Position numbers and translations under genes: made by a program. A stretch of DNA of 64,000 nucleotides, taken from the NCBI RefSeq assembly GCF_029639405.1, contig NZ_CP121274.1:1922001-1986000 (forward strand), read 5' to 3'. Source of the stretch: Microbacterium proteolyticum (GTDB lineage: Bacteria; Actinomycetota; Actinomycetes; Actinomycetales; Microbacteriaceae). This document shows positions 1-64,000 of this stretch, piece by piece (position 1 is the stretch's first letter; each line of letters starts with the position of its first letter). A model generated the notes under the pieces. That model was not told where the DNA came from, ran no database searches, and saw only the letters and a program-made list of their open reading frames with translations.

Positions 1-1
1 T

Positions 2-229
2 CCGGACTCCACCCCGACGCCGGAGACGACCGCGACCGCGCAGCCGTCGGAGACGTCGTCGGCCGCTCCCTCGGCGTCGTCGTCGCCCGCTGCCTCGACC
101 GGGCAGAAGGCGGACGCGCTGGCGTCGACCGGCGCGGTCACGGCCGTCTGGGCGGCCGTGGCGGGTGGCATCCTGCTGGCGGCCGGGATCGGCCTGATGG
201 CCGTGCGTCGTCGGCGCGCCGGCGTCTGA
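2..229 (+). CDS. C-terminal end of a sortase-anchored surface protein (partial)
   Basis: The reading frame is open from the window edge to a TGA at 227-229, so only the last 75 residues are visible. They begin with a Pro/Thr/Ser/Ala-rich, wall-spanning type stretch, then an LASTG motif (LPxTG-like, of the LAxTG kind used by class E sortases of high-GC actinobacteria), a hydrophobic membrane segment of about 20 residues, and a terminal RRRRAGV tail. This is the standard cell-wall sorting signal, so the protein is probably cleaved between T and G and linked to peptidoglycan. Its function lies in the missing N-terminal part. The large surface protein at 5592-9125 ends with a closely similar signal. 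Confidence 0.8.
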   Translation, partial: PDSTPTPETTATAQPSETSSAAPSASSSPAASTGQKADALASTGAVTAVWAAVAGGILLAAGIGLMAVRRRRAGV

Positions 230-293
230 CCCTCAGGTGCGGTGCCGTCCTCGTGGCGGCACCGCACCGGGGCGGGGTGTCGGAGCCCCCGCC

Positions 294-299
294 TAGACT
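294..299 (+). promoter_or_regulatory. -10 element of a near-leaderless promoter for pcrA
   Basis: TAGACT lies 10 nt before the ATG at 310. Transcription would start at or just before the start codon. The same spacing recurs before purN, perM and other genes here. It is the main reason for choosing ATG 310 over the in-frame GTG at 253, which lies upstream of this hexamer. Confidence 0.55.
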
Positions 300-309
300 T
301 GTCATCGAC

Positions 310-2745
310 ATGACCGACGCCTCCACCCCCCTCATCGTCGGCGGCTCCGCCCCGGCGGACGCCCGCCCCGACGCCGACCTGCTCGAAGGGTTGAACGGGC
401 CGCAACGCGAGGCCGTCACCTACCGCGGGCAGGCGCTGCTCATCGTGGCGGGAGCCGGGTCGGGCAAGACCAGCGTGCTGACGCGCCGCATCGCGTCGCT
501 GCTGCGGACGCGCGAGGCGTACCCGAGTCAGATCCTCGCGATCACCTTCACGAACAAGGCCGCGGGCGAGATGCGCGAGCGCGTGCACAGCCTCATCGGT
601 CAGCGGGCCGACGGCATGTGGATCTCGACCTTCCACTCGGCCTGCGTGCGCATCCTGCGGCGCGAGGCGCAGCAGTTCGGCTTCACGAAGGCGTTCACGA
701 TCTACGACTCGGGAGATTCCCGCGCGCTCATCAAACGCCTCGTCAAAGAGCACGAGGGCGATGCGTTCGGTCTCACGCCCGCCGGCACGCAGAGCCGCAT
801 CTCGAAGCTGAAGAACGAGTTGGCGGATGCCGAGTCCTACGCGCGGTCCGCCAACATGAGCGACCCGGCAGAGCGCGTGTTCGTCGAGATCTTCGGCTCG
901 TACCAGCGCGAGCTGCAGCGGGCCAACGCCTTCGACTTCGACGATCTCATCGCCCAGACCGTCTATCTCTTCCGCGCGTTCCCGCAGGTGGCCGACGTCT
1001 ATCGCAAGCGGTTCCGGCACATCCTGGTCGACGAGTACCAGGACACCAATCACGCCCAGTACGCGCTCATCCACGAGCTGACCCGCCCGCCCGGGAGCGA
1101 CGCCGAACCGATGTCGGCCGGCGGCGGGATGATGATCTTCGACGCCGAGCCGGAGGCGGAGAGCGGTGCGTCGCTCACCGTGGTCGGCGACTCCGACCAG
1201 TCGATCTACGCCTTCCGCGGCGCCGACATCCGCAACATCAGCGAGTTCGAGCGCGACTACCCCGGAGCCAAGGTCGTGCTGCTCGAGCAGAACTACCGCT
1301 CCACGCAGAACATCCTCTCGGCGGCCAACGCGGTCATCTCGAACAACTTCGACCGTAAAGACAAGAAGCTGTGGACCGATGTCGGAGCCGGCGACCCGAT
1401 CATCGGGTTCACCGGGTACTCGCAGCACGACGAGGCGCAGTTCGTGGCCGACGAGATCGAGTCGCTGCACCGCAAGGGCGTCGACTACTCCCAGATGGCG
1501 GTGTTCTACCGCACCAACTCGCAGTCCCGTGCGCTGGAAGAGATCTTCATCCGCTCCGCGGTGCCCTACAAGATCATGGGCGGCACGAAGTTCTACGAGC
1601 GCGCCGAGATCAAGGACGCCCTGGCCTACCTCGTGGCGGTCGCCAACCCGGCCGACTCGATGGCTCTGCGGCGCATCCTCAACCGCCCGCGCCGCGGCAT
1701 CGGCGACGTCACCGAAACGGCGATCGCCCGCTACGCGGCCGAGCACGACATCACGTTCCGCGACGCCCTCGCCAACTCGGCCCAGCTCGGTGTCGGTCCG
1801 AAGCTGCAGAAGGCGATCGATCAGCTCGACGCGGTGCTGAGCGAGGCCACGGCCGTGATGCTCCCGGCATCCGGTGAGCTCGCGCCCTCCACCTCCGTGA
1901 CCGAGGGGCTCACGCTGCTGCTCAACAAGAGCGGATACTTCGACGCGCTGCGCGCCAGCAAAGACCCGCAAGACGAAGCCCGCCTCGAGAACCTCGACGA
2001 GCTCGTCGCCGTGACCCGCGAGTTCGCGCGCAACAACCCCGAGGGCACGATCATCGACTTCCTCACCGAGGTGACGCTCGTGGCGGATGCCGATGACCTC
2101 GACGACGCATCCGGCTCGGTCTCGCTCATGACCCTGCACACCGCGAAGGGCCTCGAGTACGACGCGGTCTTCCTCACGGGCGTCGAGGAAGACCTGCTCC
2201 CGCACCGCATCTCGGCGAACGAGCCGGGCGGACCGCAGGAGGAGCGACGCCTGTTCTACGTGGGCATCACCCGCGCCCGCAAGCGCCTGCACGTCTCGCT
2301 CGCAATGACCCGCGCGCAGTTCGGCGAGGTCACGGTCGCGATGCCCAGCCGGTTCCTGCAGGAGATCCCCGCCGATCTCATCGACTGGCGCCAGTCGCCC
2401 GGCGACGTCAACGGCCGCGGGGGCATGCAGTCGCGCGCGCTGAATGCGCGCGGGCGGCGACCGGGCCAGACCGGCGGCGGTAACCGTTACGGCGACGACC
2501 TCGTGCCCCTGCCGAAGCGGGCGCCCGCAGACCCGAGCAAGTTCCCGAACCGCATCCCCGCGAAGGTCCGCGACAACGGCGACATGGAACTGGCCGCCGG
2601 CGATCGCATCCGTCACGACGACTTCGGAGAAGGACGCGTGGATGCCATCACCGGCGAGGGCGCGAAGAGGGTCGCGCACGTGCGCTTCGACACGGTCGGC
2701 GCGAAGAAGCTCCTCGTCAAGATCGCGCCGATCTCCAAGCTCTGA
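310..2745 (+). CDS. pcrA: ATP-dependent DNA helicase PcrA/UvrD
   Basis: A superfamily 1A 3'-5' DNA helicase of 811 aa, expected to act in nucleotide excision repair and replication-fork maintenance in the cytoplasm. Walker A (AGAGSGKT) is near residues 47-54, the DEYQD Walker B near 241-245, then VVGDSDQSIYAFRGAD (motif III), QNYRS (motif IV), TLHTAKGLEYD (motif V) and VGITRARKRL (motif VI). The last 50 residues (GDRIRHDDFGEGRV...) match the PcrA C-terminal Tudor-like module that contacts RNA polymerase. An extra Gly/Met/Glu-rich loop of about 25 residues sits between motifs II and III. The start at 310 is preferred because a -10 hexamer lies just before it; a GTG at 253 is in frame but lies upstream of that promoter. 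Confidence 0.95.
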   Translation: MTDASTPLIVGGSAPADARPDADLLEGLNGPQREAVTYRGQALLIVAGAGSGKTSVLTRRIASLLRTREAYPSQILAITFTNKAAGEMRERVHSLIGQRADGMWISTFHSACVRILRREAQQFGFTKAFTIYDSGDSRALIKRLVKEHEGDAFGLTPAGTQSRISKLKNELADAESYARSANMSDPAERVFVEIFGSYQRELQRANAFDFDDLIAQTVYLFRAFPQVADVYRKRFRHILVDEYQDTNHAQYALIHELTRPPGSDAEPMSAGGGMMIFDAEPEAESGASLTVVGDSDQSIYAFRGADIRNISEFERDYPGAKVVLLEQNYRSTQNILSAANAVISNNFDRKDKKLWTDVGAGDPIIGFTGYSQHDEAQFVADEIESLHRKGVDYSQMAVFYRTNSQSRALEEIFIRSAVPYKIMGGTKFYERAEIKDALAYLVAVANPADSMALRRILNRPRRGIGDVTETAIARYAAEHDITFRDALANSAQLGVGPKLQKAIDQLDAVLSEATAVMLPASGELAPSTSVTEGLTLLLNKSGYFDALRASKDPQDEARLENLDELVAVTREFARNNPEGTIIDFLTEVTLVADADDLDDASGSVSLMTLHTAKGLEYDAVFLTGVEEDLLPHRISANEPGGPQEERRLFYVGITRARKRLHVSLAMTRAQFGEVTVAMPSRFLQEIPADLIDWRQSPGDVNGRGGMQSRALNARGRRPGQTGGGNRYGDDLVPLPKRAPADPSKFPNRIPAKVRDNGDMELAAGDRIRHDDFGEGRVDAITGEGAKRVAHVRFDTVGAKKLLVKIAPISKL

Positions 2746-2795
2746 CGCGTCCGGCGACACGCCGGTCGATGCCCGCCCACGGATAGGCTCGAGCA

Positions 2796-3860
2796 ATGGC
2801 ACTTTTCTCGCGCCGCAAGAAGTCCGATTCCGATGACGTGTCGGCCGACCGCCCCGACGACGTGATCGAACCGGGCGAGCAGCCCGTCGACCCCGCTGAT
2901 GCTCCTGCGTCGGAGGCCCCCGCGGCTCCGGTCCCGCAGGTGAACATCTCGACGTCGTCGTTCCGCGGCGTCGGCGCTCCGGTCGATGCTGCGCCCGTCA
3001 CCGATTCGACGCCGCCGGTCGCCGCGCGGCCCTCGGCGCGCCAGCCGGGCCCGATGGAGGCGCCCGAGGGGCTCGAGTCGATCCCCGGCCTGCGCGACAA
3101 CGCGCTGCTGGCGATCGCCCTCGCCGAGATCGCCGGACAGTCAGAACCCGCGCAGCTCCTCAACGTCGCGCGTCAACTCCTGCAGGGGCACGTCTTCCTG
3201 CGCGTCAAGGGTGACGCCCGCGCACTCCTCGCCGAGGGCAAAGACCTTCCGCTCGCCGTCGCGACGCGCGGCGACGAGCAGCTCGTGCTCGCCTACAGCA
3301 GCGGTCGGGCCCTGACCCAGAGCGTCGAGGCCGACGGCGACCGCGACACCTCGGCCATGGGGCAGCCGGTCATGGCGCTCATGCGACACGTCATCGGCGG
3401 CCCGTACGCCGGTGTCGTCCTCGATCACAGCTCGGGCGACGCCCGCGCCGTCCTGCCCACGGCGCTCCTGGAACGCATGGTGTCCGAGGCCGACCCCGAT
3501 CTGCGGATCAAGACGGCGCTCAGCGAGAAGCGCACCGAGTCGACGGCATCCACGATCGTCGACGCGGTCCTCGCGGGGGCGCCGCTGTGGATCGCCGTCG
3601 CGCAGTCCGAAGAGGGCGGCCCGGTGGGTGTGGCCGAGTCGCGCACGGCGACCGGCGAGCGGTTCCTCGAGGTGTTCTCGCACCCGCTCGAACTGCTCGC
3701 GCTCGGCCGCGGAGATCAGGCCGTGCCGCTGCAGACCGAGCAGCTGGCGAAGGCGCTCGTGGGCGATGACGGTCTCACCGGGCTGCTGGTCGACCCCGCC
3801 GGCCCGTGGATCCGGCTGAACCGCGACGACCTCGCCGGGGTGCTGGCACTCGCGGAGTAG
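2796..3860 (+). CDS. SseB-family protein
   Basis: 354 aa. The first 85 residues are acidic and rich in Pro, Ala and Asp and look disordered. The rest (from LESIPGLRDNALLAIALAE) resembles SseB N-terminal-type domains, which in actinobacteria occur in cytosolic proteins of unknown function despite the family's type III secretion name. No signal peptide or membrane segment is seen. It starts 50 nt after pcrA on the same strand and runs to 3 nt from the convergent DUF1684 gene, leaving no room for a separate terminator. Function unknown. Confidence 0.7.
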   Translation: MALFSRRKKSDSDDVSADRPDDVIEPGEQPVDPADAPASEAPAAPVPQVNISTSSFRGVGAPVDAAPVTDSTPPVAARPSARQPGPMEAPEGLESIPGLRDNALLAIALAEIAGQSEPAQLLNVARQLLQGHVFLRVKGDARALLAEGKDLPLAVATRGDEQLVLAYSSGRALTQSVEADGDRDTSAMGQPVMALMRHVIGGPYAGVVLDHSSGDARAVLPTALLERMVSEADPDLRIKTALSEKRTESTASTIVDAVLAGAPLWIAVAQSEEGGPVGVAESRTATGERFLEVFSHPLELLALGRGDQAVPLQTEQLAKALVGDDGLTGLLVDPAGPWIRLNRDDLAGVLALAE

Positions 3861-3863
3861 ATC

Positions 3864-4490
3864 TCACACCCCGTAGAGCTCACCGACCGGGACGGTCACC
3901 GGCAGCACATTGCCGACCGGCGCGAGCGGGCACGCCCACGCGGGGTCGTAGGCGCACGACGGGTTATAGGCGAAGTTGAAGTCGATCACGAGGGTGTCGG
4001 GCGCGGCGCCCGTGCCGAGATCGGCGCCCTTGATCGTGTCGAGCAGGTAGCGGCCCCCGCCGTAGGTGCCGCCCGGGCGTCCGGCCGATGCGTCGCGCAC
4101 CGGGACGAACAGCCCGCCGCCGTACGAGGTCAGGCGCCACACGTCGAGCGACCCCGTGTCCGGCAGCTCCACGCGGCCGATGCGCTCGAATCCGACGTCG
4201 CCGTCGGTGCCGGTCGTCGCGACGAAGGACGCCCCGTCGGCCTCGAGCAGAGTGGCCTCGAACCGCCAGGCGGCGTCGTACGGCGCCAGCGGCAGCCCCT
4301 CGAAACCGTCCCGCTGTTCGGGGAGCAGGGGAGTGGCCGGGTGCTCGGCGAACAGGGCGTCGCGCTCGATCCGCCACAGCTCGTGCGCGTCTTCGGGGTC
4401 GTCCGCCTCCCGCACGGCGGCGTAGAGCGCGAAGACGCGGCGCCGCCAGTCGGCGACGTCGAGGGCGGTGCGGGCGGCGCGGGAGGTCAT
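3864..4490 (-). CDS. DUF1684 domain protein
   Basis: 208 aa, soluble. The C-terminal part contains the signature of DUF1684 proteins: a conserved FNFAYNPSCAYDPAWACPLAP stretch is spread over the last 45 residues, preceded by the GGRYLLDTIKGAD block. The conserved Cys/Tyr/Asn cluster suggests a binding or catalytic site, but the family's activity is not established. Convergent with the SseB-like gene and co-directional with the carboxypeptidase gene downstream, whose coding strand ends 18 nt before it in map order. Length is normal for the family. Confidence 0.75.
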   Translation of the reverse strand: MTSRAARTALDVADWRRRVFALYAAVREADDPEDAHELWRIERDALFAEHPATPLLPEQRDGFEGLPLAPYDAAWRFEATLLEADGASFVATTGTDGDVGFERIGRVELPDTGSLDVWRLTSYGGGLFVPVRDASAGRPGGTYGGGRYLLDTIKGADLGTGAAPDTLVIDFNFAYNPSCAYDPAWACPLAPVGNVLPVTVPVGELYGV

Positions 4491-4508
4491 GCCATCGAGC
4501 CTATGGCG

Positions 4509-5429
4509 CTACCCGGCACCCCGGGCGGAGGCGAGGAGGCGCGCGACGTCGAGGCTGCGCTGCGCCGCTGAGGGAGCGCCCAGGATGACCACGGTGACCC
4601 GCGGCCCGTCCGGGTCGTTCGGCTCGAGGGGCGCCGTGATGACCGCCGTGAAGCCCGCGGCGTCGGTGTGCCCCGTCTTCAGACCGTCGATGCCCATCGC
4701 GTTCAGCATGTCGTTCGTGGCCGCGAAGGATCGCCGCGCTCCGCCGTCCGGTGCGGGAAGGGCCTTCGTCCGATCCTGCGCGGCGAGTGCGCGTACGACG
4801 GGGGAACCCTCCGCGATCCGAGCAAGATCGAGCAGGTCGGCGGCGGAGGCGCGGTTCTCGGGCGACAGGCCCGTGGCGTCCGCGAGCGTGACGGAATCCA
4901 GCCCCCGCGCCGACAGCCACGATCGTGCGGCGCTGAGGAAGCGGGTGTCGTCACCGAAGACGTGGCGGGTCAGGCTCAGCGCGTGGTTGTTCGAAGAGGC
5001 GACCAGCACGAGCTCGAGGAGGTCGTGCTCGGTGAGCACCTCGCCCCCCGTCACGGGAAGGGCCTGACCGCCCGAGGCGCGCTCCTGCTCGTAGGCGGCG
5101 ACATCCGCGGCATCCATCGTGAAGGTCGGCCCTGGATCCTCGGCATCCAGCGGGGCGCTCTCCAGCACGACCAGGGCCACGATCAGCTTCGTGAGGCTCG
5201 CGATGGGGCGGGCCGTTTCGGCGCCGGGGGAGAGGGCGGTCTGGTCTCCCGCCCCCACCGCCGCCGCTCCCGTCTCCGGCCAGACGATCCGAGGTTCCCC
5301 GTTCTCGGACGGCCGCAGAGCGAGCAGCGCCCACGTCCCGCACACCAGCACGAGGGTCGCTCCGAGGGTCAGTGCGGCGATGCCTAGTGAGCGACGCCCC
5401 GTCGCGATGCGCCCCCGAGCCCGATCCAC
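4509..5429 (-). CDS. D-alanyl-D-alanine carboxypeptidase (PBP5/6 type)
   Basis: 306 aa serine DD-peptidase that would trim the terminal D-Ala of peptidoglycan stem peptides outside the membrane. A single N-terminal membrane segment (residues 14-38) anchors it. All three catalytic motifs are present: S78-L-T-K81 (SxxK), S146-N-N148 (SxN) and K251-T-G253. The GTG at 5429 is chosen because TACGAT lies just before it as a -10 element, because it leaves a normal signal-anchor, and because the sequence further upstream in this frame has no domain similarity. It is shorter than E. coli DacA and lacks the C-terminal amphipathic anchor, as is common in actinobacteria. Confidence 0.85.
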   Translation of the reverse strand: MDRARGRIATGRRSLGIAALTLGATLVLVCGTWALLALRPSENGEPRIVWPETGAAAVGAGDQTALSPGAETARPIASLTKLIVALVVLESAPLDAEDPGPTFTMDAADVAAYEQERASGGQALPVTGGEVLTEHDLLELVLVASSNNHALSLTRHVFGDDTRFLSAARSWLSARGLDSVTLADATGLSPENRASAADLLDLARIAEGSPVVRALAAQDRTKALPAPDGGARRSFAATNDMLNAMGIDGLKTGHTDAAGFTAVITAPLEPNDPDGPRVTVVILGAPSAAQRSLDVARLLASARGAG

Positions 5430-5469
5430 GTCGTCATCGTAGGCGGATCGATCGGTGACCTCCGCGCGG

Positions 5470-5489
5470 GATGGGGCATTGTCCCCATC
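5470..5489. promoter_or_regulatory. Palindrome in the divergent dac / surface-protein promoter region
   Basis: GATGGGG and CCCCATC form perfect 7-bp arms around CATTGT. The site lies about 40 nt upstream of the carboxypeptidase start and 100 nt upstream of the surface protein ATG, in the only gap between these divergent cell-wall genes. This is a natural place for a shared operator. Confidence 0.35.
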
Positions 5490-5591
5490 GTGCGGGGCGA
5501 TGACCTTCGACACAATCGGGTTCAGCGGGTGGGCCGTCTGTCTGCCACGCACTTCGCGAGCTTTGATTCGCGACGCATCTCTGGGGGGACG

Positions 5592-8500
5592 ATGTTCAAC
5601 GTCAAACAGCGCTCGACCGCGCGAAGCGCACGCGTAGCGGTCGTGGGCGCGCTCGTGGGAATGCTCGCGCTCGGGGGCGCTCCGGCCGTTGCCGCGACGG
5701 ACGTCCCGTCGCCCGTGGCGACGTCGGTGGGCAGCGGGTCGATCTCGGGAACGGTCACCGATCCCGCGGCGGCGGCGCTCGCCGGCGCCCAGGTGTCGGT
5801 CACGGATGCCGACGGAGGCACGACGGTCGTCGCGACGACCGGTTCGCAGGGCGGGTATACGGTGCCCGATCTCCCCGCCGGCACCTACTACGTTTCCGTC
5901 GCCGCGCAGGGATCCGACCCCGTGTTCTGGCCGGATGCCACGACCCTGGGCGACGCGCAGACCGTCGAGGTCGCCGAGGCGGCCGCCGTGACGGGAATCG
6001 ACATCGTGGCCGGCGCGCCGGTGACGGCACCGACGGCGAGCCCCTCCCCGGCAGACGACGCTCCGGAGGTCGCACCGTCCGCTGGGGCGGCCACTCTGAG
6101 GGCAGGAGCGGCGGAGGCCACCTACACAGTGACGGTGCATGTCACCGATGAACGCGGCGTCGCGCAGCAGGGCGCGTACGTGGAACTGGCGGGCGACTCG
6201 CACTACTACTGGGGCCAGACCGACGCGTCCGGAAACGCGTCCCTCACCAGTGTGGTGGCAGGTCCGTACGGATTCCGCGTCTATCCGTCCAGTGGTGACC
6301 TCGCCGGTGTCTCCTCGTCGCTGGAGGTGACGGGAAACACCACCTCGGAGGTCGTGCTGCAGAAGCCCGGGAGCGTGAGCGGACACGTCACGTCGGCCGG
6401 CGGCGGTGACATCGATTTCCGCCTTCTGCGCACCGACGATCTCCAGTACGCCGGATCGTGGCGAAAGGCCAGCGGCGCGTTCACGATCGACCGTGTCGCT
6501 CCGGGCACGTACTTCCTGGATGCCGCCCCTGTCGGCGACTCCGAGGCGCCCACTCTCTATCCGGGCGTCTTCGATCCGCGTGACGCCAAGGTCATCACCG
6601 TCGAGTCGGGGAAGGCCGTCACCGGGATCGACTTCGCACTTTCTGCGGGCCACAGCATCACGGGAGTGGTTACGGGTGCCCCGGGGTCCTGGGCACAGGT
6701 CAATCTCCTCTCCGCTCCAATCGAGTGGAACGGGCGGTCGGTCACGTTGTGGTGGCGACAGGGCTACGCGACGATCGACAAGGACGGGCGCTATACCGCG
6801 ACCGGACTCGCGGACGGGGACTACACGGTCTCGTCCACCTCATACGGCAGGAACGACGCCGATCCGAGCTGGATGGATGTGTACTACGACGGTTACTACG
6901 ATGACTCCCCGACCTACTCGGGTGCGACACCCGTCCCCGTCCGGGGCGCCGACGTCCGCGGCATCGACATCGCGCTACGCGGTCACGGCACGGCGTCCGG
7001 CGACGTGGGGGCGGAAGGTGGCACGGCCCCGCTGAAGAACACGCTGATCACGGCGTACCGGTGGAACGGCGCCACCTGGGACCAGACGCTCGCGGTCTCG
7101 GGGTGGGGCCGTTACAGCCTGGGGTTCCGGATGAGTGACGCCAGCTACGGCCTGCCGGAAGGCACCTACACCGTCGGCTTCTCCGACCCGGATGCCGCCT
7201 TCGGCGACGACGGTGTCGACTATCCCTACTGCCCGCAGTACTGGGATGCGAAGACCAGCCTCGGACAGGCAGACCGTTTCGAGGTCGCCGCGGGAAGGAA
7301 CACGCCCGGGATCGATGCCACGCTGCGGCTGAAGTCCGAGGGGTGCGCGGTGGACGCCATCAGCCCCGGGGCGCCGACCATCGAGGGGACTCCCCGTGTC
7401 GGCATCCCGGTCACCGCGAACCCCGGCACATGGGGTCCGCAGCCGATCCAGCTCGCCTACCAGTGGCGCGCGAACGGTGTCGACATCGACGGCGCCACCG
7501 ACACCATCTTCACGCCGACCGCGGCTCAGGCAGGGACGAAGCTCACCGTCGCGGTGACCGGCTCGCGCCCCGGATACGACACCGTCACGGTGGTGAGCCC
7601 CGAGTCGGCCGTCGTCGCCACGGCTCTCATCACCCCCGGGGCGCCGTCGATATCGGGCACTCCGACCGCCGGGTCGGAGCTCACCGCCGATCCGGGCGCG
7701 TGGACGCCGTCGGACGTGGCCCTCGCCTACCAGTGGACCGCGGACGGCGCGATCGTGCCGGGCGCGACGGGCTCCACCTTCGTCCCCGGCGACGATGAAG
7801 TGGGGAAGCTCGTCGCGGTGAAGGTCACCGGCAGCAAGCCGGGGTACACGACGGCCTCCGCCACGAGTCCCGCGGTCGGCCCGATCGTTGCGGTCCCACT
7901 TCTGGATCTCCAGGTCGGAACTCCTCGCATCGACGGTGAACCCCGTGTCGGAACGGAACTGACGGCATCCCCCGGCACGTGGGGCCCGCAGCCGGTCAGC
8001 CTGACCTACAGCTGGTCGGTGGGCGACACCGTCGTCGCGGGTGCGGACGGCCCGCGGTTCACGCCCGGCCCCGATGCCGTCGGGAAGACCGTCACCGTCA
8101 CCGTGCGCGGTTCCAAGAGCGGCTACAACCCCGCGACCGCGACCGCGACGGCGGGACCTGTCGAGCCGGGCGTGATCGCCGGGGGATCCGCGACCGTGGT
8201 CGGCGACCCGAAGGTCGGCGCGACGCTCACCGCGCAGAGCGGCGGCTGGACGCCCGCCGGCGTCACCCTCGGCTACCAGTGGCTCAGCGACGGCAAGCTC
8301 ATCGAGGGGGCGACCGGGCAGACCTTCCAGCCCGACGCGGCCCTCCTCGGTGCAACGATCCAGGTCGAGGTGACCGCTTCGCTCCCCGGGTACACGGATG
8401 CCACTGCGGTGTCCGACCCGGTCGGTCCGATCGCTCCGGGTGTGGTGCAGCCGGGCACGCCGGTGCTGTCGGGACCGGCGCTGAGCGGCGTGCCGATCAC

Positions 8501-9125
8501 GGTGGACCCGGGTGCCTGGGGACCGGAACCGGTCGAGTTCGCTTACCAGTGGTCGGTGGACGGCCAGCCGATCGAGGGTGCGACGGATTCGACCTACACG
8601 CCCACGACGGACCAGGTGGGCAGTCAGCTGACGGTGACGATCGTCGGCAGCAAGCCCGGCTACACCTCCGTCAGCGCGGAGGCGAACGCCGGGACGATCT
8701 CGGCATCCATCTCTCTCGACTCCTCGTCGGCTCTGCCCGGTGGCGCGATCGTCGTGACGGGAACCGGCTACGAGCCCGGCGAAACGGTGCGCGTGGAGCT
8801 TCACTCGGTCGTCAGTCAGCTCGGCACGGCCGTGGCGGATGCCGAGGGGAACTTCCGGTTGCCCACCACGGTGCCGCTGAGCACGGTTCCCGGTGACCAT
8901 GCCGTGTTCGGGATCGGGGAGAAGAGCGGCCGGGTGGCCCAGGCGCCGATCACCGTCGGATCCCCGTCCTCCACCGGTGGGGGCGGCGCGTCGGTGAGCA
9001 CCCCGGCCCCGCGGGCGCTCGCGGTCACGGGTACCACGGTGCCGACCGCGCTGGCGGTCGTCGGCATCCTGTTCGTCGTCGGGGGTGGTCTGCTCCTGCG
9101 CCGTCCGGCTCGACGCCGCACGTGA
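5592..9125 (+). CDS. LAxTG-anchored repeat surface protein
   Basis: 1177 aa. ATG 5592 follows a GGGGGG purine run and begins a clear signal peptide ending near AVAA. Roughly residues 45-560 hold several carboxypeptidase-regulatory-like beta domains (SGTVTD, VTVHVTD, SGHVTS and TGVVTG openings). Residues about 590-1035 are five Ig-like repeats of about 88 aa, each with a YQW(x)nG(x)IxGAT...G(x)LTVxVTGSKPGY pattern. An IPT-like domain follows, then LAVTG at 1143-1147, a membrane helix and an RRPARRRT tail. It is probably sorted to the wall as an adhesin or scaffold; the ligand is not predictable. The stop overlaps the start of the next gene (GTGA). Confidence 0.8.
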   Translation: MFNVKQRSTARSARVAVVGALVGMLALGGAPAVAATDVPSPVATSVGSGSISGTVTDPAAAALAGAQVSVTDADGGTTVVATTGSQGGYTVPDLPAGTYYVSVAAQGSDPVFWPDATTLGDAQTVEVAEAAAVTGIDIVAGAPVTAPTASPSPADDAPEVAPSAGAATLRAGAAEATYTVTVHVTDERGVAQQGAYVELAGDSHYYWGQTDASGNASLTSVVAGPYGFRVYPSSGDLAGVSSSLEVTGNTTSEVVLQKPGSVSGHVTSAGGGDIDFRLLRTDDLQYAGSWRKASGAFTIDRVAPGTYFLDAAPVGDSEAPTLYPGVFDPRDAKVITVESGKAVTGIDFALSAGHSITGVVTGAPGSWAQVNLLSAPIEWNGRSVTLWWRQGYATIDKDGRYTATGLADGDYTVSSTSYGRNDADPSWMDVYYDGYYDDSPTYSGATPVPVRGADVRGIDIALRGHGTASGDVGAEGGTAPLKNTLITAYRWNGATWDQTLAVSGWGRYSLGFRMSDASYGLPEGTYTVGFSDPDAAFGDDGVDYPYCPQYWDAKTSLGQADRFEVAAGRNTPGIDATLRLKSEGCAVDAISPGAPTIEGTPRVGIPVTANPGTWGPQPIQLAYQWRANGVDIDGATDTIFTPTAAQAGTKLTVAVTGSRPGYDTVTVVSPESAVVATALITPGAPSISGTPTAGSELTADPGAWTPSDVALAYQWTADGAIVPGATGSTFVPGDDEVGKLVAVKVTGSKPGYTTASATSPAVGPIVAVPLLDLQVGTPRIDGEPRVGTELTASPGTWGPQPVSLTYSWSVGDTVVAGADGPRFTPGPDAVGKTVTVTVRGSKSGYNPATATATAGPVEPGVIAGGSATVVGDPKVGATLTAQSGGWTPAGVTLGYQWLSDGKLIEGATGQTFQPDAALLGATIQVEVTASLPGYTDATAVSDPVGPIAPGVVQPGTPVLSGPALSGVPITVDPGAWGPEPVEFAYQWSVDGQPIEGATDSTYTPTTDQVGSQLTVTIVGSKPGYTSVSAEANAGTISASISLDSSSALPGGAIVVTGTGYEPGETVRVELHSVVSQLGTAVADAEGNFRLPTTVPLSTVPGDHAVFGIGEKSGRVAQAPITVGSPSSTGGGGASVSTPAPRALAVTGTTVPTALAVVGILFVVGGGLLLRRPARRRT

Positions 9126-10996
9126 CGTCCACGAGGGCGGGGCGAAAAGCCCCGCCCCGTCCCGCGCCGCGGCCGGCCCCTCTTCTGAGTGGGTCGGACG
9201 CGGCGCGCGGCCGTCTGGCCGCGGCGGCGCTGATCCTGCTCTGGACCGCGCCGATCCTCGTGCTTCCCGGCGTCTACCACCGCTGGGGCTGGCCGACGCT
9301 CCTCGCCGCCGTCGTCGCCGGGGGGTGCGCGGTCTGGGTCCGACCGGCCGGGAGACTGCCGGGCTGGTGGTCGGTGGCGGCCGCCGTCGTCGCGGCCACA
9401 CTGGCGGTGCGGGCGCTGTTCGGCGATGCGCCTCTGGCGCAGCTGCTGGGGCGCGCGCCGCGATACGAGGGGTTCGTCGAGGCGGCGGTCCTCGTCGCGG
9501 CGGTGTGGGCGGGAGCCCGTCTCCTCGGGCCACGTGCGCCGGTGGCCTCTCACCTCGTGACCGTGCGCACCCTGGCGACCGCTTCCTGCCTGCTGGCCGG
9601 AGTCGCCGTCCTGGAGACGATCGGCTGGCGTCCGATCGAGACCGACCTCGAGCGGCCGGGTTCCGTCGCCGGGAATGCCACCGACCAGGGCATCCTCGGG
9701 CTGATCTTCGCCGCGTGGCTTCTTCACAACGCCCTCGGGGTGTGGTTGCGGACGCGTCGAACGTCGTGGTGGGCGGTCGTGGGCGGCGCCGCCGGCGTCG
9801 TCGCGGTGGTGACCTCCGCCTCCCGCGCTGCACTCCTGGGTCTCGCGGTGGTGGTGATCGTGATCGCCGTGCGAAGCGTGTGGAGCGCGCCCCGCCGGGC
9901 CGTGGCGCTCGGGTGGGTGACGGTCGGCGTCGCCGCGGTGGCTGGGCTCGTCGTCGCGCTTCCCTTCACACGGGAACGCGTGTTCGGGGTCGACGGCTTC
10001 GCTCGCAAGACCGTCGGAGACCGGCTCGTGATCTGGCGAGACGCCCTCGAACTGGTGCAGGCGCATCCGTGGACGGGGGTGGGCATGAACGGCTACATGG
10101 ATGCCATCCCCGCCCACTTCGACGACACCTGGTATTCGACGGTCACGCCGGATCATGTGCTGGACTCCCCGCACAACCTCCTGCTGCAGTCCGGAGTGGT
10201 CGCGGGGGTACCGGGGATGGCGCTCGTGCTGCTCGTCGGCATCGCCGTCTCCATCGCGGGGGTGCGCGCCCTGCGCGCAGCCGAGGGGCCTCGCCGGGAC
10301 GCGGTGCTGGGGGCGCTGACCGTCCTCGCCGGCGCGGGGATCGCGCTGTTGATGAGCCCCACGTCGCCCAAGACCCTTCTCCCGCTTGCGGTCGTCGCGG
10401 GCGTCGTCCTCGCGCGCGAGCCGTGGTCGCGCTCATTGCGGGGCCTCCGAGTGCTCGGGACGGCCGCCGTGGCGACGTGGCTCGTCGCCCTGACGCTGTG
10501 GACCGCGGCCGACGGGTTCCTCCTCACCGGGGTCTCCTCGGCGATGAGGGGCGATACCGTTGCGGCCGACGCGGCCTTCGGCGCTGCCGCGGCACTTCGA
10601 TCGTGGGATGCCGACATCCCTCTGACGGCCGCGCAGATCACCGGCGGGGCGCTGCAGCAGGGGATGGCGGGTGCCGGCGACAGCGCGAGCCGGTGGAGCG
10701 CGGAGGCGGCCGCACGGCTGCCGCGTTCGGCCGCTGCTCGCGAGGCTGCGGGCATGGTCGCACTGCAGCGGGGCGAACTGCTCGTCGCTCGAGAACACCT
10801 GCACGAGGCGCGGGTGCTGTCGCCCGCGAACCCGCGGATCTGGCACGAGTCCGGACTGGCGGAACTGGCGGCCGGCGATGCCTCGGCGGCGCGGGATGCG
10901 TTCGAGCGGGTGCTGGAGCTGCAGCCGGATCGCACGGAGTCGCGCGCGGCCCTGGCCGAGGCGTGCCGTCAGCTCGGCACGGCCGACTGCGGCTGA
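9122..10996 (+). CDS. O-antigen-ligase-like membrane protein with C-terminal TPR region
   Basis: 624 aa. About 11-12 membrane segments fill residues 30-460, with the Wzy/WaaL-like extracytoplasmic loop (residues about 285-350: GDRLVIWRDALELVQAHPWTGVGMNGY...DSPHNLLLQ). Such proteins polymerise or transfer glycans at the membrane surface. The last 120 residues read as two or three TPR-type helical repeats (GELLVAREHLHEARVLSPANPRIWHESGLAELAAGD). GTG 9122 overlaps the stop of the surface-protein gene, so translation is probably coupled. One plausible role is a glycosyl- or oligosaccharyl-transferase serving that partner; this is inferred from context only. Confidence 0.75.
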   Translation: MTSTRAGRKAPPRPAPRPAPLLSGSDAARGRLAAAALILLWTAPILVLPGVYHRWGWPTLLAAVVAGGCAVWVRPAGRLPGWWSVAAAVVAATLAVRALFGDAPLAQLLGRAPRYEGFVEAAVLVAAVWAGARLLGPRAPVASHLVTVRTLATASCLLAGVAVLETIGWRPIETDLERPGSVAGNATDQGILGLIFAAWLLHNALGVWLRTRRTSWWAVVGGAAGVVAVVTSASRAALLGLAVVVIVIAVRSVWSAPRRAVALGWVTVGVAAVAGLVVALPFTRERVFGVDGFARKTVGDRLVIWRDALELVQAHPWTGVGMNGYMDAIPAHFDDTWYSTVTPDHVLDSPHNLLLQSGVVAGVPGMALVLLVGIAVSIAGVRALRAAEGPRRDAVLGALTVLAGAGIALLMSPTSPKTLLPLAVVAGVVLAREPWSRSLRGLRVLGTAAVATWLVALTLWTAADGFLLTGVSSAMRGDTVAADAAFGAAAALRSWDADIPLTAAQITGGALQQGMAGAGDSASRWSAEAAARLPRSAAAREAAGMVALQRGELLVAREHLHEARVLSPANPRIWHESGLAELAAGDASAARDAFERVLELQPDRTESRAALAEACRQLGTADCG

Positions 10997-11014
10997 TCCG
11001 GCCCCGGATCACCA

Positions 11015-11078
11015 GCGTGAGTCGCCAGGATGTGTCGCTTCCGCGCCGTTCGAAGCGACACATCCTGGCGACTCACGC
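11015..11078. repeat. Intergenic palindrome, family A copy 1
   Basis: Perfect 26-bp arms (11015-11040 and 11053-11078) around a 12-nt loop. Each arm carries the GTCGC core twice (AGTCGCC and TGTCGCT). It lies between the O-antigen-ligase-like gene and the LigD polymerase gene. Two diverged copies are at 54567 and 59471. Confidence 0.9.
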
Positions 11079-11127
11079 GATCGGCAACGGGGCAGACACG
11101 ACGCGCGCGGGCCGTTAGCGTCGGGGC

Positions 11128-12153
11128 ATGGCATCCCCGCGCATCACGCTCACCGTGCCCGGCCCCGACGGCGACCGCGAGATCGGGGTGTCCAACCCCG
11201 ACCGCGTGCTGTGGCCGGAGGAGGGGATCACCAAGCGCGAGCTTGCGGAGTACTTCATCGCCGTCGCCGAGCCGTTCCTGGCCGCGAACGGCGACCGTCC
11301 GGTGTCGCTGGAGCGGTTCCCGGACGGCGTCGGCGGCGAGAGCTTCTTCTCGAAGAATCCGCCGAAGGGGGCCCCGTCGTTCGTCGAGGCCGTGACCGTG
11401 ACGTACAACAGCGGACGGCGGCATCCGCAACTCGTCCTCACCGAGATCGGGACGGCGGTGTGGGCCGCGCAGATGAACACGATCGTGTTCCACCCGTGGG
11501 CGTCGCTCGCGAGCGACCCCGACCACCCCGTGGAGCTCCGCATCGATCTCGACCCCCAACCCGGCACAGGGTTCGCCGAAGCGGTCGTCGCCGCGCACGA
11601 GCTGCGGACCGTGCTGCGCGAGGCCGGACTCGAGGCGTGGGCGAAGACGAGCGGCAACCGCGGCCTGCACGTGTTCTGCCCCATCGAGCCGACGCACGAG
11701 TTCCTCGACGTGCGGCACGCCGTCATCGCCGCGGCTCGCGAGTTGGAGCGACGGATGCCGGATGCCGTCACCACGAACTGGTGGAAGGAGGAGCGCGGCG
11801 AGCGGATCTTCGTCGACTTCAACCAGGCCAACCGCGACCGGACGATGGCGGGGGCCTATTCGCCGCGAGCGCTCCCCACCGCGACGGTGTCGACGCCGGT
11901 GACCTGGGACGAACTGGATGCCGTCGACCCCGGGGCCTTCACGGTCCGCTCGGTGCCGGAGCGGCTGGCATCCATCGGCGATCCGTGGAAGGACTTCGGC
12001 ACCGCGCCCGGCCGCATCGACACGTTGCTCGAATGGTGGCAGCGCGATCTCGACGCCGGGCTCGGCGAGCTGCCGTTCCCGCCGGAGTTCCCGAAGATGC
12101 CGGGGGAGCCGCCGCGCGTGCAGCCCTCGCGGGCGAAAGCTCCCGCGGAGTAG
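11128..12153 (+). CDS. LigD-type NHEJ polymerase/primase
   Basis: 341 aa, a stand-alone polymerase domain of the LigD family (archaeo-eukaryotic primase superfamily). This family fills gaps and adds ribonucleotides at double-strand breaks together with Ku and an ATP-dependent ligase. The catalytic acidic pair D140-x-D142 (RIDLDP), the SGNRGLH motif at 175-181 and the third aspartate D230 in RIFVDFNQ are all present. There is no ligase or phosphoesterase domain. A -10 like TAGCGT sits 7 nt before ATG 11128. The separate ATP-dependent ligase gene converges on it from 13369. Ku is not in this window. Confidence 0.9.
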   Translation: MASPRITLTVPGPDGDREIGVSNPDRVLWPEEGITKRELAEYFIAVAEPFLAANGDRPVSLERFPDGVGGESFFSKNPPKGAPSFVEAVTVTYNSGRRHPQLVLTEIGTAVWAAQMNTIVFHPWASLASDPDHPVELRIDLDPQPGTGFAEAVVAAHELRTVLREAGLEAWAKTSGNRGLHVFCPIEPTHEFLDVRHAVIAAARELERRMPDAVTTNWWKEERGERIFVDFNQANRDRTMAGAYSPRALPTATVSTPVTWDELDAVDPGAFTVRSVPERLASIGDPWKDFGTAPGRIDTLLEWWQRDLDAGLGELPFPPEFPKMPGEPPRVQPSRAKAPAE

Positions 12154-12210
12154 GGCGCAGCGCTGCCGGGTCGGAGCGCCGCGGTGCGGCGTGGGCGGCG
12201 GGGCGTGCCG

Positions 12211-12282
12211 AGAACAGGGGATGTCGCGGCCACAGGCTGATCGTGGCGGAATCGGGCCTGTTCTGGGTGCGGCGCCTGTTCT
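12211..12282. repeat. Intergenic four-word element, family E
   Basis: Two direct words (AGAACAGG 12211-12218, CCACAGG 12230-12236) are followed by two inverted ones (CCTGTTC 12257-12263, CCTGTTCT 12275-12282). It lies between the convergent polymerase and ligase genes. It could fold as a bipartite hairpin and might also act as a bidirectional terminator. Confidence 0.6.
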
Positions 12283-12325
12283 GGATGCGCCCGGCAGGCG
12301 CGGTGGCTCCGGGAACCGCTGGCCG

Positions 12326-13369
12326 TCAGTCCAGGACGTCGCCCAGGTCGTAGGCGCCGACGGTCTCGAGCTGCTCGAATGTGCACGATGTCGCGTCGCG
12401 GTCGGGACGCCAGCGCTCGAACTGGACGGTGTGGCGGAAGCGCATGCCCTCGAGCTGGTCGTAGCGCACCTCGAGCACGCGCTCCGGGCGCAGCCGGACG
12501 AATGACACGTCCTTGGATGCCGAGAACCGCGAGCGGTCGGTCTCGCCCACGACCGCTTCTCCCTCGGCATCCCGCTCGACGAGGGGCGCGAGTTCGTCGA
12601 TGAGTTCGAGGCGGCGCTTGTCGGTCCACGCGGAGACGCCGCCCACCCCGTGCAGTCGGCCCGTCTCGTCATGAAGGCCGACGAGCAGCGACCCGACGCC
12701 CTGACCCGACTTGTGGATGCGGTATCCGAGCGCGACGACGTCGGCCGTGCGGGCGTGCTTGATCTTGAACATCGTGCGCTTGTTCGGCGCGTACGGCTGC
12801 GCGAGCGGCTTCGCGACGACCCCGTCGAGTCCGGCGCCCTCGAACTCGGCGAGCCAGCGGCGCGCGAGGTCGGGATCGTCGGTGGTGCGGGTGACGTGCA
12901 CCGGGTGCGGCACCGACCCGAGGAGGTCGACGAGCTGCGCCCGGCGTTCGGCGAACGGCGCGTCCTGCAGGTCGCGGTCGCCGCGGGCGAGCAGGTCGAA
13001 CGCGATGAACATGGCCGGGGTCTCCTCGGACAGGAGCTTCACGCGTGAGGCGGCGGGATGGATCCGCTGCGACAGCGCCTCCCAGTCGAGGCGCTGTGCG
13101 CCGGACTCGCCGCGGGCCACGACGACCTCGCCGTCGAGGAGGCACGGCTCGGGCAGCAGTCGAGCGAACGCCTCGACGAGTTCGGGGAAGTAGCGGGTGA
13201 GGGGCTTCGCGCCGCGGCTGCCGATCTCGACGTCGGTGCCGTCCCACGACACGAGCGCGCGGAATCCGTCCCATTTCGGCTCGTACGACAGCCCGCCCGC
13301 GACCTTGCCCGGTTCAGGCACGGCGGGCACGGCCTTCGCGAGCATCGGCGCGGGGATGTCGTACGGCAT
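12326..13369 (-). CDS. ATP-dependent DNA ligase (LigC type)
   Basis: 347 aa. The adenylation lysine is in K32-WDGFR (motif I). Further nucleotidyltransferase motifs follow: LLDGEVVV (motif III), the FIAFDLL block, GLDGVVAKP (motif IV) and MFKIKHAR (motif V), then an OB-fold domain. Length and layout match the small LigC/LigD-ligase proteins of actinobacteria, which seal nicks and breaks as a back-up to NAD-dependent LigA. It is convergent with the LigD-type polymerase gene, consistent with an NHEJ or base-excision back-up pair. ATG 13369 lies 3 nt beyond the 3' end of the transporter gene upstream, so the two minus-strand genes are nearly contiguous. Confidence 0.9.
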   Translation of the reverse strand: MPYDIPAPMLAKAVPAVPEPGKVAGGLSYEPKWDGFRALVSWDGTDVEIGSRGAKPLTRYFPELVEAFARLLPEPCLLDGEVVVARGESGAQRLDWEALSQRIHPAASRVKLLSEETPAMFIAFDLLARGDRDLQDAPFAERRAQLVDLLGSVPHPVHVTRTTDDPDLARRWLAEFEGAGLDGVVAKPLAQPYAPNKRTMFKIKHARTADVVALGYRIHKSGQGVGSLLVGLHDETGRLHGVGGVSAWTDKRRLELIDELAPLVERDAEGEAVVGETDRSRFSASKDVSFVRLRPERVLEVRYDQLEGMRFRHTVQFERWRPDRDATSCTFEQLETVGAYDLGDVLD

Positions 13370-13372
13370 GGG

Positions 13373-14551
13373 TCAGCCTTCGCTCTCGTTCCCGGCGAGG
13401 GGCACCGGGTTCCGGCGCTTCTTGCGTCGGGCCCACTCGGCCGGCTGATCGGGACCGTTCCAGACGGTGATGATGCCCCACGCCACGGCGGTGAGCGGGA
13501 CGGCGAGCAGAGTGCCGAGGATGCCGCCGATCGCCGTTCCGCCGGCGAGGACGACCAGGACGACGAACGAGTGCAGCTTCATGGAGCGGCCCATCAGGAC
13601 GGGCTGCAGGAAGTTGCCCTCGAGCTGGTTCACGAGAACGACGATGCCGACGACGATCAGGGCGACGACCCACCCGTTGGTCACGAGGGCGACGAGGGCT
13701 GCGAGGATGCCGGCGGTCACCGCCCCGACGATGGGGATGAAGGCGAGGAGGAAGACGAGCACCGCGAGCGGCAGGGCGAGCGGCACCTGAAGGATCAGGA
13801 GGCCGATGCCGATGCCCACGGCGTCCACCGCGGCGACCGACGCCGTTCCACGGATGTACGACCCGAGCACCGTGACCGTCTTGTCGCCGATGCGGCGGGC
13901 GCGGTCGTAGTCGCTGCCGTGGAACGGGCGCAGGACGAATTCCCACATGCGCGGGCCGTCCTTGAGGAAGAAGAACAGGATGACGACCATGAGCACGAAC
14001 CCGGTCACGAACGAGGCGACCGCGCTGACGCCCGCGAGCGCACCGTTGCCGAACTGCGCGCTCGTCACGAAGTCGCCGATGGCGCTGACGGCCTGGTTGA
14101 CCTGGTCCTGCGAGATCGCGAACGGGAGCGTGTGATACCAGTCCTGCGCCTGCTGGAAGCCGGCGACGGCCTGCGAGCTGAGCGTGTCCCACTGGTCGAT
14201 GACGGCGCTGACGACGAGCCAGCCGAGGACACCCAGGACGACGACCACCGCGAGCAGAGTGAGGAGGGTGGCGAGCACCGCCGGGACGCCCTTGCGGCGC
14301 ATCCACATGGTCACGGGACCGAACGCCGACGCGAAGATCAGCGCGAGGATCAGCGGGATGATCACGAGCGTGAGCTGCTGGATGCCCCAGATGAGACCGG
14401 CGACCAGGATCGCCACGACGATGATCTGCACGGCGCGGATGGCGAGGCGACCGAAACCGTCGGCCCAGAGGCTGCGAGGTGGCGCCTGCACCGTCTGAGC
14501 GACGGTGGTCGCGACGTCACGAGCGGCGGGGTGGCGAGAGAACAGGCCCAT
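13373..14551 (-). CDS. AI-2E-family transporter
   Basis: 392 aa, about 8 membrane segments arranged as in the AI-2E/PerM (TqsA-like) exporter family: a long N-terminal hairpin pair, a soluble middle stretch (DWYHTLPFAISQDQVNQAVSAI) and a conserved C-terminal block (GAVTAGILAALVALVTNGW...NQLEGNFLQP). The NQLE(x)nFLQP motif is typical of the family. Substrate unknown; members export AI-2 or are Na+/H+ antiporters. ATG 14551 is chosen because a TACCTT hexamer lies just upstream and because the upstream in-frame sequence is not family-like. It ends 3 nt before the start of the ligase gene and may be co-transcribed with it. Confidence 0.85.
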   Translation of the reverse strand: MGLFSRHPAARDVATTVAQTVQAPPRSLWADGFGRLAIRAVQIIVVAILVAGLIWGIQQLTLVIIPLILALIFASAFGPVTMWMRRKGVPAVLATLLTLLAVVVVLGVLGWLVVSAVIDQWDTLSSQAVAGFQQAQDWYHTLPFAISQDQVNQAVSAIGDFVTSAQFGNGALAGVSAVASFVTGFVLMVVILFFFLKDGPRMWEFVLRPFHGSDYDRARRIGDKTVTVLGSYIRGTASVAAVDAVGIGIGLLILQVPLALPLAVLVFLLAFIPIVGAVTAGILAALVALVTNGWVVALIVVGIVVLVNQLEGNFLQPVLMGRSMKLHSFVVLVVLAGGTAIGGILGTLLAVPLTAVAWGIITVWNGPDQPAEWARRKKRRNPVPLAGNESEG

Positions 14552-14641
14552 GCTCAGAAGGTAGCGAACGCCCCCGACATGGCCACGCCGCTTGCGCGCG
14601 ACCCCGGCGCGGATTAGGCGCCGGGGTCGTGGCATCCGGGG

Positions 14642-15883
14642 TCAGGCGAAAGCGCTCATCCCGGTGATGTCGCGGCCGAGGAGGAGTGCCTGCACGCTCT
14701 CGGTGCCCTCGTACGTGTGGATCGCCTCGATGTCGGCCATGTGCTGCATGACGCCGTTCTCGAGCAGGATGCCGTTGCCGCCGAGCAGGTCGCGTGCGAT
14801 CGCCGCCACCCGACGCGCGGCGCGGGTGTTGTGGTACTTCGCGAGCGACGCCTGCGTGGGGCGGAGTCCGCCGGAGGTCTCGAGGTCGGCGAGGCGGCGG
14901 CAGAACAGCTGCATCGCGGTGAGCTCGTCGAGCATCTGCGCGAGGCGTTCCTGCACCATCTGGAACTTCGCGAGGGGCTTGCCGAACTGCATGCGCTCGG
15001 TGGCATATGTCCGCGCGGCCTCGTAGCAGGCGGTCGCGTGGCCCAGCGCCGACCATGCGACGCCCGAGCGCGTGGCGTACAGCACCGCCGACGCGTCTTT
15101 GAAGGTGTGGGTGCCCGGCAGCACGGCATCCGCGGGGAGACGGACGTCGTCGAGCGCGATGTGGGCCTGATGGATGCCGCGCAGCGACACCTTGCCCGTG
15201 ATAACGGTGCCCGTGTAGCCCGGGGTGTCCTGCTCGACGAGGAAGCAGCGGACCTTGCCGTGGTCGTCGTCGCCCTCGGCATCCATGCGCGCCCACACGA
15301 ACGTGATGCCGCCGGACGCGCCGTTGCCGATCCACTTCTTTTTGCCCGACAGCGACCAGCCGTCGTCGGTGCGGGTCGCGGTGGTCTCGAGCGAGACCGA
15401 GTCGGAGCCGTGATCGGGCTCGGTCAGCGCGAACGCGCCGAGCACCGTGCCGTCGGCGAGCGGCTTCAGCCAGCGCGCCTGCTGCTCGGGGGAGCCGAAC
15501 ATCGCCAGCGTCCGCAGCGCGAGTCCGCCCTGCACCGCGAGGGCCGTGGCGAGCGAGCCATCACCTCGTGAGACCTCCATGTTCACCAGGCCGGCGGCGA
15601 GGGGAGAGGATGCCGGGAGGTCGGGGTGCTCGATGCCGTCGGTGAACAGCTCCAGCTCACCCATGCGTCGGAGCAGCTCGATCGGGTAGGTCGCGGCATC
15701 CCACTCGGCCTGCATACGGGTGCCGACCTCGTCGATGAACGTCTTCGCGCGGTCCCACGCGTCGCGGTCGGCGTCGGGGATGTCGGCGAACACCGCGTAG
15801 TAGTCGGTGTCGCGGCGACCGAGGAGGTCGTACGAGGCGATGCGCTCGCCGGGGAGCGTGCGGGGCTGGGCGTCGGTGCTCAT
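14642..15883 (-). CDS. Acyl-CoA dehydrogenase, glutaryl-CoA-dehydrogenase-like
   Basis: 413 aa flavoprotein with the full ACAD fold: N-terminal helical domain, middle beta domain (GAFALTEPDHGSDS, GKKKWIGNG), and C-terminal FAD/CoA helical domain (ATERMQFGKPLAKFQMVQERLA, LLGGNG). The catalytic glutamate appears in TYEGTESVQALLLG near residue 391, the position and context used by glutaryl-CoA dehydrogenases. True substrate identity cannot be fixed by eye; a short-chain or branched acyl-CoA is possible. ATG 15883 fits the family N-terminus. A TetR gene lies upstream on the same strand with a family B palindrome between them, which suggests local control by that regulator. Confidence 0.88.
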   Translation of the reverse strand: MSTDAQPRTLPGERIASYDLLGRRDTDYYAVFADIPDADRDAWDRAKTFIDEVGTRMQAEWDAATYPIELLRRMGELELFTDGIEHPDLPASSPLAAGLVNMEVSRGDGSLATALAVQGGLALRTLAMFGSPEQQARWLKPLADGTVLGAFALTEPDHGSDSVSLETTATRTDDGWSLSGKKKWIGNGASGGITFVWARMDAEGDDDHGKVRCFLVEQDTPGYTGTVITGKVSLRGIHQAHIALDDVRLPADAVLPGTHTFKDASAVLYATRSGVAWSALGHATACYEAARTYATERMQFGKPLAKFQMVQERLAQMLDELTAMQLFCRRLADLETSGGLRPTQASLAKYHNTRAARRVAAIARDLLGGNGILLENGVMQHMADIEAIHTYEGTESVQALLLGRDITGMSAFA

Positions 15884-15934
15884 GTACTCAGTATCGCGCA
15901 TGGTGGTACTGGGTGTCATGTGGGGTTCTACAAG

Positions 15935-15994
15935 TCGAGTGTCCAAGACACGCCGTATGGCGTTGGTGCGCAACGGCGTGTCTTGGACACTCGA
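15935..15994. repeat. Intergenic palindrome, family B copy 1
   Basis: Perfect 22-bp arms (15935-15956 and 15973-15994) around 16 nt. Each arm contains a short GTGTC...GACAC palindrome, so the word GTGTC occurs four times with alternating orientation. It lies between the TetR gene and the acyl-CoA dehydrogenase start. Other copies are at 51518 and 52476. Confidence 0.9.
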
Positions 15995-16010
15995 CCGAAG
16001 GCAGAACGCC

Positions 16011-16679
16011 CTAGTGCGGGAGGCTCGCGCGCAGGCGGCGTGTGACCTCGGCGGCGGGCATGCGGCGAGGGAACGCCGCGACGATGAGGTCGTCGCCCGC
16101 GGCGACGTCGCCGTCGGGGTGGACACCGTACCGGCGGAGCACGTCGTCCAGGGCGCGGCGGAGAGTGGATGCCGGCACCCGCGCGCCGCGCATGAGCCGG
16201 CGCAGCACGTGGTTGTGCACGGCGGTGACCAGGGCGGCGAAGCCGACGGCATCCAGGGGGTCGAGTCCGGGAAGTGCTTCGCGGAGGTACTCGTCGAAGA
16301 GTCGCTCGTAGCGGAACACCGTCACGATCTCGCGATCGCGCAGCACCGGGACCTCGCGCACGATCGCGTAGCGGCGGCGGGCGAGCTCGGGGTCGGCGGC
16401 GAAGTGGCGGAACACGCGCATCGACGCGTCGCACACGGCAGCCCACGGGTCAGGATGCGGCTGCGAGAGGAAAGTACGGGTCTCGGTGAGAAGCACCTCG
16501 TGGTCGGCGAACACGACGTCTTCCTTGCCGCCGAACTGCCGGAAGAAGGTCGACCGCGACACTCCCGCGGCCTGCGCGATCTGCTCGACCGAGGTCTGGT
16601 CGTAGCCGCGCTCGGCGAAGAGCGCGATCGCGGCGGCGACCACGGCGGTGCGGCCGGGAGGGGCGGGGACGTCGGTCAT
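16011..16679 (-). CDS. TetR-family transcriptional regulator
   Basis: 222 aa. Residues 10-57 form a canonical TetR DNA-binding domain (AIALFAERGYDQTSVEQIAQAAGVSRSTFFRQFGGKEDVVFADHE), with the recognition helix in GVSRSTFFRQF. The remaining helical region is the ligand and dimerisation domain; residues MTAVHNHVLRRLMRG are reminiscent of AcrR/TetR C-terminal helices. ATG 16679 gives a normal-length N-terminus. It is co-directional with the acyl-CoA dehydrogenase gene 127 nt downstream, so it probably regulates that gene and itself. Ligand unknown; an acyl-CoA is a reasonable guess from context only. Confidence 0.88.
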   Translation of the reverse strand: MTDVPAPPGRTAVVAAAIALFAERGYDQTSVEQIAQAAGVSRSTFFRQFGGKEDVVFADHEVLLTETRTFLSQPHPDPWAAVCDASMRVFRHFAADPELARRRYAIVREVPVLRDREIVTVFRYERLFDEYLREALPGLDPLDAVGFAALVTAVHNHVLRRLMRGARVPASTLRRALDDVLRRYGVHPDGDVAAGDDLIVAAFPRRMPAAEVTRRLRASLPH

Positions 16680-16989
16680 GACGGGAAGCCTACGGCGGTG
16701 GCGGGGTGCGGGGTGGACTGAGCGTGCCGGGCTGCGGAAGGTACTCGCGACGTCCGATCGGAACGGTGCCTCAGTCCGGCCGCAGCCGCATAGGTACGGA
16801 GCCCGGAATACCTGGCCGGTTGTGTCCGACTGTTGTCGGCCGCGGATGAGCGAAACTCCTGAGGATCCGACGTTCGGATGCGGGGGCGGCGCCACCGGAC
16901 GGGTTTCGATCAGAAGCTCAGGAGTTCGGCCCGGGTCGTCCTGGTGAACGGCGTTCTCGACAGGTCGAGTAGCTGTGAGGTGAAGCAGC
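16680..16989. other. Gene-free stretch with a 10-bp inverted repeat
   Basis: No convincing coding sequence. The only structure noted is AACTCCTGAG (16854-16863) with its exact inverse CTCAGGAGTT (16917-16926), 53 nt apart, enclosing a smaller ATCCGA/TCGGAT pair. The stretch separates the TetR gene from the decayed narK gene and probably holds the TetR promoter. Confidence 0.4.
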
Positions 16990-18004
16990 CGTGATGGTGC
17001 CGGATGACGGTCAGGATGGCGAGCCCCATCGCCGTGAACGCGCCGATCGTGATGCGGGTGCCGCCGAAACGGTCGGCGAGCTTGTCGCCGTAGGGGCGGG
17101 CGAGCGATCCGGCGAGGGCGCCGAGGAATGCGAGGTCACCGTGGCCGTGCCGACGGTGAAGCCCGTGAAGTCGGGGAACGTTTCGGCCAGCAGCTTCGGG
17201 AAGACACCCGCGAAGCCGATGACGAGCCGAAGGTGCCGATGTGGAGGACGGCGAGGATCCACAGGTGTGGCTCTTTCAGAGCGGCGAGGGATGCCGCGAT
17301 GTCGGCCCTCGCGGCCCAGAAGTTGTCCATGCGGAAGTACGCGCCCGCCATGGCGACGAGGATCAGCGGCACCCAGATGAGGCCTGCGAGCGGCAAGTTC
17401 AGGGTCGCGGCGGCGCCGACCGTGATGGCGATCGGGACGAGGAACTGCGCGACCGAGGCGCCGAGGTTGCCGCCGGCGGCGTTGAGTCCGAGGGCGTAAC
17501 CCTTTTGCGCGGCGGGGTAGAAGAGCGTGATGTTCGCCATCGAGCTCGCGACCTAGGCGCCGCCGAAGTCGGAGAGATTGGCGATCAGGAGGAGTCCGCC
17601 GAAGGTCCAGTTACAGCCGCCGAAGCGCGGAACCATGAACGTGTAGGGGATCCGCAGCGTCGCCCCGACGAGGCTCGGCATGGAGATGAGCCAGAAGATC
17701 TCGCCCGCCGACAGCTGAAAGCCGGCCGCGGGCAGCGACACGACCACGACCGACCGACCACAGCTGCCAAACGACGAACCCGTGGAACTCGGCGAAGACC
17801 GACCACCGCAGGTTGCGGGCGGCGATGGCCTTGCCCTCTTCGGCCCACTGTTGGGCGTTCTCGGGGTTCCAGTTGTCGATCCAGCGGCCGGGGCGGTGGC
17901 GGAGTTCTGCGGACGCTGCTCCGGTTCAGACCGCGGGAGTTGCGGCGTTGGTCGTTGAGGCCGGGCGGCGTGGCGGTTTCGGGGCGCGGTTCTGCGCCGG
18001 TCAC
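16990..18004 (-). pseudogene. narK: Decayed NarK-type nitrate/nitrite transporter
   Basis: Translations in shifting frames give consecutive pieces of a NarK-family MFS transporter: IDNWNPENAQQWAEEGKAI, RNLRWSVFAEFHGFVVWQLW, LPAAGFQLSAGEIFWLISMPSLVGATLRIPYTFMVPRFGG, ITLFYPAAQKGYALGLNAAGGNLG, FAGVFPKLLAETFPDF and ARPYGDKLADRFGGTRITIGAF. At least four frameshifts (near 17895, 17755, 17220 and 17145) and an in-frame stop at 17553-17555 break it, and it ends near 16990 without the C-terminal half. A GTG at 18004 with GGAGG upstream is the likely original start. Such multiple lesions cannot be one sequencing error. It borders the lower-GC defence island. Confidence 0.85.
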
Positions 18005-18501
18005 GGGGGGTCCTCCGGCCGGCAGTGAGGGAGGTACAGCGCCCCGCAACGACGAGGTGTGCCGTCAGCATGGGAAGGAGGCGTTAAGCGGGACCGCGTG
18101 AGGTGCGGCGGCGGCGTAACGGTGTGTTCAACGGGGGCGGGAGCGGGGGAGGGGGGAGTTTACGTGGGCGCTACATGATAACGTGCAGGTCGCCGAGAAG
18201 CACGGCGGCGGCAAAGTTTCACGTCGGAATACAAGCGGCGAAGCGTGTGCAAATTCTCGCTGCGCTGTACCGTGCTGCCGTTCGGGCGCCTTCCCAAGTC
18301 AAAGCAGTCATAGCAGCCGCTGTCGAGGCGGCAGCAGATTGAGGCGCTTGAATTCTTAGCTAACGTCGGGTCGGCTCGCGCATAACAATTAGCTACCATG
18401 CGGATGAAGCGAAATCCCGCAAACCCTTGAATCGAGGACAAGATTCAGAGATGAGAAGGAGGCGTCCGAAGTGTCCGACAGGCCGTCCGGACCTGTTCGA
18501 T
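18005..18501. other. Junction between narK remnant and the lower-GC island
   Basis: About 500 nt with no supported gene. GC visibly falls from about 18180 onward, where runs such as AAAGTTTCACG and CTTAGCTAACG appear, so the island boundary is probably between 18080 and 18180. It contains the 3' flank of the deaminase gene, including the TTAGCTAA palindrome near 18356. No clear tRNA or attachment repeat was recognised. Confidence 0.4.
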
Positions 18502-21006
18502 CTATCTCGCTTCACGCAGGTTTTTGATCCTGTGAAGGAAATCCTTATCCACATCCGGCACCACGGCGTGATATCCATCGCCCGTGGAAAGTTGTTGCAG
18601 TTTATTTTCTAGAAGCCCAGTGTCAGACCCGTATCCGGCATTGAGTGCAGCCAACTCCTCGCCAGCGAAGCCACCGAAGACAAGTGGGTCGTCTGAGTTG
18701 ACGCTCACTCTCACGCCCATATTGAGAAATCGCCAGACGGGATGATCCTCGTACTCTCGAACTCCCGCGATGGCGAGGTTTGATGTCGGGCAGCACTCGA
18801 TCAATGTCTCGTGCAGGCGAATCTGAGAGAACACCCATTCCTCCAACGTATCGGTGGAACTTTCGAGAAACTCGATTAGACGCTTCTCGAGGTCGGCAGG
18901 AACGCCGTTGATCGCGGCGGTGGGTGTGCGGCCCGACATGTCCTTGTCGACAATTTCGCCGAACAGGAACTGTTGAACTGCCAACTTTGCGCTGAGGTTT
19001 CCAGCAATATTCAGGCTCCGCCAAAGTGCCACGGAAGATTCGCGCTCATGCAGAGGGAGTCCACTCCTCAAGGCGTTCACGGCGAACTCGAGGGGCGCCT
19101 TTGTATGTATCCACTCAAAGGCCAGCACCCAAGCGGCCGGCTCGATGACCAGGCCGGCGGAAGAAGTCAGTTGACGAATCAAGTCATGTTCTCCCTGATC
19201 GCCGACGTTCAGGGACGAATGAACAACAGAGAGGAAACAAAGATCCTGGAGGTAGTCGTCGAAACGGTAGGAGGCGGGGCTCCCCACTGTATGAAGCTGC
19301 TGCTTCACGATCATTCGACGCATCCGCGCATCGAGGGAGGAGGCGTGCCCGATACGATCCGGGGCGCGGCTCCCAAGGAAAAGCTGACCCACCGTGCGTA
19401 GGCCAGTTGAGCTCCGTTCGAAAGACTCTCCAGCGTGCGCTGTGAAGGCCAAATCCATCCGGCCGCTGATCAGATAATTTATTCCCGAGACGTAGGGCCA
19501 TGTAGCATGGCCGATTTCGATTCCGCTGACGTCGATGGAGCCCACGGCTCTGTCGAAGAGGGTCCCATCGCCGAAGTCGGCGCGTGCGATCTGGAGAGCA
19601 AGAATGACGCTGGAAACGTAATGCACCTGCTCCCACGGAAGACCCCACCTGCGAGTGTCGGATTCGACAGTCAGCGCGGGATACGGCGGGTAGATTTCAC
19701 GCCATTCCTCTCGCGGTCGCTGAAAAGATATCGGCGCGCAGAATCTTTTAGGTATGCGCAATTGCGACGCGGGGGTTATTCGAGAAACGACACGCTCGTA
19801 AGTTTCCCACCTTCGCATTATCCCCTCGGAGACGTCGCGGCTGATGGAGTGAATGTCGAGACCGGGATCTACCTCTCTCCTTAATTCGAATCCGGTCATC
19901 TCGTAGGGGGGTGGATAACCCTGTCGGGCGTGTTCGAGAGACGCGCTCTGTGCCTCGATCTCCAATTCGTTTGAACCGCGTGCTTCTGCGGAGCCGAGGA
20001 TGGTCTTTCGCAACACTGATGCTGCACCGCAGTGCCATTGAAATCGGTTGAAGCCCTCTCCGGTCCACGACGGAATTTCAGCGAAGAGTGCAACGACCGC
20101 TCGCACGAGATTGATGGCGAAAGGGTACGGCCACGATGGTATTGTGGCGTCTGGTTCGGCGTCTGCTTCGATACGGCAGTCAAGAATCGACATTCTGTCG
20201 ATGAGTTCGCCGACCATCTCGCGAGCACGCTGCCCGCTGCTCTGCCACTTCTCTAGCGCGCGATCGAGTGTTAGATCGGCGATCTGGTCCGCATCTGCTT
20301 CCCATATCTGCTCCTCGAAGATTCGCAGAGATGATTCGTCGACCGCCTTTCCGTTCGCCATGGTATTTATTAGCGGCCAGTACTTCCCAGTTATCACCAT
20401 ATGCCACGCCTCAGACATCCCCGAATTTCCGGAAACTAGCGTCGGTAAATTCCAGGAGCCTTGCTCAATCAGGCATTCGAGAAGCCAAATTGCCCATCGA
20501 ATGGCGCTTGAGAGAACCACTTCTCGGGGGGCACGCTGCATGCTGTTTCCCCGGTTCCAAGAGATTTTCTTCCTGCGCATTGCGAGCGCTGCCAGAAGCG
20601 ACCGCCTGTCATAGGCAAGTCCCCCGTGAAGATGATTGTCTGATATCTGAACAAAACGAGGGGCGAATTGATCATAGGTCGGCCGCCTTCCAAACAGCTC
20701 CACAGCCAGGCTACGTAAACCACCCAGCTCAAGTCCCGACGGTATGGGGCGGTAATCCTGGGAGATCAGACCCAGAAGAGGTTCGGGAGTTGCGATGATA
20801 AACGCATCAATGGCGAGATCGATCCCGTCGCCATTGACAGCGCCGACTTTGCGAGCTCGATCTCGCCAGTAGCCGAGCGGTGCGTCACTGAATCGCATCC
20901 ACTCGCCCTCGGGTACCCCCAAATCGTGCCCGAGGTATCGCGGATGGAACGCCCGGTATAGCAGGTACGCGCCAGCTCTGGCGGGACCGTCCGTCACGTT
21001 TGACAA
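18502..21006 (-). CDS. rdrB: RdrB-like adenosine deaminase of a RADAR defence system
   Basis: 834 aa. The adenosine/AMP deaminase signature is spread over the protein: N-terminal H125-L-H127 (metal ligands), HAGE at 524-527 (metal His and catalytic Glu), RIGHA at 551-555, ECCPTSN at 737-743, and SVNSDDP at 768-774 (metal and proton-shuttling Asp). Ordinary deaminases are 330-500 aa. Here about 400 residues separate HxH from HAGE and 180 separate RIGHA from CPTSN, the enlarged form known for RdrB. In RADAR, RdrB deaminates adenine nucleotides or RNA with RdrA during phage infection. It starts 19 nt after the ATPase gene, apparently at TTG 21006 with a weak ribosome site; GTG 20997 is an alternative. 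GC is lower than flanking genes. Confidence 0.85.
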   Translation of the reverse strand: MSNVTDGPARAGAYLLYRAFHPRYLGHDLGVPEGEWMRFSDAPLGYWRDRARKVGAVNGDGIDLAIDAFIIATPEPLLGLISQDYRPIPSGLELGGLRSLAVELFGRRPTYDQFAPRFVQISDNHLHGGLAYDRRSLLAALAMRRKKISWNRGNSMQRAPREVVLSSAIRWAIWLLECLIEQGSWNLPTLVSGNSGMSEAWHMVITGKYWPLINTMANGKAVDESSLRIFEEQIWEADADQIADLTLDRALEKWQSSGQRAREMVGELIDRMSILDCRIEADAEPDATIPSWPYPFAINLVRAVVALFAEIPSWTGEGFNRFQWHCGAASVLRKTILGSAEARGSNELEIEAQSASLEHARQGYPPPYEMTGFELRREVDPGLDIHSISRDVSEGIMRRWETYERVVSRITPASQLRIPKRFCAPISFQRPREEWREIYPPYPALTVESDTRRWGLPWEQVHYVSSVILALQIARADFGDGTLFDRAVGSIDVSGIEIGHATWPYVSGINYLISGRMDLAFTAHAGESFERSSTGLRTVGQLFLGSRAPDRIGHASSLDARMRRMIVKQQLHTVGSPASYRFDDYLQDLCFLSVVHSSLNVGDQGEHDLIRQLTSSAGLVIEPAAWVLAFEWIHTKAPLEFAVNALRSGLPLHERESSVALWRSLNIAGNLSAKLAVQQFLFGEIVDKDMSGRTPTAAINGVPADLEKRLIEFLESSTDTLEEWVFSQIRLHETLIECCPTSNLAIAGVREYEDHPVWRFLNMGVRVSVNSDDPLVFGGFAGEELAALNAGYGSDTGLLENKLQQLSTGDGYHAVVPDVDKDFLHRIKNLREAR

Positions 21007-21025
21007 CTGTCAGGAAGCGGCTGAG

Positions 21026-23359
21026 TCAAGGTCGTGCCCAGTCTCGTAGCCGCGCTGATACGTAGGCAACTAGTAGATCCGCGTCACCCTCCTCAAGAAA
21101 ATCCCGATTCTGGGCGAGTGGGGAGCTCGCCTGTTCGGCCTGTGCCACGCTGTGCGCGATCGCCGCGCCGCCCACGCGCGGCGCACTCACAGTTCGCCTC
21201 CATGCCGGAATAATGAGCTCGGCCCAACCGTGAGGCATCTTGAAGTTGAGTGCGGAGGCAATACGTTCGTATCCGCCTATCCAGGCTTGCTTCTCGACGG
21301 ATTGTGTCGTGCCAATTTCCTCGCAGTGGGTCTTCAATCTTGTGCTCAGGCTTCGGTTGATGTAAATGTGATCGGGCGCCTCTGCGGCGCTCTCGCCGCC
21401 GGAAACGGACAAGATTCGACGAGCGAACCCATCGATGTCCTCGAGTGCAAATATCGATTCGTGCCAATGCGCGGGTAGCCAGTACTGAAACCACGCCAAG
21501 TAATGTCTTTCTCGCAGTGTCACGCGAATTCCCGATTCACGGCGCAGGCGGATCCCGTGCGCATGGTCAGACGCCGCCGCGAACGCTTCTGTGTACCCTG
21601 TCGCTAGGTCTTCTATATCTACGTCGGAATCGTCGACAAATATGGCAACAGAGGCGTGGATCGAGAGGGCAAGTATCTCGCGTAGTGCTAGATGCTCGCG
21701 CCGGGCTCGATCAATGATCTGAGTCCAACTGGATATCACCCTGACTGTAGAGATTAGGCAGAAGCTTTGCGGGAAACTAACAAATGCGTCGTCTGTTGCA
21801 AGGTTTTGGATCCTGATGCTTTGCAGGAATCGAATGGAGTCGAATGTAACCCCGTATGTCAGGCGGCTGTTATCGGTTACCCGAATCTGCGGATCGCTAG
21901 TGACGACGCCTTGGATTGCAAGTAGCAGGCTCAGCGCGCCTTGCGTGTCGAGGTAGTCCTTGACGGTCGAGGAGCTTACTCTCCATCTTGGCACCAGTTC
22001 TGCAAACGGTCGAAAGTCGTAAACGACATGATTGGCGGAGTCGATCGGGTCTTCGCGATCGGTGTCGAGGTCGAACCAGTCGCCTGCTCGCACCGCGCCG
22101 TACACCCCACGGTAATCGATGGAAGCAAGCACCCTCTCGTCTCGGCCAGGTTCTTCGAATACTTCGAACTTGCCAACCGGTGGGGTTTCGATCCCGAATG
22201 GCGGGTCTACGACGTTTTGAAGCGATTCGAGAACACGAGCCAATGCGTCTAGTTCTCGCTGTCCGGTCCGCTCAACTGTCGACAGGTGTATGGCTGACCA
22301 TAGTTGTGCGAGTTTGCGCAGATTCGTCGGGAGCAGGTGAGCCACCTGGCCGGTGTCGAGAATGGTCGATTGCGGCCCCGTTGGATCAAGAAGCATGTTC
22401 GATACCACCAGACTTCTGTCCGCATTGCGTGGCTCCGCGGCGGCGAGCAGGTCAACAAAGTCCCGGTGGTCCCCGCGTGGTCTATAATGTACGCTCTCGC
22501 GCCAGGAGGGTTGGGGCATCCGATAAGTTGCCCACTGAGGAAAAGTCTTCCGTAATTGTTGGGCTACCGCGTCGTGTACTTCGCGTTCCACTCCCGCATC
22601 GAAGTCGGCCTTGAATCCAGCGCCCGGATAGTACTCATTTCGAGTTTCGCGGATCAAATGACGTGCGATTTCACCGTCTTTCAGTGCAACAATGGGGATG
22701 GCATTGCGGCATGCTCCGAGTAGGCGAATCTGTCGAACCAAACGCAGCTGGGCGGATGCCTTAATCATGTCGGCGTCGTCGATAGGAATGATGATCGCAG
22801 TCGCGTCGCCATCAAGTGAGACAAGAGTTGTGAATAGTCGCTGTACGTCCTGCCACATCTGGTCGGTGCCGCCAGCAAGATCCTGCATCTCTCTCGCTAT
22901 CTCGCTGATTGATGAGGCGGCTCGCATGAGATGCTCGTGAGGTATAGCATTCATCGCCGAATGCCTCTTCGCCGTCTGTAATAGTCGAAGGATCTCGAGT
23001 CGCTGAACGTCGTCCACGTGTCCGTCTAGCTTGTGGCAATGTTGATTCAGTGCCGCGAGGACTATATTCAGAAGTGTGTCAGTTTCGCCGAAGAGCTCGG
23101 GGGATAGCGGCGGTAGAACAATGTACTTCCTATTCTCTCGCAACTGTTCGAGAACGCTCACAAGCAGGGTAGACTTGCCTGTGCCGCGGTCTCCAAGGAT
23201 GGATACTACGTGCGTTTCAGATCGGATCCTGTCGATTGCGAGCGAAAAGTCCTCCGTTGCGCGTTTATGCTCAACGTCACTAGGGAATCGCGACGCCACA
23301 TAGGCAACTGTGTCGAGAACCTGAGAAGCGAGCGCCTCGTGAGATTTGAATTGTGTCAA
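21026..23359 (-). CDS. rdrA: RdrA-like P-loop ATPase of a RADAR defence system
   Basis: 777 aa. Walker A is GDRGTGKST at residues 56-64. A hydrophobic strand ending in PIDDAD (residues 192-197) is the Walker B. The N-terminal 350 residues look like an AAA+/STAND-type ATPase; the remaining 420 have no motif I recognise. It has no membrane segment. Size, ATPase type and position directly upstream of a large ADA-like deaminase match RdrA of RADAR, the ATPase that assembles with RdrB. The start is TTG 23359, which overlaps the stop of the upstream gene (TTGA) and has AGGAGG about 10 nt before it, so translation is coupled. The general P-loop motif alone would not prove the assignment; the gene pair does. 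Confidence 0.82.
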   Translation of the reverse strand: MTQFKSHEALASQVLDTVAYVASRFPSDVEHKRATEDFSLAIDRIRSETHVVSILGDRGTGKSTLLVSVLEQLRENRKYIVLPPLSPELFGETDTLLNIVLAALNQHCHKLDGHVDDVQRLEILRLLQTAKRHSAMNAIPHEHLMRAASSISEIAREMQDLAGGTDQMWQDVQRLFTTLVSLDGDATAIIIPIDDADMIKASAQLRLVRQIRLLGACRNAIPIVALKDGEIARHLIRETRNEYYPGAGFKADFDAGVEREVHDAVAQQLRKTFPQWATYRMPQPSWRESVHYRPRGDHRDFVDLLAAAEPRNADRSLVVSNMLLDPTGPQSTILDTGQVAHLLPTNLRKLAQLWSAIHLSTVERTGQRELDALARVLESLQNVVDPPFGIETPPVGKFEVFEEPGRDERVLASIDYRGVYGAVRAGDWFDLDTDREDPIDSANHVVYDFRPFAELVPRWRVSSSTVKDYLDTQGALSLLLAIQGVVTSDPQIRVTDNSRLTYGVTFDSIRFLQSIRIQNLATDDAFVSFPQSFCLISTVRVISSWTQIIDRARREHLALREILALSIHASVAIFVDDSDVDIEDLATGYTEAFAAASDHAHGIRLRRESGIRVTLRERHYLAWFQYWLPAHWHESIFALEDIDGFARRILSVSGGESAAEAPDHIYINRSLSTRLKTHCEEIGTTQSVEKQAWIGGYERIASALNFKMPHGWAELIIPAWRRTVSAPRVGGAAIAHSVAQAEQASSPLAQNRDFLEEGDADLLVAYVSARLRDWARP

Positions 23360-23946
23360 AGGCCCGATCCCTCCTGTTGTTCCTTTGATCCCGAAGTTTG
23401 GTCCTCAGGTGCCGAAGATATTCTCTCCGAGGCGAAATCTGTCGATGGCGTGAGCTGCTCGCTCGAGTATTCGGTCGCTGGATCGGCTGACGAGGCGTTT
23501 TGTGGCAGTGTTGATCGAACGCCCTCATAGTCGGCACGGATCTGTCTGAGCTCGGACTCGAGTTGCCCTAGAAGGTCGGATATCACGTCTCTGGAGTTCG
23601 GAAGATGGATCTGCAGGAATTCTGCGGCGAGGCGGTCGGCGATCTCGGCCCTTGGGTAGTTCATTATGGAGTCGAATTCGTCGAGCAACTCTCCTGGCAG
23701 GTTGCCTGCCAGAGCGCGTCCCACCTTCTCCTGAAAAGCGTTGTAGGCGGCTCGGAGGATCGCGTGCTTACGAGGTGCATCTAGGCTGGAGTAGCCGAGC
23801 GTATCCAGCCACTCAGTATTAAAGTTCGGCGTCCGACTCAGGTCCTGCGACACCATCCACCCCCCGGTTTGTGCGATCGAGGCAACACCGTACCGTATCC
23901 CGGTCCAGTATGAGCGCACGCGTTGAAGCGGCGCAGGTGTCAGCAT
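23356..23946 (-). CDS. Unrecognised first gene of the RADAR-like operon
   Basis: 196 aa, soluble, no signal peptide or membrane segment. Residues about 35-150 look helical, including an amphipathic stretch (AEFLQIHLPNSRDVISDLLGQLE...IRADYEGV, residues about 110-146). The last 50 residues are Ser/Glu/Thr-rich and probably disordered. I do not recognise the family. It overlaps the ATPase start by 4 nt, so it is part of the same transcript and probably a working component. Described RADAR accessory genes are membrane proteins (Csx27-like or SLATT); this one is not. ATG 23946 is used; a later start at MVSQDL (residue 31) is possible. Confidence 0.7.
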   Translation of the reverse strand: MLTPAPLQRVRSYWTGIRYGVASIAQTGGWMVSQDLSRTPNFNTEWLDTLGYSSLDAPRKHAILRAAYNAFQEKVGRALAGNLPGELLDEFDSIMNYPRAEIADRLAAEFLQIHLPNSRDVISDLLGQLESELRQIRADYEGVRSTLPQNASSADPATEYSSEQLTPSTDFASERISSAPEDQTSGSKEQQEGSGL

Positions 23947-23977
23947 CGCAGCGTGATCGACGGACTCCGACTTTTCG

Positions 23978-24057
23978 TCGGCTTCCGTCGGCGCAGCCGT
24001 CTTACGGCTCGTGGGCGACAGCTACTGTCGGGGTTCTGATCTTGCGACGGAAGCCGA
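23978..24057 (-). promoter_or_regulatory. Structured leader/operator upstream of the RADAR-like operon
   Basis: A perfect 13-bp inverted repeat (23978-23990 and 24045-24057) encloses two further hairpins: AGCCGT/ACGGCT around 3 nt (23995-24009) and CGACAG/CTGTCG around 3 nt (24016-24030). As RNA on the minus strand this would fold into a three-way junction ending 31 nt before ATG 23946. It may be a 5' leader, a small RNA or a protein-binding operator. Confidence 0.6.
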
Positions 24058-24422
24058 AACAGTCCTTCATCCATCTCGGTCGAGCATGCCCCGCCGTGAA
24101 GCCACCCCGCCGGCCTGGCGCCTGGTGCGGATTCCAGCTTCGGTCCGTCGCTCCGAGGACGCCGGGCTTGCTTGCTCTTGGCGTCGCTGTTCGCGCTAGG
24201 ATCCCGATTTGGCTCGGTCGGTGAGACGGGTTGAGGTCGTGATGCGACATCGTCGGTTTGCCCGCACGTTCTCTAGAAGCTGCATGCGTTGCTGCGATAG
24301 GTCTCTCAGTACGCCATTCGGTCGGCACCGGTCTTCACTGCGGGCCAAATTCCCGTTGCCGTAGGAGCGTTCACCGACAAGCTGCACTCGTTCTGGGGCG
24401 AGGGGGCATCAGGGCGTTGGCT
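24058..24422. other. Gap between the RADAR-like operon and the nuclease gene
   Basis: About 365 nt with no gene I can support. It must contain the promoter of the minus-strand defence operon. Short open frames exist on both strands but none has a ribosome site or recognisable protein sequence. No transposase fragment was recognised. Confidence 0.35.
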
Positions 24423-25512
24423 TCATTGGTGTCGAACGACCGCCTCGCGAATGGCATCCGCGTACTGGCGAATCTCGTCAAGTTCGTCGATCGGGTGCCG
24501 CGTCTCGCTCTTCTGCTCGTCGAGCAGCCGGAGGTACCTCTGGCGGCCGTTGAAGTGCAGGCGCGCGAACGGCTTGCGGTCGTTGTCGTCGAGGAGCACG
24601 GCGAAGTAGCTCTTCGCGTCGCGGTGGGTGATTCGCTGCGGCTTGGTTTCGCCGCAGGCGATGGCCTTCACGATCTGGTAGCCCCCAAGTTCTTCGAGCG
24701 TCGTCTCGATCTTGGTGTCGCGATTCAGATCCTCCTGCGCGACCGGCTCGCTCGAGACGGCGGCGGGCTCCGCGGTCGGGAGGGCGATCCCCGCCCCGGC
24801 GCCCAAGGCGGTCTTCAGTCGGTCGTTCACGCTCTCCGTGAGGAACTGGCGGGATGCCTTGCCGACGACTGCCGTGAACTGCTCGCGGACTCGCGCTGCG
24901 TGCGAGCCCTCGTACACACGCTGGGTGAAGAACTTGATCCACTCGTCGCTCGACCCGCGGAACTGGCCGGCGATCTCGCGCTTGAACGCACCCACGTACT
25001 TCAGCTCTTCGGCGGCGCTGATGATCGACTCGAGATCGAAGCTGTCCCTACTCGGCTTCTGGACCTCGGGGATCAGCGTGTCGTCAACGTCGAGCAGATC
25101 CAGAACGAGGAGCGGCTTGGCATCCATCTTGACCGGTGCGTCGAGGTCGGTGAAGAACTGCCAGATAACGCCGTTGGTGGGTGCAGCGATCCGGGCGTTC
25201 GTTGTCGAGAAATAGCGGAAGAGCTGGGACGCGTGCTCGGTCTTGGGGGCGCCTGTGGAGGCCTTGCACGCGATGAGGATCTGGGCCTCGCCGTCGCGCA
25301 TAATGGCGTAGTTGACCTTCTCGCCCTTCTTGATGCCGACGTCCGCGGTGAACTCCGGGACGACCTCGAGCGGGTCGAACCCGTGGTATCCCAGGATCGT
25401 CGAGATGAACGGCATGGACGAAGGCGTTCTTCGTCGCTTCCTCCGTGCCGATCGCCGAGGCTTGATCGCCTACCTTTGTCGCGAGCGCGGCGATGCGGTC
25501 GTGAAACTCCAT
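24423..25512 (-). pseudogene. HsdR-N-type restriction endonuclease-like gene, frameshifted
   Basis: The protein resembles stand-alone 'type I restriction enzyme R, N-terminal domain' proteins: an N-terminal nuclease-like fold (LEVVPEFTADVGIKKGEKVNYAI, then QILIACKAS, i.e. the D...xxK spacing of PD-(D/E)xK enzymes). The natural N-terminus MEFHDRIAALATKVGDQ...EEATKNAF starts at ATG 25512 in another frame. One extra C near 25413-25414 splits the gene after NAFV. Without it the product would be about 363 aa. Either a real one-base frameshift or a sequencing error. No helicase or specificity subunit is nearby, so it is not a classical type I system. It sits beside the RADAR-like operon on the same strand. 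Confidence 0.65.
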
Positions 25513-25667
25513 TGGTCCCCCCCACAGTGACGAATATGTGGTGACCATAGCGGAATCACAGCAAGATCGCGTGGGACGCGCTCCGCTGGTAGTTCAGGCC
25601 GATTGCGCGTTCGGTTTCGGCGTGCGCTTTCCGAATTCCGCGATCAGCCGGTGAGGCGGACCCGCCC

Positions 25668-25877
25668 TTACACGACCCGCCGGAACCGCGGCCCCGAATA
25701 CCCGTCCCGCTCGACGTTCCCCAGGAACATCGCCACCGGCCGCACCCAGTGCGAGTAGTCGTCGTAGAGCTTCCGGTACGACACGAAGACCTCCTCGGTC
25801 TCCGAGTGCCGCGCGATTCCGAACACCTCGTACCGCTGGCCCTTGAAGTGCTCGTAGATGCCGGGTTCGATCTCCAT
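25668..25877 (-). CDS. DUF1653 domain protein
   Basis: 69 aa from ATG 25877 (MEIEPGIYEHFKGQRYEVFG). The whole protein is one DUF1653 domain, recognisable by the G-x-Y-x-H-F-K-G opening, VFVSYRKLYDD and the closing RF motif. Members are small cytosolic beta proteins of unknown function, often next to tRNA or nucleotide genes. Upstream in-frame codons extend to about 25946 but add only unrelated sequence, so the short start is preferred. Confidence 0.85.
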   Translation of the reverse strand: MEIEPGIYEHFKGQRYEVFGIARHSETEEVFVSYRKLYDDYSHWVRPVAMFLGNVERDGYSGPRFRRVV

Positions 25878-25955
25878 CGCGCCTTCTCCCTCGCTCACTG
25901 CCGAACCTGTCGAGTCTGACAGGTGGGTGCCGGTACTTGCCCGCACCCACGCCCC

Positions 25956-26456
25956 TCACGCCGCGAGGCGGATGAGCCCCAGCGCGATCAGCGTGACGCC
26001 CGTCGTCCACAGGGCGATGGCGGCCGCCTGCCAGGCGATCACGCGCAGGGGCGGCACTCCCGTGGACGTGAGCGCCGCGGCGGTGAACTGCGTCGGCAGC
26101 AGCAGGGGACCCAGCAGGCTCACGCCGGGGGTGCCGTACCGGTGGTAGGCCTTTTCGAACTTCTCGCGTCGCGCTGTCTGCGTCTTGGCGGGCGCGCCGC
26201 GACGCGTCGTGACGGCCGCGCGGACGCGCGATGTCACGAGCACCACGATCGCCACGCACAGCAGGTTGCCGATGGCGGCCGCGAGGACGGCGACGAGGGG
26301 GTGGATGCCGCCGATGATGCCGATCGCGGCGGCACCCTCGCCCTCGATGAACGGCACCGCTCCGGCGGCGGCGACGATGAGCGGTTGCACGAGCGTGGGC
26401 ACGTCGGCGACGAGGCCCTGGAAGCCGAGGACGAGATCCGTGAGGGGGTTCGACAT
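25956..26456 (-). CDS. Small multidrug-export-like membrane protein
   Basis: 166 aa with four or five hydrophobic segments. AAAGAVPFIEGEGAAAIGIIGG is the GPFIEG-type motif seen in the putative small multi-drug export (Sm_multidrug_ex) family. A cytoplasmic basic loop (TRRGAPAKTQTARREKFEKAYHRYG) separates the two halves. ATG 26456 has a good AGGAGAC ribosome site. Transport of drugs is a family label, not shown. Upstream (26530-26598) are two sequence boxes repeated upstream of the 27905 gene. Confidence 0.65.
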   Translation of the reverse strand: MSNPLTDLVLGFQGLVADVPTLVQPLIVAAAGAVPFIEGEGAAAIGIIGGIHPLVAVLAAAIGNLLCVAIVVLVTSRVRAAVTTRRGAPAKTQTARREKFEKAYHRYGTPGVSLLGPLLLPTQFTAAALTSTGVPPLRVIAWQAAAIALWTTGVTLIALGLIRLAA

Positions 26457-26529
26457 GAGGTCTCCTGGGGGGATGAGTCCGCGGGATTTCCGCGGTGATT
26501 CCATTCCACGGGCCGGGGCCCGGCGGCGG

Positions 26530-26598
26530 CAGTGCCGCGGTGTCACTGCCGCTCGGGAGGATGCGGGCCGACTCCCGTGACGAATGTCACGGACGTGA
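26530..26598. promoter_or_regulatory. Two shared regulatory boxes, copy 1
   Basis: Box 1 (26530-26546) fits CAGTGYCGCGGYGTCAC. Box 2 (26578-26596) fits TGACGRATGTCACGNACGT, and around it is the 16-nt palindrome CGTGACGAATGTCACG. The same two boxes in the same order occur at 27939-28031 beside the two-component genes, which points to one regulator. Confidence 0.45.
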
Positions 26599-26601
26599 CG
26601 G

Positions 26602-27264
26602 TCAGCTCGCCAGGTCGTCCAGCCACGACGCCCGGAACCGGGACGCCCGCTCGATGCTCGCGGCGACGACGATGAGCGTGACGGCCAGGTTCACCGCGGG
26701 CGGGAGATGCAGCGGCCACGTGAAGGTGCCGATGCTCTCGGCGATCGGCGGGATGTGCGAGACGGTGTCGATCAGCTGCGGAACCGCGAGGCACGCGCCC
26801 GCGACGACGATCGCCGTCGACAGGATGCCGATGAGCCGACTCGCCCCGCGGTGATCCCGATCGAACGCCGCCCGGCGTCCCTCCGCGGAGCGGGGGTGGG
26901 GGACGAGCTGGCGCTCGTCGCCGGCATCCGAGACGAAATGGCACCGGCGGAGGCCGTACCCTCCCACCGCCACCTCGATGTGCCCGCCGGGCACGGAGAA
27001 CCGGGCGGGCAGACGCGATACGGCGGCGAGCGCCCCGTCGCGATACAGGCGTGCGCGCACGTCGCCGTCGTCGCGGTCGCCGAGCTGATGCACGTCGACC
27101 GTGTACTCGATCGTCCGGCCGGTGGCATCCGGAATTCGCAGGGAGAGCTGCGACCGGCTCAACACCTGCCACCAGCGGAACGGGGCGAGGGGCCGACCGT
27201 CGCCGGCGCGCGCCCGTCGCTCGGCGAGCCGCGCCCGCAGGGAACGGGGGCGACGGGCCGTCAC
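26602..27264 (-). CDS. Hypothetical membrane protein, co-translated with upstream gene
   Basis: 220 aa. The first 145 residues are soluble and rich in Arg, with beta-like segments (LSLRIPDATGRTIEYTVDVHQL; ARFSVPGGHIEVAVGGYGLRRCHFV). Two hydrophobic helices follow (about 152-170 and 190-208). No family recognised. GTG 27264 overlaps the stop of the SpoIIM-like gene (GTGA), so the two form an operon and may form a complex. The orientation, with a cytosolic N-terminal domain on a C-terminal hairpin anchor, is inferred from charge. Confidence 0.6.
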   Translation of the reverse strand: MTARRPRSLRARLAERRARAGDGRPLAPFRWWQVLSRSQLSLRIPDATGRTIEYTVDVHQLGDRDDGDVRARLYRDGALAAVSRLPARFSVPGGHIEVAVGGYGLRRCHFVSDAGDERQLVPHPRSAEGRRAAFDRDHRGASRLIGILSTAIVVAGACLAVPQLIDTVSHIPPIAESIGTFTWPLHLPPAVNLAVTLIVVAASIERASRFRASWLDDLAS

Positions 27265-27905
27265 AGCAGCACCTCGCTCAGCGGGAAGACCAGGTAGCGC
27301 AGGGAGTAGGCCTCCCACACGGCCCCGATCACCAGCAGGACGAACGCGGGGATCGACAGGATGCCGAGACTCTTGAGGCCCCGCAGGTATCCGGCGCGGC
27401 GGGTCGGCGCCCCGACCTGCGCGGGGCGGAGCCAGGCGCGTCCGAGGAGGAACGCGCCGAGCGCCACCAGTGCGTACGCCTGGAGCTCGATGAGCACGGT
27501 GAGGGAGTGGGGGATCATCGCCACCCACGTGAGCGGGGTCGACGGCACGAGCGTGATGCCGGTCTCGACCAGCCAGTACGCGAAGAACGCGAGCCCGGCG
27601 AACGGCACGATCAGCGACGGGACGACGATCGTCAGAAGGCTAAGCCGCAGCACGTTCACGGCCAGGATCACGAGGGCGAACAGCGGAGCCGACGCGGCGA
27701 CCGCGCCGACGAGGTCGCCCGTCCCGTCGGTGGCGAGCGTGGCGGCGCGCGCGGCGGGGAGCGCGGGGAAGAGCAGACCGATCACGAAACCGATGGCGAA
27801 CAGCCCGTAGGTGGAGCCGGTGATGATCGCGTAGGTACGACGGTTCTCGCGGATCAGTGCGAATGGGCGGCGCCAGCGCGGCGCTCGGGTGGTGGGGGAG
27901 GACAT
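27261..27905 (-). CDS. SpoIIM-like integral membrane protein
   Basis: 214 aa, five or six membrane segments. The block MIPHSLTVLIELQAYALVALGAFLLGRAWLRP and the final GAVWEAYSLRYL resemble the IPHG(x)xE...G and E-ending helices of stage II sporulation protein M-family proteins, which also occur in non-sporulating actinobacteria with unknown roles. ATG 27905 gives a basic N-terminus before the first helix. It diverges from the histidine kinase gene at 28044 across a 138-nt gap with the shared boxes, so the neighbouring two-component system may control it. Confidence 0.5.
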   Translation of the reverse strand: MSSPTTRAPRWRRPFALIRENRRTYAIITGSTYGLFAIGFVIGLLFPALPAARAATLATDGTGDLVGAVAASAPLFALVILAVNVLRLSLLTIVVPSLIVPFAGLAFFAYWLVETGITLVPSTPLTWVAMIPHSLTVLIELQAYALVALGAFLLGRAWLRPAQVGAPTRRAGYLRGLKSLGILSIPAFVLLVIGAVWEAYSLRYLVFPLSEVLL

Positions 27906-27938
27906 GCTTCCATCGCATCCGCCTCTGCCGGTCGGCGA

Positions 27939-28031
27939 CAGTGTCGCGGCGTCACGACCCCGCATGACATCGGTCAGGGGTGGCGGCGCCCGAGGGGCCG
28001 GGGCGCCACCCATGACGGATGTCACGCACGT
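27939..28031. promoter_or_regulatory. Two shared regulatory boxes, copy 2
   Basis: Box 1 at 27939-27955 and box 2 at 28013-28031 repeat the pair at 26530-26598. A further CATGACATCGGTCA at 27963-27976 resembles box 2. Box 2 ends at the TACAGT -10 hexamer (28031-28036) of the kinase gene, a position suited to repression or autoregulation. Confidence 0.45.
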
Positions 28032-28043
28032 ACAGTGGCCCGG

Positions 28044-29204
28044 GTGATCACCCCGACCGCCGCCTACGCCCGTGACGTGAGCGTCACGTGGTGGTACACC
28101 GCGTCGTCGATCCTCTTCCTCCACGCGTTCGCGGCCGTCACCTGGACGATCGGGGTGTTCGCCGAGGGAGCCCCGACGGCCCTCGTACTGAATCTGCTCG
28201 GCGTCGCCGGGTCGCTGGCATCCGCGGTGCTCCTGCTCGTGCGCTACCGCCGCGAGCCGCTCGACGACGCCGATGTCACCGCTCGACGGCCGATGTGGCC
28301 GCTCGTCGTGTCGGGGATCGTGGCAGCCGCGGCGATGGGGATGTCGACCGGGTCGCTCCTGCTCGGCGTGGGGTTCGCCGCGCAGACCCTGTGCCTGGTG
28401 CGGTGGCGCGCGGGCGTGCGGGTGCGCCTGGCCGTGCTGTCGATCGTGGTGATCGTGGCGGTGTGGCTGATCGAGGTCACGCGCCTGCAGCCCGAGGGCT
28501 ACGCCCAGGTCTTCGCACTGCCGTTCTTCGTGGCGCTCCTGCCCCCGCTGACGGCGACCTCGCTGTGGTGGTGGGACATCGTCTGCGAACTCGATCGTGC
28601 GCGCCGTGCCGAAGGTCGCCTCGCCGCGGCCCAGGAGCGGCTGCGGCTCGCGGGCGACCTCCACGACCTGCAGGGCCACCATCTGCAGGTGATCGCGCTG
28701 CAGCTCGAACTGGGCGAGAAGATGATGGCGCGCGATCCCGAAGCCGCCGGAGACCAGGTGCGCGCCGCCCGCGCCAGCGTCGACGACGCCCGTCGCGGGA
28801 CCCGCGATCTCGCGGCCCGCTTCCGGGGCGTGCCCCTCCCGGACGAACTCGCCAACGCCGCCGACCTTCTGCGTGCCGCCGGCCTCACCGTCGACCTGAA
28901 CGTCGACGCGACCGCGGACCGTGCGCCGGCGGACGTGCTCGGACCGGTGGTGCGCGAGTCGACGACCAATGTGCTCAAACACGGCGGCGGGGTGTCGGCA
29001 TCCCTCTCGCTCGTCCGACAGGAGGGGGCATGGGTGCTGGTCGTCGAGAACGACTCCCGGGTCGCCACGACCCCGGTGAGCGACGGCGCCGGCCTCTCCG
29101 GAATCGCCGAGCGGGTCGGAGCGCTGGGCGGCGACATGGATGCCACCCGCCTCGACGATCGTTTCCGCCTCACCGTCCGCGTGCCCCAGGAGGTCGCCGC
29201 GTGA
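28044..29204 (+). CDS. DesK-like sensor histidine kinase
   Basis: 386 aa. Five or six N-terminal membrane helices (residues 10-170) form the sensor. The phosphoacceptor histidine is in RLAGDLHDLQGHHLQVIALQLELG, the HisKA_3 motif of NarL/DesK-type kinases. The ATP-binding domain includes RESTTNVLKHGGG (N box) and DGAGLSGIAERVGALGG (G box). GTG 28044 is placed 8 nt after TACAGT, fitting a leaderless promoter. It overlaps the response regulator by 4 nt (GTGA). The signal is likely membrane or envelope state, given the many helices and no periplasmic domain. Confidence 0.88.
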   Translation: MITPTAAYARDVSVTWWYTASSILFLHAFAAVTWTIGVFAEGAPTALVLNLLGVAGSLASAVLLLVRYRREPLDDADVTARRPMWPLVVSGIVAAAAMGMSTGSLLLGVGFAAQTLCLVRWRAGVRVRLAVLSIVVIVAVWLIEVTRLQPEGYAQVFALPFFVALLPPLTATSLWWWDIVCELDRARRAEGRLAAAQERLRLAGDLHDLQGHHLQVIALQLELGEKMMARDPEAAGDQVRAARASVDDARRGTRDLAARFRGVPLPDELANAADLLRAAGLTVDLNVDATADRAPADVLGPVVRESTTNVLKHGGGVSASLSLVRQEGAWVLVVENDSRVATTPVSDGAGLSGIAERVGALGGDMDATRLDDRFRLTVRVPQEVAA

Positions 29205-29833
29205 TCCGCGTACTCATCGCCGACGACGAAGACATGATCCGCACGGCGCTCGCCGCGCTCCTGCGCCTGGAGGACGACCTCGAGGTCGTGGCCGAATGCC
29301 GCGACGGCGAGACGGCGCTCGCCGAGGCCGAACGGCTGCGGCCCGACGTCTGCCTCCTCGACCTCGAGATGCCCGGCCTGGACGGCATCGACACCGCGGC
29401 ACGGATCCTGCGGCGCGTGCCGTCGCGTTGCGTCATCGTCACCCGCCACGCGCGGCCCGGCGTGCTGCGGCGCGCGCTCCGCGCGGGAGTGAACGGCTTC
29501 CTCCCGAAATCCCGACCCGCGGATGACGTGGCCGCGGTGATCCGCGAGGTCGCCTCCGGCCGCCGCTACGTCGACCCCGAGATCGCAGCCGACGCGCTGA
29601 GCGACGAGCGGAGTCCGCTCACCGACCGGGAGCTCGACGTCCTCCGCGCGGGCGCCCGCGGTGAGACGGTCGCCGAGATCGCGGCATCCCTCCACCTCTC
29701 GGGAGGGACCGTGCGCAACCACGTCTCGTCGGTGCTCGGAAGCTGGGGCTGGCGAGCCGTCAGCAGGCGACGATCCACGCGCGCGAGCGCGGCTGGATCT
29801 AGCGGTCCGTCGCGCCTGCTCCGCGCGAGGTGA
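29201..29833 (+). CDS. NarL/DesR-type response regulator, frameshifted C-terminus
   Basis: 210 aa as it reads. The receiver domain has VLIADDEDM, the phosphoacceptor Asp in CLLDLEMPGLDG, and the conserved Lys in GFLPKS. The LuxR-type HTH begins normally (LTDRELDVLRAGARGETVAEIAASLHLSGGTVRNHVSSVLG) but then departs from the family. Adding one base near 29741 restores the usual ending (KLGLASRQQATIHARERGWI and a stop at 29800-29802). So one A or G is missing in GGAAGCTGGGG, through mutation or sequencing error. As read, the last HTH helix is replaced by an Arg/Ser-rich tail and DNA binding may fail. Confidence 0.85.
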   Translation: MIRVLIADDEDMIRTALAALLRLEDDLEVVAECRDGETALAEAERLRPDVCLLDLEMPGLDGIDTAARILRRVPSRCVIVTRHARPGVLRRALRAGVNGFLPKSRPADDVAAVIREVASGRRYVDPEIAADALSDERSPLTDRELDVLRAGARGETVAEIAASLHLSGGTVRNHVSSVLGSWGWRAVSRRRSTRASAAGSSGPSRLLRAR

Positions 29834-29874
29834 CTCCGCCTCTGCCAGGCTGGCGGAGGGAGCAGAGGAGCACC

Positions 29875-30516
29875 ATGGCGGCCAAGATCGACTTCAAGAA
29901 GTCCCTCGACGGTTATCAGGCCAGGGCCGGGCAGTTCAGGGTCGTCGAGATCCCCGAGACGCGATACCTGATGATCGACGGGCACGGCGACCCCAACACC
30001 TCGCCGGCCTACACCGGGGCCCTGCAGGCGCTGTACCCCGTCGCATACAAGCTGAAGTTCGCGAGCAGACGCGACCTCGACCGCGACTACGTGGTGCCCC
30101 CGTTGGAGGGCCTGTGGTGGGCGGATGACATGGATGCCTTCACCGTGGCCAGAGACAAGTCGCGGTGGAACTGGACGATGATGCTCCTCGTTCCCGAGTG
30201 GATCGACGACGCGATGGTCGAGGCGGCCGTCGACATCGTGAGAGCCGCCGGGTCGGCGGGGCGGGTCGCGGACGTCCGGATCGAGACCCTCGCCGAGGGG
30301 CGGTGCGTGCAGACACTGCACCTCGGTTCCTTCGACGACGAAGCGGCCGTGCTGGACGAGATGCACCACGAATTCATCCCCGGTCAGGGATTCGGCTTGA
30401 GCGGGAAGCACCACGAGATCTACCTGAGCGACGTCCGCCGTGTCACTCCCGACAAGCTCCGCACCATCCTCCGCCAACCCGTGATCGAGGCCGCGACTGC
30501 GCGGCATCCGGACTAG
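29875..30516 (+). CDS. GyrI-like (SOUL/YdeI-type) small-molecule-binding protein
   Basis: 213 aa, cytosolic. The sequence follows the GyrI-like domain proteins of actinobacteria: VVEIPETRYLMIDGHGDPN at the start, PVAYKLKF, DYVVPPLEGLWW, and the final LSGKHHEIYLSDVRRVTPDKLRTILRQPV. Such proteins bind or inactivate cyclic or aromatic compounds; no enzyme residues can be assigned. ATG 29875 is preceded by a strong purine-rich GGAGGGAGCAGAGGAG site. It is separated from the regulator by 42 nt and may be co-transcribed. Confidence 0.8.
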   Translation: MAAKIDFKKSLDGYQARAGQFRVVEIPETRYLMIDGHGDPNTSPAYTGALQALYPVAYKLKFASRRDLDRDYVVPPLEGLWWADDMDAFTVARDKSRWNWTMMLLVPEWIDDAMVEAAVDIVRAAGSAGRVADVRIETLAEGRCVQTLHLGSFDDEAAVLDEMHHEFIPGQGFGLSGKHHEIYLSDVRRVTPDKLRTILRQPVIEAATARHPD

Positions 30517-30566
30517 TCCGATCCGCGAGCCACGGCTCGCCTCTGGCCGCTCGCTACGGTGGTGAC

Positions 30567-31460
30567 GTGGACCAGCAGGCTCAGACCCTGACCGAGACGA
30601 CACCGCCGATCGGTCGATTCGTCGACGTGGACGGCCGTCGGCTGTGGGTGGACACCCGGGAGGGACCGGGCCCGTGCGCGGTCTTCCTCCCCGGCTCGGG
30701 CGAGATGGGTCTCGACCTGTGGCAGAGCTACGAGAGCGTGACCCGCTCTCGGGCCGGTGTCATCTACGACCGGGCGGGCACAGGCTGGAGCTCTCCCGTC
30801 GCGCTCCCGCGGACGGCGGCCGCCGTCGCGGAGGAGCTCGATTCCCTGCTGCGTGCGCTGGGCGTGACGGGGGCCGTCGTCCTGGTGGGGCATTCCCTCG
30901 GCGGCGCGTACGCGCAACGGTTCGCCCAGCTGTTCCCCGACCGCGTCGCGGGCATGGTCCTGCTCGACCCCGTCCACGGCGCGTGGAACGAGGCGATGCC
31001 CGAGCATCTCCGCATCGAAGCCAACGCCTCGACGGCCGTCGTCGTCACCGATGAGCATCGCGCTGCCGGTCGCCGATGGCGGGAGTCGGTCACCACCGAC
31101 CTGCCGCTCGAGGTCCGCGAGCTCGTGCGCGCTCGCCACGCCGCCGACGGCCTGCGGACCGGGCCGCGAGAAGGGGCGAACTTCATCGAGATCCTCGACG
31201 AGCTCGGGTCCGGACCCTTCGCCGCCCCGACGATCGTCCTCCGGGCGGGCGCGGTCGATCCGCTCCAGGCGCAGTTCAGCAGCGACGACGACCTCCGTGA
31301 ACAGGGTGCGGCCCTGCGCCGGATGTACGACGCGGCTCTGCCCGCGGGGTCGCTCTGCCGCGAACTGCCGACGGCGACGCACTCCGACATCGCCCTGCTG
31401 TTCGCGGACGACGTCGCCGCCGCCGTGAACGACCTCGAAGCGATACTGCGCACGCGGTGA
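30567..31460 (+). CDS. Alpha/beta hydrolase
   Basis: 297 aa. Nucleophile S110 lies in GHSLGG, the oxyanion segment is LPGSGEMG (41-48), and the catalytic His is probably in PTATHSDIALL near residue 272. The acid would follow APTIVLRAGAVDP. The fold matches general esterase or haloperoxidase-like alpha/beta hydrolases; substrate unknown. GTG 30567 is chosen because TACGGT lies 7 nt before it. Single gene, not obviously in an operon. Confidence 0.82.
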   Translation: MDQQAQTLTETTPPIGRFVDVDGRRLWVDTREGPGPCAVFLPGSGEMGLDLWQSYESVTRSRAGVIYDRAGTGWSSPVALPRTAAAVAEELDSLLRALGVTGAVVLVGHSLGGAYAQRFAQLFPDRVAGMVLLDPVHGAWNEAMPEHLRIEANASTAVVVTDEHRAAGRRWRESVTTDLPLEVRELVRARHAADGLRTGPREGANFIEILDELGSGPFAAPTIVLRAGAVDPLQAQFSSDDDLREQGAALRRMYDAALPAGSLCRELPTATHSDIALLFADDVAAAVNDLEAILRTR

Positions 31461-31540
31461 CGCGGGCAGGACGGCGTCGGACGCGGCGCCGGTTCGCGGC
31501 ATCCGGATGCCGTCGATCCCGAGGGCGCATCTGACGCCCC

Positions 31541-31786
31541 TCACTCACCGCCCGAGCGCGGAGGACCGGCCACGCCGAGGTCGTCGTCCAGCCGCCCCTC
31601 GGTGACACGGTCGCCCGGAACCGGCGTGCGGAACGGAGGAGCCGCGGCCGACGGCGGGAGCCTCACGGCATCCCCGTCGTCGCCGTCCTCGAGAATCACG
31701 TCCTCGTCGTGATCGATATCGATCTCGCGTCCGTCCCGATCGGGCGCTCCCCGGTGCACGGGCAGGAACGGGTCGCTCATCGCCAC
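31541..31786 (-). CDS. Small acidic hypothetical protein
   Basis: 81 aa from a GTG with GGAGGA 7 nt upstream (an ATG two codons later is the alternative). Highly acidic centre (DIDHDEDVILEDGDDGDAV) followed by Pro-rich segments. It looks intrinsically disordered and has no recognised domain. It directly follows the alpha/beta hydrolase gene on the same strand (27 nt gap), which supports it being real, but evidence is limited. Confidence 0.5.
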   Translation of the reverse strand: MAMSDPFLPVHRGAPDRDGREIDIDHDEDVILEDGDDGDAVRLPPSAAAPPFRTPVPGDRVTEGRLDDDLGVAGPPRSGGE

Positions 31787-31813
31787 GGTCGTGTCCTCCG
31801 CGTCGCGCTCGGC

Positions 31814-32530
31814 TCAGCCGATCTCGGCGATCGCGTCGGTGATGACCCGGGCGACCTCGGCGGGGTGCGACTGCATCACGAGGTGCGGCGCGTCGATCTC
31901 GACGACCGAACGCAGGCCGGCCCGCGTGTACCCGAAGCGCTCGACGTCGGGGTTGATGGTGTGGTCCGCGCTGGACACGATGCCCCAGGCCGGCTTGGTC
32001 TTCCACGCGGCCACCGGTGCCGGTTCGCCGAAGGCCAGAGCGGCGAGCGGGCGCTGCGACACCGCGAGCACCTCCGCCGTTTCGAGGGGCACGCCGTGGG
32101 CGAAGACGTCGGGGAACGCGGCGATCTCCACCGACACGTCGGTGCCGTCCTCCCCGCCGTCGACGGGGAACGGCGTGTAGACGAGGTGCTGGGCGAGGTC
32201 GGAGTCGGGGAAGCCGCCCTGCAGCTCGCCGAGGCTCTCGCCCTCTACCAGCGCGTAGCCCGAGACGTAGACGAGGCCCACGACGTTGTCCGCGACGCCG
32301 GCCACGGTGATGACGGCACCTCCGTACGAGTGCCCGGCGAGCAGGACGGGCCCGTCGATGTGCTCGACGACCGAGCGGATGTAGGCCGCGTCCCCGAGCA
32401 GGCTCCGGTTCGGAACGGCGGGGACTCGGACGGTGTACCCCCGGTCGAGCAGCGTGCGCGTGACGGGCGCCCAGCTCGCAGCGTCGGCGAAGGCGCCGTG
32501 GACGAGGACGATGGTGGGGGATTGAGACAT
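31814..32530 (-). CDS. Alpha/beta hydrolase (salicylate-esterase/EstC-like)
   Basis: 238 aa. VLVHGAFADAASW at the N-terminus is the oxyanion region of the small plant-type (hydroxynitrile lyase/methylesterase-like) hydrolases common in actinobacteria. Nucleophile S68 is in AGHSYGGAV, the acid probably in SADHTINPD, and the catalytic His in IDAPHLVMQSHPAEVA. No signal peptide, so cytosolic. ATG 32530 has a GGAG site. Substrate unknown. It precedes the small acidic protein gene. Confidence 0.85.
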   Translation of the reverse strand: MSQSPTIVLVHGAFADAASWAPVTRTLLDRGYTVRVPAVPNRSLLGDAAYIRSVVEHIDGPVLLAGHSYGGAVITVAGVADNVVGLVYVSGYALVEGESLGELQGGFPDSDLAQHLVYTPFPVDGGEDGTDVSVEIAAFPDVFAHGVPLETAEVLAVSQRPLAALAFGEPAPVAAWKTKPAWGIVSSADHTINPDVERFGYTRAGLRSVVEIDAPHLVMQSHPAEVARVITDAIAEIG

Positions 32531-32714
32531 GGGGAGTGCTCCTCTCACAGACGGCGGAGGTGCCGCGCAGCGTCAGGCTAAGAACGCCGGCGGCACCGGG
32601 CCAGGAACGGATGTCGAGACCCGTTGCGACCTCCGTCGAGGAGCGGAGCGCCTCATAGCGTTCCCACAGCCGCCGCCAGTCCTGCGTTTGTGTCGCGCCG
32701 TCACACTCGGCGGC

Positions 32715-33083
32715 ATGACCGATCACTCCTTCGTTCCGGCGACGCCGCCGACGAGCTCGTCCCCCGCGCCCGCACGGCGCCGCCCCACGTTCACGCGACG
32801 GCTGGTCGCCGGCATCAGCGCGGGCGCACTCGCCCTCGGCCTGCTCGTCGGGGGCGGGGCCGGTTTCGCGATCGGCAACGCCTCGGCGGCCAACGCGAGC
32901 ACCTCGAACACCGGGCCCGGCTTCGGCAACGGCACGCGGCCCGAGATGGGCACGCCCCCCGATGGCGGCACGCCTCCCGACGGCGGATACGGAACCCCGC
33001 CGCAGGGGGGCTCGGGAAGCTCCGACGGGTCGACGGGGGGAACGACCGACGGGTCGAGCAGCGGCACGGGGTCGGCGAGCTGA
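32715..33083 (+). CDS. Small membrane-anchored Gly/Ser-rich protein
   Basis: 122 aa. A basic stretch (ARRRPTFTRRL) precedes one hydrophobic segment of about 25 residues (VAGISAGALALGLLVGGGAGFAI). The remaining 60 residues are an extracellular tail with repeated GTPPDGG units and Gly/Ser runs. It is probably a type II anchored or secreted linker-like protein. No family recognised. The start is set by the ATG nearest the basic region. Confidence 0.55.
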   Translation: MTDHSFVPATPPTSSSPAPARRRPTFTRRLVAGISAGALALGLLVGGGAGFAIGNASAANASTSNTGPGFGNGTRPEMGTPPDGGTPPDGGYGTPPQGGSGSSDGSTGGTTDGSSSGTGSAS

Positions 33084-33143
33084 CCACCAGTGCGGGTGCC
33101 GCGCGATCAACACGATCGCCCCGGCGTCCCTAGGATCGTGGCC

Positions 33144-33629
33144 ATGACCACCGACACCCTCGATCCGACCGAGACCGCGCACCTCCGCCGGACGATCCAG
33201 GTGTCGATCGACGCTCGCGCCCACGGCAACCACCCCTTCGGTGCGATCCTCGTCACCGGCGACGGACGCATCCTCGAGGCCGAGAACACCGTCGTCACCG
33301 ACCGCGACATCACCGGCCACGCCGAAACGAACCTCGTTCGCCTGGCCTGGAGAGAACTGGATGCCACCGAGCTGGCGGCATCCACCCTGTACACGTCGTG
33401 CGAACCCTGTGCGATGTGCGCGGGGGCGATGTTCTGGGCGGGCATCGGGCGCATGGTCTACGCCCTGTCGGGGCGGGGGCTCATCGCGCTCGCCGAGTCT
33501 GGCGAGGACGGACGGGAGCTGGACCTCCCGTCCCGCGAGGTGTTCGCCGGCGGGAGTCAGCCGACCGTCGTCTCGGGTCCGCATCTCGAGGACGAGGCCG
33601 CCGAGCCCCACCGCGGGTTCTGGCGATGA
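33144..33629 (+). CDS. Nucleoside/nucleobase deaminase (CDA superfamily)
   Basis: 161 aa. Zinc site and proton shuttle: H59-A-E61 and P88-C89-A-M-C92, the HAE...PCxxC pattern of cytidine/guanine/tRNA-adenosine deaminases. The flanking NHPFGAILV and FWAGIGRMVYALS resemble guanine deaminase and related nucleoside deaminases rather than TadA; substrate not certain. A TAGGAT hexamer lies 8 nt before ATG 33144, indicating leaderless transcription. Its stop overlaps the next start (ATGA). Confidence 0.85.
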   Translation: MTTDTLDPTETAHLRRTIQVSIDARAHGNHPFGAILVTGDGRILEAENTVVTDRDITGHAETNLVRLAWRELDATELAASTLYTSCEPCAMCAGAMFWAGIGRMVYALSGRGLIALAESGEDGRELDLPSREVFAGGSQPTVVSGPHLEDEAAEPHRGFWR

Positions 33630-33955
33630 TCGTGCGGGTGTCGGAGGCGCACGTCCGGGACGGCCTCGCCGATGAGTTCCTCGCGCTGCTGCGCGAGCTG
33701 GTCGCATCGTTCCCCGAGCAGTACGACGGATTGCTCCGCCACGACGTGCTCGTCGACCTCGTCGATCCGAGCCGCGTTCAGTACGTCAGCGAGTGGGCGG
33801 ATGAGGCGGCGTTGGTCGCCTACGCGGGGAGCGAGTGGCGCACGCAGCCGGTCACATTCCCGGACGAGGAGCGGTTCCTGCGGCAGCCGCTCGCGCTGCG
33901 GCACTTCATCTCGTCGATGCCGGTGATCGCACAGGACCTGAGGATCCGCCGGTGA
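33626..33955 (+). CDS. Antibiotic biosynthesis monooxygenase (ABM) domain protein
   Basis: 109 aa, one ABM-type ferredoxin-like domain: LLRELVASFPEQYDGLLRHDVLVDL...VQYVSEWADEAALVAYAGSEWRTQPVTF. Members are dimeric cofactor-free oxygenases or heme/quinone-related enzymes; activity here unknown. Overlaps both neighbours by 4 nt (ATGA and GTGA), so it is the middle of a three-gene operon with the deaminase and a membrane protein. Confidence 0.7.
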   Translation: MIVRVSEAHVRDGLADEFLALLRELVASFPEQYDGLLRHDVLVDLVDPSRVQYVSEWADEAALVAYAGSEWRTQPVTFPDEERFLRQPLALRHFISSMPVIAQDLRIRR

Positions 33956-34803
33956 CGGGGGCGCACGTCGGCGGGTACACGACTCGCGCCCTCCGATCTC
34001 GCCGTAACCGAGACCGGCAGTCGGCGGACTGGGTGTCGGCCCGCCTGTGGAGGGCAGTTTTCGCGTGGTCCCCGGTCATTGCCCTGGTCGGCTGCGCGGC
34101 CGGAGGGTGGCTGCTCATCCGGCTGGTCCTCATCTCCACGGGGAAGCCCGAGTACACCTTCGAACCGGACATCGTCGTCGCCGGTGTGGGCCTCCTCGGG
34201 TGGGCGGGCGCCACCCTCATCCTCCTCAGCCCTCCGTCGTCCGTGCTTGCGCGGTACTACGGGCAGAAGAGCCTCACCGGAGTGGTGTGGCCGCTCGGGC
34301 GGCGGTTCCGCGTCTGGAACGTCATGGCCGTTCCCTTCGGCGGACTCCTTCTCGGATTGCTTGCGGTGATGCCCATCCAGGTCTGGACGGAGGGGACGGC
34401 CGATCTCGGGAACCGTCTGATCATCACGGCGCTGTTCGCTTTCGGCTTCGCCGTCGCCGCTCTCTTCCTCGTTCGCCTCGGTGTCTGCGGGGTGGAGCTG
34501 ACGCCGACCATGTTGATTGCCCGGGGGTATTTCTTCACGCGTCGCTATCCCCGTGGAGCCATCGAGAACGTCAGGAGTTTTCAGATCCGAGGCCTGGCCG
34601 AGTGGGGGATGGCCGCTCTCATGAACAGGACCACTGAGTTCTACACGGTGAGTGTCGCTCTCTCGAGCGGGCGAGAAAAGACCCTGTACGCGTCGAATTC
34701 GTCATCGCCGGATGTCGAGCACGGCGCCGCGGTTATTCGGGAGTGGCTGGCGGAGGAGATTCCCGACACCCGCCGTCCGGACGCCACTCGTCCGCCCCGC
34801 TGA
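33952..34803 (+). CDS. Membrane protein with PH-like C-terminal domain
   Basis: 283 aa. Four hydrophobic segments (about 35-55, 70-90, 120-140, 155-175) are followed by a soluble C-terminal part (GVELTPTMLIARGYFFTRRYPRGAIENVRSFQIRG...YTVSVALSSGREKTLYAS) that resembles bacterial PH-like domains. Function unknown. GTG 33952 overlaps the stop of the ABM gene (GTGA). Codon use is slightly less GC-biased at the third position than in neighbours. Confidence 0.55.
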   Translation: MTGAHVGGYTTRALRSRRNRDRQSADWVSARLWRAVFAWSPVIALVGCAAGGWLLIRLVLISTGKPEYTFEPDIVVAGVGLLGWAGATLILLSPPSSVLARYYGQKSLTGVVWPLGRRFRVWNVMAVPFGGLLLGLLAVMPIQVWTEGTADLGNRLIITALFAFGFAVAALFLVRLGVCGVELTPTMLIARGYFFTRRYPRGAIENVRSFQIRGLAEWGMAALMNRTTEFYTVSVALSSGREKTLYASNSSSPDVEHGAAVIREWLAEEIPDTRRPDATRPPR

Positions 34804-34890
34804 GCCTGGCGACCTGGACGGTGCGATCCGCTGAGCTGCCGGTGTCCGAGCGGTAGGGCCTGGCGCGGAAACGACTGGGCCCCGACGAGC

Positions 34891-36042
34891 TCACGCGCTC
34901 TCCGCCCACCCCTGCGCCCGCGCGAAGCTGTCGCGGGCCGCGGTGCGCAGCTCGGCGCTCCGGGCACCGACCGCGGCCCCCACGGCATCCCGTCGTTCGA
35001 TCAGGTCGACGAGACCGTCGGCCAGCGCGGACGCGTCGAACGGCTCGTTGATGTCGACCGTCCACTCGGTGAGTCCCAGGGTCTTCGCGAGCTCGCGCAC
35101 CTTGACGTCGTACGCGAGCACGAACGAGGGCACGCCGAGGAGGGAGGCCATCACGATGGCGTGCAGCCGCTCGCTCACCAGCACGTCGCTGTCGCGGATG
35201 AGGCGGGCGGCATCCACGTGGGTCCGGGGTTCGTGACGCACGAAGGGGACGGATGCCAGGCGTCCGGCGAGGGCGTCGAGCACCTCGACGTCGTCGTGGT
35301 CCTTGAAGCCGATCTGCATCGGAAGCGAGTGCACTTCGAGTGGATGCCGGGCGTGGACGCTCTCGAGCGCGGCGGCGAGCCGGTCGAGGAACGGCTCCCA
35401 CGCCTCCGGGTTCTCGATGTCGAAGTTCAGGTTGAGTGCGACCCGGAGCGCGCCGTCGGACCGGGGAGCGGGGGTGTCGTCGGCGGGCCGGAGCAGGAAC
35501 TCCTCGTCGGTGGAGAACACGGCATCCGGGACGAGGGTCGCGTCGATCCCGATCTCGCGGCAGGTGTCGAACGACTTCTGATCCCGCACGGTGATGAGGT
35601 CGACCTGCGAGAGGATCCGCCGCGCGAGCCACAACCCCATCCGGGTGCGCAGCGGACCGACGCCGATGTTGAGCATGGCCACGGGCTTGCGTGCGATGCG
35701 CCGGGCGAAGGTCACCACCCCGAGGATCATCGCGAGCGTCGAGTAGGGGTTGCGTCCCGTCGACGCGTACAGCTCCTTGATGATCGAGCCTCCGCCGAAG
35801 ACGAGGAGATCCGCACCGCGCAGCGCGCGCAGCAGCTGCAGCCGGTCCGCTCCCGTGTCGATCACGCGGACGTCGAATCGCGGGCGCAGCTGCGAGCGGG
35901 TGAAGTCCGGGTCGTAGCTGTTGACGAGGTACCGGTGCTGCGGTCCGAGCTGCGTGAGGAACGTCTCGAGCAGCAATTCGTCGCCGATGTTGTACTGCCC
36001 GTGGGTCCCGAGGAACACGATGCGGCGGGCGGGTGCGGTCAT
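34891..36042 (-). CDS. Polysaccharide pyruvyl transferase family protein
   Basis: 383 aa. The fold signature of CsaB/PssK-type transferases is visible: FLGTHGQYNIGDELLLETFL at the N-terminus, LLVFGGGSIIKEL, NIGVGPL, VRDQKSFDTCREIGID (DxxS-type motif), PDAVF and the C-terminal SERLHAIVMASLLGVPSFVLAYD. Such enzymes add a pyruvyl ketal to sugars of wall or exopolysaccharides from phosphoenolpyruvate. The start ATG 36042 overlaps the stop of the giant membrane protein gene (ATGA), so they are translated together. Confidence 0.88.
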   Translation of the reverse strand: MTAPARRIVFLGTHGQYNIGDELLLETFLTQLGPQHRYLVNSYDPDFTRSQLRPRFDVRVIDTGADRLQLLRALRGADLLVFGGGSIIKELYASTGRNPYSTLAMILGVVTFARRIARKPVAMLNIGVGPLRTRMGLWLARRILSQVDLITVRDQKSFDTCREIGIDATLVPDAVFSTDEEFLLRPADDTPAPRSDGALRVALNLNFDIENPEAWEPFLDRLAAALESVHARHPLEVHSLPMQIGFKDHDDVEVLDALAGRLASVPFVRHEPRTHVDAARLIRDSDVLVSERLHAIVMASLLGVPSFVLAYDVKVRELAKTLGLTEWTVDINEPFDASALADGLVDLIERRDAVGAAVGARSAELRTAARDSFARAQGWAESA

Positions 36043-39000
36043 GATCGAGGCTCCTGGGGTGGGGGGTCGGTCGGATCGTCGTCGAGGTCGTCGGTGTCGC
36101 GATCCTCGTCCTCATCGTCGTCGGGATGCAAGCGGGCGCGCCACCGCACGAGCACGAGGCTGCCCGCGATGAGCAGGACCGTCAGCCCCACCCCGACCCA
36201 GCTCGACCCGACGACACCGCCGCTGGGCGGTTCGAGGTCGGTGACGTCGGCGGCGGCGAGGTTCAGCAGCTGATCCTGGGTGAGGTTGGCGTGCTCGGGG
36301 TTGGCCGCGGGGTCGACGTAGCCGTCCTTGCCGCCGGCGCTCACGGTGCGCTCCGAGCATTCGAGGGCGTTCGGGTCGGTGATCTTCTCGACGTTCGCGG
36401 GAAGGGAGAGCGACTGGTACGTCTCCTCGGGCACGAGCATGAGGCCCTCGAAGAGCATCGGGTTCGTGTCGGTCTTGTCGATCGCGAACGTGTGCTTGCC
36501 GGCCGGGGCGTCCACCACGCCGAGGTCCTGGAAGCTGAACCCCGAATTGACCGGCACGAGCTGGTCGGGGATCTGCTGTTCGAGATCGGCGACGGACATC
36601 GCGGAGGTATCGGCGGCCACGCGGCCGGGCTTGTAGACGTCGTCGACGGGGAAGAGCTTGACGTTCTCCGGTGGAGACCGCAGCTCGAACGACTGGTCGT
36701 ACGACAGCGACGACGACGTGATGTGCAGCGTGTTCGCGGTGTTCGCCGTGCGCATCAGCACGCGGTACTTGCCGGGTTCCTTCACCGTCACCGGCACGCT
36801 GATCTCGGTCGCGCGGGGGAGCCCGATGAACGAGCCCCGGAGCGTCCCGAAGACACCGGGCGTGATCATGCCGGTGCGGTTCCACTTGGTGTTCGAGAAC
36901 AGCAGGAACGACCGGAACATCGGCGACAGGTAGTAATTGGATGCCACGACGTCGGGGTTGAACGCGAACATCCGCGTGTCGGGGCCGGCGATGGCGTCGG
37001 GATGGTCGAGCAGCCAGAGGTCGAGCGCGGAGGTGGCGTCGTCGTCGGTGAGCAGGTGGATCGGCGCGTCGGCGGGGAGCGCGGTCGGGTCGTAGTACGG
37101 GGTGTATTCGAACGTGTAGCAGCGGCTGAGGTTCCGTCGGTTGAAGACGAGGTTCAAGTAGGTCTGCCAGCTGGAGTCGACCAGGATCGTCTCGCGGTTC
37201 GCCCGCGGTTGATCGGTGATCTCGTAGAGCGCGTAGCTGTCGTTCTCGAACCGGAGCTCGACGTCTCCCTTCAACCGCTGGAGCCCGGGCTCCACGTAGC
37301 TCTCGACGTTCGGGAGGTATTCGGCGCCGACGCCGTTGTTCGAGTGGATCTTGCGGTTGACGACGACGTATTTGATCTGGATGTCTCGGGCGACGTTGAT
37401 CCACCAGTCCTGCTGGTAGTAGAGCCCCCGCAGGATGAGGAAGAAGTCGAACTTGTTCTTCACGTCCCCGGTGAGGCCGTAGTAGTAGCTCGGTTTGTCG
37501 AGGTAGTAGATGAAGAACTTGTCGATGAACTTGTGGTCGACGCCGTTGGCATCCTGAACGAGCTTCGCGGTCTCGGTGGGCGGGAGGACGACCGTCTTGC
37601 CCTCGGGGAGCGTGTTCAACTCCTGCTTGAGCTCCTGCAGGTCGTGCAACGGGAAGGGCGCGAGGAACCCGGCCATGTTGCCGGAGCCGAACACCGAACG
37701 GTAGGGATCGTTCGACCAGAAGGGCGTGAAGAACACCGCGCCGATGCACGCCGTCGCCAGGAGCGAGACGAGGAGTTCGCTCCTGGCGCGCACCCGCGCG
37801 GGGTTCTTCGGCTTCGCCTGCTTCGGAACCGGGGTCGCCTTCGCCCGGGGCGCCCGCCGCCGACGCGGAGCGAGCCACCGACCGCTCACGACATCGATGA
37901 ACAGCGCCAGCGTGAGCGACATCACCAGCGGCGCGAGCATGAACAGGATGAGCTGGAACCGATGCGGGAAACGCAGGATCTGCACGACCGTTCCGGCGGC
38001 CGTCACCACGAGGTTGCCGATCGCGGAATGACTGTCGTTGGCGGTGATCGCGAGGGCCGCGAGGGTGCGGTGGAAGGTGGGGAACCACAGCGGCTCGCCG
38101 TAGCCGATCGTCGCCCACATCGCGAACACGATCGTGACGATGAGCACGCCGAGGAGCTGTCGGTGATGGCGTGTGCGGAACAGTCTCCGGCGCACCCAGG
38201 GGACCGCGAGCGGCACGAACAGCAGCAGCGTGTAGACCGCGTCGGGGTAGCGCGGCACCTTCGCGAGGTAGTCGCCGAACAGGATCTTGTCGGTGATCCC
38301 CGCGAGGTCCCACGACAATTCGTGGAGCCAGGAGACCGAGGCATCCTGGATGAAGTAGAAGTCGCCCGGCACCGTGTCCGAGAGGTTCGAGACACCCGCG
38401 AGCGCGACGTACTTCACGAACAGCGCGTAGGGGATCAGGGTGATCACGGCGTAGATGACGAGGGCCCAGAAGATGCGCCCGGTCGTCGTGAGCGACCAGC
38501 GGCCGGACCACGCCCGCAGGCGTCTCCACCGTCCCCCCTGGAGGACCAGGGTGCGAACGCGGCCGGGCAGTCGATGCAGACGGCGCGGGCCGCCCGTGCG
38601 GATCCACTTCCCGACCTCGCCCACGAGGAGCGTGACGACCGTCAGCGCGAAGAAGAGCGTGAACAGCACCAGGTAGTGGATCGCGGGGTTGAACAGCGTC
38701 GCGACGGCGGCGATCACCATCCAGCGCTTCCACTTGCGGCCGGCGAAGAGCAGCGCGTACAGCATCCACAACGACGAGATCGTCATGAGGACGAGCCCGA
38801 GGACGAGCGTGTAGAAGTGGGTGATCTTGGCGTAGACCATGATCAGGTAGATCAGCGAGACGGGGAAGAACGTCGCGAGGTAGATCGCCTGCGACGACAG
38901 CGACGTGAACACCTTGTCCATGAACTTCGCGACCGTCAGATAGGCCGACCAGAACAACGCCGGGATGACGATGAGGATCGCGAACGGCAGGACGGCGTAG

Positions 39001-39380
39001 TAGCGCAGCCAGGTCGTGAGGAACGCGTAGCGGACGCGGAACTCGTAGCCGTTGACCAGCTCGTTGAACTGACCCGCGGCCTGGTCGAGCAGCTGACTGT
39101 GCCAGTTGAAGAAGGGCACGAGCTCGTCGCCGGCGATCACCGCATCGCCGCGGAGGACCGACGGGATCGCGAACAGCACGTCGCGGAAGATGATCAGCGA
39201 CCCGACGAGGTACACCGCCCCGACGACCAGCGCGATCGTCCGGGTCGAGAGGCTGCGTGCGCGCTGGGGTCGAGGATCCTCGGGCGCGTGCGCGGGAGCG
39301 TCGGCGGGGGGAGCCGCCGGGGGCGGAGTATCCGCAACGGGGTCGGCGGACGCGTCGCGCTCAGCCCGACGAAAGAGCAC
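36039..39380 (-). CDS. Giant polytopic membrane protein, GT-C-like
   Basis: 1113 aa. An acidic, Pro-rich N-terminus is followed by about 13 membrane segments up to residue 560, including long aromatic helices (SLIYLIMVYAKITHFYTLVLG). A large extracytoplasmic domain (about 600-1040, Tyr-rich, with beta-sandwich-like parts) comes next, then a final membrane helix and a very acidic cytosolic tail (DDDEDEDRDTDDLDDD). This layout resembles GT-C glycosyltransferases and YfhO/AftD-like glycan enzymes, but no diagnostic catalytic motif was identified. GTG 39380 has GAGGGAG upstream and lies inside the end of the kinase gene (20-nt overlap). Confidence 0.6.
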   Translation of the reverse strand: MLFRRAERDASADPVADTPPPAAPPADAPAHAPEDPRPQRARSLSTRTIALVVGAVYLVGSLIIFRDVLFAIPSVLRGDAVIAGDELVPFFNWHSQLLDQAAGQFNELVNGYEFRVRYAFLTTWLRYYAVLPFAILIVIPALFWSAYLTVAKFMDKVFTSLSSQAIYLATFFPVSLIYLIMVYAKITHFYTLVLGLVLMTISSLWMLYALLFAGRKWKRWMVIAAVATLFNPAIHYLVLFTLFFALTVVTLLVGEVGKWIRTGGPRRLHRLPGRVRTLVLQGGRWRRLRAWSGRWSLTTTGRIFWALVIYAVITLIPYALFVKYVALAGVSNLSDTVPGDFYFIQDASVSWLHELSWDLAGITDKILFGDYLAKVPRYPDAVYTLLLFVPLAVPWVRRRLFRTRHHRQLLGVLIVTIVFAMWATIGYGEPLWFPTFHRTLAALAITANDSHSAIGNLVVTAAGTVVQILRFPHRFQLILFMLAPLVMSLTLALFIDVVSGRWLAPRRRRAPRAKATPVPKQAKPKNPARVRARSELLVSLLATACIGAVFFTPFWSNDPYRSVFGSGNMAGFLAPFPLHDLQELKQELNTLPEGKTVVLPPTETAKLVQDANGVDHKFIDKFFIYYLDKPSYYYGLTGDVKNKFDFFLILRGLYYQQDWWINVARDIQIKYVVVNRKIHSNNGVGAEYLPNVESYVEPGLQRLKGDVELRFENDSYALYEITDQPRANRETILVDSSWQTYLNLVFNRRNLSRCYTFEYTPYYDPTALPADAPIHLLTDDDATSALDLWLLDHPDAIAGPDTRMFAFNPDVVASNYYLSPMFRSFLLFSNTKWNRTGMITPGVFGTLRGSFIGLPRATEISVPVTVKEPGKYRVLMRTANTANTLHITSSSLSYDQSFELRSPPENVKLFPVDDVYKPGRVAADTSAMSVADLEQQIPDQLVPVNSGFSFQDLGVVDAPAGKHTFAIDKTDTNPMLFEGLMLVPEETYQSLSLPANVEKITDPNALECSERTVSAGGKDGYVDPAANPEHANLTQDQLLNLAAADVTDLEPPSGGVVGSSWVGVGLTVLLIAGSLVLVRWRARLHPDDDEDEDRDTDDLDDDPTDPPPQEPRS

Positions 39381-41946
39381 GGAGCTCCCTCTCGGCGTCG
39401 TCGACGACGATCGCCGCGGCGTCGCGGACGGCGGCGACCCGACGCGGGTCGAGAGCCTGTTCGTCGGAGCCGCGCTCGATGCGCGCGCACGCCTCGGCGA
39501 GGAGCGCCGCCCCCAGCGCGAGGCTCGCCCCGCGCAGGCGGTGGGCGAGCGCGCGCGCGTCGTCGGCCGATCCGTGGTGGACGGCCTCCTCGATGGCCGA
39601 GACGTCGTCGGCGCTGCGGAGCACGAACGTGCGCAGGACATCGGCCTTCACCTCGGGGCCCAGGTCGTTCAGCAGCGTGAAACGGTGGGGGCTCGCGGCG
39701 GCGGGCGCGAGGTCCTCCGGCGGCGCGTGCAGCTCGGCGGTCTCGAAGGCGCGGCGCAGGTCCTTCATCGTGAACGGCTTCGTGACGTAGCCGTCCATCC
39801 CCGCGCGCAGGCAGTCATCGCGGTCCTGCTCCGTCGCCCCCGCCGTGAGGGCGATGATGTACGGCTGCGCGACGGTGTCGCCCGCCGCGCGGATCCGACG
39901 CGTCGCCTCGAGCCCGTCCGTCACGGGCATGTGGACGTCCATGAGCACGATGTCGTACGTGTCGCGGCCGACCGCGGCGACAGCCTCCTCGCCGTTGGAG
40001 ACCACCGTCGCCCGGTGCCCGAGGCGCCCGAGGATCTGCGATGACAGCAGCTGCAGCGTGGGGTTGTCCTCGGCGACCAGGACGTTCAGCGGCTCCTGGC
40101 CCGACGGATCGACGGATGCCGCGGGCTCGGTCGGCGCGGGCACGGCGGCCGCGGGCGAGGCCGTCCGCGCGACCGTCGGGGTCGTCACGGGCGCCGCGGA
40201 GGGGTGACGGCCCACCCGCACCACGGCGCGCGGGGACTGGGCCGGCGGGTCGGTGGCCTCGAGTGCGATCTCGAACGAGAACGTGCTGCCCCGGCCGACG
40301 TCGCTGCTCACCTGGATACGGCCGCCCATCATGCGCACGAGCGCATCGCAGATCGACAGGCCCAGGCCCGTGCCGCCGTGCGTGCGCGTCGTGGAATCGT
40401 CGGCCTGGGTGAAGGGCTCGAAGATGCGCTGCAGGGCGTCGGCGGGGATGCCGATCCCGGTGTCCGTGACCTCGAAGCGCACGGCATCCGGCTCGGCGCC
40501 TCGGCGTACGGTCACCCGCACCTCGCCCTGGGCGGTGAACTTCACGGCGTTGCCGAGCAGGTTCACCAGCACTTGCCGCAGGCGCGTGGAGTCCCCCAAC
40601 ACGTGGGTGGGGACGTCGGGCGCGTAGTCCGCCACGACGATCAGCCCCTTGCTCTCCGCGGCGAAGGACAGCACCGTCACGGTCGAGGTCACCAGGCGTC
40701 GCAGATCGAACGGTGCGCGCACCAGGTCGATCGCGCCGGCTTCGATCTTCGAGAAGTCCAGGATGTCGGTCACGACATCCAGCAGCAGCGAACCGCTGGC
40801 GGATGCCCGGTCGGCGTAGTCGCGCTGCACGGGGTCGAGGTCGGTGCCGGCGAGGAGCTCGTTCATCCCGAGGATGGCGTTCAGGGGCGTGCGCATCTCG
40901 TGGCTCATGGTCGCGAGGAACGTGCTCTTCGCCGAGGTCGCCGCCAGTGCGGCATCCCGAGCCCGCTCGAGACTGGCGCTCAACTCGCGCTCGCGCTGAC
41001 GCAGTCGCTCCGCCTCGATGACCGAGACCAGCAGCCGCGCGATCCCGGTGGCCAGTGTCGCGAAGGCGAGGAACTCGATCGCGCCGCCGCCGGTATCGAG
41101 TTCGTTGAACACCAGGATGACGAGGGCCCCGGTCGAGAAGATCGCGGGGACGTACACGACCACGCGCAATCCGTTGCTCGCGGCCGTGCGACTGGTCGGA
41201 GCGCACCACGCGACCAGGGCGAGCAGGAGGGCTGCCGCGGGCCACAGGGCGTCCACGGGGGAGGGGGTCCGCGTCTGGCCGAGCGCGAGGGCCGGTCCCA
41301 CGGCGAGGCTCCCCAGGAACAGCAGGAGCGCCGCGCCCAGGTTCAGCCACCACGCCGCCGACGGGCGTCGGTTCAGTCCCGAGAGCAGCGCGACGAGCAC
41401 GCTGACGTAGAGGAGGGACGGGATCAGGTACGCCAGGCTCAGCAGCGTGGCCTGCTCGCCCACGCCGACCAGGGAGGTGAGGAAGAACACCACGCACAAC
41501 AGGCCCAGGGTGCTGATGAGCGCGTCCAGCAGCATCGAGAGCGACAGGCGGGCGAACCGGTCCCGGACGAGCAGTCCGAGGCATCCGATCAGACCGAGGA
41601 AGAACGGGAGGTTGACCACCGGAGCGAGCCAGCGAAGGGTGTCCGCGCTGATCGGTGCCAGCGACTGCACGGCGTCTCCGACGACGAGGACTCCGAGCGC
41701 CGCTGCCATGACCGACCAGGCGGCGCGTTCCCGCGGAACCCGGACCACACGGACGACCACCAGCGCACAGGCCGCCGCCTCGACGGCCAGGCGCGCACCG
41801 ACGAACCACACGAGCGCGGGCCCCTGCTCGGGCAGGATCCACAGCGACACGCCGTAGGCGACGACCACGGCGAGGGCGACGCCGAACACCGCCCAGAGCC
41901 CCGCACCCTGGCCTCGCTCGACACCCAGGGGGTTCTGTCGCGTCAT
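39361..41946 (-). CDS. Hybrid sensor histidine kinase with receiver and HPt domains
   Basis: 861 aa. Eight N-terminal hydrophobic helices (residues 10-300) are followed by a short coiled linker and HisKA with the phospho-His in MSHEMRTPLNAILGMNELL (about residue 348). HATPase_c follows (NLLGNAVKFTA, DTGIGIP, GTGLGLSI), then a receiver domain with Asp in YDIVLMDVHMPVTDG (about 668) and LTAGA/TKPF, and an HPt domain with His in ALAHRLRGASLALGA (about 800). A complete internal phosphorelay is therefore possible. ATG 41946 has GGAG 6 nt upstream. It is divergent from the glycan/partner-switching operon, whose stand-alone receiver (47922) is a possible final acceptor. Confidence 0.9.
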   Translation of the reverse strand: MTRQNPLGVERGQGAGLWAVFGVALAVVVAYGVSLWILPEQGPALVWFVGARLAVEAAACALVVVRVVRVPRERAAWSVMAAALGVLVVGDAVQSLAPISADTLRWLAPVVNLPFFLGLIGCLGLLVRDRFARLSLSMLLDALISTLGLLCVVFFLTSLVGVGEQATLLSLAYLIPSLLYVSVLVALLSGLNRRPSAAWWLNLGAALLLFLGSLAVGPALALGQTRTPSPVDALWPAAALLLALVAWCAPTSRTAASNGLRVVVYVPAIFSTGALVILVFNELDTGGGAIEFLAFATLATGIARLLVSVIEAERLRQRERELSASLERARDAALAATSAKSTFLATMSHEMRTPLNAILGMNELLAGTDLDPVQRDYADRASASGSLLLDVVTDILDFSKIEAGAIDLVRAPFDLRRLVTSTVTVLSFAAESKGLIVVADYAPDVPTHVLGDSTRLRQVLVNLLGNAVKFTAQGEVRVTVRRGAEPDAVRFEVTDTGIGIPADALQRIFEPFTQADDSTTRTHGGTGLGLSICDALVRMMGGRIQVSSDVGRGSTFSFEIALEATDPPAQSPRAVVRVGRHPSAAPVTTPTVARTASPAAAVPAPTEPAASVDPSGQEPLNVLVAEDNPTLQLLSSQILGRLGHRATVVSNGEEAVAAVGRDTYDIVLMDVHMPVTDGLEATRRIRAAGDTVAQPYIIALTAGATEQDRDDCLRAGMDGYVTKPFTMKDLRRAFETAELHAPPEDLAPAAASPHRFTLLNDLGPEVKADVLRTFVLRSADDVSAIEEAVHHGSADDARALAHRLRGASLALGAALLAEACARIERGSDEQALDPRRVAAVRDAAAIVVDDAERELRALSSG

Positions 41947-42077
41947 ACCGCACTCCGACTGCGCGCCGACTCCCGAGCGGTCGCGATGGCTCAACGGTGC
42001 AGGAGCGCTCTCAAGAAGTCAACCGAAACGCCGCGCGGGGTGAATAGCGGGGTGACAACGCAGGTTCCGTTGCAGGT

Positions 42078-42083
42078 ACTGTC
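42078..42083 (+). promoter_or_regulatory. -10 element for the glycan/partner-switching operon
   Basis: TACTGT lies 23 nt before ATG 42107, followed by a GTGGAGG ribosome site. It is the only clear -10 in the 160-nt divergent gap with the hybrid kinase. Unlike many genes here, this one has a conventional leader. Confidence 0.4.
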
Positions 42084-42106
42084 GACCTCACACGTGGAGG
42101 GCAGCC

Positions 42107-43324
42107 ATGGTGGACCAGCAGTCGGAAGTGTCGCAGATCTCTTCGGCGCGCCTGCGCATCGGCGTTGTCACGGCGTTCCCCCCGGGCCGCAACAGCCTGA
42201 ACGAATACGGCTATCACCTCGTCCGGCACCTGAGCCGGCTCGAAGAGGTCAGCGATGTCGTCGTCTATGCGGACGAGACGGATGCCGGGGCCCCGACGCC
42301 GATCGACGGGGTGACGTTCGTCCCGAGCTGGACGTTCAACGACCCGCGCACGGTGGTCCGGGTCGCGCGGGCCGTCGCCCGCACCCGCCCCGACGCGGTG
42401 ATCCTGAACCTGCAGTTCGCGACCTTCGGTGACCGGCGGATCCCCGGCGCGCTCGGCCTCCTGCTCCCGGCCGTGCTGCGCGCGCGGCGGGTGCCCACCC
42501 TGGTGGTCCTGCACAACCTCGCCGACAACGTCGACATGCGCGACGCCGGCTTCGCCCGCTCCGCGCTCACCGCGCGGCTCATGACGCTCGCCGGGCGCCT
42601 GCTCACGCGGGCGCTGCTGCGCGCCGACATCGTCGCGCTGACGATCCCCCGCTACGTCGAGTTCCTCCGCGACAGCTACGGAGCCGCGAACGCCCTGCTC
42701 GCGCCCCACGGCAGCTTCGAGGAGATCGCCAAGCCGTCGTTCGGCATCCCTCCCGGTCGCCGGACGATCATGGCTTTCGGCAAGTGGGGCACGTACAAGA
42801 CGGTCGACCTCCTCGTGGACGCCTATCGCCTGCTGCTCGATCGCGGCTACGACGATCTGCAGCTCGTCCTGGCCGGCACCGACAGCCCCAACTCGCCCGG
42901 ATACATGGCCGATGCCGCCGCCCGCTACGCCGACGTGCCGAACATCGAGATGCCGGGGTACATCGCAGAAGAGGACGTCGCGCCGCTCTTCGGCTCCGCC
43001 ACGGTGGTCGCCTTCCCGTACACCTCCACGACCGGCAGTTCCGGCGTGCTCCACCAGGCCGGCGAGTACGGACGTGCCGCCGTCCTCCCGCGCATCGGCG
43101 ACCTCGTCGACGTGATCGAGGAAGAGGGGTTCGAGGGCGTCTACTTCGAGCCCGGCGACGTCGAGAGTCTCGCCGACGCGCTCGCCGCGGTCCTCGACGA
43201 CCCCGAGCGGCGGGAGATGCTCGGGCGCCGCAACTACGCCGCCGCCAGCGGGGTGCCGATGTCGGAGGTCGTGCAGTGGCACATCGCGCACATCGACCGC
43301 CTGCGCGCCCGGAGGCGGGTGTGA
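42107..43324 (+). CDS. Glycosyltransferase, GT4/GT1-like
   Basis: 405 aa, GT-B fold, cytosolic. N-terminal acceptor domain begins RIGVVTAFPPGRNSLNEYGYHLVRHL. The C-terminal donor domain has FGKWGTYKTVDLLVDAYRLL, LVLAGTD, the GYIAEEDVAPLFGSATVVAFPYTSTTGSSGVLHQAGEYGRAAVLP segment (family 4 E-x7-E region) and VYFEPGDVESLADALAAVL. It would add a sugar to a lipid-linked glycan in the surface polysaccharide pathway. First of nine overlapping genes; ATG 42107 follows GGAGGGC. Confidence 0.87.
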   Translation: MVDQQSEVSQISSARLRIGVVTAFPPGRNSLNEYGYHLVRHLSRLEEVSDVVVYADETDAGAPTPIDGVTFVPSWTFNDPRTVVRVARAVARTRPDAVILNLQFATFGDRRIPGALGLLLPAVLRARRVPTLVVLHNLADNVDMRDAGFARSALTARLMTLAGRLLTRALLRADIVALTIPRYVEFLRDSYGAANALLAPHGSFEEIAKPSFGIPPGRRTIMAFGKWGTYKTVDLLVDAYRLLLDRGYDDLQLVLAGTDSPNSPGYMADAAARYADVPNIEMPGYIAEEDVAPLFGSATVVAFPYTSTTGSSGVLHQAGEYGRAAVLPRIGDLVDVIEEEGFEGVYFEPGDVESLADALAAVLDDPERREMLGRRNYAAASGVPMSEVVQWHIAHIDRLRARRRV

Positions 43325-44613
43325 CCGAGGAGCGTCGCGCGGACACCGCGCCGGCGGGGGCACGCCGGCTCGTCGCGGGCGGGTCGATGCTCGCGGGCGC
43401 GATGCTCGTGGCCAACGCGGGCAACTACGCGCTCAATCTGTTCCTCGGCCGGGTGCTGACCCCGGCGGAGTTCTCGGACGCGAACCTCATGGTGACGCTG
43501 CTGTTCACCCTGACCTCCGTCGCGCTGTGCCTGCAGATGGTCGCCGCCCGGTTCGTCGCCCGCGCGGACGCGTCCGGTTACCCCGGTGACTCCGATGCCC
43601 TCGTGCGCCGGCTGCGCCGCCTCGCCCTGTGGTCCGGCGTCCTCGCCGCCGTCGCGCTCGCCGCCGGCTCCCCGTTGTGGTCGGACCTGTTCCGAACGGC
43701 CTCGCCGTGGCCGTTCGTGGTCCTGGCGGCGGGCGTGCCGTTCTGGCTCGTGCAGGCCGTCGGCCGCGGCACGCTGCAGGCGCGGCTGGCGTTCCCCGCC
43801 CTCGCGCTGTCGTTCGTGATCGAGATGATCACGCGCGTCGGACTCGGGGTCGTGCTGGTCTGGGCCGGCTTCGGCGTCATCGGGGCGACGGTCGCGCTGA
43901 GCGTGTCGTTCGTCGTGACCTGCGTGGTCGTGAGCATGGTCGCCCGCGCGAGCGGTGGCGCGGTCAGCGGGACCATCGACCCGCGCGAGGTGCGGGCCTA
44001 CGCCGGGATGGTCTCGATCCTGCTGATCGGCCAGATCATCGCCAACAACAGCGACATCCTCATCTCCAAAGCGGTATTCCCGCCGGCCGACGCCGGCGTC
44101 TACGCCGCCGTGGCCCTCGTCGGCCGCGCCGTCTTCTTCCTCGCGTGGTCGGTCGCCACGGTGGTCTTCCCCGTCGCCGTCCGCCGCCACGCCGCGGGGC
44201 AGGATGCCTCGAACGTGCTTCGCAACGGCATGGTCATCGTCACGGCCATCGGCCTCGTCTGCGCCGTCGGCGGCTTCTTCTGGGGCGGACCGGTGCTCGG
44301 CGTGGTCCTGGGGCCCGCCTACGCGGGCCTGTCGGTGCCGATCGCGGCGTACGCCCTCACCACGACCCTGTTCGCCCTCGGAAACCTCGTCGCCAGCTAC
44401 CACCTGTCCCGGTCGCGGACCCGTCAGTCGTGGATCCTCGTCGGCGCGGCGGTGCTGCAGGTGATCCTGCTGCTGGTGTGGCACCGCGATATGGCATCCC
44501 TCATCGCCGCCCAGGGCGTGGCGATGACCGTGCTGCTGGTGGCGCTCGCGGTGAACGCGCTGGTGTCGTCGTCGGCGACGCGACGGGCGGCGACGGCAGG
44601 AGGCACCCCATGA
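43321..44613 (+). CDS. Oligosaccharide flippase (MATE/Wzx-like)
   Basis: 430 aa with about 12 membrane helices. N-terminal GGSMLAGAMLVANAGNYALNLFLGRVLTPAEFSDANLMVTLL is typical of polysaccharide biosynthesis (Wzx) flippases; the charged AANNSDILISK-type helix (IIANNSDILISKAVFPPADAGVYAA) is also conserved. It would move lipid-linked glycans across the membrane. GTG 43321 overlaps the stop of the GT4 gene and its own stop overlaps the GT2 start, so the three glycan genes are coupled. Confidence 0.88.
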   Translation: MTEERRADTAPAGARRLVAGGSMLAGAMLVANAGNYALNLFLGRVLTPAEFSDANLMVTLLFTLTSVALCLQMVAARFVARADASGYPGDSDALVRRLRRLALWSGVLAAVALAAGSPLWSDLFRTASPWPFVVLAAGVPFWLVQAVGRGTLQARLAFPALALSFVIEMITRVGLGVVLVWAGFGVIGATVALSVSFVVTCVVVSMVARASGGAVSGTIDPREVRAYAGMVSILLIGQIIANNSDILISKAVFPPADAGVYAAVALVGRAVFFLAWSVATVVFPVAVRRHAAGQDASNVLRNGMVIVTAIGLVCAVGGFFWGGPVLGVVLGPAYAGLSVPIAAYALTTTLFALGNLVASYHLSRSRTRQSWILVGAAVLQVILLLVWHRDMASLIAAQGVAMTVLLVALAVNALVSSSATRRAATAGGTP

Positions 44614-45446
44614 GCGAACCGATGTCGGCGTACCGCGCGTACAAGGCGTGGGTCACCGAGCCCCTGACCGAGGAGCCGGCGGTCACCGTCGTCATCCCCG
44701 CGTACAACGAGGAGTGGCGCATCCTCCCGACGATCGGCGCGATCGCCACGCACATGAGCGCGCGCGGCGAGCCGTGGGAGCTGATCGTCTCGGACGACGG
44801 ATCGACGGATGCCACGGCCTCCCTCGTCCGCGATCTGCGCTTCGCCAACCTGCGGCTGCTGACCACGACGCGCAACGCCGGGAAGGGCGACGCCGTCCGT
44901 CGGGGCATGCTCGCCGCCCGCGGGCGTCTCGTGCTGTTCGCCGACGCCGACCAGTCCACCCCCATCGAGCAGTTCGACCGGCTGGCCGCACGCGTCGCCG
45001 AGGGTTTCGACGTCGTCGTCGGTTCGCGGGCCATTGCCGGGGCGGCGGTGAGCAACAAGAGCCTGGGACGCCGCATCCTCAGCGGGGGGCTGCACGTCCT
45101 GGTCTCGCGCGTGTTCGGCATCCAGGTCGCCGACACGCAGTGCGGGTTCAAGCTGTTCACCGCGCCCGCCGCGCAGAAGCTCTTCTCGACGCAGGTCGTC
45201 GACGGGTTCTCATTCGATCTCGAGGTCCTCTACCTCGCGCACAAGCTCGGCTACCGTGTGGCGGAGGAGCCGGTGGACTGGTACGACGCCCCCGGTTCGA
45301 CCGTGGATGCCATGAAGGTGACGCTGCAGTTTCTGCGCGACCTCGTCCGCATCCGATTCCTGGATCTGCGCGGTGCGTACCGCGAAGAGCGGCGCCGCCC
45401 GACACCGCTCACCCCCACGGAAGTCGACGGAAGGACCCCGCGATGA
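44610..45446 (+). CDS. GT2 glycosyltransferase, dolichyl-phosphate glucosyltransferase-like
   Basis: 278 aa. GT-A motifs: VTVVIPAYNEEWRI, IVSDDGSTDAT (nucleotide-binding DDG), LLTTTRNAGKGDAVRRGMLAARG, LFADADQSTP (DxD), and CGFKLFTAPAAQKLF. The ALG5-like pattern DADxSTP and QCGFK indicates transfer of a hexose to a polyprenyl phosphate, giving a donor for extracytoplasmic GT-C enzymes such as the giant protein at 36039. No C-terminal membrane helices, unlike Alg5. Overlaps both neighbours by ATGA. Confidence 0.87.
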   Translation: MSEPMSAYRAYKAWVTEPLTEEPAVTVVIPAYNEEWRILPTIGAIATHMSARGEPWELIVSDDGSTDATASLVRDLRFANLRLLTTTRNAGKGDAVRRGMLAARGRLVLFADADQSTPIEQFDRLAARVAEGFDVVVGSRAIAGAAVSNKSLGRRILSGGLHVLVSRVFGIQVADTQCGFKLFTAPAAQKLFSTQVVDGFSFDLEVLYLAHKLGYRVAEEPVDWYDAPGSTVDAMKVTLQFLRDLVRIRFLDLRGAYREERRRPTPLTPTEVDGRTPR

Positions 45447-45766
45447 TCGTCAGGACCGAGATCGAACCCTCACGCCGCACGGTGTACCTGGCCGGGCGTT
45501 TCGACGCCCACGAGGCGCCCGGGTTCCGCACCGCCGTGCACCCGCTGGTCACCGCCGAGCACCCCGTCATCCTGATGGACCTGTCGCAGGTGGCCTTCCT
45601 CGACTCCACGGCGCTCGCCGAGCTCGTGCGTCTGCAGAAGCAGGCCCGGGCGTTCGGGGGAGAGGTCGTGCTCGTGGACCCCGCCGACGCCGTCCGCGTG
45701 ATCCTGGAGATCACGGACCTCGCCGAGCTGTTCACGATCCGGTCGGCGGCGGACGGCCCATCGTGA
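45443..45766 (+). CDS. STAS-domain anti-sigma-factor antagonist (1)
   Basis: 107 aa, one STAS domain. Phosphorylatable serine S55 is in AFLDSTALAELVRL, the standard RsbV/SpoIIAA site. In partner switching, the unphosphorylated form binds a HATPase kinase and frees the target; here the kinase candidate is 47139 and the phosphatase 45763. It overlaps the glycosyltransferase gene by 4 nt, tying regulation to glycan synthesis. Confidence 0.88.
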   Translation: MIVRTEIEPSRRTVYLAGRFDAHEAPGFRTAVHPLVTAEHPVILMDLSQVAFLDSTALAELVRLQKQARAFGGEVVLVDPADAVRVILEITDLAELFTIRSAADGPS

Positions 45767-47142
45767 GAACCGACGAGACGGACCCCCGCACCGCGGGGAA
45801 CGCGCCTGCCGCGATCGGATCGCTGGACAACGCGCTCGACCTGCTCGCCTCGGCGGCGACGCGCAGCCCGTCGGCCGAGGACCACGACCGCGCGGCGCTC
45901 GCCGAGCGCGTCGTCCGCGACGCCGTGGCCGAGCTCCAGGCCACGCAGCTGGCGCTCACGGAGGCGCTCATCGCGAGCCAGGACCGGCAACTGGCCGTCG
46001 AGGCGCTCGCGCGCATCAACGTGCGGGGTGCGGCGGGCGACGACACGCTCTCGCTGCTGCTGGACCGCGCCCTGTCGATCACGGACTCGCGGCAGGTGCT
46101 GTTCTTCGAGGGGCGCGAGGTCGCCCTGGTCCGCGGCGACCACGGCGATCTCGGCGCGCACGTGAGTCTGGTCCGCGCGGCGCTCGAGGATGCGCCCGAC
46201 GACGCCGTCCGCGCCGTGGCATCCGACACCGCCGTGATCGGCGTCCTCGACCCGGACGGTGCGACGGAGCAGCACATCGCCTTCTTCCGGTCGGCTGACC
46301 GCCCGTTCTCCACCATCGACGTGCCTCTCATCGAGGCGATCGTCTCGGCGATCGGCATCATGCTCGCGTTCCGGGAACTGCACCGCCACGAGTTCGAACG
46401 CGCCGCCGTGGAGCGCGAGCACCAGTTGGCCTCCGTCCTCGCCCAATCCGTGATCTCGACCGAACCGCCGCCGTCCGCCGACGTGGACCTCTACGCGCGC
46501 ACGGTGCCCGCGGCTCTCACCGGCGGCGACCTGTACGTGTTCGGTCGCTCCACCGGGGCGATCTGGTTCGCCGTCGGTGACGTCGCCGGCAAGGGTCTGC
46601 CGGCCGCGATGCTCATGACGCGCGCCGTCGCCGCCTGCCGGATCGCGTTCCTCACCCGCCCGGACGACTCCGTGGTCGACGTGTTCCAGCGCATCGAGGA
46701 CGAGCTGTTCGACCATCTCGACGACGTCGGCGTGTTCATCACCCTGACGGTGGGCGTGATCCGCGAGGACACCGGCGAGGTCTCGCTCGTGAACGCCGGG
46801 CACTCCCCGGTGGTGTTCAGCGGCACGGAGGTCGAGGCCGTCAAGGCATCCGTCCCCCCGGTCGGGGTGATCCGCGGTCGCGTCCCCCGGGTATGGACCA
46901 CCGTGCTGGGCGTCGACGACACGCTCGTCATCGGCTCCGACGGTCTGGCCGAGCAGACGGACCCCGACGGCGAGCAGTTCGGCTACGACCGCTTCACGGA
47001 ACTGTGCCGTTCGGCCCGTGGGCTCAGTTCGACCGACTTCGGTCGGATCGTGTTCGGCGCCGTCGACGGTTTCGCGCGCGGTGCCGCACCGTCCGACGAC
47101 GCCACCCTGATGGTCATCCGCCGCGGAAGGACACTCGCGTGA
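45763..47142 (+). CDS. SpoIIE/RsbU-type PP2C serine phosphatase
   Basis: 459 aa. The C-terminal 240 residues are a PPM/SpoIIE phosphatase: TGGDLYVFGRS (GGDxY metal motif), VGDVAGKGLPAAMLMTRAVA, LVNAGHSPVVF, VIGSDGLAEQTD, and PSDDATLMVIRR (DD metal ligands). The N-terminal part has a helix (LQATQLALTEALIASQDRQLAVEALARINV) and a GAF-like region (about 90-205). It should dephosphorylate one or both STAS proteins in this operon. No membrane segment, so the input is cytosolic or comes via the GAF-like domain. Confidence 0.88.
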   Translation: MRTDETDPRTAGNAPAAIGSLDNALDLLASAATRSPSAEDHDRAALAERVVRDAVAELQATQLALTEALIASQDRQLAVEALARINVRGAAGDDTLSLLLDRALSITDSRQVLFFEGREVALVRGDHGDLGAHVSLVRAALEDAPDDAVRAVASDTAVIGVLDPDGATEQHIAFFRSADRPFSTIDVPLIEAIVSAIGIMLAFRELHRHEFERAAVEREHQLASVLAQSVISTEPPPSADVDLYARTVPAALTGGDLYVFGRSTGAIWFAVGDVAGKGLPAAMLMTRAVAACRIAFLTRPDDSVVDVFQRIEDELFDHLDDVGVFITLTVGVIREDTGEVSLVNAGHSPVVFSGTEVEAVKASVPPVGVIRGRVPRVWTTVLGVDDTLVIGSDGLAEQTDPDGEQFGYDRFTELCRSARGLSSTDFGRIVFGAVDGFARGAAPSDDATLMVIRRGRTLA

Positions 47143-47570
47143 CCGGCACCGTGCGCTCCACCCTCGAGCTCGAACCGACGGCGCTGGCCACCCGCGAGAT
47201 CGGCGGCTGGCTCACGGCATCCCTCGCGCACCTCGATCCGGCGACCGCGGCCGTGCTCCTGCCGCGCGCCGAGCTCGCCGTCCACGAGGCCTGCATGAAC
47301 GTCATCGACCACGGGGAGCTCCCCGAGGGCACGACGATCGGTCTCGCGCTGGAAGTCGGCCCGGCCGCGCTCGTCGTTCGCCTGACCGACCACGGCGCGC
47401 CGTTCGATCCGTCGACCGCGGCGGTCCTGCCGGCCGAGCCGCTCCGCGAACGCGGGTACGGCCTCACGATCATCCGCTCCCTCGTCACCGAGGTGTCCTA
47501 CCGGCGGGTCGGAGCGGTCAACGAACTGGAACTACGTATGGAGATCGAGGGCGACGATGCACAGCACTGA
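47139..47570 (+). CDS. Anti-sigma regulatory factor, HATPase kinase (RsbW-like)
   Basis: 143 aa HATPase_c_2 domain: HEACMNVIDHG (N box), LTDHGAPFDP (G1 box) and RGYGLTIIRSL (G2 box). Such proteins phosphorylate STAS partners and sequester a sigma factor or another target. GTG 47139 overlaps the phosphatase stop; its end overlaps the next STAS gene by 14 nt. No sigma-factor gene is in the operon or anywhere in this window, so the true output is open. Confidence 0.88.
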   Translation: MTGTVRSTLELEPTALATREIGGWLTASLAHLDPATAAVLLPRAELAVHEACMNVIDHGELPEGTTIGLALEVGPAALVVRLTDHGAPFDPSTAAVLPAEPLRERGYGLTIIRSLVTEVSYRRVGAVNELELRMEIEGDDAQH

Positions 47571-47925
47571 GGCGGCGGGCGAGAGCGCTCTGAGGATCGA
47601 CGTGGTCTACGTCGACGAGGTGTACGCGTTGCTCGCGCTGTCCGGACGCCTGGATGCCGTGGAGGCGCCGAGAGCGCGGCAGATCTTCGACTCGGCCCAG
47701 GTGGCCGCCGCGGCGCGGCTGACCATCGACCTCACCGACGTCACGTTCGTCGACAGCGCCGGTCTCGCCGTGCTCGCGCGCGCCCGCCGCGACCGCGGTC
47801 TGACCGGCGGATCGGTGACGCTGATCCGCCCCCGATCGGACGACGCGATGCGGGTCTTCCGGTTGACCCAGTTCGACCAGATCTTCGTGATGCGCGACTC
47901 CGCCGACGAGGTGGACGACCGGTGA
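47557..47925 (+). CDS. STAS-domain anti-sigma-factor antagonist (2)
   Basis: 122 aa. Second STAS protein, with S67 in VTFVDSAGLAVLARAR, closer to the RsbV consensus than the first. Directly behind and overlapping the HATPase gene (14 nt), the usual order of a kinase-antagonist pair; the earlier STAS protein may have a different partner. Followed by the receiver gene with GTGA overlap. Confidence 0.88.
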   Translation: MHSTEAAGESALRIDVVYVDEVYALLALSGRLDAVEAPRARQIFDSAQVAAAARLTIDLTDVTFVDSAGLAVLARARRDRGLTGGSVTLIRPRSDDAMRVFRLTQFDQIFVMRDSADEVDDR

Positions 47926-48287
47926 GCGACGCCCTCATCGTCGACGACGATCCCGTCACCCGCCTCGTGCTCACGCACATGCTCCGAGCCCTGGGATGGT
48001 CGACGGATGCCGCGGCCGACGTGCCCGAGGCGGCTGCGCGGCTGCGCGAGCGCACGTACGACCTCGTCATCTCGGACTTCCAGCTCCCCTCGGGCACGGG
48101 CACCGAGCTGCTCGACGTGCTCGGGGGAGCGGCATCCACCCGGTTCGTCCTGCTCACCGGCATCATCGAGTACTCGGGCATCCCGGTCGAGGCGTCGCAG
48201 CGGCTGTCGGCACGGCTGACCAAGCCGGTCAGCTCCGAAGCGCTGCGGGAGGTCCTCGGGCGCATCTTCGCCGAAGGCCCCGGGTGA
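47922..48287 (+). CDS. Stand-alone response-regulator receiver protein
   Basis: 121 aa, a single receiver domain with no output domain. VDDDP acidic pocket at residues 8-11, phospho-Asp D52 (LVISDFQLP), Thr in LLTG, and Lys K101 (LTKPV). It could be a phosphate shuttle or sink, or act by protein contact, for example on the partner-switching proteins. The orphan hybrid kinase divergent from this operon (41946) is the nearest candidate donor. Confidence 0.85.
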   Translation: MSDALIVDDDPVTRLVLTHMLRALGWSTDAAADVPEAAARLRERTYDLVISDFQLPSGTGTELLDVLGGAASTRFVLLTGIIEYSGIPVEASQRLSARLTKPVSSEALREVLGRIFAEGPG

Positions 48288-49282
48288 CCTCGGCCTCCGC
48301 GCGGGTCGGCTGGATGGTCGTCGCCGCGCTCGTGGCCGCCGTCGGCGCCCGCGTCCGTCCCGTGCGGTGGATCCCGCTCGCGATCGGGGTGCGGGGGGTG
48401 GAACGGCGCCTCCTGATCGCCGCGTATCCGGTCGCGCTCGTCGCGGCCCTGGCTCGACGTCGGGCTCTCTCGGTCGTCGCCGGCGCCCTCGTGGCCCTCC
48501 ACGTGTTCGTCTCGGTACGCGGCCGGGGCGGTCGGAGTCCGCACCCGATCGCGGACGGTTCCCTGCGTCTCCGACTGGTGACGGCCAACCTGCTCTGCAG
48601 CAACCCCGACATCCCGCGGCTCGCCGACGAGATCGCGGACGAGGATGCCGACGTCGTCCTGGTCCAGGAGGTCACCCCCGAGGTGCTCGCCGTGCTGCGG
48701 CGGTCGCGCCTGTGGTCCGCCTATCCGCACCGGCGGGTCGCACCGCGACCGGAGTTCCACGGGGCGGCGACGTTCTCGCGCCTCCCGGTGGTCTTCGACG
48801 CGGTGCTCGACGTGGCGGGATCCCCGATGCTCCGCACCGACCTCGCCACACCCCACGGCCCGGTGCGCGTGGTCAACGTGCACACCGTGGCGCCCCTCAC
48901 CCTCGGGCAGGTGCGCCGATGGGAACGGCAGATGGCGTGGCTCGGCGCGTTCGCCGACGCCGACGCGAGCCCGGTCATCGTCGCCGGCGATTTCAACGCG
49001 ACAGGCGATCACGCCCCCTTCCGGCGCCTGATGCGCGGGCGTCTGCGCGACGCCTTCGACGCGGTCGGTCGCGGGTCCGGCGCGACCTGGCCGATCGGTC
49101 ACCGTTTCCTGCCCCCGCTGCTCCGCCTCGACCACGTCCTCACGGGCGGCGACATCGAGGTCGATTCCCTGCGCGCCGTGCCCGGCGCCGGCAGCGACCA
49201 CGCGCGGCTCGTCGCGGAGCTCGGCATCCCCGAACCCCTCCGTCCGGACGTATCCGCGTCCGGCTCATTCAGCCCGGTCTAG
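48284..49282 (+). CDS. Endonuclease/exonuclease/phosphatase-family membrane protein
   Basis: 332 aa. Three short hydrophobic helices (residues about 8-72) are followed by an EEP domain: RLVTANLL (Asn ligand), VVLVQEVTPE (metal-binding Glu), VVNVHTVAP, VIVAGDFNATGDH (DxN) and GSDHARLVAEL (SDH catalytic His). The active site would face outside, as in related YafD-like proteins. Targets could be phosphodiesters or lipids rather than DNA. GTG 48284 overlaps the receiver gene; last gene of the operon. Confidence 0.82.
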   Translation: MTSASARVGWMVVAALVAAVGARVRPVRWIPLAIGVRGVERRLLIAAYPVALVAALARRRALSVVAGALVALHVFVSVRGRGGRSPHPIADGSLRLRLVTANLLCSNPDIPRLADEIADEDADVVLVQEVTPEVLAVLRRSRLWSAYPHRRVAPRPEFHGAATFSRLPVVFDAVLDVAGSPMLRTDLATPHGPVRVVNVHTVAPLTLGQVRRWERQMAWLGAFADADASPVIVAGDFNATGDHAPFRRLMRGRLRDAFDAVGRGSGATWPIGHRFLPPLLRLDHVLTGGDIEVDSLRAVPGAGSDHARLVAELGIPEPLRPDVSASGSFSPV

Positions 49283-49299
49283 TAGGGTTGTCGCTTGGC

Positions 49300-49325
49300 A
49301 AGATCTCTTGATATCGAGAGATCTT
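49300..49325. promoter_or_regulatory. Palindromic operator upstream of sucC
   Basis: AAGATCTCT and AGAGATCTT are perfect 9-bp arms around TGATATCG, giving a 26-nt near-palindrome 42 nt before the sucC GTG. A TAGGGT hexamer lies about 15 nt upstream of it. Its position in the leader or start region suits a repressor of the TCA-cycle operon. Confidence 0.55.
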
Positions 49326-49366
49326 CCGCCTCCTCCCACCACCGATCGCCCAGCGAAGGATCATCC

Positions 49367-51450
<2,084 letters not shown>

Positions 51451-51461
51451 CGCTTCGCTCG

Positions 51462-51495
51462 AAAGGGCCCGGATGCCATGGCATCCGGGCCCTTT
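51462..51495 (+). terminator. Perfect-palindrome terminator after sucD
   Basis: AAAGGGCCCGGATGCC and its exact inverse flank a central AT, a 34-nt perfect palindrome 12 nt after the sucD stop, ending in TTTC. Its core (GGGCCCGGATGCC) recurs in the terminator of the NCS2 permease at 52568. Confidence 0.8.
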
Positions 51496-51517
51496 CGCGT
51501 TCCCCGATGGTGCTCGG

Positions 51518-51575
51518 TCGAGTGTCCAAGACACGCGGACGGCCCCGCGCCGCGTCCGCGTGTCTGGGACACTGA
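51518..51575. repeat. Intergenic palindrome, family B copy 2
   Basis: TCGAGTGTCCAAGACACGCG... and its near-exact inverse (one substitution and one indel) around a 12-nt GC loop. It lies between the sucD terminator and the 3' end of the convergent metalloprotease gene. Confidence 0.85.
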
Positions 51576-51593
51576 GACGGGAGGGAGAGGGAG

Positions 51594-52184
51594 TTACATG
51601 CCGTCGGCCTTCATAGCGGCCACGATCAGCACGTGCCGGTCGGCGTTCTGCTCCGACCATTCGTTGTCGTAGTTCAGGCCGTAGGGCCAGAAGTGCCCTC
51701 CGCCGCAGGAGATGGTCGCGCTGTCGCCGTCCCAGCTCTTGATCAGCGCGTTGACGTTCGGGCCGGTCCAGGTGCCCGTGCTGCAGTTGCTCGACCACCC
51801 ACCGCTCTGATTCACGCCGAGGGTGTGGGCGATCTCGTGCAGCGCGGTGCGCTCGGACATGTACGACCGGTTCTCCCCGAAGCGCAGATCGCCGTTGCCG
51901 TTGCCTTCGGCGGTGGGGACGCCCGGAGCGTAGTAGACGTTCAGCTCTTTGGTCAGGTCGGAGAGGTTGTTGTAGCGCGTGACGGCGGCGTTGACGGCGG
52001 CGGTGATCTTGTCGTAAGCGTCCTGCTGGTCGGCGGTCGGATTCGCCTCGGTGTGCAGCGTGTAGGTGATCTCGCCGTCGGCGGCGAGGGCGGGGGCGGT
52101 GCTACCGCCTACCAGAGCTGCGCCCGCGAGAACGGCGGCGATCAGGGCGCGTCGACGACGGGGGAGGACGTTCGTCATCTGCAT
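51594..52184 (-). CDS. Secreted HExxH metalloprotease-like protein
   Basis: 196 aa. ATG 52184 (AAGGAGAAG upstream) starts a Tat/Sec-like signal: basic RRRR, hydrophobic AAVLAGAALVGG, and cleavage near ALA-A at residue 34-35. The mature domain has H116-E-I-A-H120-T-L-G (zinc-binding HExxHxxG), two cysteines (SNCSTG and ISCGGG) likely in a disulfide, and aromatic segments GHFWPYGLNYDNEWS. It resembles small secreted zinc proteases of actinobacteria and fungi; substrate unknown. The HExxHTLGV pattern suggests a third ligand in NQSGG or beyond that was not pinned down. Confidence 0.7.
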   Translation of the reverse strand: MQMTNVLPRRRRALIAAVLAGAALVGGSTAPALAADGEITYTLHTEANPTADQQDAYDKITAAVNAAVTRYNNLSDLTKELNVYYAPGVPTAEGNGNGDLRFGENRSYMSERTALHEIAHTLGVNQSGGWSSNCSTGTWTGPNVNALIKSWDGDSATISCGGGHFWPYGLNYDNEWSEQNADRHVLIVAAMKADGM

Positions 52185-52348
52185 GGTTCTTCTCCTTCGA
52201 AGCGGCGGACGCGGTCGTCGCGTCCGTGTGACGAACGTAGGTCAAAACAGTCATGTCCACGTCAACATGAGAGAAGTCTCACTCTCTTCTCATCGACGAT
52301 GCGGCTCGCATGGCCTCGTCGCCCGCGGGCTGTTGGCCGCCGCCGAAG

Positions 52349-52416
52349 GCACACGATCGGGTCGAGCGCATACGATCGAGACGTTCCGAACATGTGCGTT
52401 CGTCCGGATCGTGTGC
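52349..52416. repeat. Intergenic four-word element, family F
   Basis: GCACACGATC (52349-52358) and its exact inverse GATCGTGTGC (52407-52416) enclose a second, weaker pair (CGCATACGATC and GAACATGTGCG). It lies upstream of the metalloprotease gene. Confidence 0.55.
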
Positions 52417-52475
52417 GCTCGCGTTGTGCGGGCCCCGTGACGAGAGCGGCGGCGGAGCGGCGGGCGGTGCCGGCG

Positions 52476-52534
52476 TCGAGTGTCCAAGACACGCCGTGTC
52501 GGGCCGGGGGCATGCGGCGTGTCCTGGACGCTCG
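52476..52534. repeat. Intergenic palindrome, family B copy 3
   Basis: TCGAGTGTCCAAGACACGCCG pairs with an inverse copy that differs at two positions, around a G-rich loop. It lies between the NCS2 terminator and family F, 60 nt after that element. Confidence 0.85.
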
Positions 52535-52567
52535 AGCCCGGAACACCGCCGCACCCGCATACGGGAA

Positions 52568-52597
52568 GGGGCCCGGATGCCGTGGCATCCAGGCCCC
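52568..52597 (-). terminator. Terminator of the NCS2 permease gene
   Basis: GGGGCCCGGATGCC and GGCATCCAGGCCCC form a 14-bp stem with one mismatch, 15 nt beyond the permease stop. Same core as the sucD terminator. Confidence 0.7.
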
Positions 52598-52612
52598 TGT
52601 CGAGCGCGGGGC

Positions 52613-54064
52613 TCAGCCGAGCAGGGCCTCGACCGGGCCGCGGACGAAGAAGACGACGAAGCCGGCGGCGACGATCCACAGCAGCGGACTGATGCGGCGG
52701 GCACGGCCCGACAGCGCCTGGATCACGACCCAGCTGACGAAGCCCGCGCCGATGCCGTTGGCGATCGAGTAGGTCAGCGGCATCACCGTCACCGTGAGGA
52801 ACACCGGGATCAGCACCGAGAGGTCGCTGAGGTCGACGTGGCGGATCTGCCCCATCATGAGCGCGCCCACGATCACCAGGGCGGCGGCGGCGATCTCGGT
52901 CGGGACGATGCTCGTCAGCGGCGTGAAGAACATCGCGAGCAGGAACAGGGCCCCGGTCACGACGTTCGCGAGTCCGGTCCGCGCGCCTTCACCGATACCC
53001 GATCCCGACTCGATGAACACCGTGTTCGACGACGACGACGTCGCGCCACCGGCGACCGCGCCGATGCCTTCGATGATGAGGGCCGAGCGCAGGCGCGGGA
53101 AGGTGCCGTCGGGGGCCGCGAGACCCGCCTCGCGGGACAGGCCGGTCATCGTGCCCATCGCGTCGAAGAAGTTCGTGAACACCAGCGTGAACACCAGCAT
53201 GAGCGCCGCAAGCACGCCGATACGGCCGAAGGCGCCGCCCAGGTCGACCTGGCCGACGAGCGACAGGTCGGGGAGACCGACCCACTGCGTCGGAACAGTG
53301 GGGACGCTGAGGCCCCAGCCGCCGGGGTTCTCCGCCGAGCGGGGGCCGAGCTTGGCGATGGCCTCCACGATCACCGCGATGACCGTGCCGCTGAGCAGGC
53401 CGATGAGCAGCGCCGCCTTGACCTTGCGCACCATGAGCACGGCGGTGATGAGGAGCGTGAGCACGAACAGGGCGGTCGGGATCGTGGCGATCGACCCCTG
53501 CACACCGAGTCCGACGGGCGGCGACGACAGCCCCGTCGCGGTCACGAGGCCGCTGTCGACGAAACCGATGAAGGCGATGAACAGACCGATGCCGACGGTG
53601 ATCGCCGTCTTCAGCGCGAGCGGCACGGCTTCGAAGATCATGCGGCGCAGACCCGTGACCGCCAGCAGCACGATGATGAGCCCGTTGATGACCACGAGCC
53701 CCATCGCTTCGGGCCAGGTGACGCCGCCGACGATTCCGACGGCGAGGAACGAGTTGATCCCGAGGCCGGCGGCGAAGGCGAACGGCAGGCGGGTGACGAG
53801 ACCGAACAGCATCGTCATGACGCCGGCGGTCAGCGCGGTGACCGCGGCGACCTGGGGGAAGCCGAGCGCGTTGCCGGCGACGTCGGGGGTTCCCGACAGG
53901 ATGATCGGGTTCAGGATGACGATGTAGGCCATCGTCACGAACGTGACGACGCCACCGCGCACCTCGGCGCCGACCGAGGAACCCCGGGCGGTGATCTCGA
54001 AGAACCGGTCGACCGCGTTCTTCGGGGCGGGAGCGGCGGTGGTCTCGGGAGCGGGCGTGCTCAT
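52613..54064 (-). CDS. NCS2-family purine permease (AzgA/GhxP-like)
   Basis: 483 aa, 12-14 membrane segments. The N-terminal [37 protein letters not shown] and the [14 protein letters not shown] motif mark the AzgA-like branch of NCS2, which imports adenine, guanine or hypoxanthine by proton symport. A second conserved block is [31 protein letters not shown] 54064 with GGAGCC upstream. Substrate is inferred from subfamily. The location near purN-purH is consistent with purine supply, but it is transcribed on its own. Confidence 0.9.
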
Positions 54065-54127
54065 GGGGGCTCCAGAAATGGGGGAGAGTCGGTGCCGGGG
54101 AGGGGGAGCGGGCCTATCGTGGGGGAC

Positions 54128-54571
54128 ATGCCACTCTCAGGAGAGTATCTGCCCAGCACCAGCGAATGGGCCCGTTCGCAGGCCGAGACCTTCGAGGCCA
54201 GCGGGGGTCAGGAGGCCGCGGAACTGCGGGGCGTTCCCATCATCGTCCTCACGACCGTCGGAGCAAAAACGGGGGGCCTGCGCAAGACCGCGCTCATGCG
54301 GGTCGAGCACGACGGACGCTACCTCGTTGTGGCATCCAAGGGCGGTGCTCCCGAGCACCCGGCGTGGTTCCACAACCTCGTGAAAAACCCGCGGGTGGAA
54401 CTGCAGGACGGCGACGTCAAGCGCGAATACCAGGCACACCAGGCCGAGGGCGCCGAGCGCGACGAGTGGTGGGCGCGCGCCGTGGCGGTGTGGCCCGACT
54501 ACGACGAGTACCAGAAGAAGACCGAGCGCCGCATCGAGATCTTCGTGCTGGAGCCGGTCTCCGGCGCGTGA
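54128..54571 (+). CDS. Deazaflavin (F420)-dependent nitroreductase-family protein
   Basis: 147 aa, single Ddn-type split-barrel domain. Characteristic order: [85 protein letters not shown]. Members reduce substrates with coenzyme F420 in actinobacteria. A TATCGT hexamer lies 8 nt before ATG 54128. The TGA stop lies inside family A copy 2. Confidence 0.87.
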
Positions 54572-54628
54572 GTCGCCACGATTTGTCGCTTCGGACCGCG
54601 CAGAGGCGACAAATCCTGGCGACTCGCG
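54567..54628. repeat. Intergenic palindrome, family A copy 2
   Basis: CGTGAGTCGCCACGATTTGTCGCTT pairs with an inverse copy differing at three positions. It overlaps the stop codon of the preceding gene by 5 nt and precedes perM by about 70 nt. Confidence 0.85.
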
Positions 54629-54696
54629 CACGGGACGGCGCACCCCGCCGCGCCTGAGGACGCGGCCAGGGAAGCGCGGGTAGGGTCGGTCTGCTC

Positions 54697-56187
54697 ATGC
54701 ATCGTCTCCTCGTCGCTCTCCTCGCCGCCCTCGACGCGCTCCTGGCCGCCGCGGTCGGCATCGCCGTCGTGCTCGCACCTCTCGCGCTGATGTGGGTCGT
54801 CGCCCTCGGCGACGCCGACTGGTCGGCTCTGTGGCCGACGGCGGCGGCGGTGTGGCACCTGGGGCACCTGGTCCCGATCACGGTGACCCTGCCCGATGCC
54901 TACCTCGCGGCCACCGGCGTCGACCCTTCCCTCGCGACCTTCGTCCTCTCGCTCGCGCCGCTAGCCTTCGCCGCGTTCACCGGCCTGTTCGCCGCGCGCT
55001 CCGGCATCCGGGCCGCCGAATCGGGGGCCGCGCTGACCGGGTGGCTCTCCGGATCGCTCGTCTTCGCCGCCGTCGCCGCCCTGGTCGCGCTCACGTCGGC
55101 GGCTCCCCTGGTGTCGTTCGAGACGTGGCAGGCGATCCTCTTCCCGTCGCTGATCTTCGCGGTCCCGTCGCTGGTCGGCGCCGTCGTGGGCTCCTGGCGG
55201 GTCGGTGACGAGGGGCCGGTCGATCGCCTCCGTGCAGGGATCGAGCGGATGCCGCGAGACTGGGCGCCCGTTCCCGGGCTCGTCCTGCGCGGCGTGGCCC
55301 TGACGACCCTGGGTCTCGTCGCCGTGGGCGGTGTCGTCGTGGTCGCCGGTCTCCTCGCGCGCGGCACGCAGATCATCACGCTGTTCCAAGCCAGCAACGT
55401 CGACGGGATCGGGGCCACGGTCCTTGCCCTCGGCCAGCTCGTCTACCTGCCGACGCTGGTGCTGTGGGCCGTGGCGTTCGCCGCCGGCCCCGGGTTCTCG
55501 CTGGGCACCGACACCGCCGTCACCCCCGCCGCCACGCAGGTCGGTGCGGTTCCCGGCATCCCGATACTCGGGATCGTCCCCGAGTCGACGACGTCGTGGC
55601 TCCTGCTCCTGGCGCTCCTGCCGATCGCGGTCGGAGCGTTGACGGGGTGGATCCTGCGCTCGTCGATGCCCGAGCGCTCGGATCACGAACCGGTCGCCCC
55701 GCGGCTGGTCGTCGCGGTGGCGGTGGCCGCGCTCACCGGGGGAGTCGGCGCGCTGATCGCGGTCTTCTCCAGTGGCGCGATCGGACCGGGGCGCCTGGCC
55801 GAGACCGGACCGCAGCCGGGTCCCCTCGCGCTCGCCCTCGGGCTCGAGATGCTCGTCGGCCTCGCGATCCTGCTCCTCGCCCCGCGGGCGTCGCTCCCGC
55901 ACCGCGCGCACCCGGATGCCGCGACACCCGATCGCGAACCCGAGACCGCGCGGGCGTTCCGCGACCGTCCGTCCGAGGCCGTGCTCACGGCCGCGGTACC
56001 GGCGCCGTGGGCACCGGAGCCCGTTCCCGGCGACACCGACGAGCGCCCGGCAGCCCTCGACACCGATGACGACGTCCAGGCCCGCATCCGCGAGGCGTGG
56101 TCGCGCATGGAGCCGCTGCCCGCCGAGTGGCGCGACGGGCCCGGAACCGACGCGACCGATGGCCGGGACGCGCGCCCCGTAGACTGA
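54697..56187 (+). CDS. DUF6350 membrane protein (PerM-like cell-division protein)
   Basis: 496 aa, about 10 membrane segments up to residue 390, then a soluble acidic tail ending in [19 protein letters not shown]. The location immediately before purN and the composition match the DUF6350 family, known in mycobacteria as the cell-division protein PerM. A TAGGGT hexamer lies 10 nt before ATG 54697. The exact role in this organism is inferred. Confidence 0.8.
56180..56185 (+). promoter_or_regulatory. -10 element of leaderless purN promoter
   Basis: TAGACT ends 7 nt before the GTG start, inside the last codons of perM. Transcription would begin at the start codon. Confidence 0.55.
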
Positions 56188-56192
56188 CCTCC

Positions 56193-56792
56193 GTGCTCAC
56201 GGTCGCCGTTCTCATCTCCGGCACCGGCTCCAACCTCCGCGCCCTGCTCGAGGCGGCTGCCGCCCCCGACTTCCCCGCGCGGGTGATCGCGGTCGGTGCC
56301 GATCGCGAAGCCGACGGCTTCGCCCACGCCGAGCACTTCGGCATCCCGACCTTCCTCGTCCCGTTCGACGGGTTCTCCTCGCGCGAGGAATGGGGCGCCG
56401 AACTCGGTGCGCAGCTGCGGGTCTGGCAGCCCGACCTCGTCGTGCTGAGCGGACTCATGCGCCTGCTGCCCGCCGACCTCGTCGCCGAGTGGGAACCGCG
56501 CATCATCAACACCCACCCCGCGTACCTGCCGGAGTTCCCCGGAGCTCACGGGGTGCGCGACGCCCTCCGCGCCGGCGCCGACCAGACCGGCGCGAGCGTC
56601 ATCGTCGTCGACTCGGGAGTCGACACCGGCCCGATCCTCGCTCAGGAGCGCATCCCCGTGCTGCCCGACGACACCGAGGACACCCTGCACGAGCGCATCA
56701 AGCCCGTCGAACGCCGTCTGCTGATCGACGTCGTCCGGCGGATCGCCGAGGGAGACCTCGACCTGGATGCCACGGCATCCCGCCACCCCTGA
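56193..56792 (+). CDS. purN: Phosphoribosylglycinamide formyltransferase
   Basis: 199 aa GAR transformylase of purine synthesis, using 10-formyl-THF. [18 protein letters not shown] binds the phosphoribosyl substrate. Catalytic Asn-His-Asp: N and H in [14 protein letters not shown] and D in [14 protein letters not shown] 56193 sits 5 nt after the perM stop. Followed by purH after a 56-nt gap. Confidence 0.96.
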
Positions 56793-56848
56793 ACCCCCGC
56801 GGGCGGTCGCCCGCGTTCCGCATCCCACGAGACACAGGAGCCGCAGCC

Positions 56849-58459
56849 ATGGCCGGACCCCGCCACGACCCCGCCGACTACCGTCCCCGTGACGTCGTCC
56901 CGATCCGCCGCGCACTGGTGTCGGTGAGCGACAAGACCGGCCTGCTCGAGCTCGGTGAGGCGCTGGCGTCCGCGGGCGTCGAGATCGTGTCGACCGGGGG
57001 CTCGGCGACGCTGCTCCGCGACGCCGGGTTCGAGGTGACCGACGTCTCCGCCGTCACCGGCTTCCCCGAGTCGCTCGACGGACGCGTGAAGACGCTGCAC
57101 CCGAACGTCCACGCCGGGCTCCTCGCCGACCTGCGCCTGGCCGGCCACGAGGCGCAGCTCGACGACCTCGGCATCCTCCCGTTCGAGCTCGTCGTCGTGA
57201 ACCTGTACCCGTTCGTGGAGACCGTGGCATCCGGCGCCGAGGGCGATGACGTCGTGGAGCAGATCGACATCGGCGGCCCTGCCATGGTGCGCGCCTCGGC
57301 GAAGAACCACGCCAACGTCGCGATCGTCGTTTCGCCCGAGTCGTACCCCGCGATCATCGACGCGCTGCGCACGCAGGGCGGCACGAACCTCGTGCAGCGC
57401 CGCGAGCTGGCCGCCCGCGCGTTCTCGCACACCGCCGCCTACGACACCGCGGTGTCGACGTGGTTCGCGGAGGGGACGCTCGGCGACGACATCGACCTCC
57501 CGGCGCACCTCACGATCCAGGCCGAGCGCCTGTCGACCCTGCGGTACGGCGAGAACTCGCACCAGCGCGCCGCGATCTACACGCGCGTGGGCGGCCACGG
57601 CATCGCCCAGGCGACGCAGCTGCAGGGCAAGGAGATGTCGTACAACAACTACGTCGACGCCGACGCCGCGCTGCGCGCCGCGTTCGACATGGTGAAGCCG
57701 GCTGTCGCGATCATCAAGCACGCGAACCCCTGCGGTATCGCGGTCGCCGCTCCCAACGCGCTCGACCCGATCGCCTCGGCGCACCTGCGCGCGCACGAAT
57801 GCGACCCCGTCTCGGCGTTCGGCGGCGTCATCGCCGCCAACAGGACGGTCACGCTGAAGATGGCGGAGAACCTGCGCGACATCTTCACCGAGGTCATCAT
57901 CGCGCCCGACTTCGAGCCGGAGGCCCTCGAGGTCTTCAAGCTGAAGAAGAACCTGCGCGTGCTGCAGCTGCCCGCCGACTGGCGCCAGGAGCCGATGGAC
58001 GTGCGTCTCGTCTCGGGCGGCCTGCTGCTGCAGGATGCCGACCGCTTCCCCGCCGACATCGAGTCGGTCGCGAAGGACTGGGAGCTCGTCTCGGGCGAGC
58101 GCCCGTCGGACGAGGAGATGACCAACCTCATCTTCGCCTGGAAGGCGTGCCGCGCCGTGAAGTCCAACGCGATCGTGCTCGCGAAGGGTTCGGCGACCGT
58201 GGGCATCGGCATGGGCCAGGTCAACCGCGTCGACTCGTGCCGCCTCGCGGTCGAGCGCGCGGGCGACCGTGCGGCCGGGTCGATCGCGGCATCCGACGCG
58301 TTCTTCCCCTTCGCCGACGGCCCGCAGGTGCTGATCGACGCCGGGATCTCGGCGATCATTCAGCCCGGCGGTTCGGTGCGGGATGCCGAGGTCGTCGACG
58401 CCGCGCGCGCCGCCGGCGTCACGATGTTCTTCACGGGCGAGCGTCACTTCTTCCACTGA
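56849..58459 (+). CDS. purH: Bifunctional AICAR transformylase/IMP cyclohydrolase
   Basis: 536 aa, last two steps of IMP synthesis. Residues 18-205 are the MGS-like cyclohydrolase ([24 protein letters not shown]-type loop as [27 protein letters not shown]). The rest is AICAR transformylase with [20 protein letters not shown] (catalytic Lys-His) and [34 protein letters not shown] 56849 with CAGGAG upstream. Followed by a strong terminator. Confidence 0.97.
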
Positions 58460-58473
58460 CGCGCGCTGTTCTC

Positions 58474-58512
58474 GCCGCCCCCGCGACTCCGGTTGCGGGG
58501 GCGGCTGTGTTT
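58474..58512 (+). terminator. Terminator after purH
   Basis: GCCGCCCCCGC and GCGGGGGCGGC are perfect 11-bp arms around 10 nt, followed by TGTGTTT, starting 15 nt after the purH stop. Confidence 0.85.
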
Positions 58513-58566
58513 GCGGCGGCGGGGTTTGCGCGGCGGTGTTTGCGCGGCGGGGTGGTGTGGCGATGT

Positions 58567-58637
58567 CGCGATAAACGCGATTCGCGCGCATAAACGCGCT
58601 GACGTCGCGTTTATGGTCGTGGATCGCATTTATCGCG
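58567..58637. repeat. Intergenic four-word element, family C copy 1
   Basis: ATAAACGCG at 58571-58579 and 58590-58598, then CGCGTTTAT at 58606-58614 and CGCATTTAT at 58625-58633: two direct words followed by two inverted words, at 19-nt spacing on both sides. Confidence 0.85.
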
Positions 58638-58761
58638 GTTGGTGGACGCCGCGCGGCGCCGCGCACGGCGGAATCAGGCGACCGCGCGCGGTACGCGTCG
58701 GTGGGACGCGTCTCGGATGGGATGCCGTGGGGCAACGAGCCGCCCGGGTGCGGCCGATTGT

Positions 58762-58833
58762 GCGATAAACGCGATTCGCGCGCAGAAACGCGCTGGCGTC
58801 GCGTTTATCGTCGCGGATCCCGTTTATCGCGCG
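58762..58833. repeat. Intergenic four-word element, family C copy 2
   Basis: ATAAACGCG (58765), AGAAACGCG (58784), CGCGTTTAT (58800) and CCGTTTATCGCG (58820): the same plan as copy 1 with small changes. Both copies lie in the same convergent gap. Confidence 0.85.
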
Positions 58834-58938
58834 GTGTGGGCAGCAGCAACCGCGGCGCAGCGCGGACGGCAGCAACCGCGGCAGAGCGTGCACACACCAG
58901 CGCTCACCGCGACCGCCGTGTCGACGGCGGGCGCGGCG

Positions 58939-59454
58939 TCAGGCGCTCAGCGCGATAAGTTTCGCGATCGTGTTGGCGTTGCGCGCCGTGCCCGTGACGC
59001 CCAGGCGTTTCTCGAACCAGCCGGCCTGCAGCTTCGACCCGCCGATGCCCTCGGGGTAGCGCACGAACACCTCGCGGCCGTCGAGCACGGCCTCTTCCGG
59101 GATGCCGTCGGGCACCTTCAGCGCGAGGCCTGGTGCCGCGTCGAGGAACACCGTCTGCACCCACCGTCCCTCGGAGGCGTCGGCGAACGGGTTCCGCCCC
59201 CGCGAATCGGCGAGTTCGGCGTGCGAGCGCACGATCACCGCCAGGTCATGCCCGAACGCCGCGCGCACGGCATCCCGGATCGTTCCGGCGATCTCGTCGG
59301 GGGAGCGGCCGCCGTCGTCGAGCACGACGTTCCCGGCTACCTGCAACGTGACGACCTCACCGAGACCCGCGGATGCCAGCACCTCGCGCAGCAGCGGCAT
59401 CTTCATCGCCGTTGGCCCGCCGACACCGCGGATCAGCGCGATCGTTCTCGGCAT
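58939..59454 (-). CDS. DUF1697 domain protein
   Basis: 171 aa. N-terminal TIALIRGVGGPTAMKMPLLREVLASAGLGEVVTLQVAGNVVLD is the hallmark of DUF1697 proteins (usually LRGINVGG...MxxLrxlfesLGfxnVxTyiqSGNVvF). The final ARNANTIAKLIAL is also conserved (TxRNxxTxxKL). Cytosolic, function unknown; the residue R in RG and the N in GN are conserved. ATG 59454. Family A copy 3 lies directly upstream. Confidence 0.88.
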   Translation of the reverse strand: MPRTIALIRGVGGPTAMKMPLLREVLASAGLGEVVTLQVAGNVVLDDGGRSPDEIAGTIRDAVRAAFGHDLAVIVRSHAELADSRGRNPFADASEGRWVQTVFLDAAPGLALKVPDGIPEEAVLDGREVFVRYPEGIGGSKLQAGWFEKRLGVTGTARNANTIAKLIALSA

Positions 59455-59470
59455 CCTGATTCCCTTCTCT

Positions 59471-59538
59471 TCGCGTGAGTCGCCGGGAATCGTCGCCTCG
59501 GCGGGCGGTGAAGCGACACATTGTGGCGACTCACGCGA
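59471..59538. repeat. Intergenic palindrome, family A copy 3
   Basis: TCGCGTGAGTCGCC...GTCGCCT pairs with AAGCGACAC...GGCGACTCACGCGA; outer 14 bp perfect, centre diverged. It lies between the DUF1697 start and the 3' end of the flavoprotein gene. Confidence 0.8.
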
Positions 59539-59547
59539 ACCCGCGGA

Positions 59548-60975
59548 TCACGCCGAGTCGCGGCCCAGCGTCTCGAGCAGGCGCAGCCAGACCTCGCTGA
59601 CCGTGGGGTACGACGGGACCGCGTGCCACAGCCGTTTCACCGGTACCTCGCCGACGATCGCGACCGTCGCGGAGTGCAGCAGCTCGGCGATGTCGGGGCC
59701 GACGAACGTCGCGCCGACCAGCACGCCGCGGTCGAGGTCGACGATCGCGCGGGCCTTGCCGGCGTACGCGTCGGACTGCTCGCTGGACCCGGCGACGTGC
59801 GCGAGGTCGTAATCGAGTACCTTCACGTTCAGGCCGCGCTTCTCGGCGGCGGCGGCGGTGAGACCGACGGACGCGACCTCGGGGTCGGTGAACGTGACCT
59901 GCGGGACGGCGTCGTGGTCGGCGGTCGCGACGTGGGCCCCCCACGGGCTGTCGTCGACCTCGCCGCCCTGCGCGCGAACGGCGATGACGTCGCCCGCCGC
60001 GCGCGCCTGGTACTTGCCCTGGTGGGTGAGGAGCGCGCGGTGGTTCACGTCGCCGACGGCGTACAGCCAGTCGTAGCCGCGCACGAGGAGCGTGTCGTCG
60101 ACGTCGAGCCACGAGCCCTCCTCGAGGCCGACGGCGTCGAGCCCCAGGTCGGTCGTGCGCGGCACGCGGCCGGTCGCTACGAGCACCTCGTCGGCGGTCA
60201 CGGCGGTGCCGTCGGACAGCTCGAGCACGCGGCGTCCGTCGTCGTCGCGGCGGGCGGCCGTGGCATCCACGCCCGTCTTCACCGTGACGCCGCGGGCACG
60301 GAGGGAATCGGCGACCAGCTCGCCGGCGAACGGCTCGGTGCCGCCCAAGAGGCCCGAGCGCGCGATGATCGTGACCTCGGCGCCGAGGCTCGCGAACGCC
60401 GTCGCCAGCTCGGCGCCGACGACGCCGCCGCCGAGGATCGCGAGCGACCCGGGGATGCTCTGCACCGCCGTCGCCTCGCGGCTCGTCCACGGCTCGATGT
60501 CGGCAAGGCCCGGGATGCCGGGGAGCAGCGCCGCGGAACCCGTGCACACCGCGACCGCGTGGCGGGCGACGAGGTCGGTCGTCGTCCCGTCGTCGGCGGT
60601 GACGCGCACCGTCTTCTCGCCGGTGAGGCGGCCGTGGCCGCGCACGAGCTCGATACCCGCGCCCTCGAGCCACGACACCTGCCCGGCGTCGTTCCAGTTG
60701 CTGGTCATGGAGTCGCGGCGGCGGAGGACCGCGGCGATGTCGAGGTCGCCGGTCACGGCCTGCTTCGCGCCGTCGACGTCGCGCGCGGCGCGCAGAGCGG
60801 CGCCGCTGCGCAGCAGCGCCTTCGACGGCATGCACGCCCAGTACGAGCACTCGCCGCCGACCAGCTCGGATTCGACGATCACGGCGGTGAGACCGGCCTG
60901 CACGGCGCGGTCGGCGACGTTCTCGCCCACGGGGCCGGCGCCGATGACGATCAGGTCGAATTCGCGTTCGCTCAT
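59548..60975 (-). CDS. Class I pyridine nucleotide-disulfide oxidoreductase
   Basis: 475 aa. FAD-binding GAGPVGENVADRAVQ at 12-26, redox-active C43-S-Y-W-A-C48 in GGECSYWACMPSK, NAD(P)-binding GGGVVGAELATAFASLGAEV, and YAVGDVN FAD contact, then a dimerisation domain. The C-terminal catalytic His-x-x-x-x-Glu of lipoamide dehydrogenases (usually HAHPTxSE) reads HAVPSYPTVSE, so the His is shifted or missing. It is therefore closer to the mycobacterial-type LpdA or mercuric-reductase-like proteins than to the pyruvate dehydrogenase E3. Substrate unknown. ATG 60975. Confidence 0.85.
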   Translation of the reverse strand: MSEREFDLIVIGAGPVGENVADRAVQAGLTAVIVESELVGGECSYWACMPSKALLRSGAALRAARDVDGAKQAVTGDLDIAAVLRRRDSMTSNWNDAGQVSWLEGAGIELVRGHGRLTGEKTVRVTADDGTTTDLVARHAVAVCTGSAALLPGIPGLADIEPWTSREATAVQSIPGSLAILGGGVVGAELATAFASLGAEVTIIARSGLLGGTEPFAGELVADSLRARGVTVKTGVDATAARRDDDGRRVLELSDGTAVTADEVLVATGRVPRTTDLGLDAVGLEEGSWLDVDDTLLVRGYDWLYAVGDVNHRALLTHQGKYQARAAGDVIAVRAQGGEVDDSPWGAHVATADHDAVPQVTFTDPEVASVGLTAAAAEKRGLNVKVLDYDLAHVAGSSEQSDAYAGKARAIVDLDRGVLVGATFVGPDIAELLHSATVAIVGEVPVKRLWHAVPSYPTVSEVWLRLLETLGRDSA

Positions 60976-61040
60976 ACACCCACGGTATCGGCGCCCACCG
61001 ACACGGGGGAGGGGTTGCGGTGTACCCCCGCGGGGCGGTG

Positions 61041-61114
61041 CGGGTTTGGGGCGCGATTGTCGGTTTGGGGCCGCGAATTTCACGCCCCAAACGAAGAAAT
61101 GCGCCCCAAACCCG
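61041..61114. repeat. Intergenic four-word element, family D
   Basis: Perfect 14-bp outer arms (61041-61054 and 61101-61114) plus an inner GTTTGGGGC (61063) and GCCCCAAAC (61083). The word GTTTGGGG is present twice direct, then twice inverted. It lies between divergent genes, so it is not a terminator. Confidence 0.85.
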
Positions 61115-61161
61115 GGGGGCGCGCCCGCGGACCGCACCCGTCGAGGGTTGACTCACATCCC

Positions 61162-61198
61162 TGAACCGGTTTAGGCTCGACGGCACTGAACCGGTTTA
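61162..61198. promoter_or_regulatory. Twin LacI-family operators
   Basis: TGAACCGGTTTA occurs twice (61162-61173 and 61187-61198), 25 bp centre to centre. The CCGG-centred near-palindrome is the typical target of LacI-family repressors. It lies 30-66 nt before the LacI gene start and would give autoregulation and control of the sugar importer. Confidence 0.85.
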
Positions 61199-61227
61199 GA
61201 CCGATGGATGCCACGACGAGGTGCAGC

Positions 61228-62253
61228 ATGACGAATGAGACGCGACCCACGATCGCCGATGTCGCGCGCCGCGCGGGTGTCAGCAAGGGCCTGGTGTCGT
61301 TCGCGTTGAACGGCCGCGCCGGCGTCGCCCCCGACACCCGCGACCGCATCCTGTCGGTCGCGGCCGAGATGGGCTGGAGCCCGAGCCTCCGGGCGCGGTC
61401 GCTCAGCGTCGGCCGGGCCTTCGCGTGCGGTCTCGTGATCGGCCGCAGCCCGGACGTCATCGCCGCCGACCCCTTCTTCCCGTCGTTCATCGCGGGCGTC
61501 GAGGACGAGTTCTCCGTTTCGGGCCAGGTGCTCGTGCTCGCGGCCGCCACCCCGGGCCGCCACGAAGAGGAGACCTACCGCGGACTCGCGGCCGACCGCC
61601 GCGTCGATGGCGTGATCCTCTCCGACCTCCGCGCCGACGATCCGCGCATCGACCTCGTCGCGAGCCTCGGCATCGCCGCCGTGACCCTCGGCGTCCCCGA
61701 CGTCGACAGCCCCTTCACCTCCGTCTCGGTCGACGACGGCGCCGGCATCCGCCTCGCCGTCGACCACCTCGCCGACCTCGGGCACACCGACATCGCGCAT
61801 GTCGCGGGTCCGTCCGCGATGCTGCACGGACGCCACCGCGCGGCCGCGTTCGAGGCGGCGGCGCGGGCGCGCGGCATCCGGGCCCGTGTCGTCGAGACCG
61901 ACTTCAGCGCCGCCGACGGGGCGCGGGCCACCACGGCCCTGCTCGACGCCGAGGTTCCGCCCACGGCGATCGTGTACTCCAACGACAACATGGCTGTCGC
62001 GGGGCTCGGCACGGCGCAGCGCCGCGGCCTGTCGGTGCCCCGCGACCTCTCGATCACCGGGTTCGACGACACCGAACTCGGCCGGCACCTGTTCCCCGCC
62101 CTCACGAGCGTCTCCACCGACGCGCGCGGCTGGGGGGCGGCCGCTGCTCGCGCTCTGCTGCAGGCGATCGCGGGAGGAGAGCCCGAGGCACTCGCGCTCG
62201 CCGACCCCGGCCTGCAGGTGCGCGACTCCACCGCGCCGCCGACTCGAAGCTGA
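61228..62253 (+). CDS. LacI-family transcriptional repressor
   Basis: 341 aa. HTH at residues 8-30 (TIADVARRAGVSKGLVSFALNGR), hinge (RARSLSVGRAFACGLV), and periplasmic-binding-protein-like ligand domain (DGVILSDLR...VSVDDGAGIRLAVDHLADLGHTDIAHVAGP...YSNDNMAVAGLGTAQRRGLSVPRDLSITGFDDTELGRH). The ligand is probably the sugar imported by the next genes. ATG 61228 is chosen over ATG 61204 because GAGG precedes it and it matches family N-termini. Twin operators lie upstream. Confidence 0.92.
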   Translation: MTNETRPTIADVARRAGVSKGLVSFALNGRAGVAPDTRDRILSVAAEMGWSPSLRARSLSVGRAFACGLVIGRSPDVIAADPFFPSFIAGVEDEFSVSGQVLVLAAATPGRHEEETYRGLAADRRVDGVILSDLRADDPRIDLVASLGIAAVTLGVPDVDSPFTSVSVDDGAGIRLAVDHLADLGHTDIAHVAGPSAMLHGRHRAAAFEAAARARGIRARVVETDFSAADGARATTALLDAEVPPTAIVYSNDNMAVAGLGTAQRRGLSVPRDLSITGFDDTELGRHLFPALTSVSTDARGWGAAAARALLQAIAGGEPEALALADPGLQVRDSTAPPTRS

Positions 62254-62291
62254 CACCCGCGGGCCCCCGCCCGCCCCACAAGGAGGAAGAC

Positions 62292-63575
62292 ATGCGACGA
62301 CGCATTCTCGCCACAGCAGTAGCCGCCACCGGCATCCTCGCCCTCTCCGCGTGCAGCGGAGGCGGCGGTGGAGCATCCGGAATGGATGCCAAGGGCCCCA
62401 TCACCATCTGGTACTCGAACAACGCCGCCGAGATCGCGTGGGGCCAGCAGATGGTCGAGGCCTGGAACGCCGACCACCCCGACGAGCAGATCACGGCGCA
62501 GGAGATTCCCGCCGGGTCCTCCAGCGAGGAGGTCATCGGCGCGGCGATCACCGCCGGCAACGCCCCGTGCCTGGTGTTCAATACCTCGCCCGCGGCCGTG
62601 CCCGGCTTCCAGCGCCAGGGGGGCCTCGTGAACCTGTCGGACTTCCCCGACGGCGAGCAGTACATCACCGAGCGCAGCGGCGACCTCGCCGACCAGTACC
62701 GCTCCGACGACGGCGGCTTCTACCAGCTGCCGTGGAAGAGCAACCCGGTGATGATCTTCTACAACAAGGACCTCTTCGCCAAGGCCGGCCTCGACCCGGA
62801 GAAGCCGCAGCTGTCGACGTACGACGAGTTCCTCGCGACCTCGCAGAAGCTGAAGGCGGCCGGCGTCTCGGACTACGCCATCAACCCGGCGCCCACGAGC
62901 GAATTCTTCCAGTCGTGGTTCGACTTCTACCCGCTCTACGCCGCGCAGACCGGCGGGAAGCAGCTCGTCGAGGACGGCAAGGCGACCTTCAACGACGCCG
63001 ACGGTGAGGCCGTCGCGAACTTCTGGCGCACGATCTACGCCGACGAGCTCGCCGGCAACGAGCAGTACCAGGGCGACGCGTTCGCCGACGGCAAAGCCGC
63101 GATGGCCATCGTCGGACCCTGGGCCGTGTCGGTCTACAAGGACAAGGTCAACTGGGGCGCCGTGCCCGTCCCCACCGAGAAGGGCACCGCGGCCGACCAG
63201 ACCTGGACCTTCAGCGACGCGAAGAACGTCGGCCTTTTCACCGCGTGCCAGAACAAGGGCACCGCGTGGGAGGTGCTGAAGTTCGCCACCAGCCAGGAGC
63301 AGGACGGCAAATGGCTCGAGGAGACCGGCCAGATGCCTCTCCGCACCGACCTGACCACGACCTACGCCGACTACTTCAGCGCCAACCCGGCCTACCAGCA
63401 GTTCGGCGACCAGGCCGCCCGCACCGTCGAGGTGCCCAACGTCGTCAGCTCGGTCGAGATCTGGCAGGCGTTCCGCGACGAGTACTCCAAGGCGGTCATC
63501 TTCGGCGAAGAGGACGTGAACACCTTCCTCTCCAACGCCCAGACCCAGATCGACCAGCTCGCGGCGGGGAAGTGA
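62292..63575 (+). CDS. Sugar ABC transporter substrate-binding lipoprotein
   Basis: 427 aa. Signal peptide with lipobox LALSAC (C21), Gly-rich linker, then a family 1 extracellular solute-binding fold (ITIWYSNNAAEIAWGQQMVEAWN, LPWKSNPVMIFYNKDLFAKAGLDPEKP, GKAAMAIVGPWAV). Anchored outside the membrane, it would bind a sugar or oligosaccharide and deliver it to the permeases. ATG 62292 with AAGGAGGA. First gene after the LacI regulator; 1 nt between its stop and the permease start. Confidence 0.92.
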   Translation: MRRRILATAVAATGILALSACSGGGGGASGMDAKGPITIWYSNNAAEIAWGQQMVEAWNADHPDEQITAQEIPAGSSSEEVIGAAITAGNAPCLVFNTSPAAVPGFQRQGGLVNLSDFPDGEQYITERSGDLADQYRSDDGGFYQLPWKSNPVMIFYNKDLFAKAGLDPEKPQLSTYDEFLATSQKLKAAGVSDYAINPAPTSEFFQSWFDFYPLYAAQTGGKQLVEDGKATFNDADGEAVANFWRTIYADELAGNEQYQGDAFADGKAAMAIVGPWAVSVYKDKVNWGAVPVPTEKGTAADQTWTFSDAKNVGLFTACQNKGTAWEVLKFATSQEQDGKWLEETGQMPLRTDLTTTYADYFSANPAYQQFGDQAARTVEVPNVVSSVEIWQAFRDEYSKAVIFGEEDVNTFLSNAQTQIDQLAAGK

Positions 63576-63576
63576 C

Positions 63577-64000
63577 ATGACCGTCGATCTCACCCGCACG
63601 TCCGGGCGGACCGGGGGCGACCCCGGCCGGTCCGGTCGTGCGGGGGGAGCAGGGGATGCCGGGAAGAAGCGGCGCCGCCTCCTCGGGGCGCAGCCGCTCG
63701 GCATCCTGTTCTCCGCTCCGTACCTGATCTTCATCGGGGTCGTCTTCGCCTACCCGATCGTGTTCGCGGTGTGGATGTCGTTCCACGACTACTTCTTCAC
63801 CGCCCCGGGCGCGAACGTCGACCGGCCGTTCGTCGGCCTCGACAACTACGTCGCGGCGCTGAGCGACCCGGCCGTCTGGCGGTCGTTCGGCAACGTCGGG
63901 ATCTTCCTGCTGATCAACGTCCCGCTGACGGTCGTGCTCTCGATCGTGCTGGCCACGGCGCTGGACCGGGTGGTGCGCGCCCGCGCGTTCTTCCGCGTCG
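63577..64000 (+). CDS. Sugar ABC transporter permease (partial)
   Basis: The first 141 codons are visible; the gene continues beyond the window. A 35-residue Gly/Arg-rich cytosolic N-terminus is followed by the first helix (GILFSAPYLIFIGVVFAYPIVFAVWMSFHDY), FVGLDNYVAALSDPAVWRSFGNVGIFLLINVPLTVVLSIVLATALDR, as in MalF/UgpA-type permeases. A second permease gene probably follows. ATG 63577. Confidence 0.88.
   Translation, partial: MTVDLTRTSGRTGGDPGRSGRAGGAGDAGKKRRRLLGAQPLGILFSAPYLIFIGVVFAYPIVFAVWMSFHDYFFTAPGANVDRPFVGLDNYVAALSDPAVWRSFGNVGIFLLINVPLTVVLSIVLATALDRVVRARAFFRV

Follow-up and report, generated by a model that had tools for sequence, protein, structure and literature searches.

The anti-phage system RADAR consists of the ATPase RdrA and the deaminase RdrB. 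In Escherichia coli, according to PMC9994260, RdrB acts during infection by converting ATP to ITP and dATP to dITP, neither active site is dispensable, and the two genes are enough for defence; the phage signal that the system senses is described there as unknown, and the number of genomes with RADAR is put at 270 among some 38,000. Subtypes in which rdrAB is joined by an accessory part, Csx27 (rdrABC) or SLATT (rdrABCD), are described in PMC7699616, and PMC11676413 names as accessory a small membrane protein, a SLATT domain or Csx27. Another deaminase of bacterial defence is Cad1, a CARF-fused adenosine deaminase, for which PMC11645235 reports an ITP-forming immunity.

The window analysed here, a stretch of 64,000 nt from the genome of Microbacterium proteolyticum (Microbacteriaceae, Actinomycetota), carries a locus that we read, with a probability of roughly 0.87, as a strongly diverged RADAR anti-phage operon, whose mechanism, judged from the sequence and by analogy, would be that of E. 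coli RADAR. This assignment rests on gene order, motifs, homology to both RdrA and RdrB, and conserved linkage. Three ORFs in the same orientation were confirmed on the minus strand: a small gene (23356-23946, 196 aa; its likely true start, deduced from the sequence, is at 23856 and leaves 166 aa), a gene for an rdrA-like AAA+ ATPase (21026-23359, 777 aa) and a gene for an rdrB-like adenosine deaminase with large insertions (18502-21006, 834 aa). The stop of the small ORF overlaps the start of the ATPase gene by 4 nt, and 19 nt separate the ATPase gene from the deaminase gene, an rdrA/rdrB tandem on one strand as in RADAR. The region from 18176 to 24432 forms an insert of low GC content (0.572, compared with 0.705 in 10000-18000 and 0.700 in 25600-40000), which is flanked by the remnant of a transporter gene and by an endonuclease gene. 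Coordinates, motifs and base composition agree with the first-pass annotation, which had described a Walker A/B ATPase 19 nt ahead of a deaminase on the same strand, in DNA below both flanks in GC. The end coordinate given there took in the third ORF, on which its text is silent. No tRNA gene lies in the 64-kb window, no Rfam family reached its gathering score, and promoter-like sites in 17900-24600 are as frequent as expected (2 observed, 2.1 expected).

The ATPase displays the motifs of an AAA+ protein together with homology to RdrA, the combination found in RADAR. Walker A (LGDRGTGKST, residues 55-64, 23168-23197, minus strand) and Walker B (IIPIDDADMI with DDAD, residues 190-199, 22763-22792, minus strand) contain the patterns GxRGxGK and DDxD present in 12 of 12 aligned proteins, and a candidate sensor-2 arginine, R348 (22316-22318, minus strand), is equally invariant (12/12). 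R348 lies 286 residues past the Walker A lysine; the corresponding distance in E. coli RdrA is 295 (K82-R377, PMC9994260). In the sensor-1 region an aspartate is present (ALKDGE), in a column that is not conserved in the alignment. The NCBIfam RdrA model (NF041743) matches the protein with an E-value of 6.9e-10 and 38 bits, far below the curated cut-off of 600, and a PDB search returned a sole match at E <= 0.001, 8fnu (1.3e-4, residues 50-235), which PMC9994260 gives as a RADAR entry and which we identify as RdrA by its KAP NTPase label. Identity to this RdrA is 27% over an aligned core fragment of 187 residues, and the window ATPase is shorter (777 aa) than the 8fnu chain (907). A divergence of this extent is not unusual for RADAR, because published RdrA proteins share a mutual identity of only 22-25%, in the ATPase domain, according to PMC9994260.

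Both large window proteins are recognised by profiles from which they had been left out, a comparison of the kind called for in the first-pass annotation. The ATPase profile, made from 12 RADAR proteins other than the window's, gives the window ATPase 67.1 bits (2.2e-20), and in a search of 344 ORFs of the window and the loci described below at E <= 1 the same profile produced one further match, a second RdrA-like ORF in locus L033. The alignment of the ATPases of the window and of locus L030 was compared by hhalign with ten others and matched with a probability of 98.6. The top PADLOC match is PifA (3.3e-6), followed by RdrA (3.5e-5), and the RADAR ATPase of locus L038 likewise matches PifA first.

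All motifs of the adenosine deaminase family reported earlier for the 834-aa protein (HLH, HAGE, RIGHA, CPTSN, SDDP) were recovered. On the minus strand, the zinc-site HLH (residues 125-127) occupies 20626-20634, with both histidines invariant in 12 of 12 proteins, and the motif alignment places HAGE with the catalytic glutamate (residues 524-527) at 19426-19437, RIGHA (residues 551-555, His 554) at 19342-19356 and SDDP (residues 771-774) at 18685-18696. The zinc histidine tetrad and the catalytic glutamate, whose roles in RdrB are described in PMC9994260, form a set of five residues invariant in all 12 aligned proteins. The spacings between HxH, HxGE, GH and SDD are 399/30/217, compared with 188/24/76 in the ordinary deaminase of the same genome, and the compact core with short metal-motif spacing of ordinary adenosine or AMP deaminases is therefore lacking. 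An N-terminal extension, an insertion dividing the core and an insertion past the last catalytic histidine can be recognised, judged solely from lengths (position 125 for HxH, spacings of 399 and 217).

One may ask whether the protein is simply a deaminase of adenosine or AMP metabolism whose gene lies beside that of an ATPase with no relation to it. Ordinary deaminases do lead in the single-sequence PDB search (31.4 bits, RdrB 18.4) and in NCBIfam (53.1 bits, compared with 36.3 for the RdrB model NF041744, E 2.4e-9, which stays far below its curated cut-off of 800, as the RdrB of locus L025 stays below the same cut-off). We nevertheless consider this explanation very improbable: size and motif spacings match RdrB and not the genome's own deaminase, a normal deaminase is already present in the genome (290 bits), and the linkage to the ATPase is conserved. 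The relationship to RdrB also emerges from the comparison of families. Pfam A_deaminase gives the protein 58.7 bits (6.8e-16), compared with 65.2 bits for the RdrB profile from which it had been excluded, and BLASTP aligns residues 521-776 with the RdrB of L025, an actinomycetotal locus (47.4 bits, 2e-9), in an alignment that runs through an insertion that ordinary deaminases do not have. By hhalign, the deaminases of the window and L030 match nine others with a probability of 98.8 (E 7e-17, 329 columns); the window deaminase alone matches in two pieces, with probabilities of 96.7 (residues 719-818) and 60.4 (residues 466-592). The structure comparison proposed in the first-pass annotation likewise favours RdrB over ordinary deaminases: in a fold search (Foldseek, VIA-align) with a predicted model of low confidence (mean pLDDT 49.7), whose input alignment consisted of RdrB relatives, RdrB structures rank first with 503-526 residues, and Cad1 and other deaminases align over 244-315.

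The top PADLOC match of the deaminase is CARF_ADA (1.9e-6), ahead of RdrB (1.4e-5), which raises the question of whether it represents the CRISPR-linked Cad1 type, in which a CARF domain is combined with an adenosine deaminase, or a relative of that type. We regard such an origin as having hardly any likelihood, since the CARF_ADA match is confined to residues 727-773, in the deaminase core, no CARF family appears in Pfam at E <= 1, in the N-terminal part or elsewhere, just 124 residues precede HxH where the alignments of the Cad1 chains begin at residue 228-260, and the partner gene encodes an RdrA-like ATPase. The earlier claim of a RADAR variant with RdrA followed by RdrB is supported by profiles, hhalign comparisons, motif spacing, the fold search and the linkage of the two genes.

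This linkage was observed in a scan of genome contigs with an alignment of ATPases only (window, L025 and the 8fnu stretch), in which no deaminase formed part of the query. The pattern was matched by 151 stretches, 12 of which were confirmed, and a large deaminase gene lies downstream of the ATPase gene on the same strand in 11 of these 12 loci; an ATPase of an unrelated family with no conserved linkage to the deaminase, the outcome the first-pass annotation had named as speaking against RADAR, is not what was found. The loci occur in hosts that include Bacillota, Bacteroidota, Pseudomonadota and Actinomycetota. In L038 a gene of 252 aa is placed between rdrA and rdrB, whose product has no match in Pfam, NCBIfam, PHROGs or PADLOC under the cut-offs applied (best match to a RADAR protein, E 0.12), and in L039 the deaminase is split over two ORFs. 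The twelfth locus, L032, lies on a contig of 3055 nt, where the rdrA-like ORF stops after 123 codons and is followed by genes resembling those of a transposable element, presumably of IS66 type.

Relatives are scarce among the closer kin of the window. Of 349 sampled Microbacteriaceae genomes two gave ATPase relatives, one being the genome of the window and the other having its match inside the L030 range, and a whole-genome search with the ATPase recovered the window's own gene only, among 98 relatives and 396 sampled Actinomycetota. The RdrA model matched in 21 of 396 genomes of the order at E <= 0.01; the 20 matches besides the window's own all have E > 0.001 and lie around Walker A. Three of these 20 (L026-L028) were inspected by eye and rejected: the listed ORFs (from 450 or 600 aa up) resemble other ATPases, and no large deaminase is among them. 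The RdrB model, applied across the phylum at E <= 1e-6, found one of 396 genomes (G352), and the window's own protein does not pass that threshold. No relatives were retrieved from plasmids with the ATPase, from plasmids and viral contigs with the 8fnu stretch, from viral contigs with the ATPase and two ATPase alignments, or from genome contigs with the deaminase alone. The deaminase query matched five plasmid and two phage records, over 10-15% of its length with 35-38% identity; the one match inspected (H1) is an ORF of 519 aa with deaminase motifs.

The closest relative of the operon is L030, from Pseudolysinimonas yzui, which possesses the same three-gene order (ATPase 778 aa, deaminase 774 aa, DUF5663-like protein 111 aa) at another chromosomal site, with identities of only 23% for the ATPase and 24% for the deaminase. 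The window groups with L030 and L037 in the ATPase tree (98/97) and with L030 in the deaminase tree (92/91); both groupings join long branches, and such joins may be false.

The small gene in front of rdrA encodes a DUF5663 protein (PF18908, 4.9e-8, 33.9 bits, above the gathering score). In L030 an ORF of 111 aa takes the matching position, with the same overlap of 4 nt with rdrA; its product scores 22.3 bits against DUF5663 (2e-4), just below the cut-off of 23.7, and none of five shuffled versions matches. The kinship of the two small proteins rests on the Pfam model and on position, because BLASTP finds no match between them. No membrane-like segment was detected in the window protein (best 19-aa hydrophobic mean 0.43). 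Weak matches of this protein to OxsA in the PDB (E 0.0059, 49 residues) and to phrog_14427 (0.013) were also recorded. A full-text search for DUF5663 in the papers available retrieved none, and neither the small protein in plasmids nor the small-protein alignment in viral contigs found relatives.

Since each of the two Microbacteriaceae operons found has this overlap with rdrA, we propose that the gene encodes a soluble protein that would partner RdrA, most probably as a sensor, an adaptor or a brake. The alternative, to which we give an even chance, is that the operon is a RADAR of two genes only, with the DUF5663 gene as a passenger or as a neighbour unrelated to it; it concerns the third component and leaves the RADAR assignment as it is. 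DUF5663 was found in one of nine RADAR-locus genomes tried (9 of the 12 loci), that of L030, at the gene overlapping rdrA, and in none of the eight others; no DUF5663 was recognised among the upstream ORFs listed for the other loci, of which two small ones (L034, L040) were searched. The lack of a BLASTP match between the two small proteins and the sufficiency of two RADAR genes for defence in E. coli, as stated in PMC9994260, likewise agree with a passenger. On the other hand, the same position and the same overlap with rdrA recur in two systems that are only 23-24% identical and occupy different chromosomal sites, and DUF5663 is seldom met in the phylum: a sample of 246 Actinomycetota genomes contained it once, in the genome of the window. 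We tentatively go one step further, with more doubt than confidence, and suggest that RADAR of Microbacteriaceae might be a three-component system, in which the DUF5663 protein would be an essential soluble subunit that senses phage or licenses RdrA and would define a subtype whose scores fall far short of the curated models.

The site of the operon, adjoining the endonuclease gene, is variable. Four genomes of the same genus with this gene were inspected (L055-L058), and the transporter-like flank, which we take to be a nitrate transporter, is also present in two of them; it was not found in L057 and L058, and Pfam gave no match for the pieces of the transporter gene in the window. Between the two flanks the window holds 6258 nt, L056 1092 nt and L055 1771 nt, the last with 58% GC and a single gene of the TIGR04141 family (462 bits). 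The L030 operon is located elsewhere, between an SseB-type gene and a conserved stretch, beyond which lies a gene that is presumably infC-like. The equivalent of this site in the window genome is about 2.9 kb shorter, and the only RdrA-like gene of that genome is the one in the window. The presence of the operon at two different chromosomal sites is consistent with transfer. Flanking repeats that would mark a mechanism for the acquisition by transfer assumed in the first-pass annotation were sought, and only short, imperfect direct repeats were found.

If the operon works as E. coli RADAR does in the account of PMC9994260, the AAA+ ATPase RdrA would form a ring, respond to a phage cue and dock on a shell of RdrB, and RdrB would then deaminate ATP and dATP to ITP and dITP and thereby limit phage replication; the soluble DUF5663 protein may join RdrA as sensor, adaptor or brake. 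Because the phage signal of RADAR is unknown in that account, the DUF5663 protein is of interest as a sensor candidate. Two very distant operons each have a small gene for a soluble product overlapping rdrA, which makes this product a candidate sensor or regulator of RADAR, and a third-component role, if true, would be the first function for DUF5663. Our comparisons further suggest that RADAR may take in sequences beyond the reach of the curated cut-offs, in which case surveys relying on such cut-offs may undercount it.

Compared with the RADAR systems of E. coli, C. rodentium and S. suis, the window shares the rdrA-rdrB tandem, the AAA+ motifs, and the histidine tetrad with the catalytic glutamate, and the deaminase insertions are placed alike, as judged by motif spacing; it differs by the DUF5663 gene in front and by scores far below the curated cut-offs. 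Like the Csx27 and SLATT subtypes outlined in PMC7699616, it has rdrAB with an accessory gene, but its small protein possesses no hydrophobic segment and matches DUF5663 only. With Cad1 it appears to share the fold of the deaminase core, according to the predicted model; Cad1, however, features a CARF fusion and a type III CRISPR signal, whereas the window protein has no CARF match and an RdrA-like partner instead. Both large proteins are diverged members of a known system, and the coupled DUF5663 gene is the new part here, of specialist interest.

At the edge of the window's insert, the transporter-like gene, presumably a nitrate transporter, is present in separate pieces only (17002-18175), as seen in the ORF listing and in the comparison with L055, a same-genus genome carrying the endonuclease gene, in which its counterpart is one intact ORF of 489 aa (8669-10138). 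The endonuclease gene itself, which adjoins the variable site (window 24423-25415, 330 aa; phrog_4225, 1.1e-95), has relatives in eight of 49 same-genus genomes, the window's own counted. At the site equivalent to the window's insert, L055 carries a single gene of the TIGR04141 family (10348-11958), around which the DNA has 58% GC; the variable site is possibly a hot spot where accessory genes accumulate.

The DUF5663 protein of the window operon (23359-23850) gave a weak match to OxsA in the PDB (E 0.0059 over 49 residues). In the Streptococcus locus L038, rdrA and rdrB are separated by a 252-aa gene (12210-12968), for which no family was recognised in Pfam, NCBIfam, PHROGs or PADLOC at the thresholds used. 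Directly upstream of rdrA, four loci share a similar short ORF (L034, 9587-9811; L035, 9589-9813; L036, 9469-9783; L039, 9512-9736), with genes nearby that, judged by eye, are flagellin-like; the L034 copy, the one searched, had no Pfam match.

The RADAR locus of L029 lies between two genes whose starts closely resemble each other (8707-9738, Fic-family, and 19579-20568), and which are perhaps the duplicated ends of an inserted unit. In L032 (177-3026), the rdrA-like ORF stops after 123 codons and is followed by genes like those of an insertion-type element, which we take to be of the IS66 type.

Finally, two RdrA-like ATPases in L033 (1444-17249) flank a RAMP protein of the type III CRISPR-associated kind (TIGR03986, 1.4e-88), followed by rdrB, an arrangement that possibly represents a link between RADAR and CRISPR.
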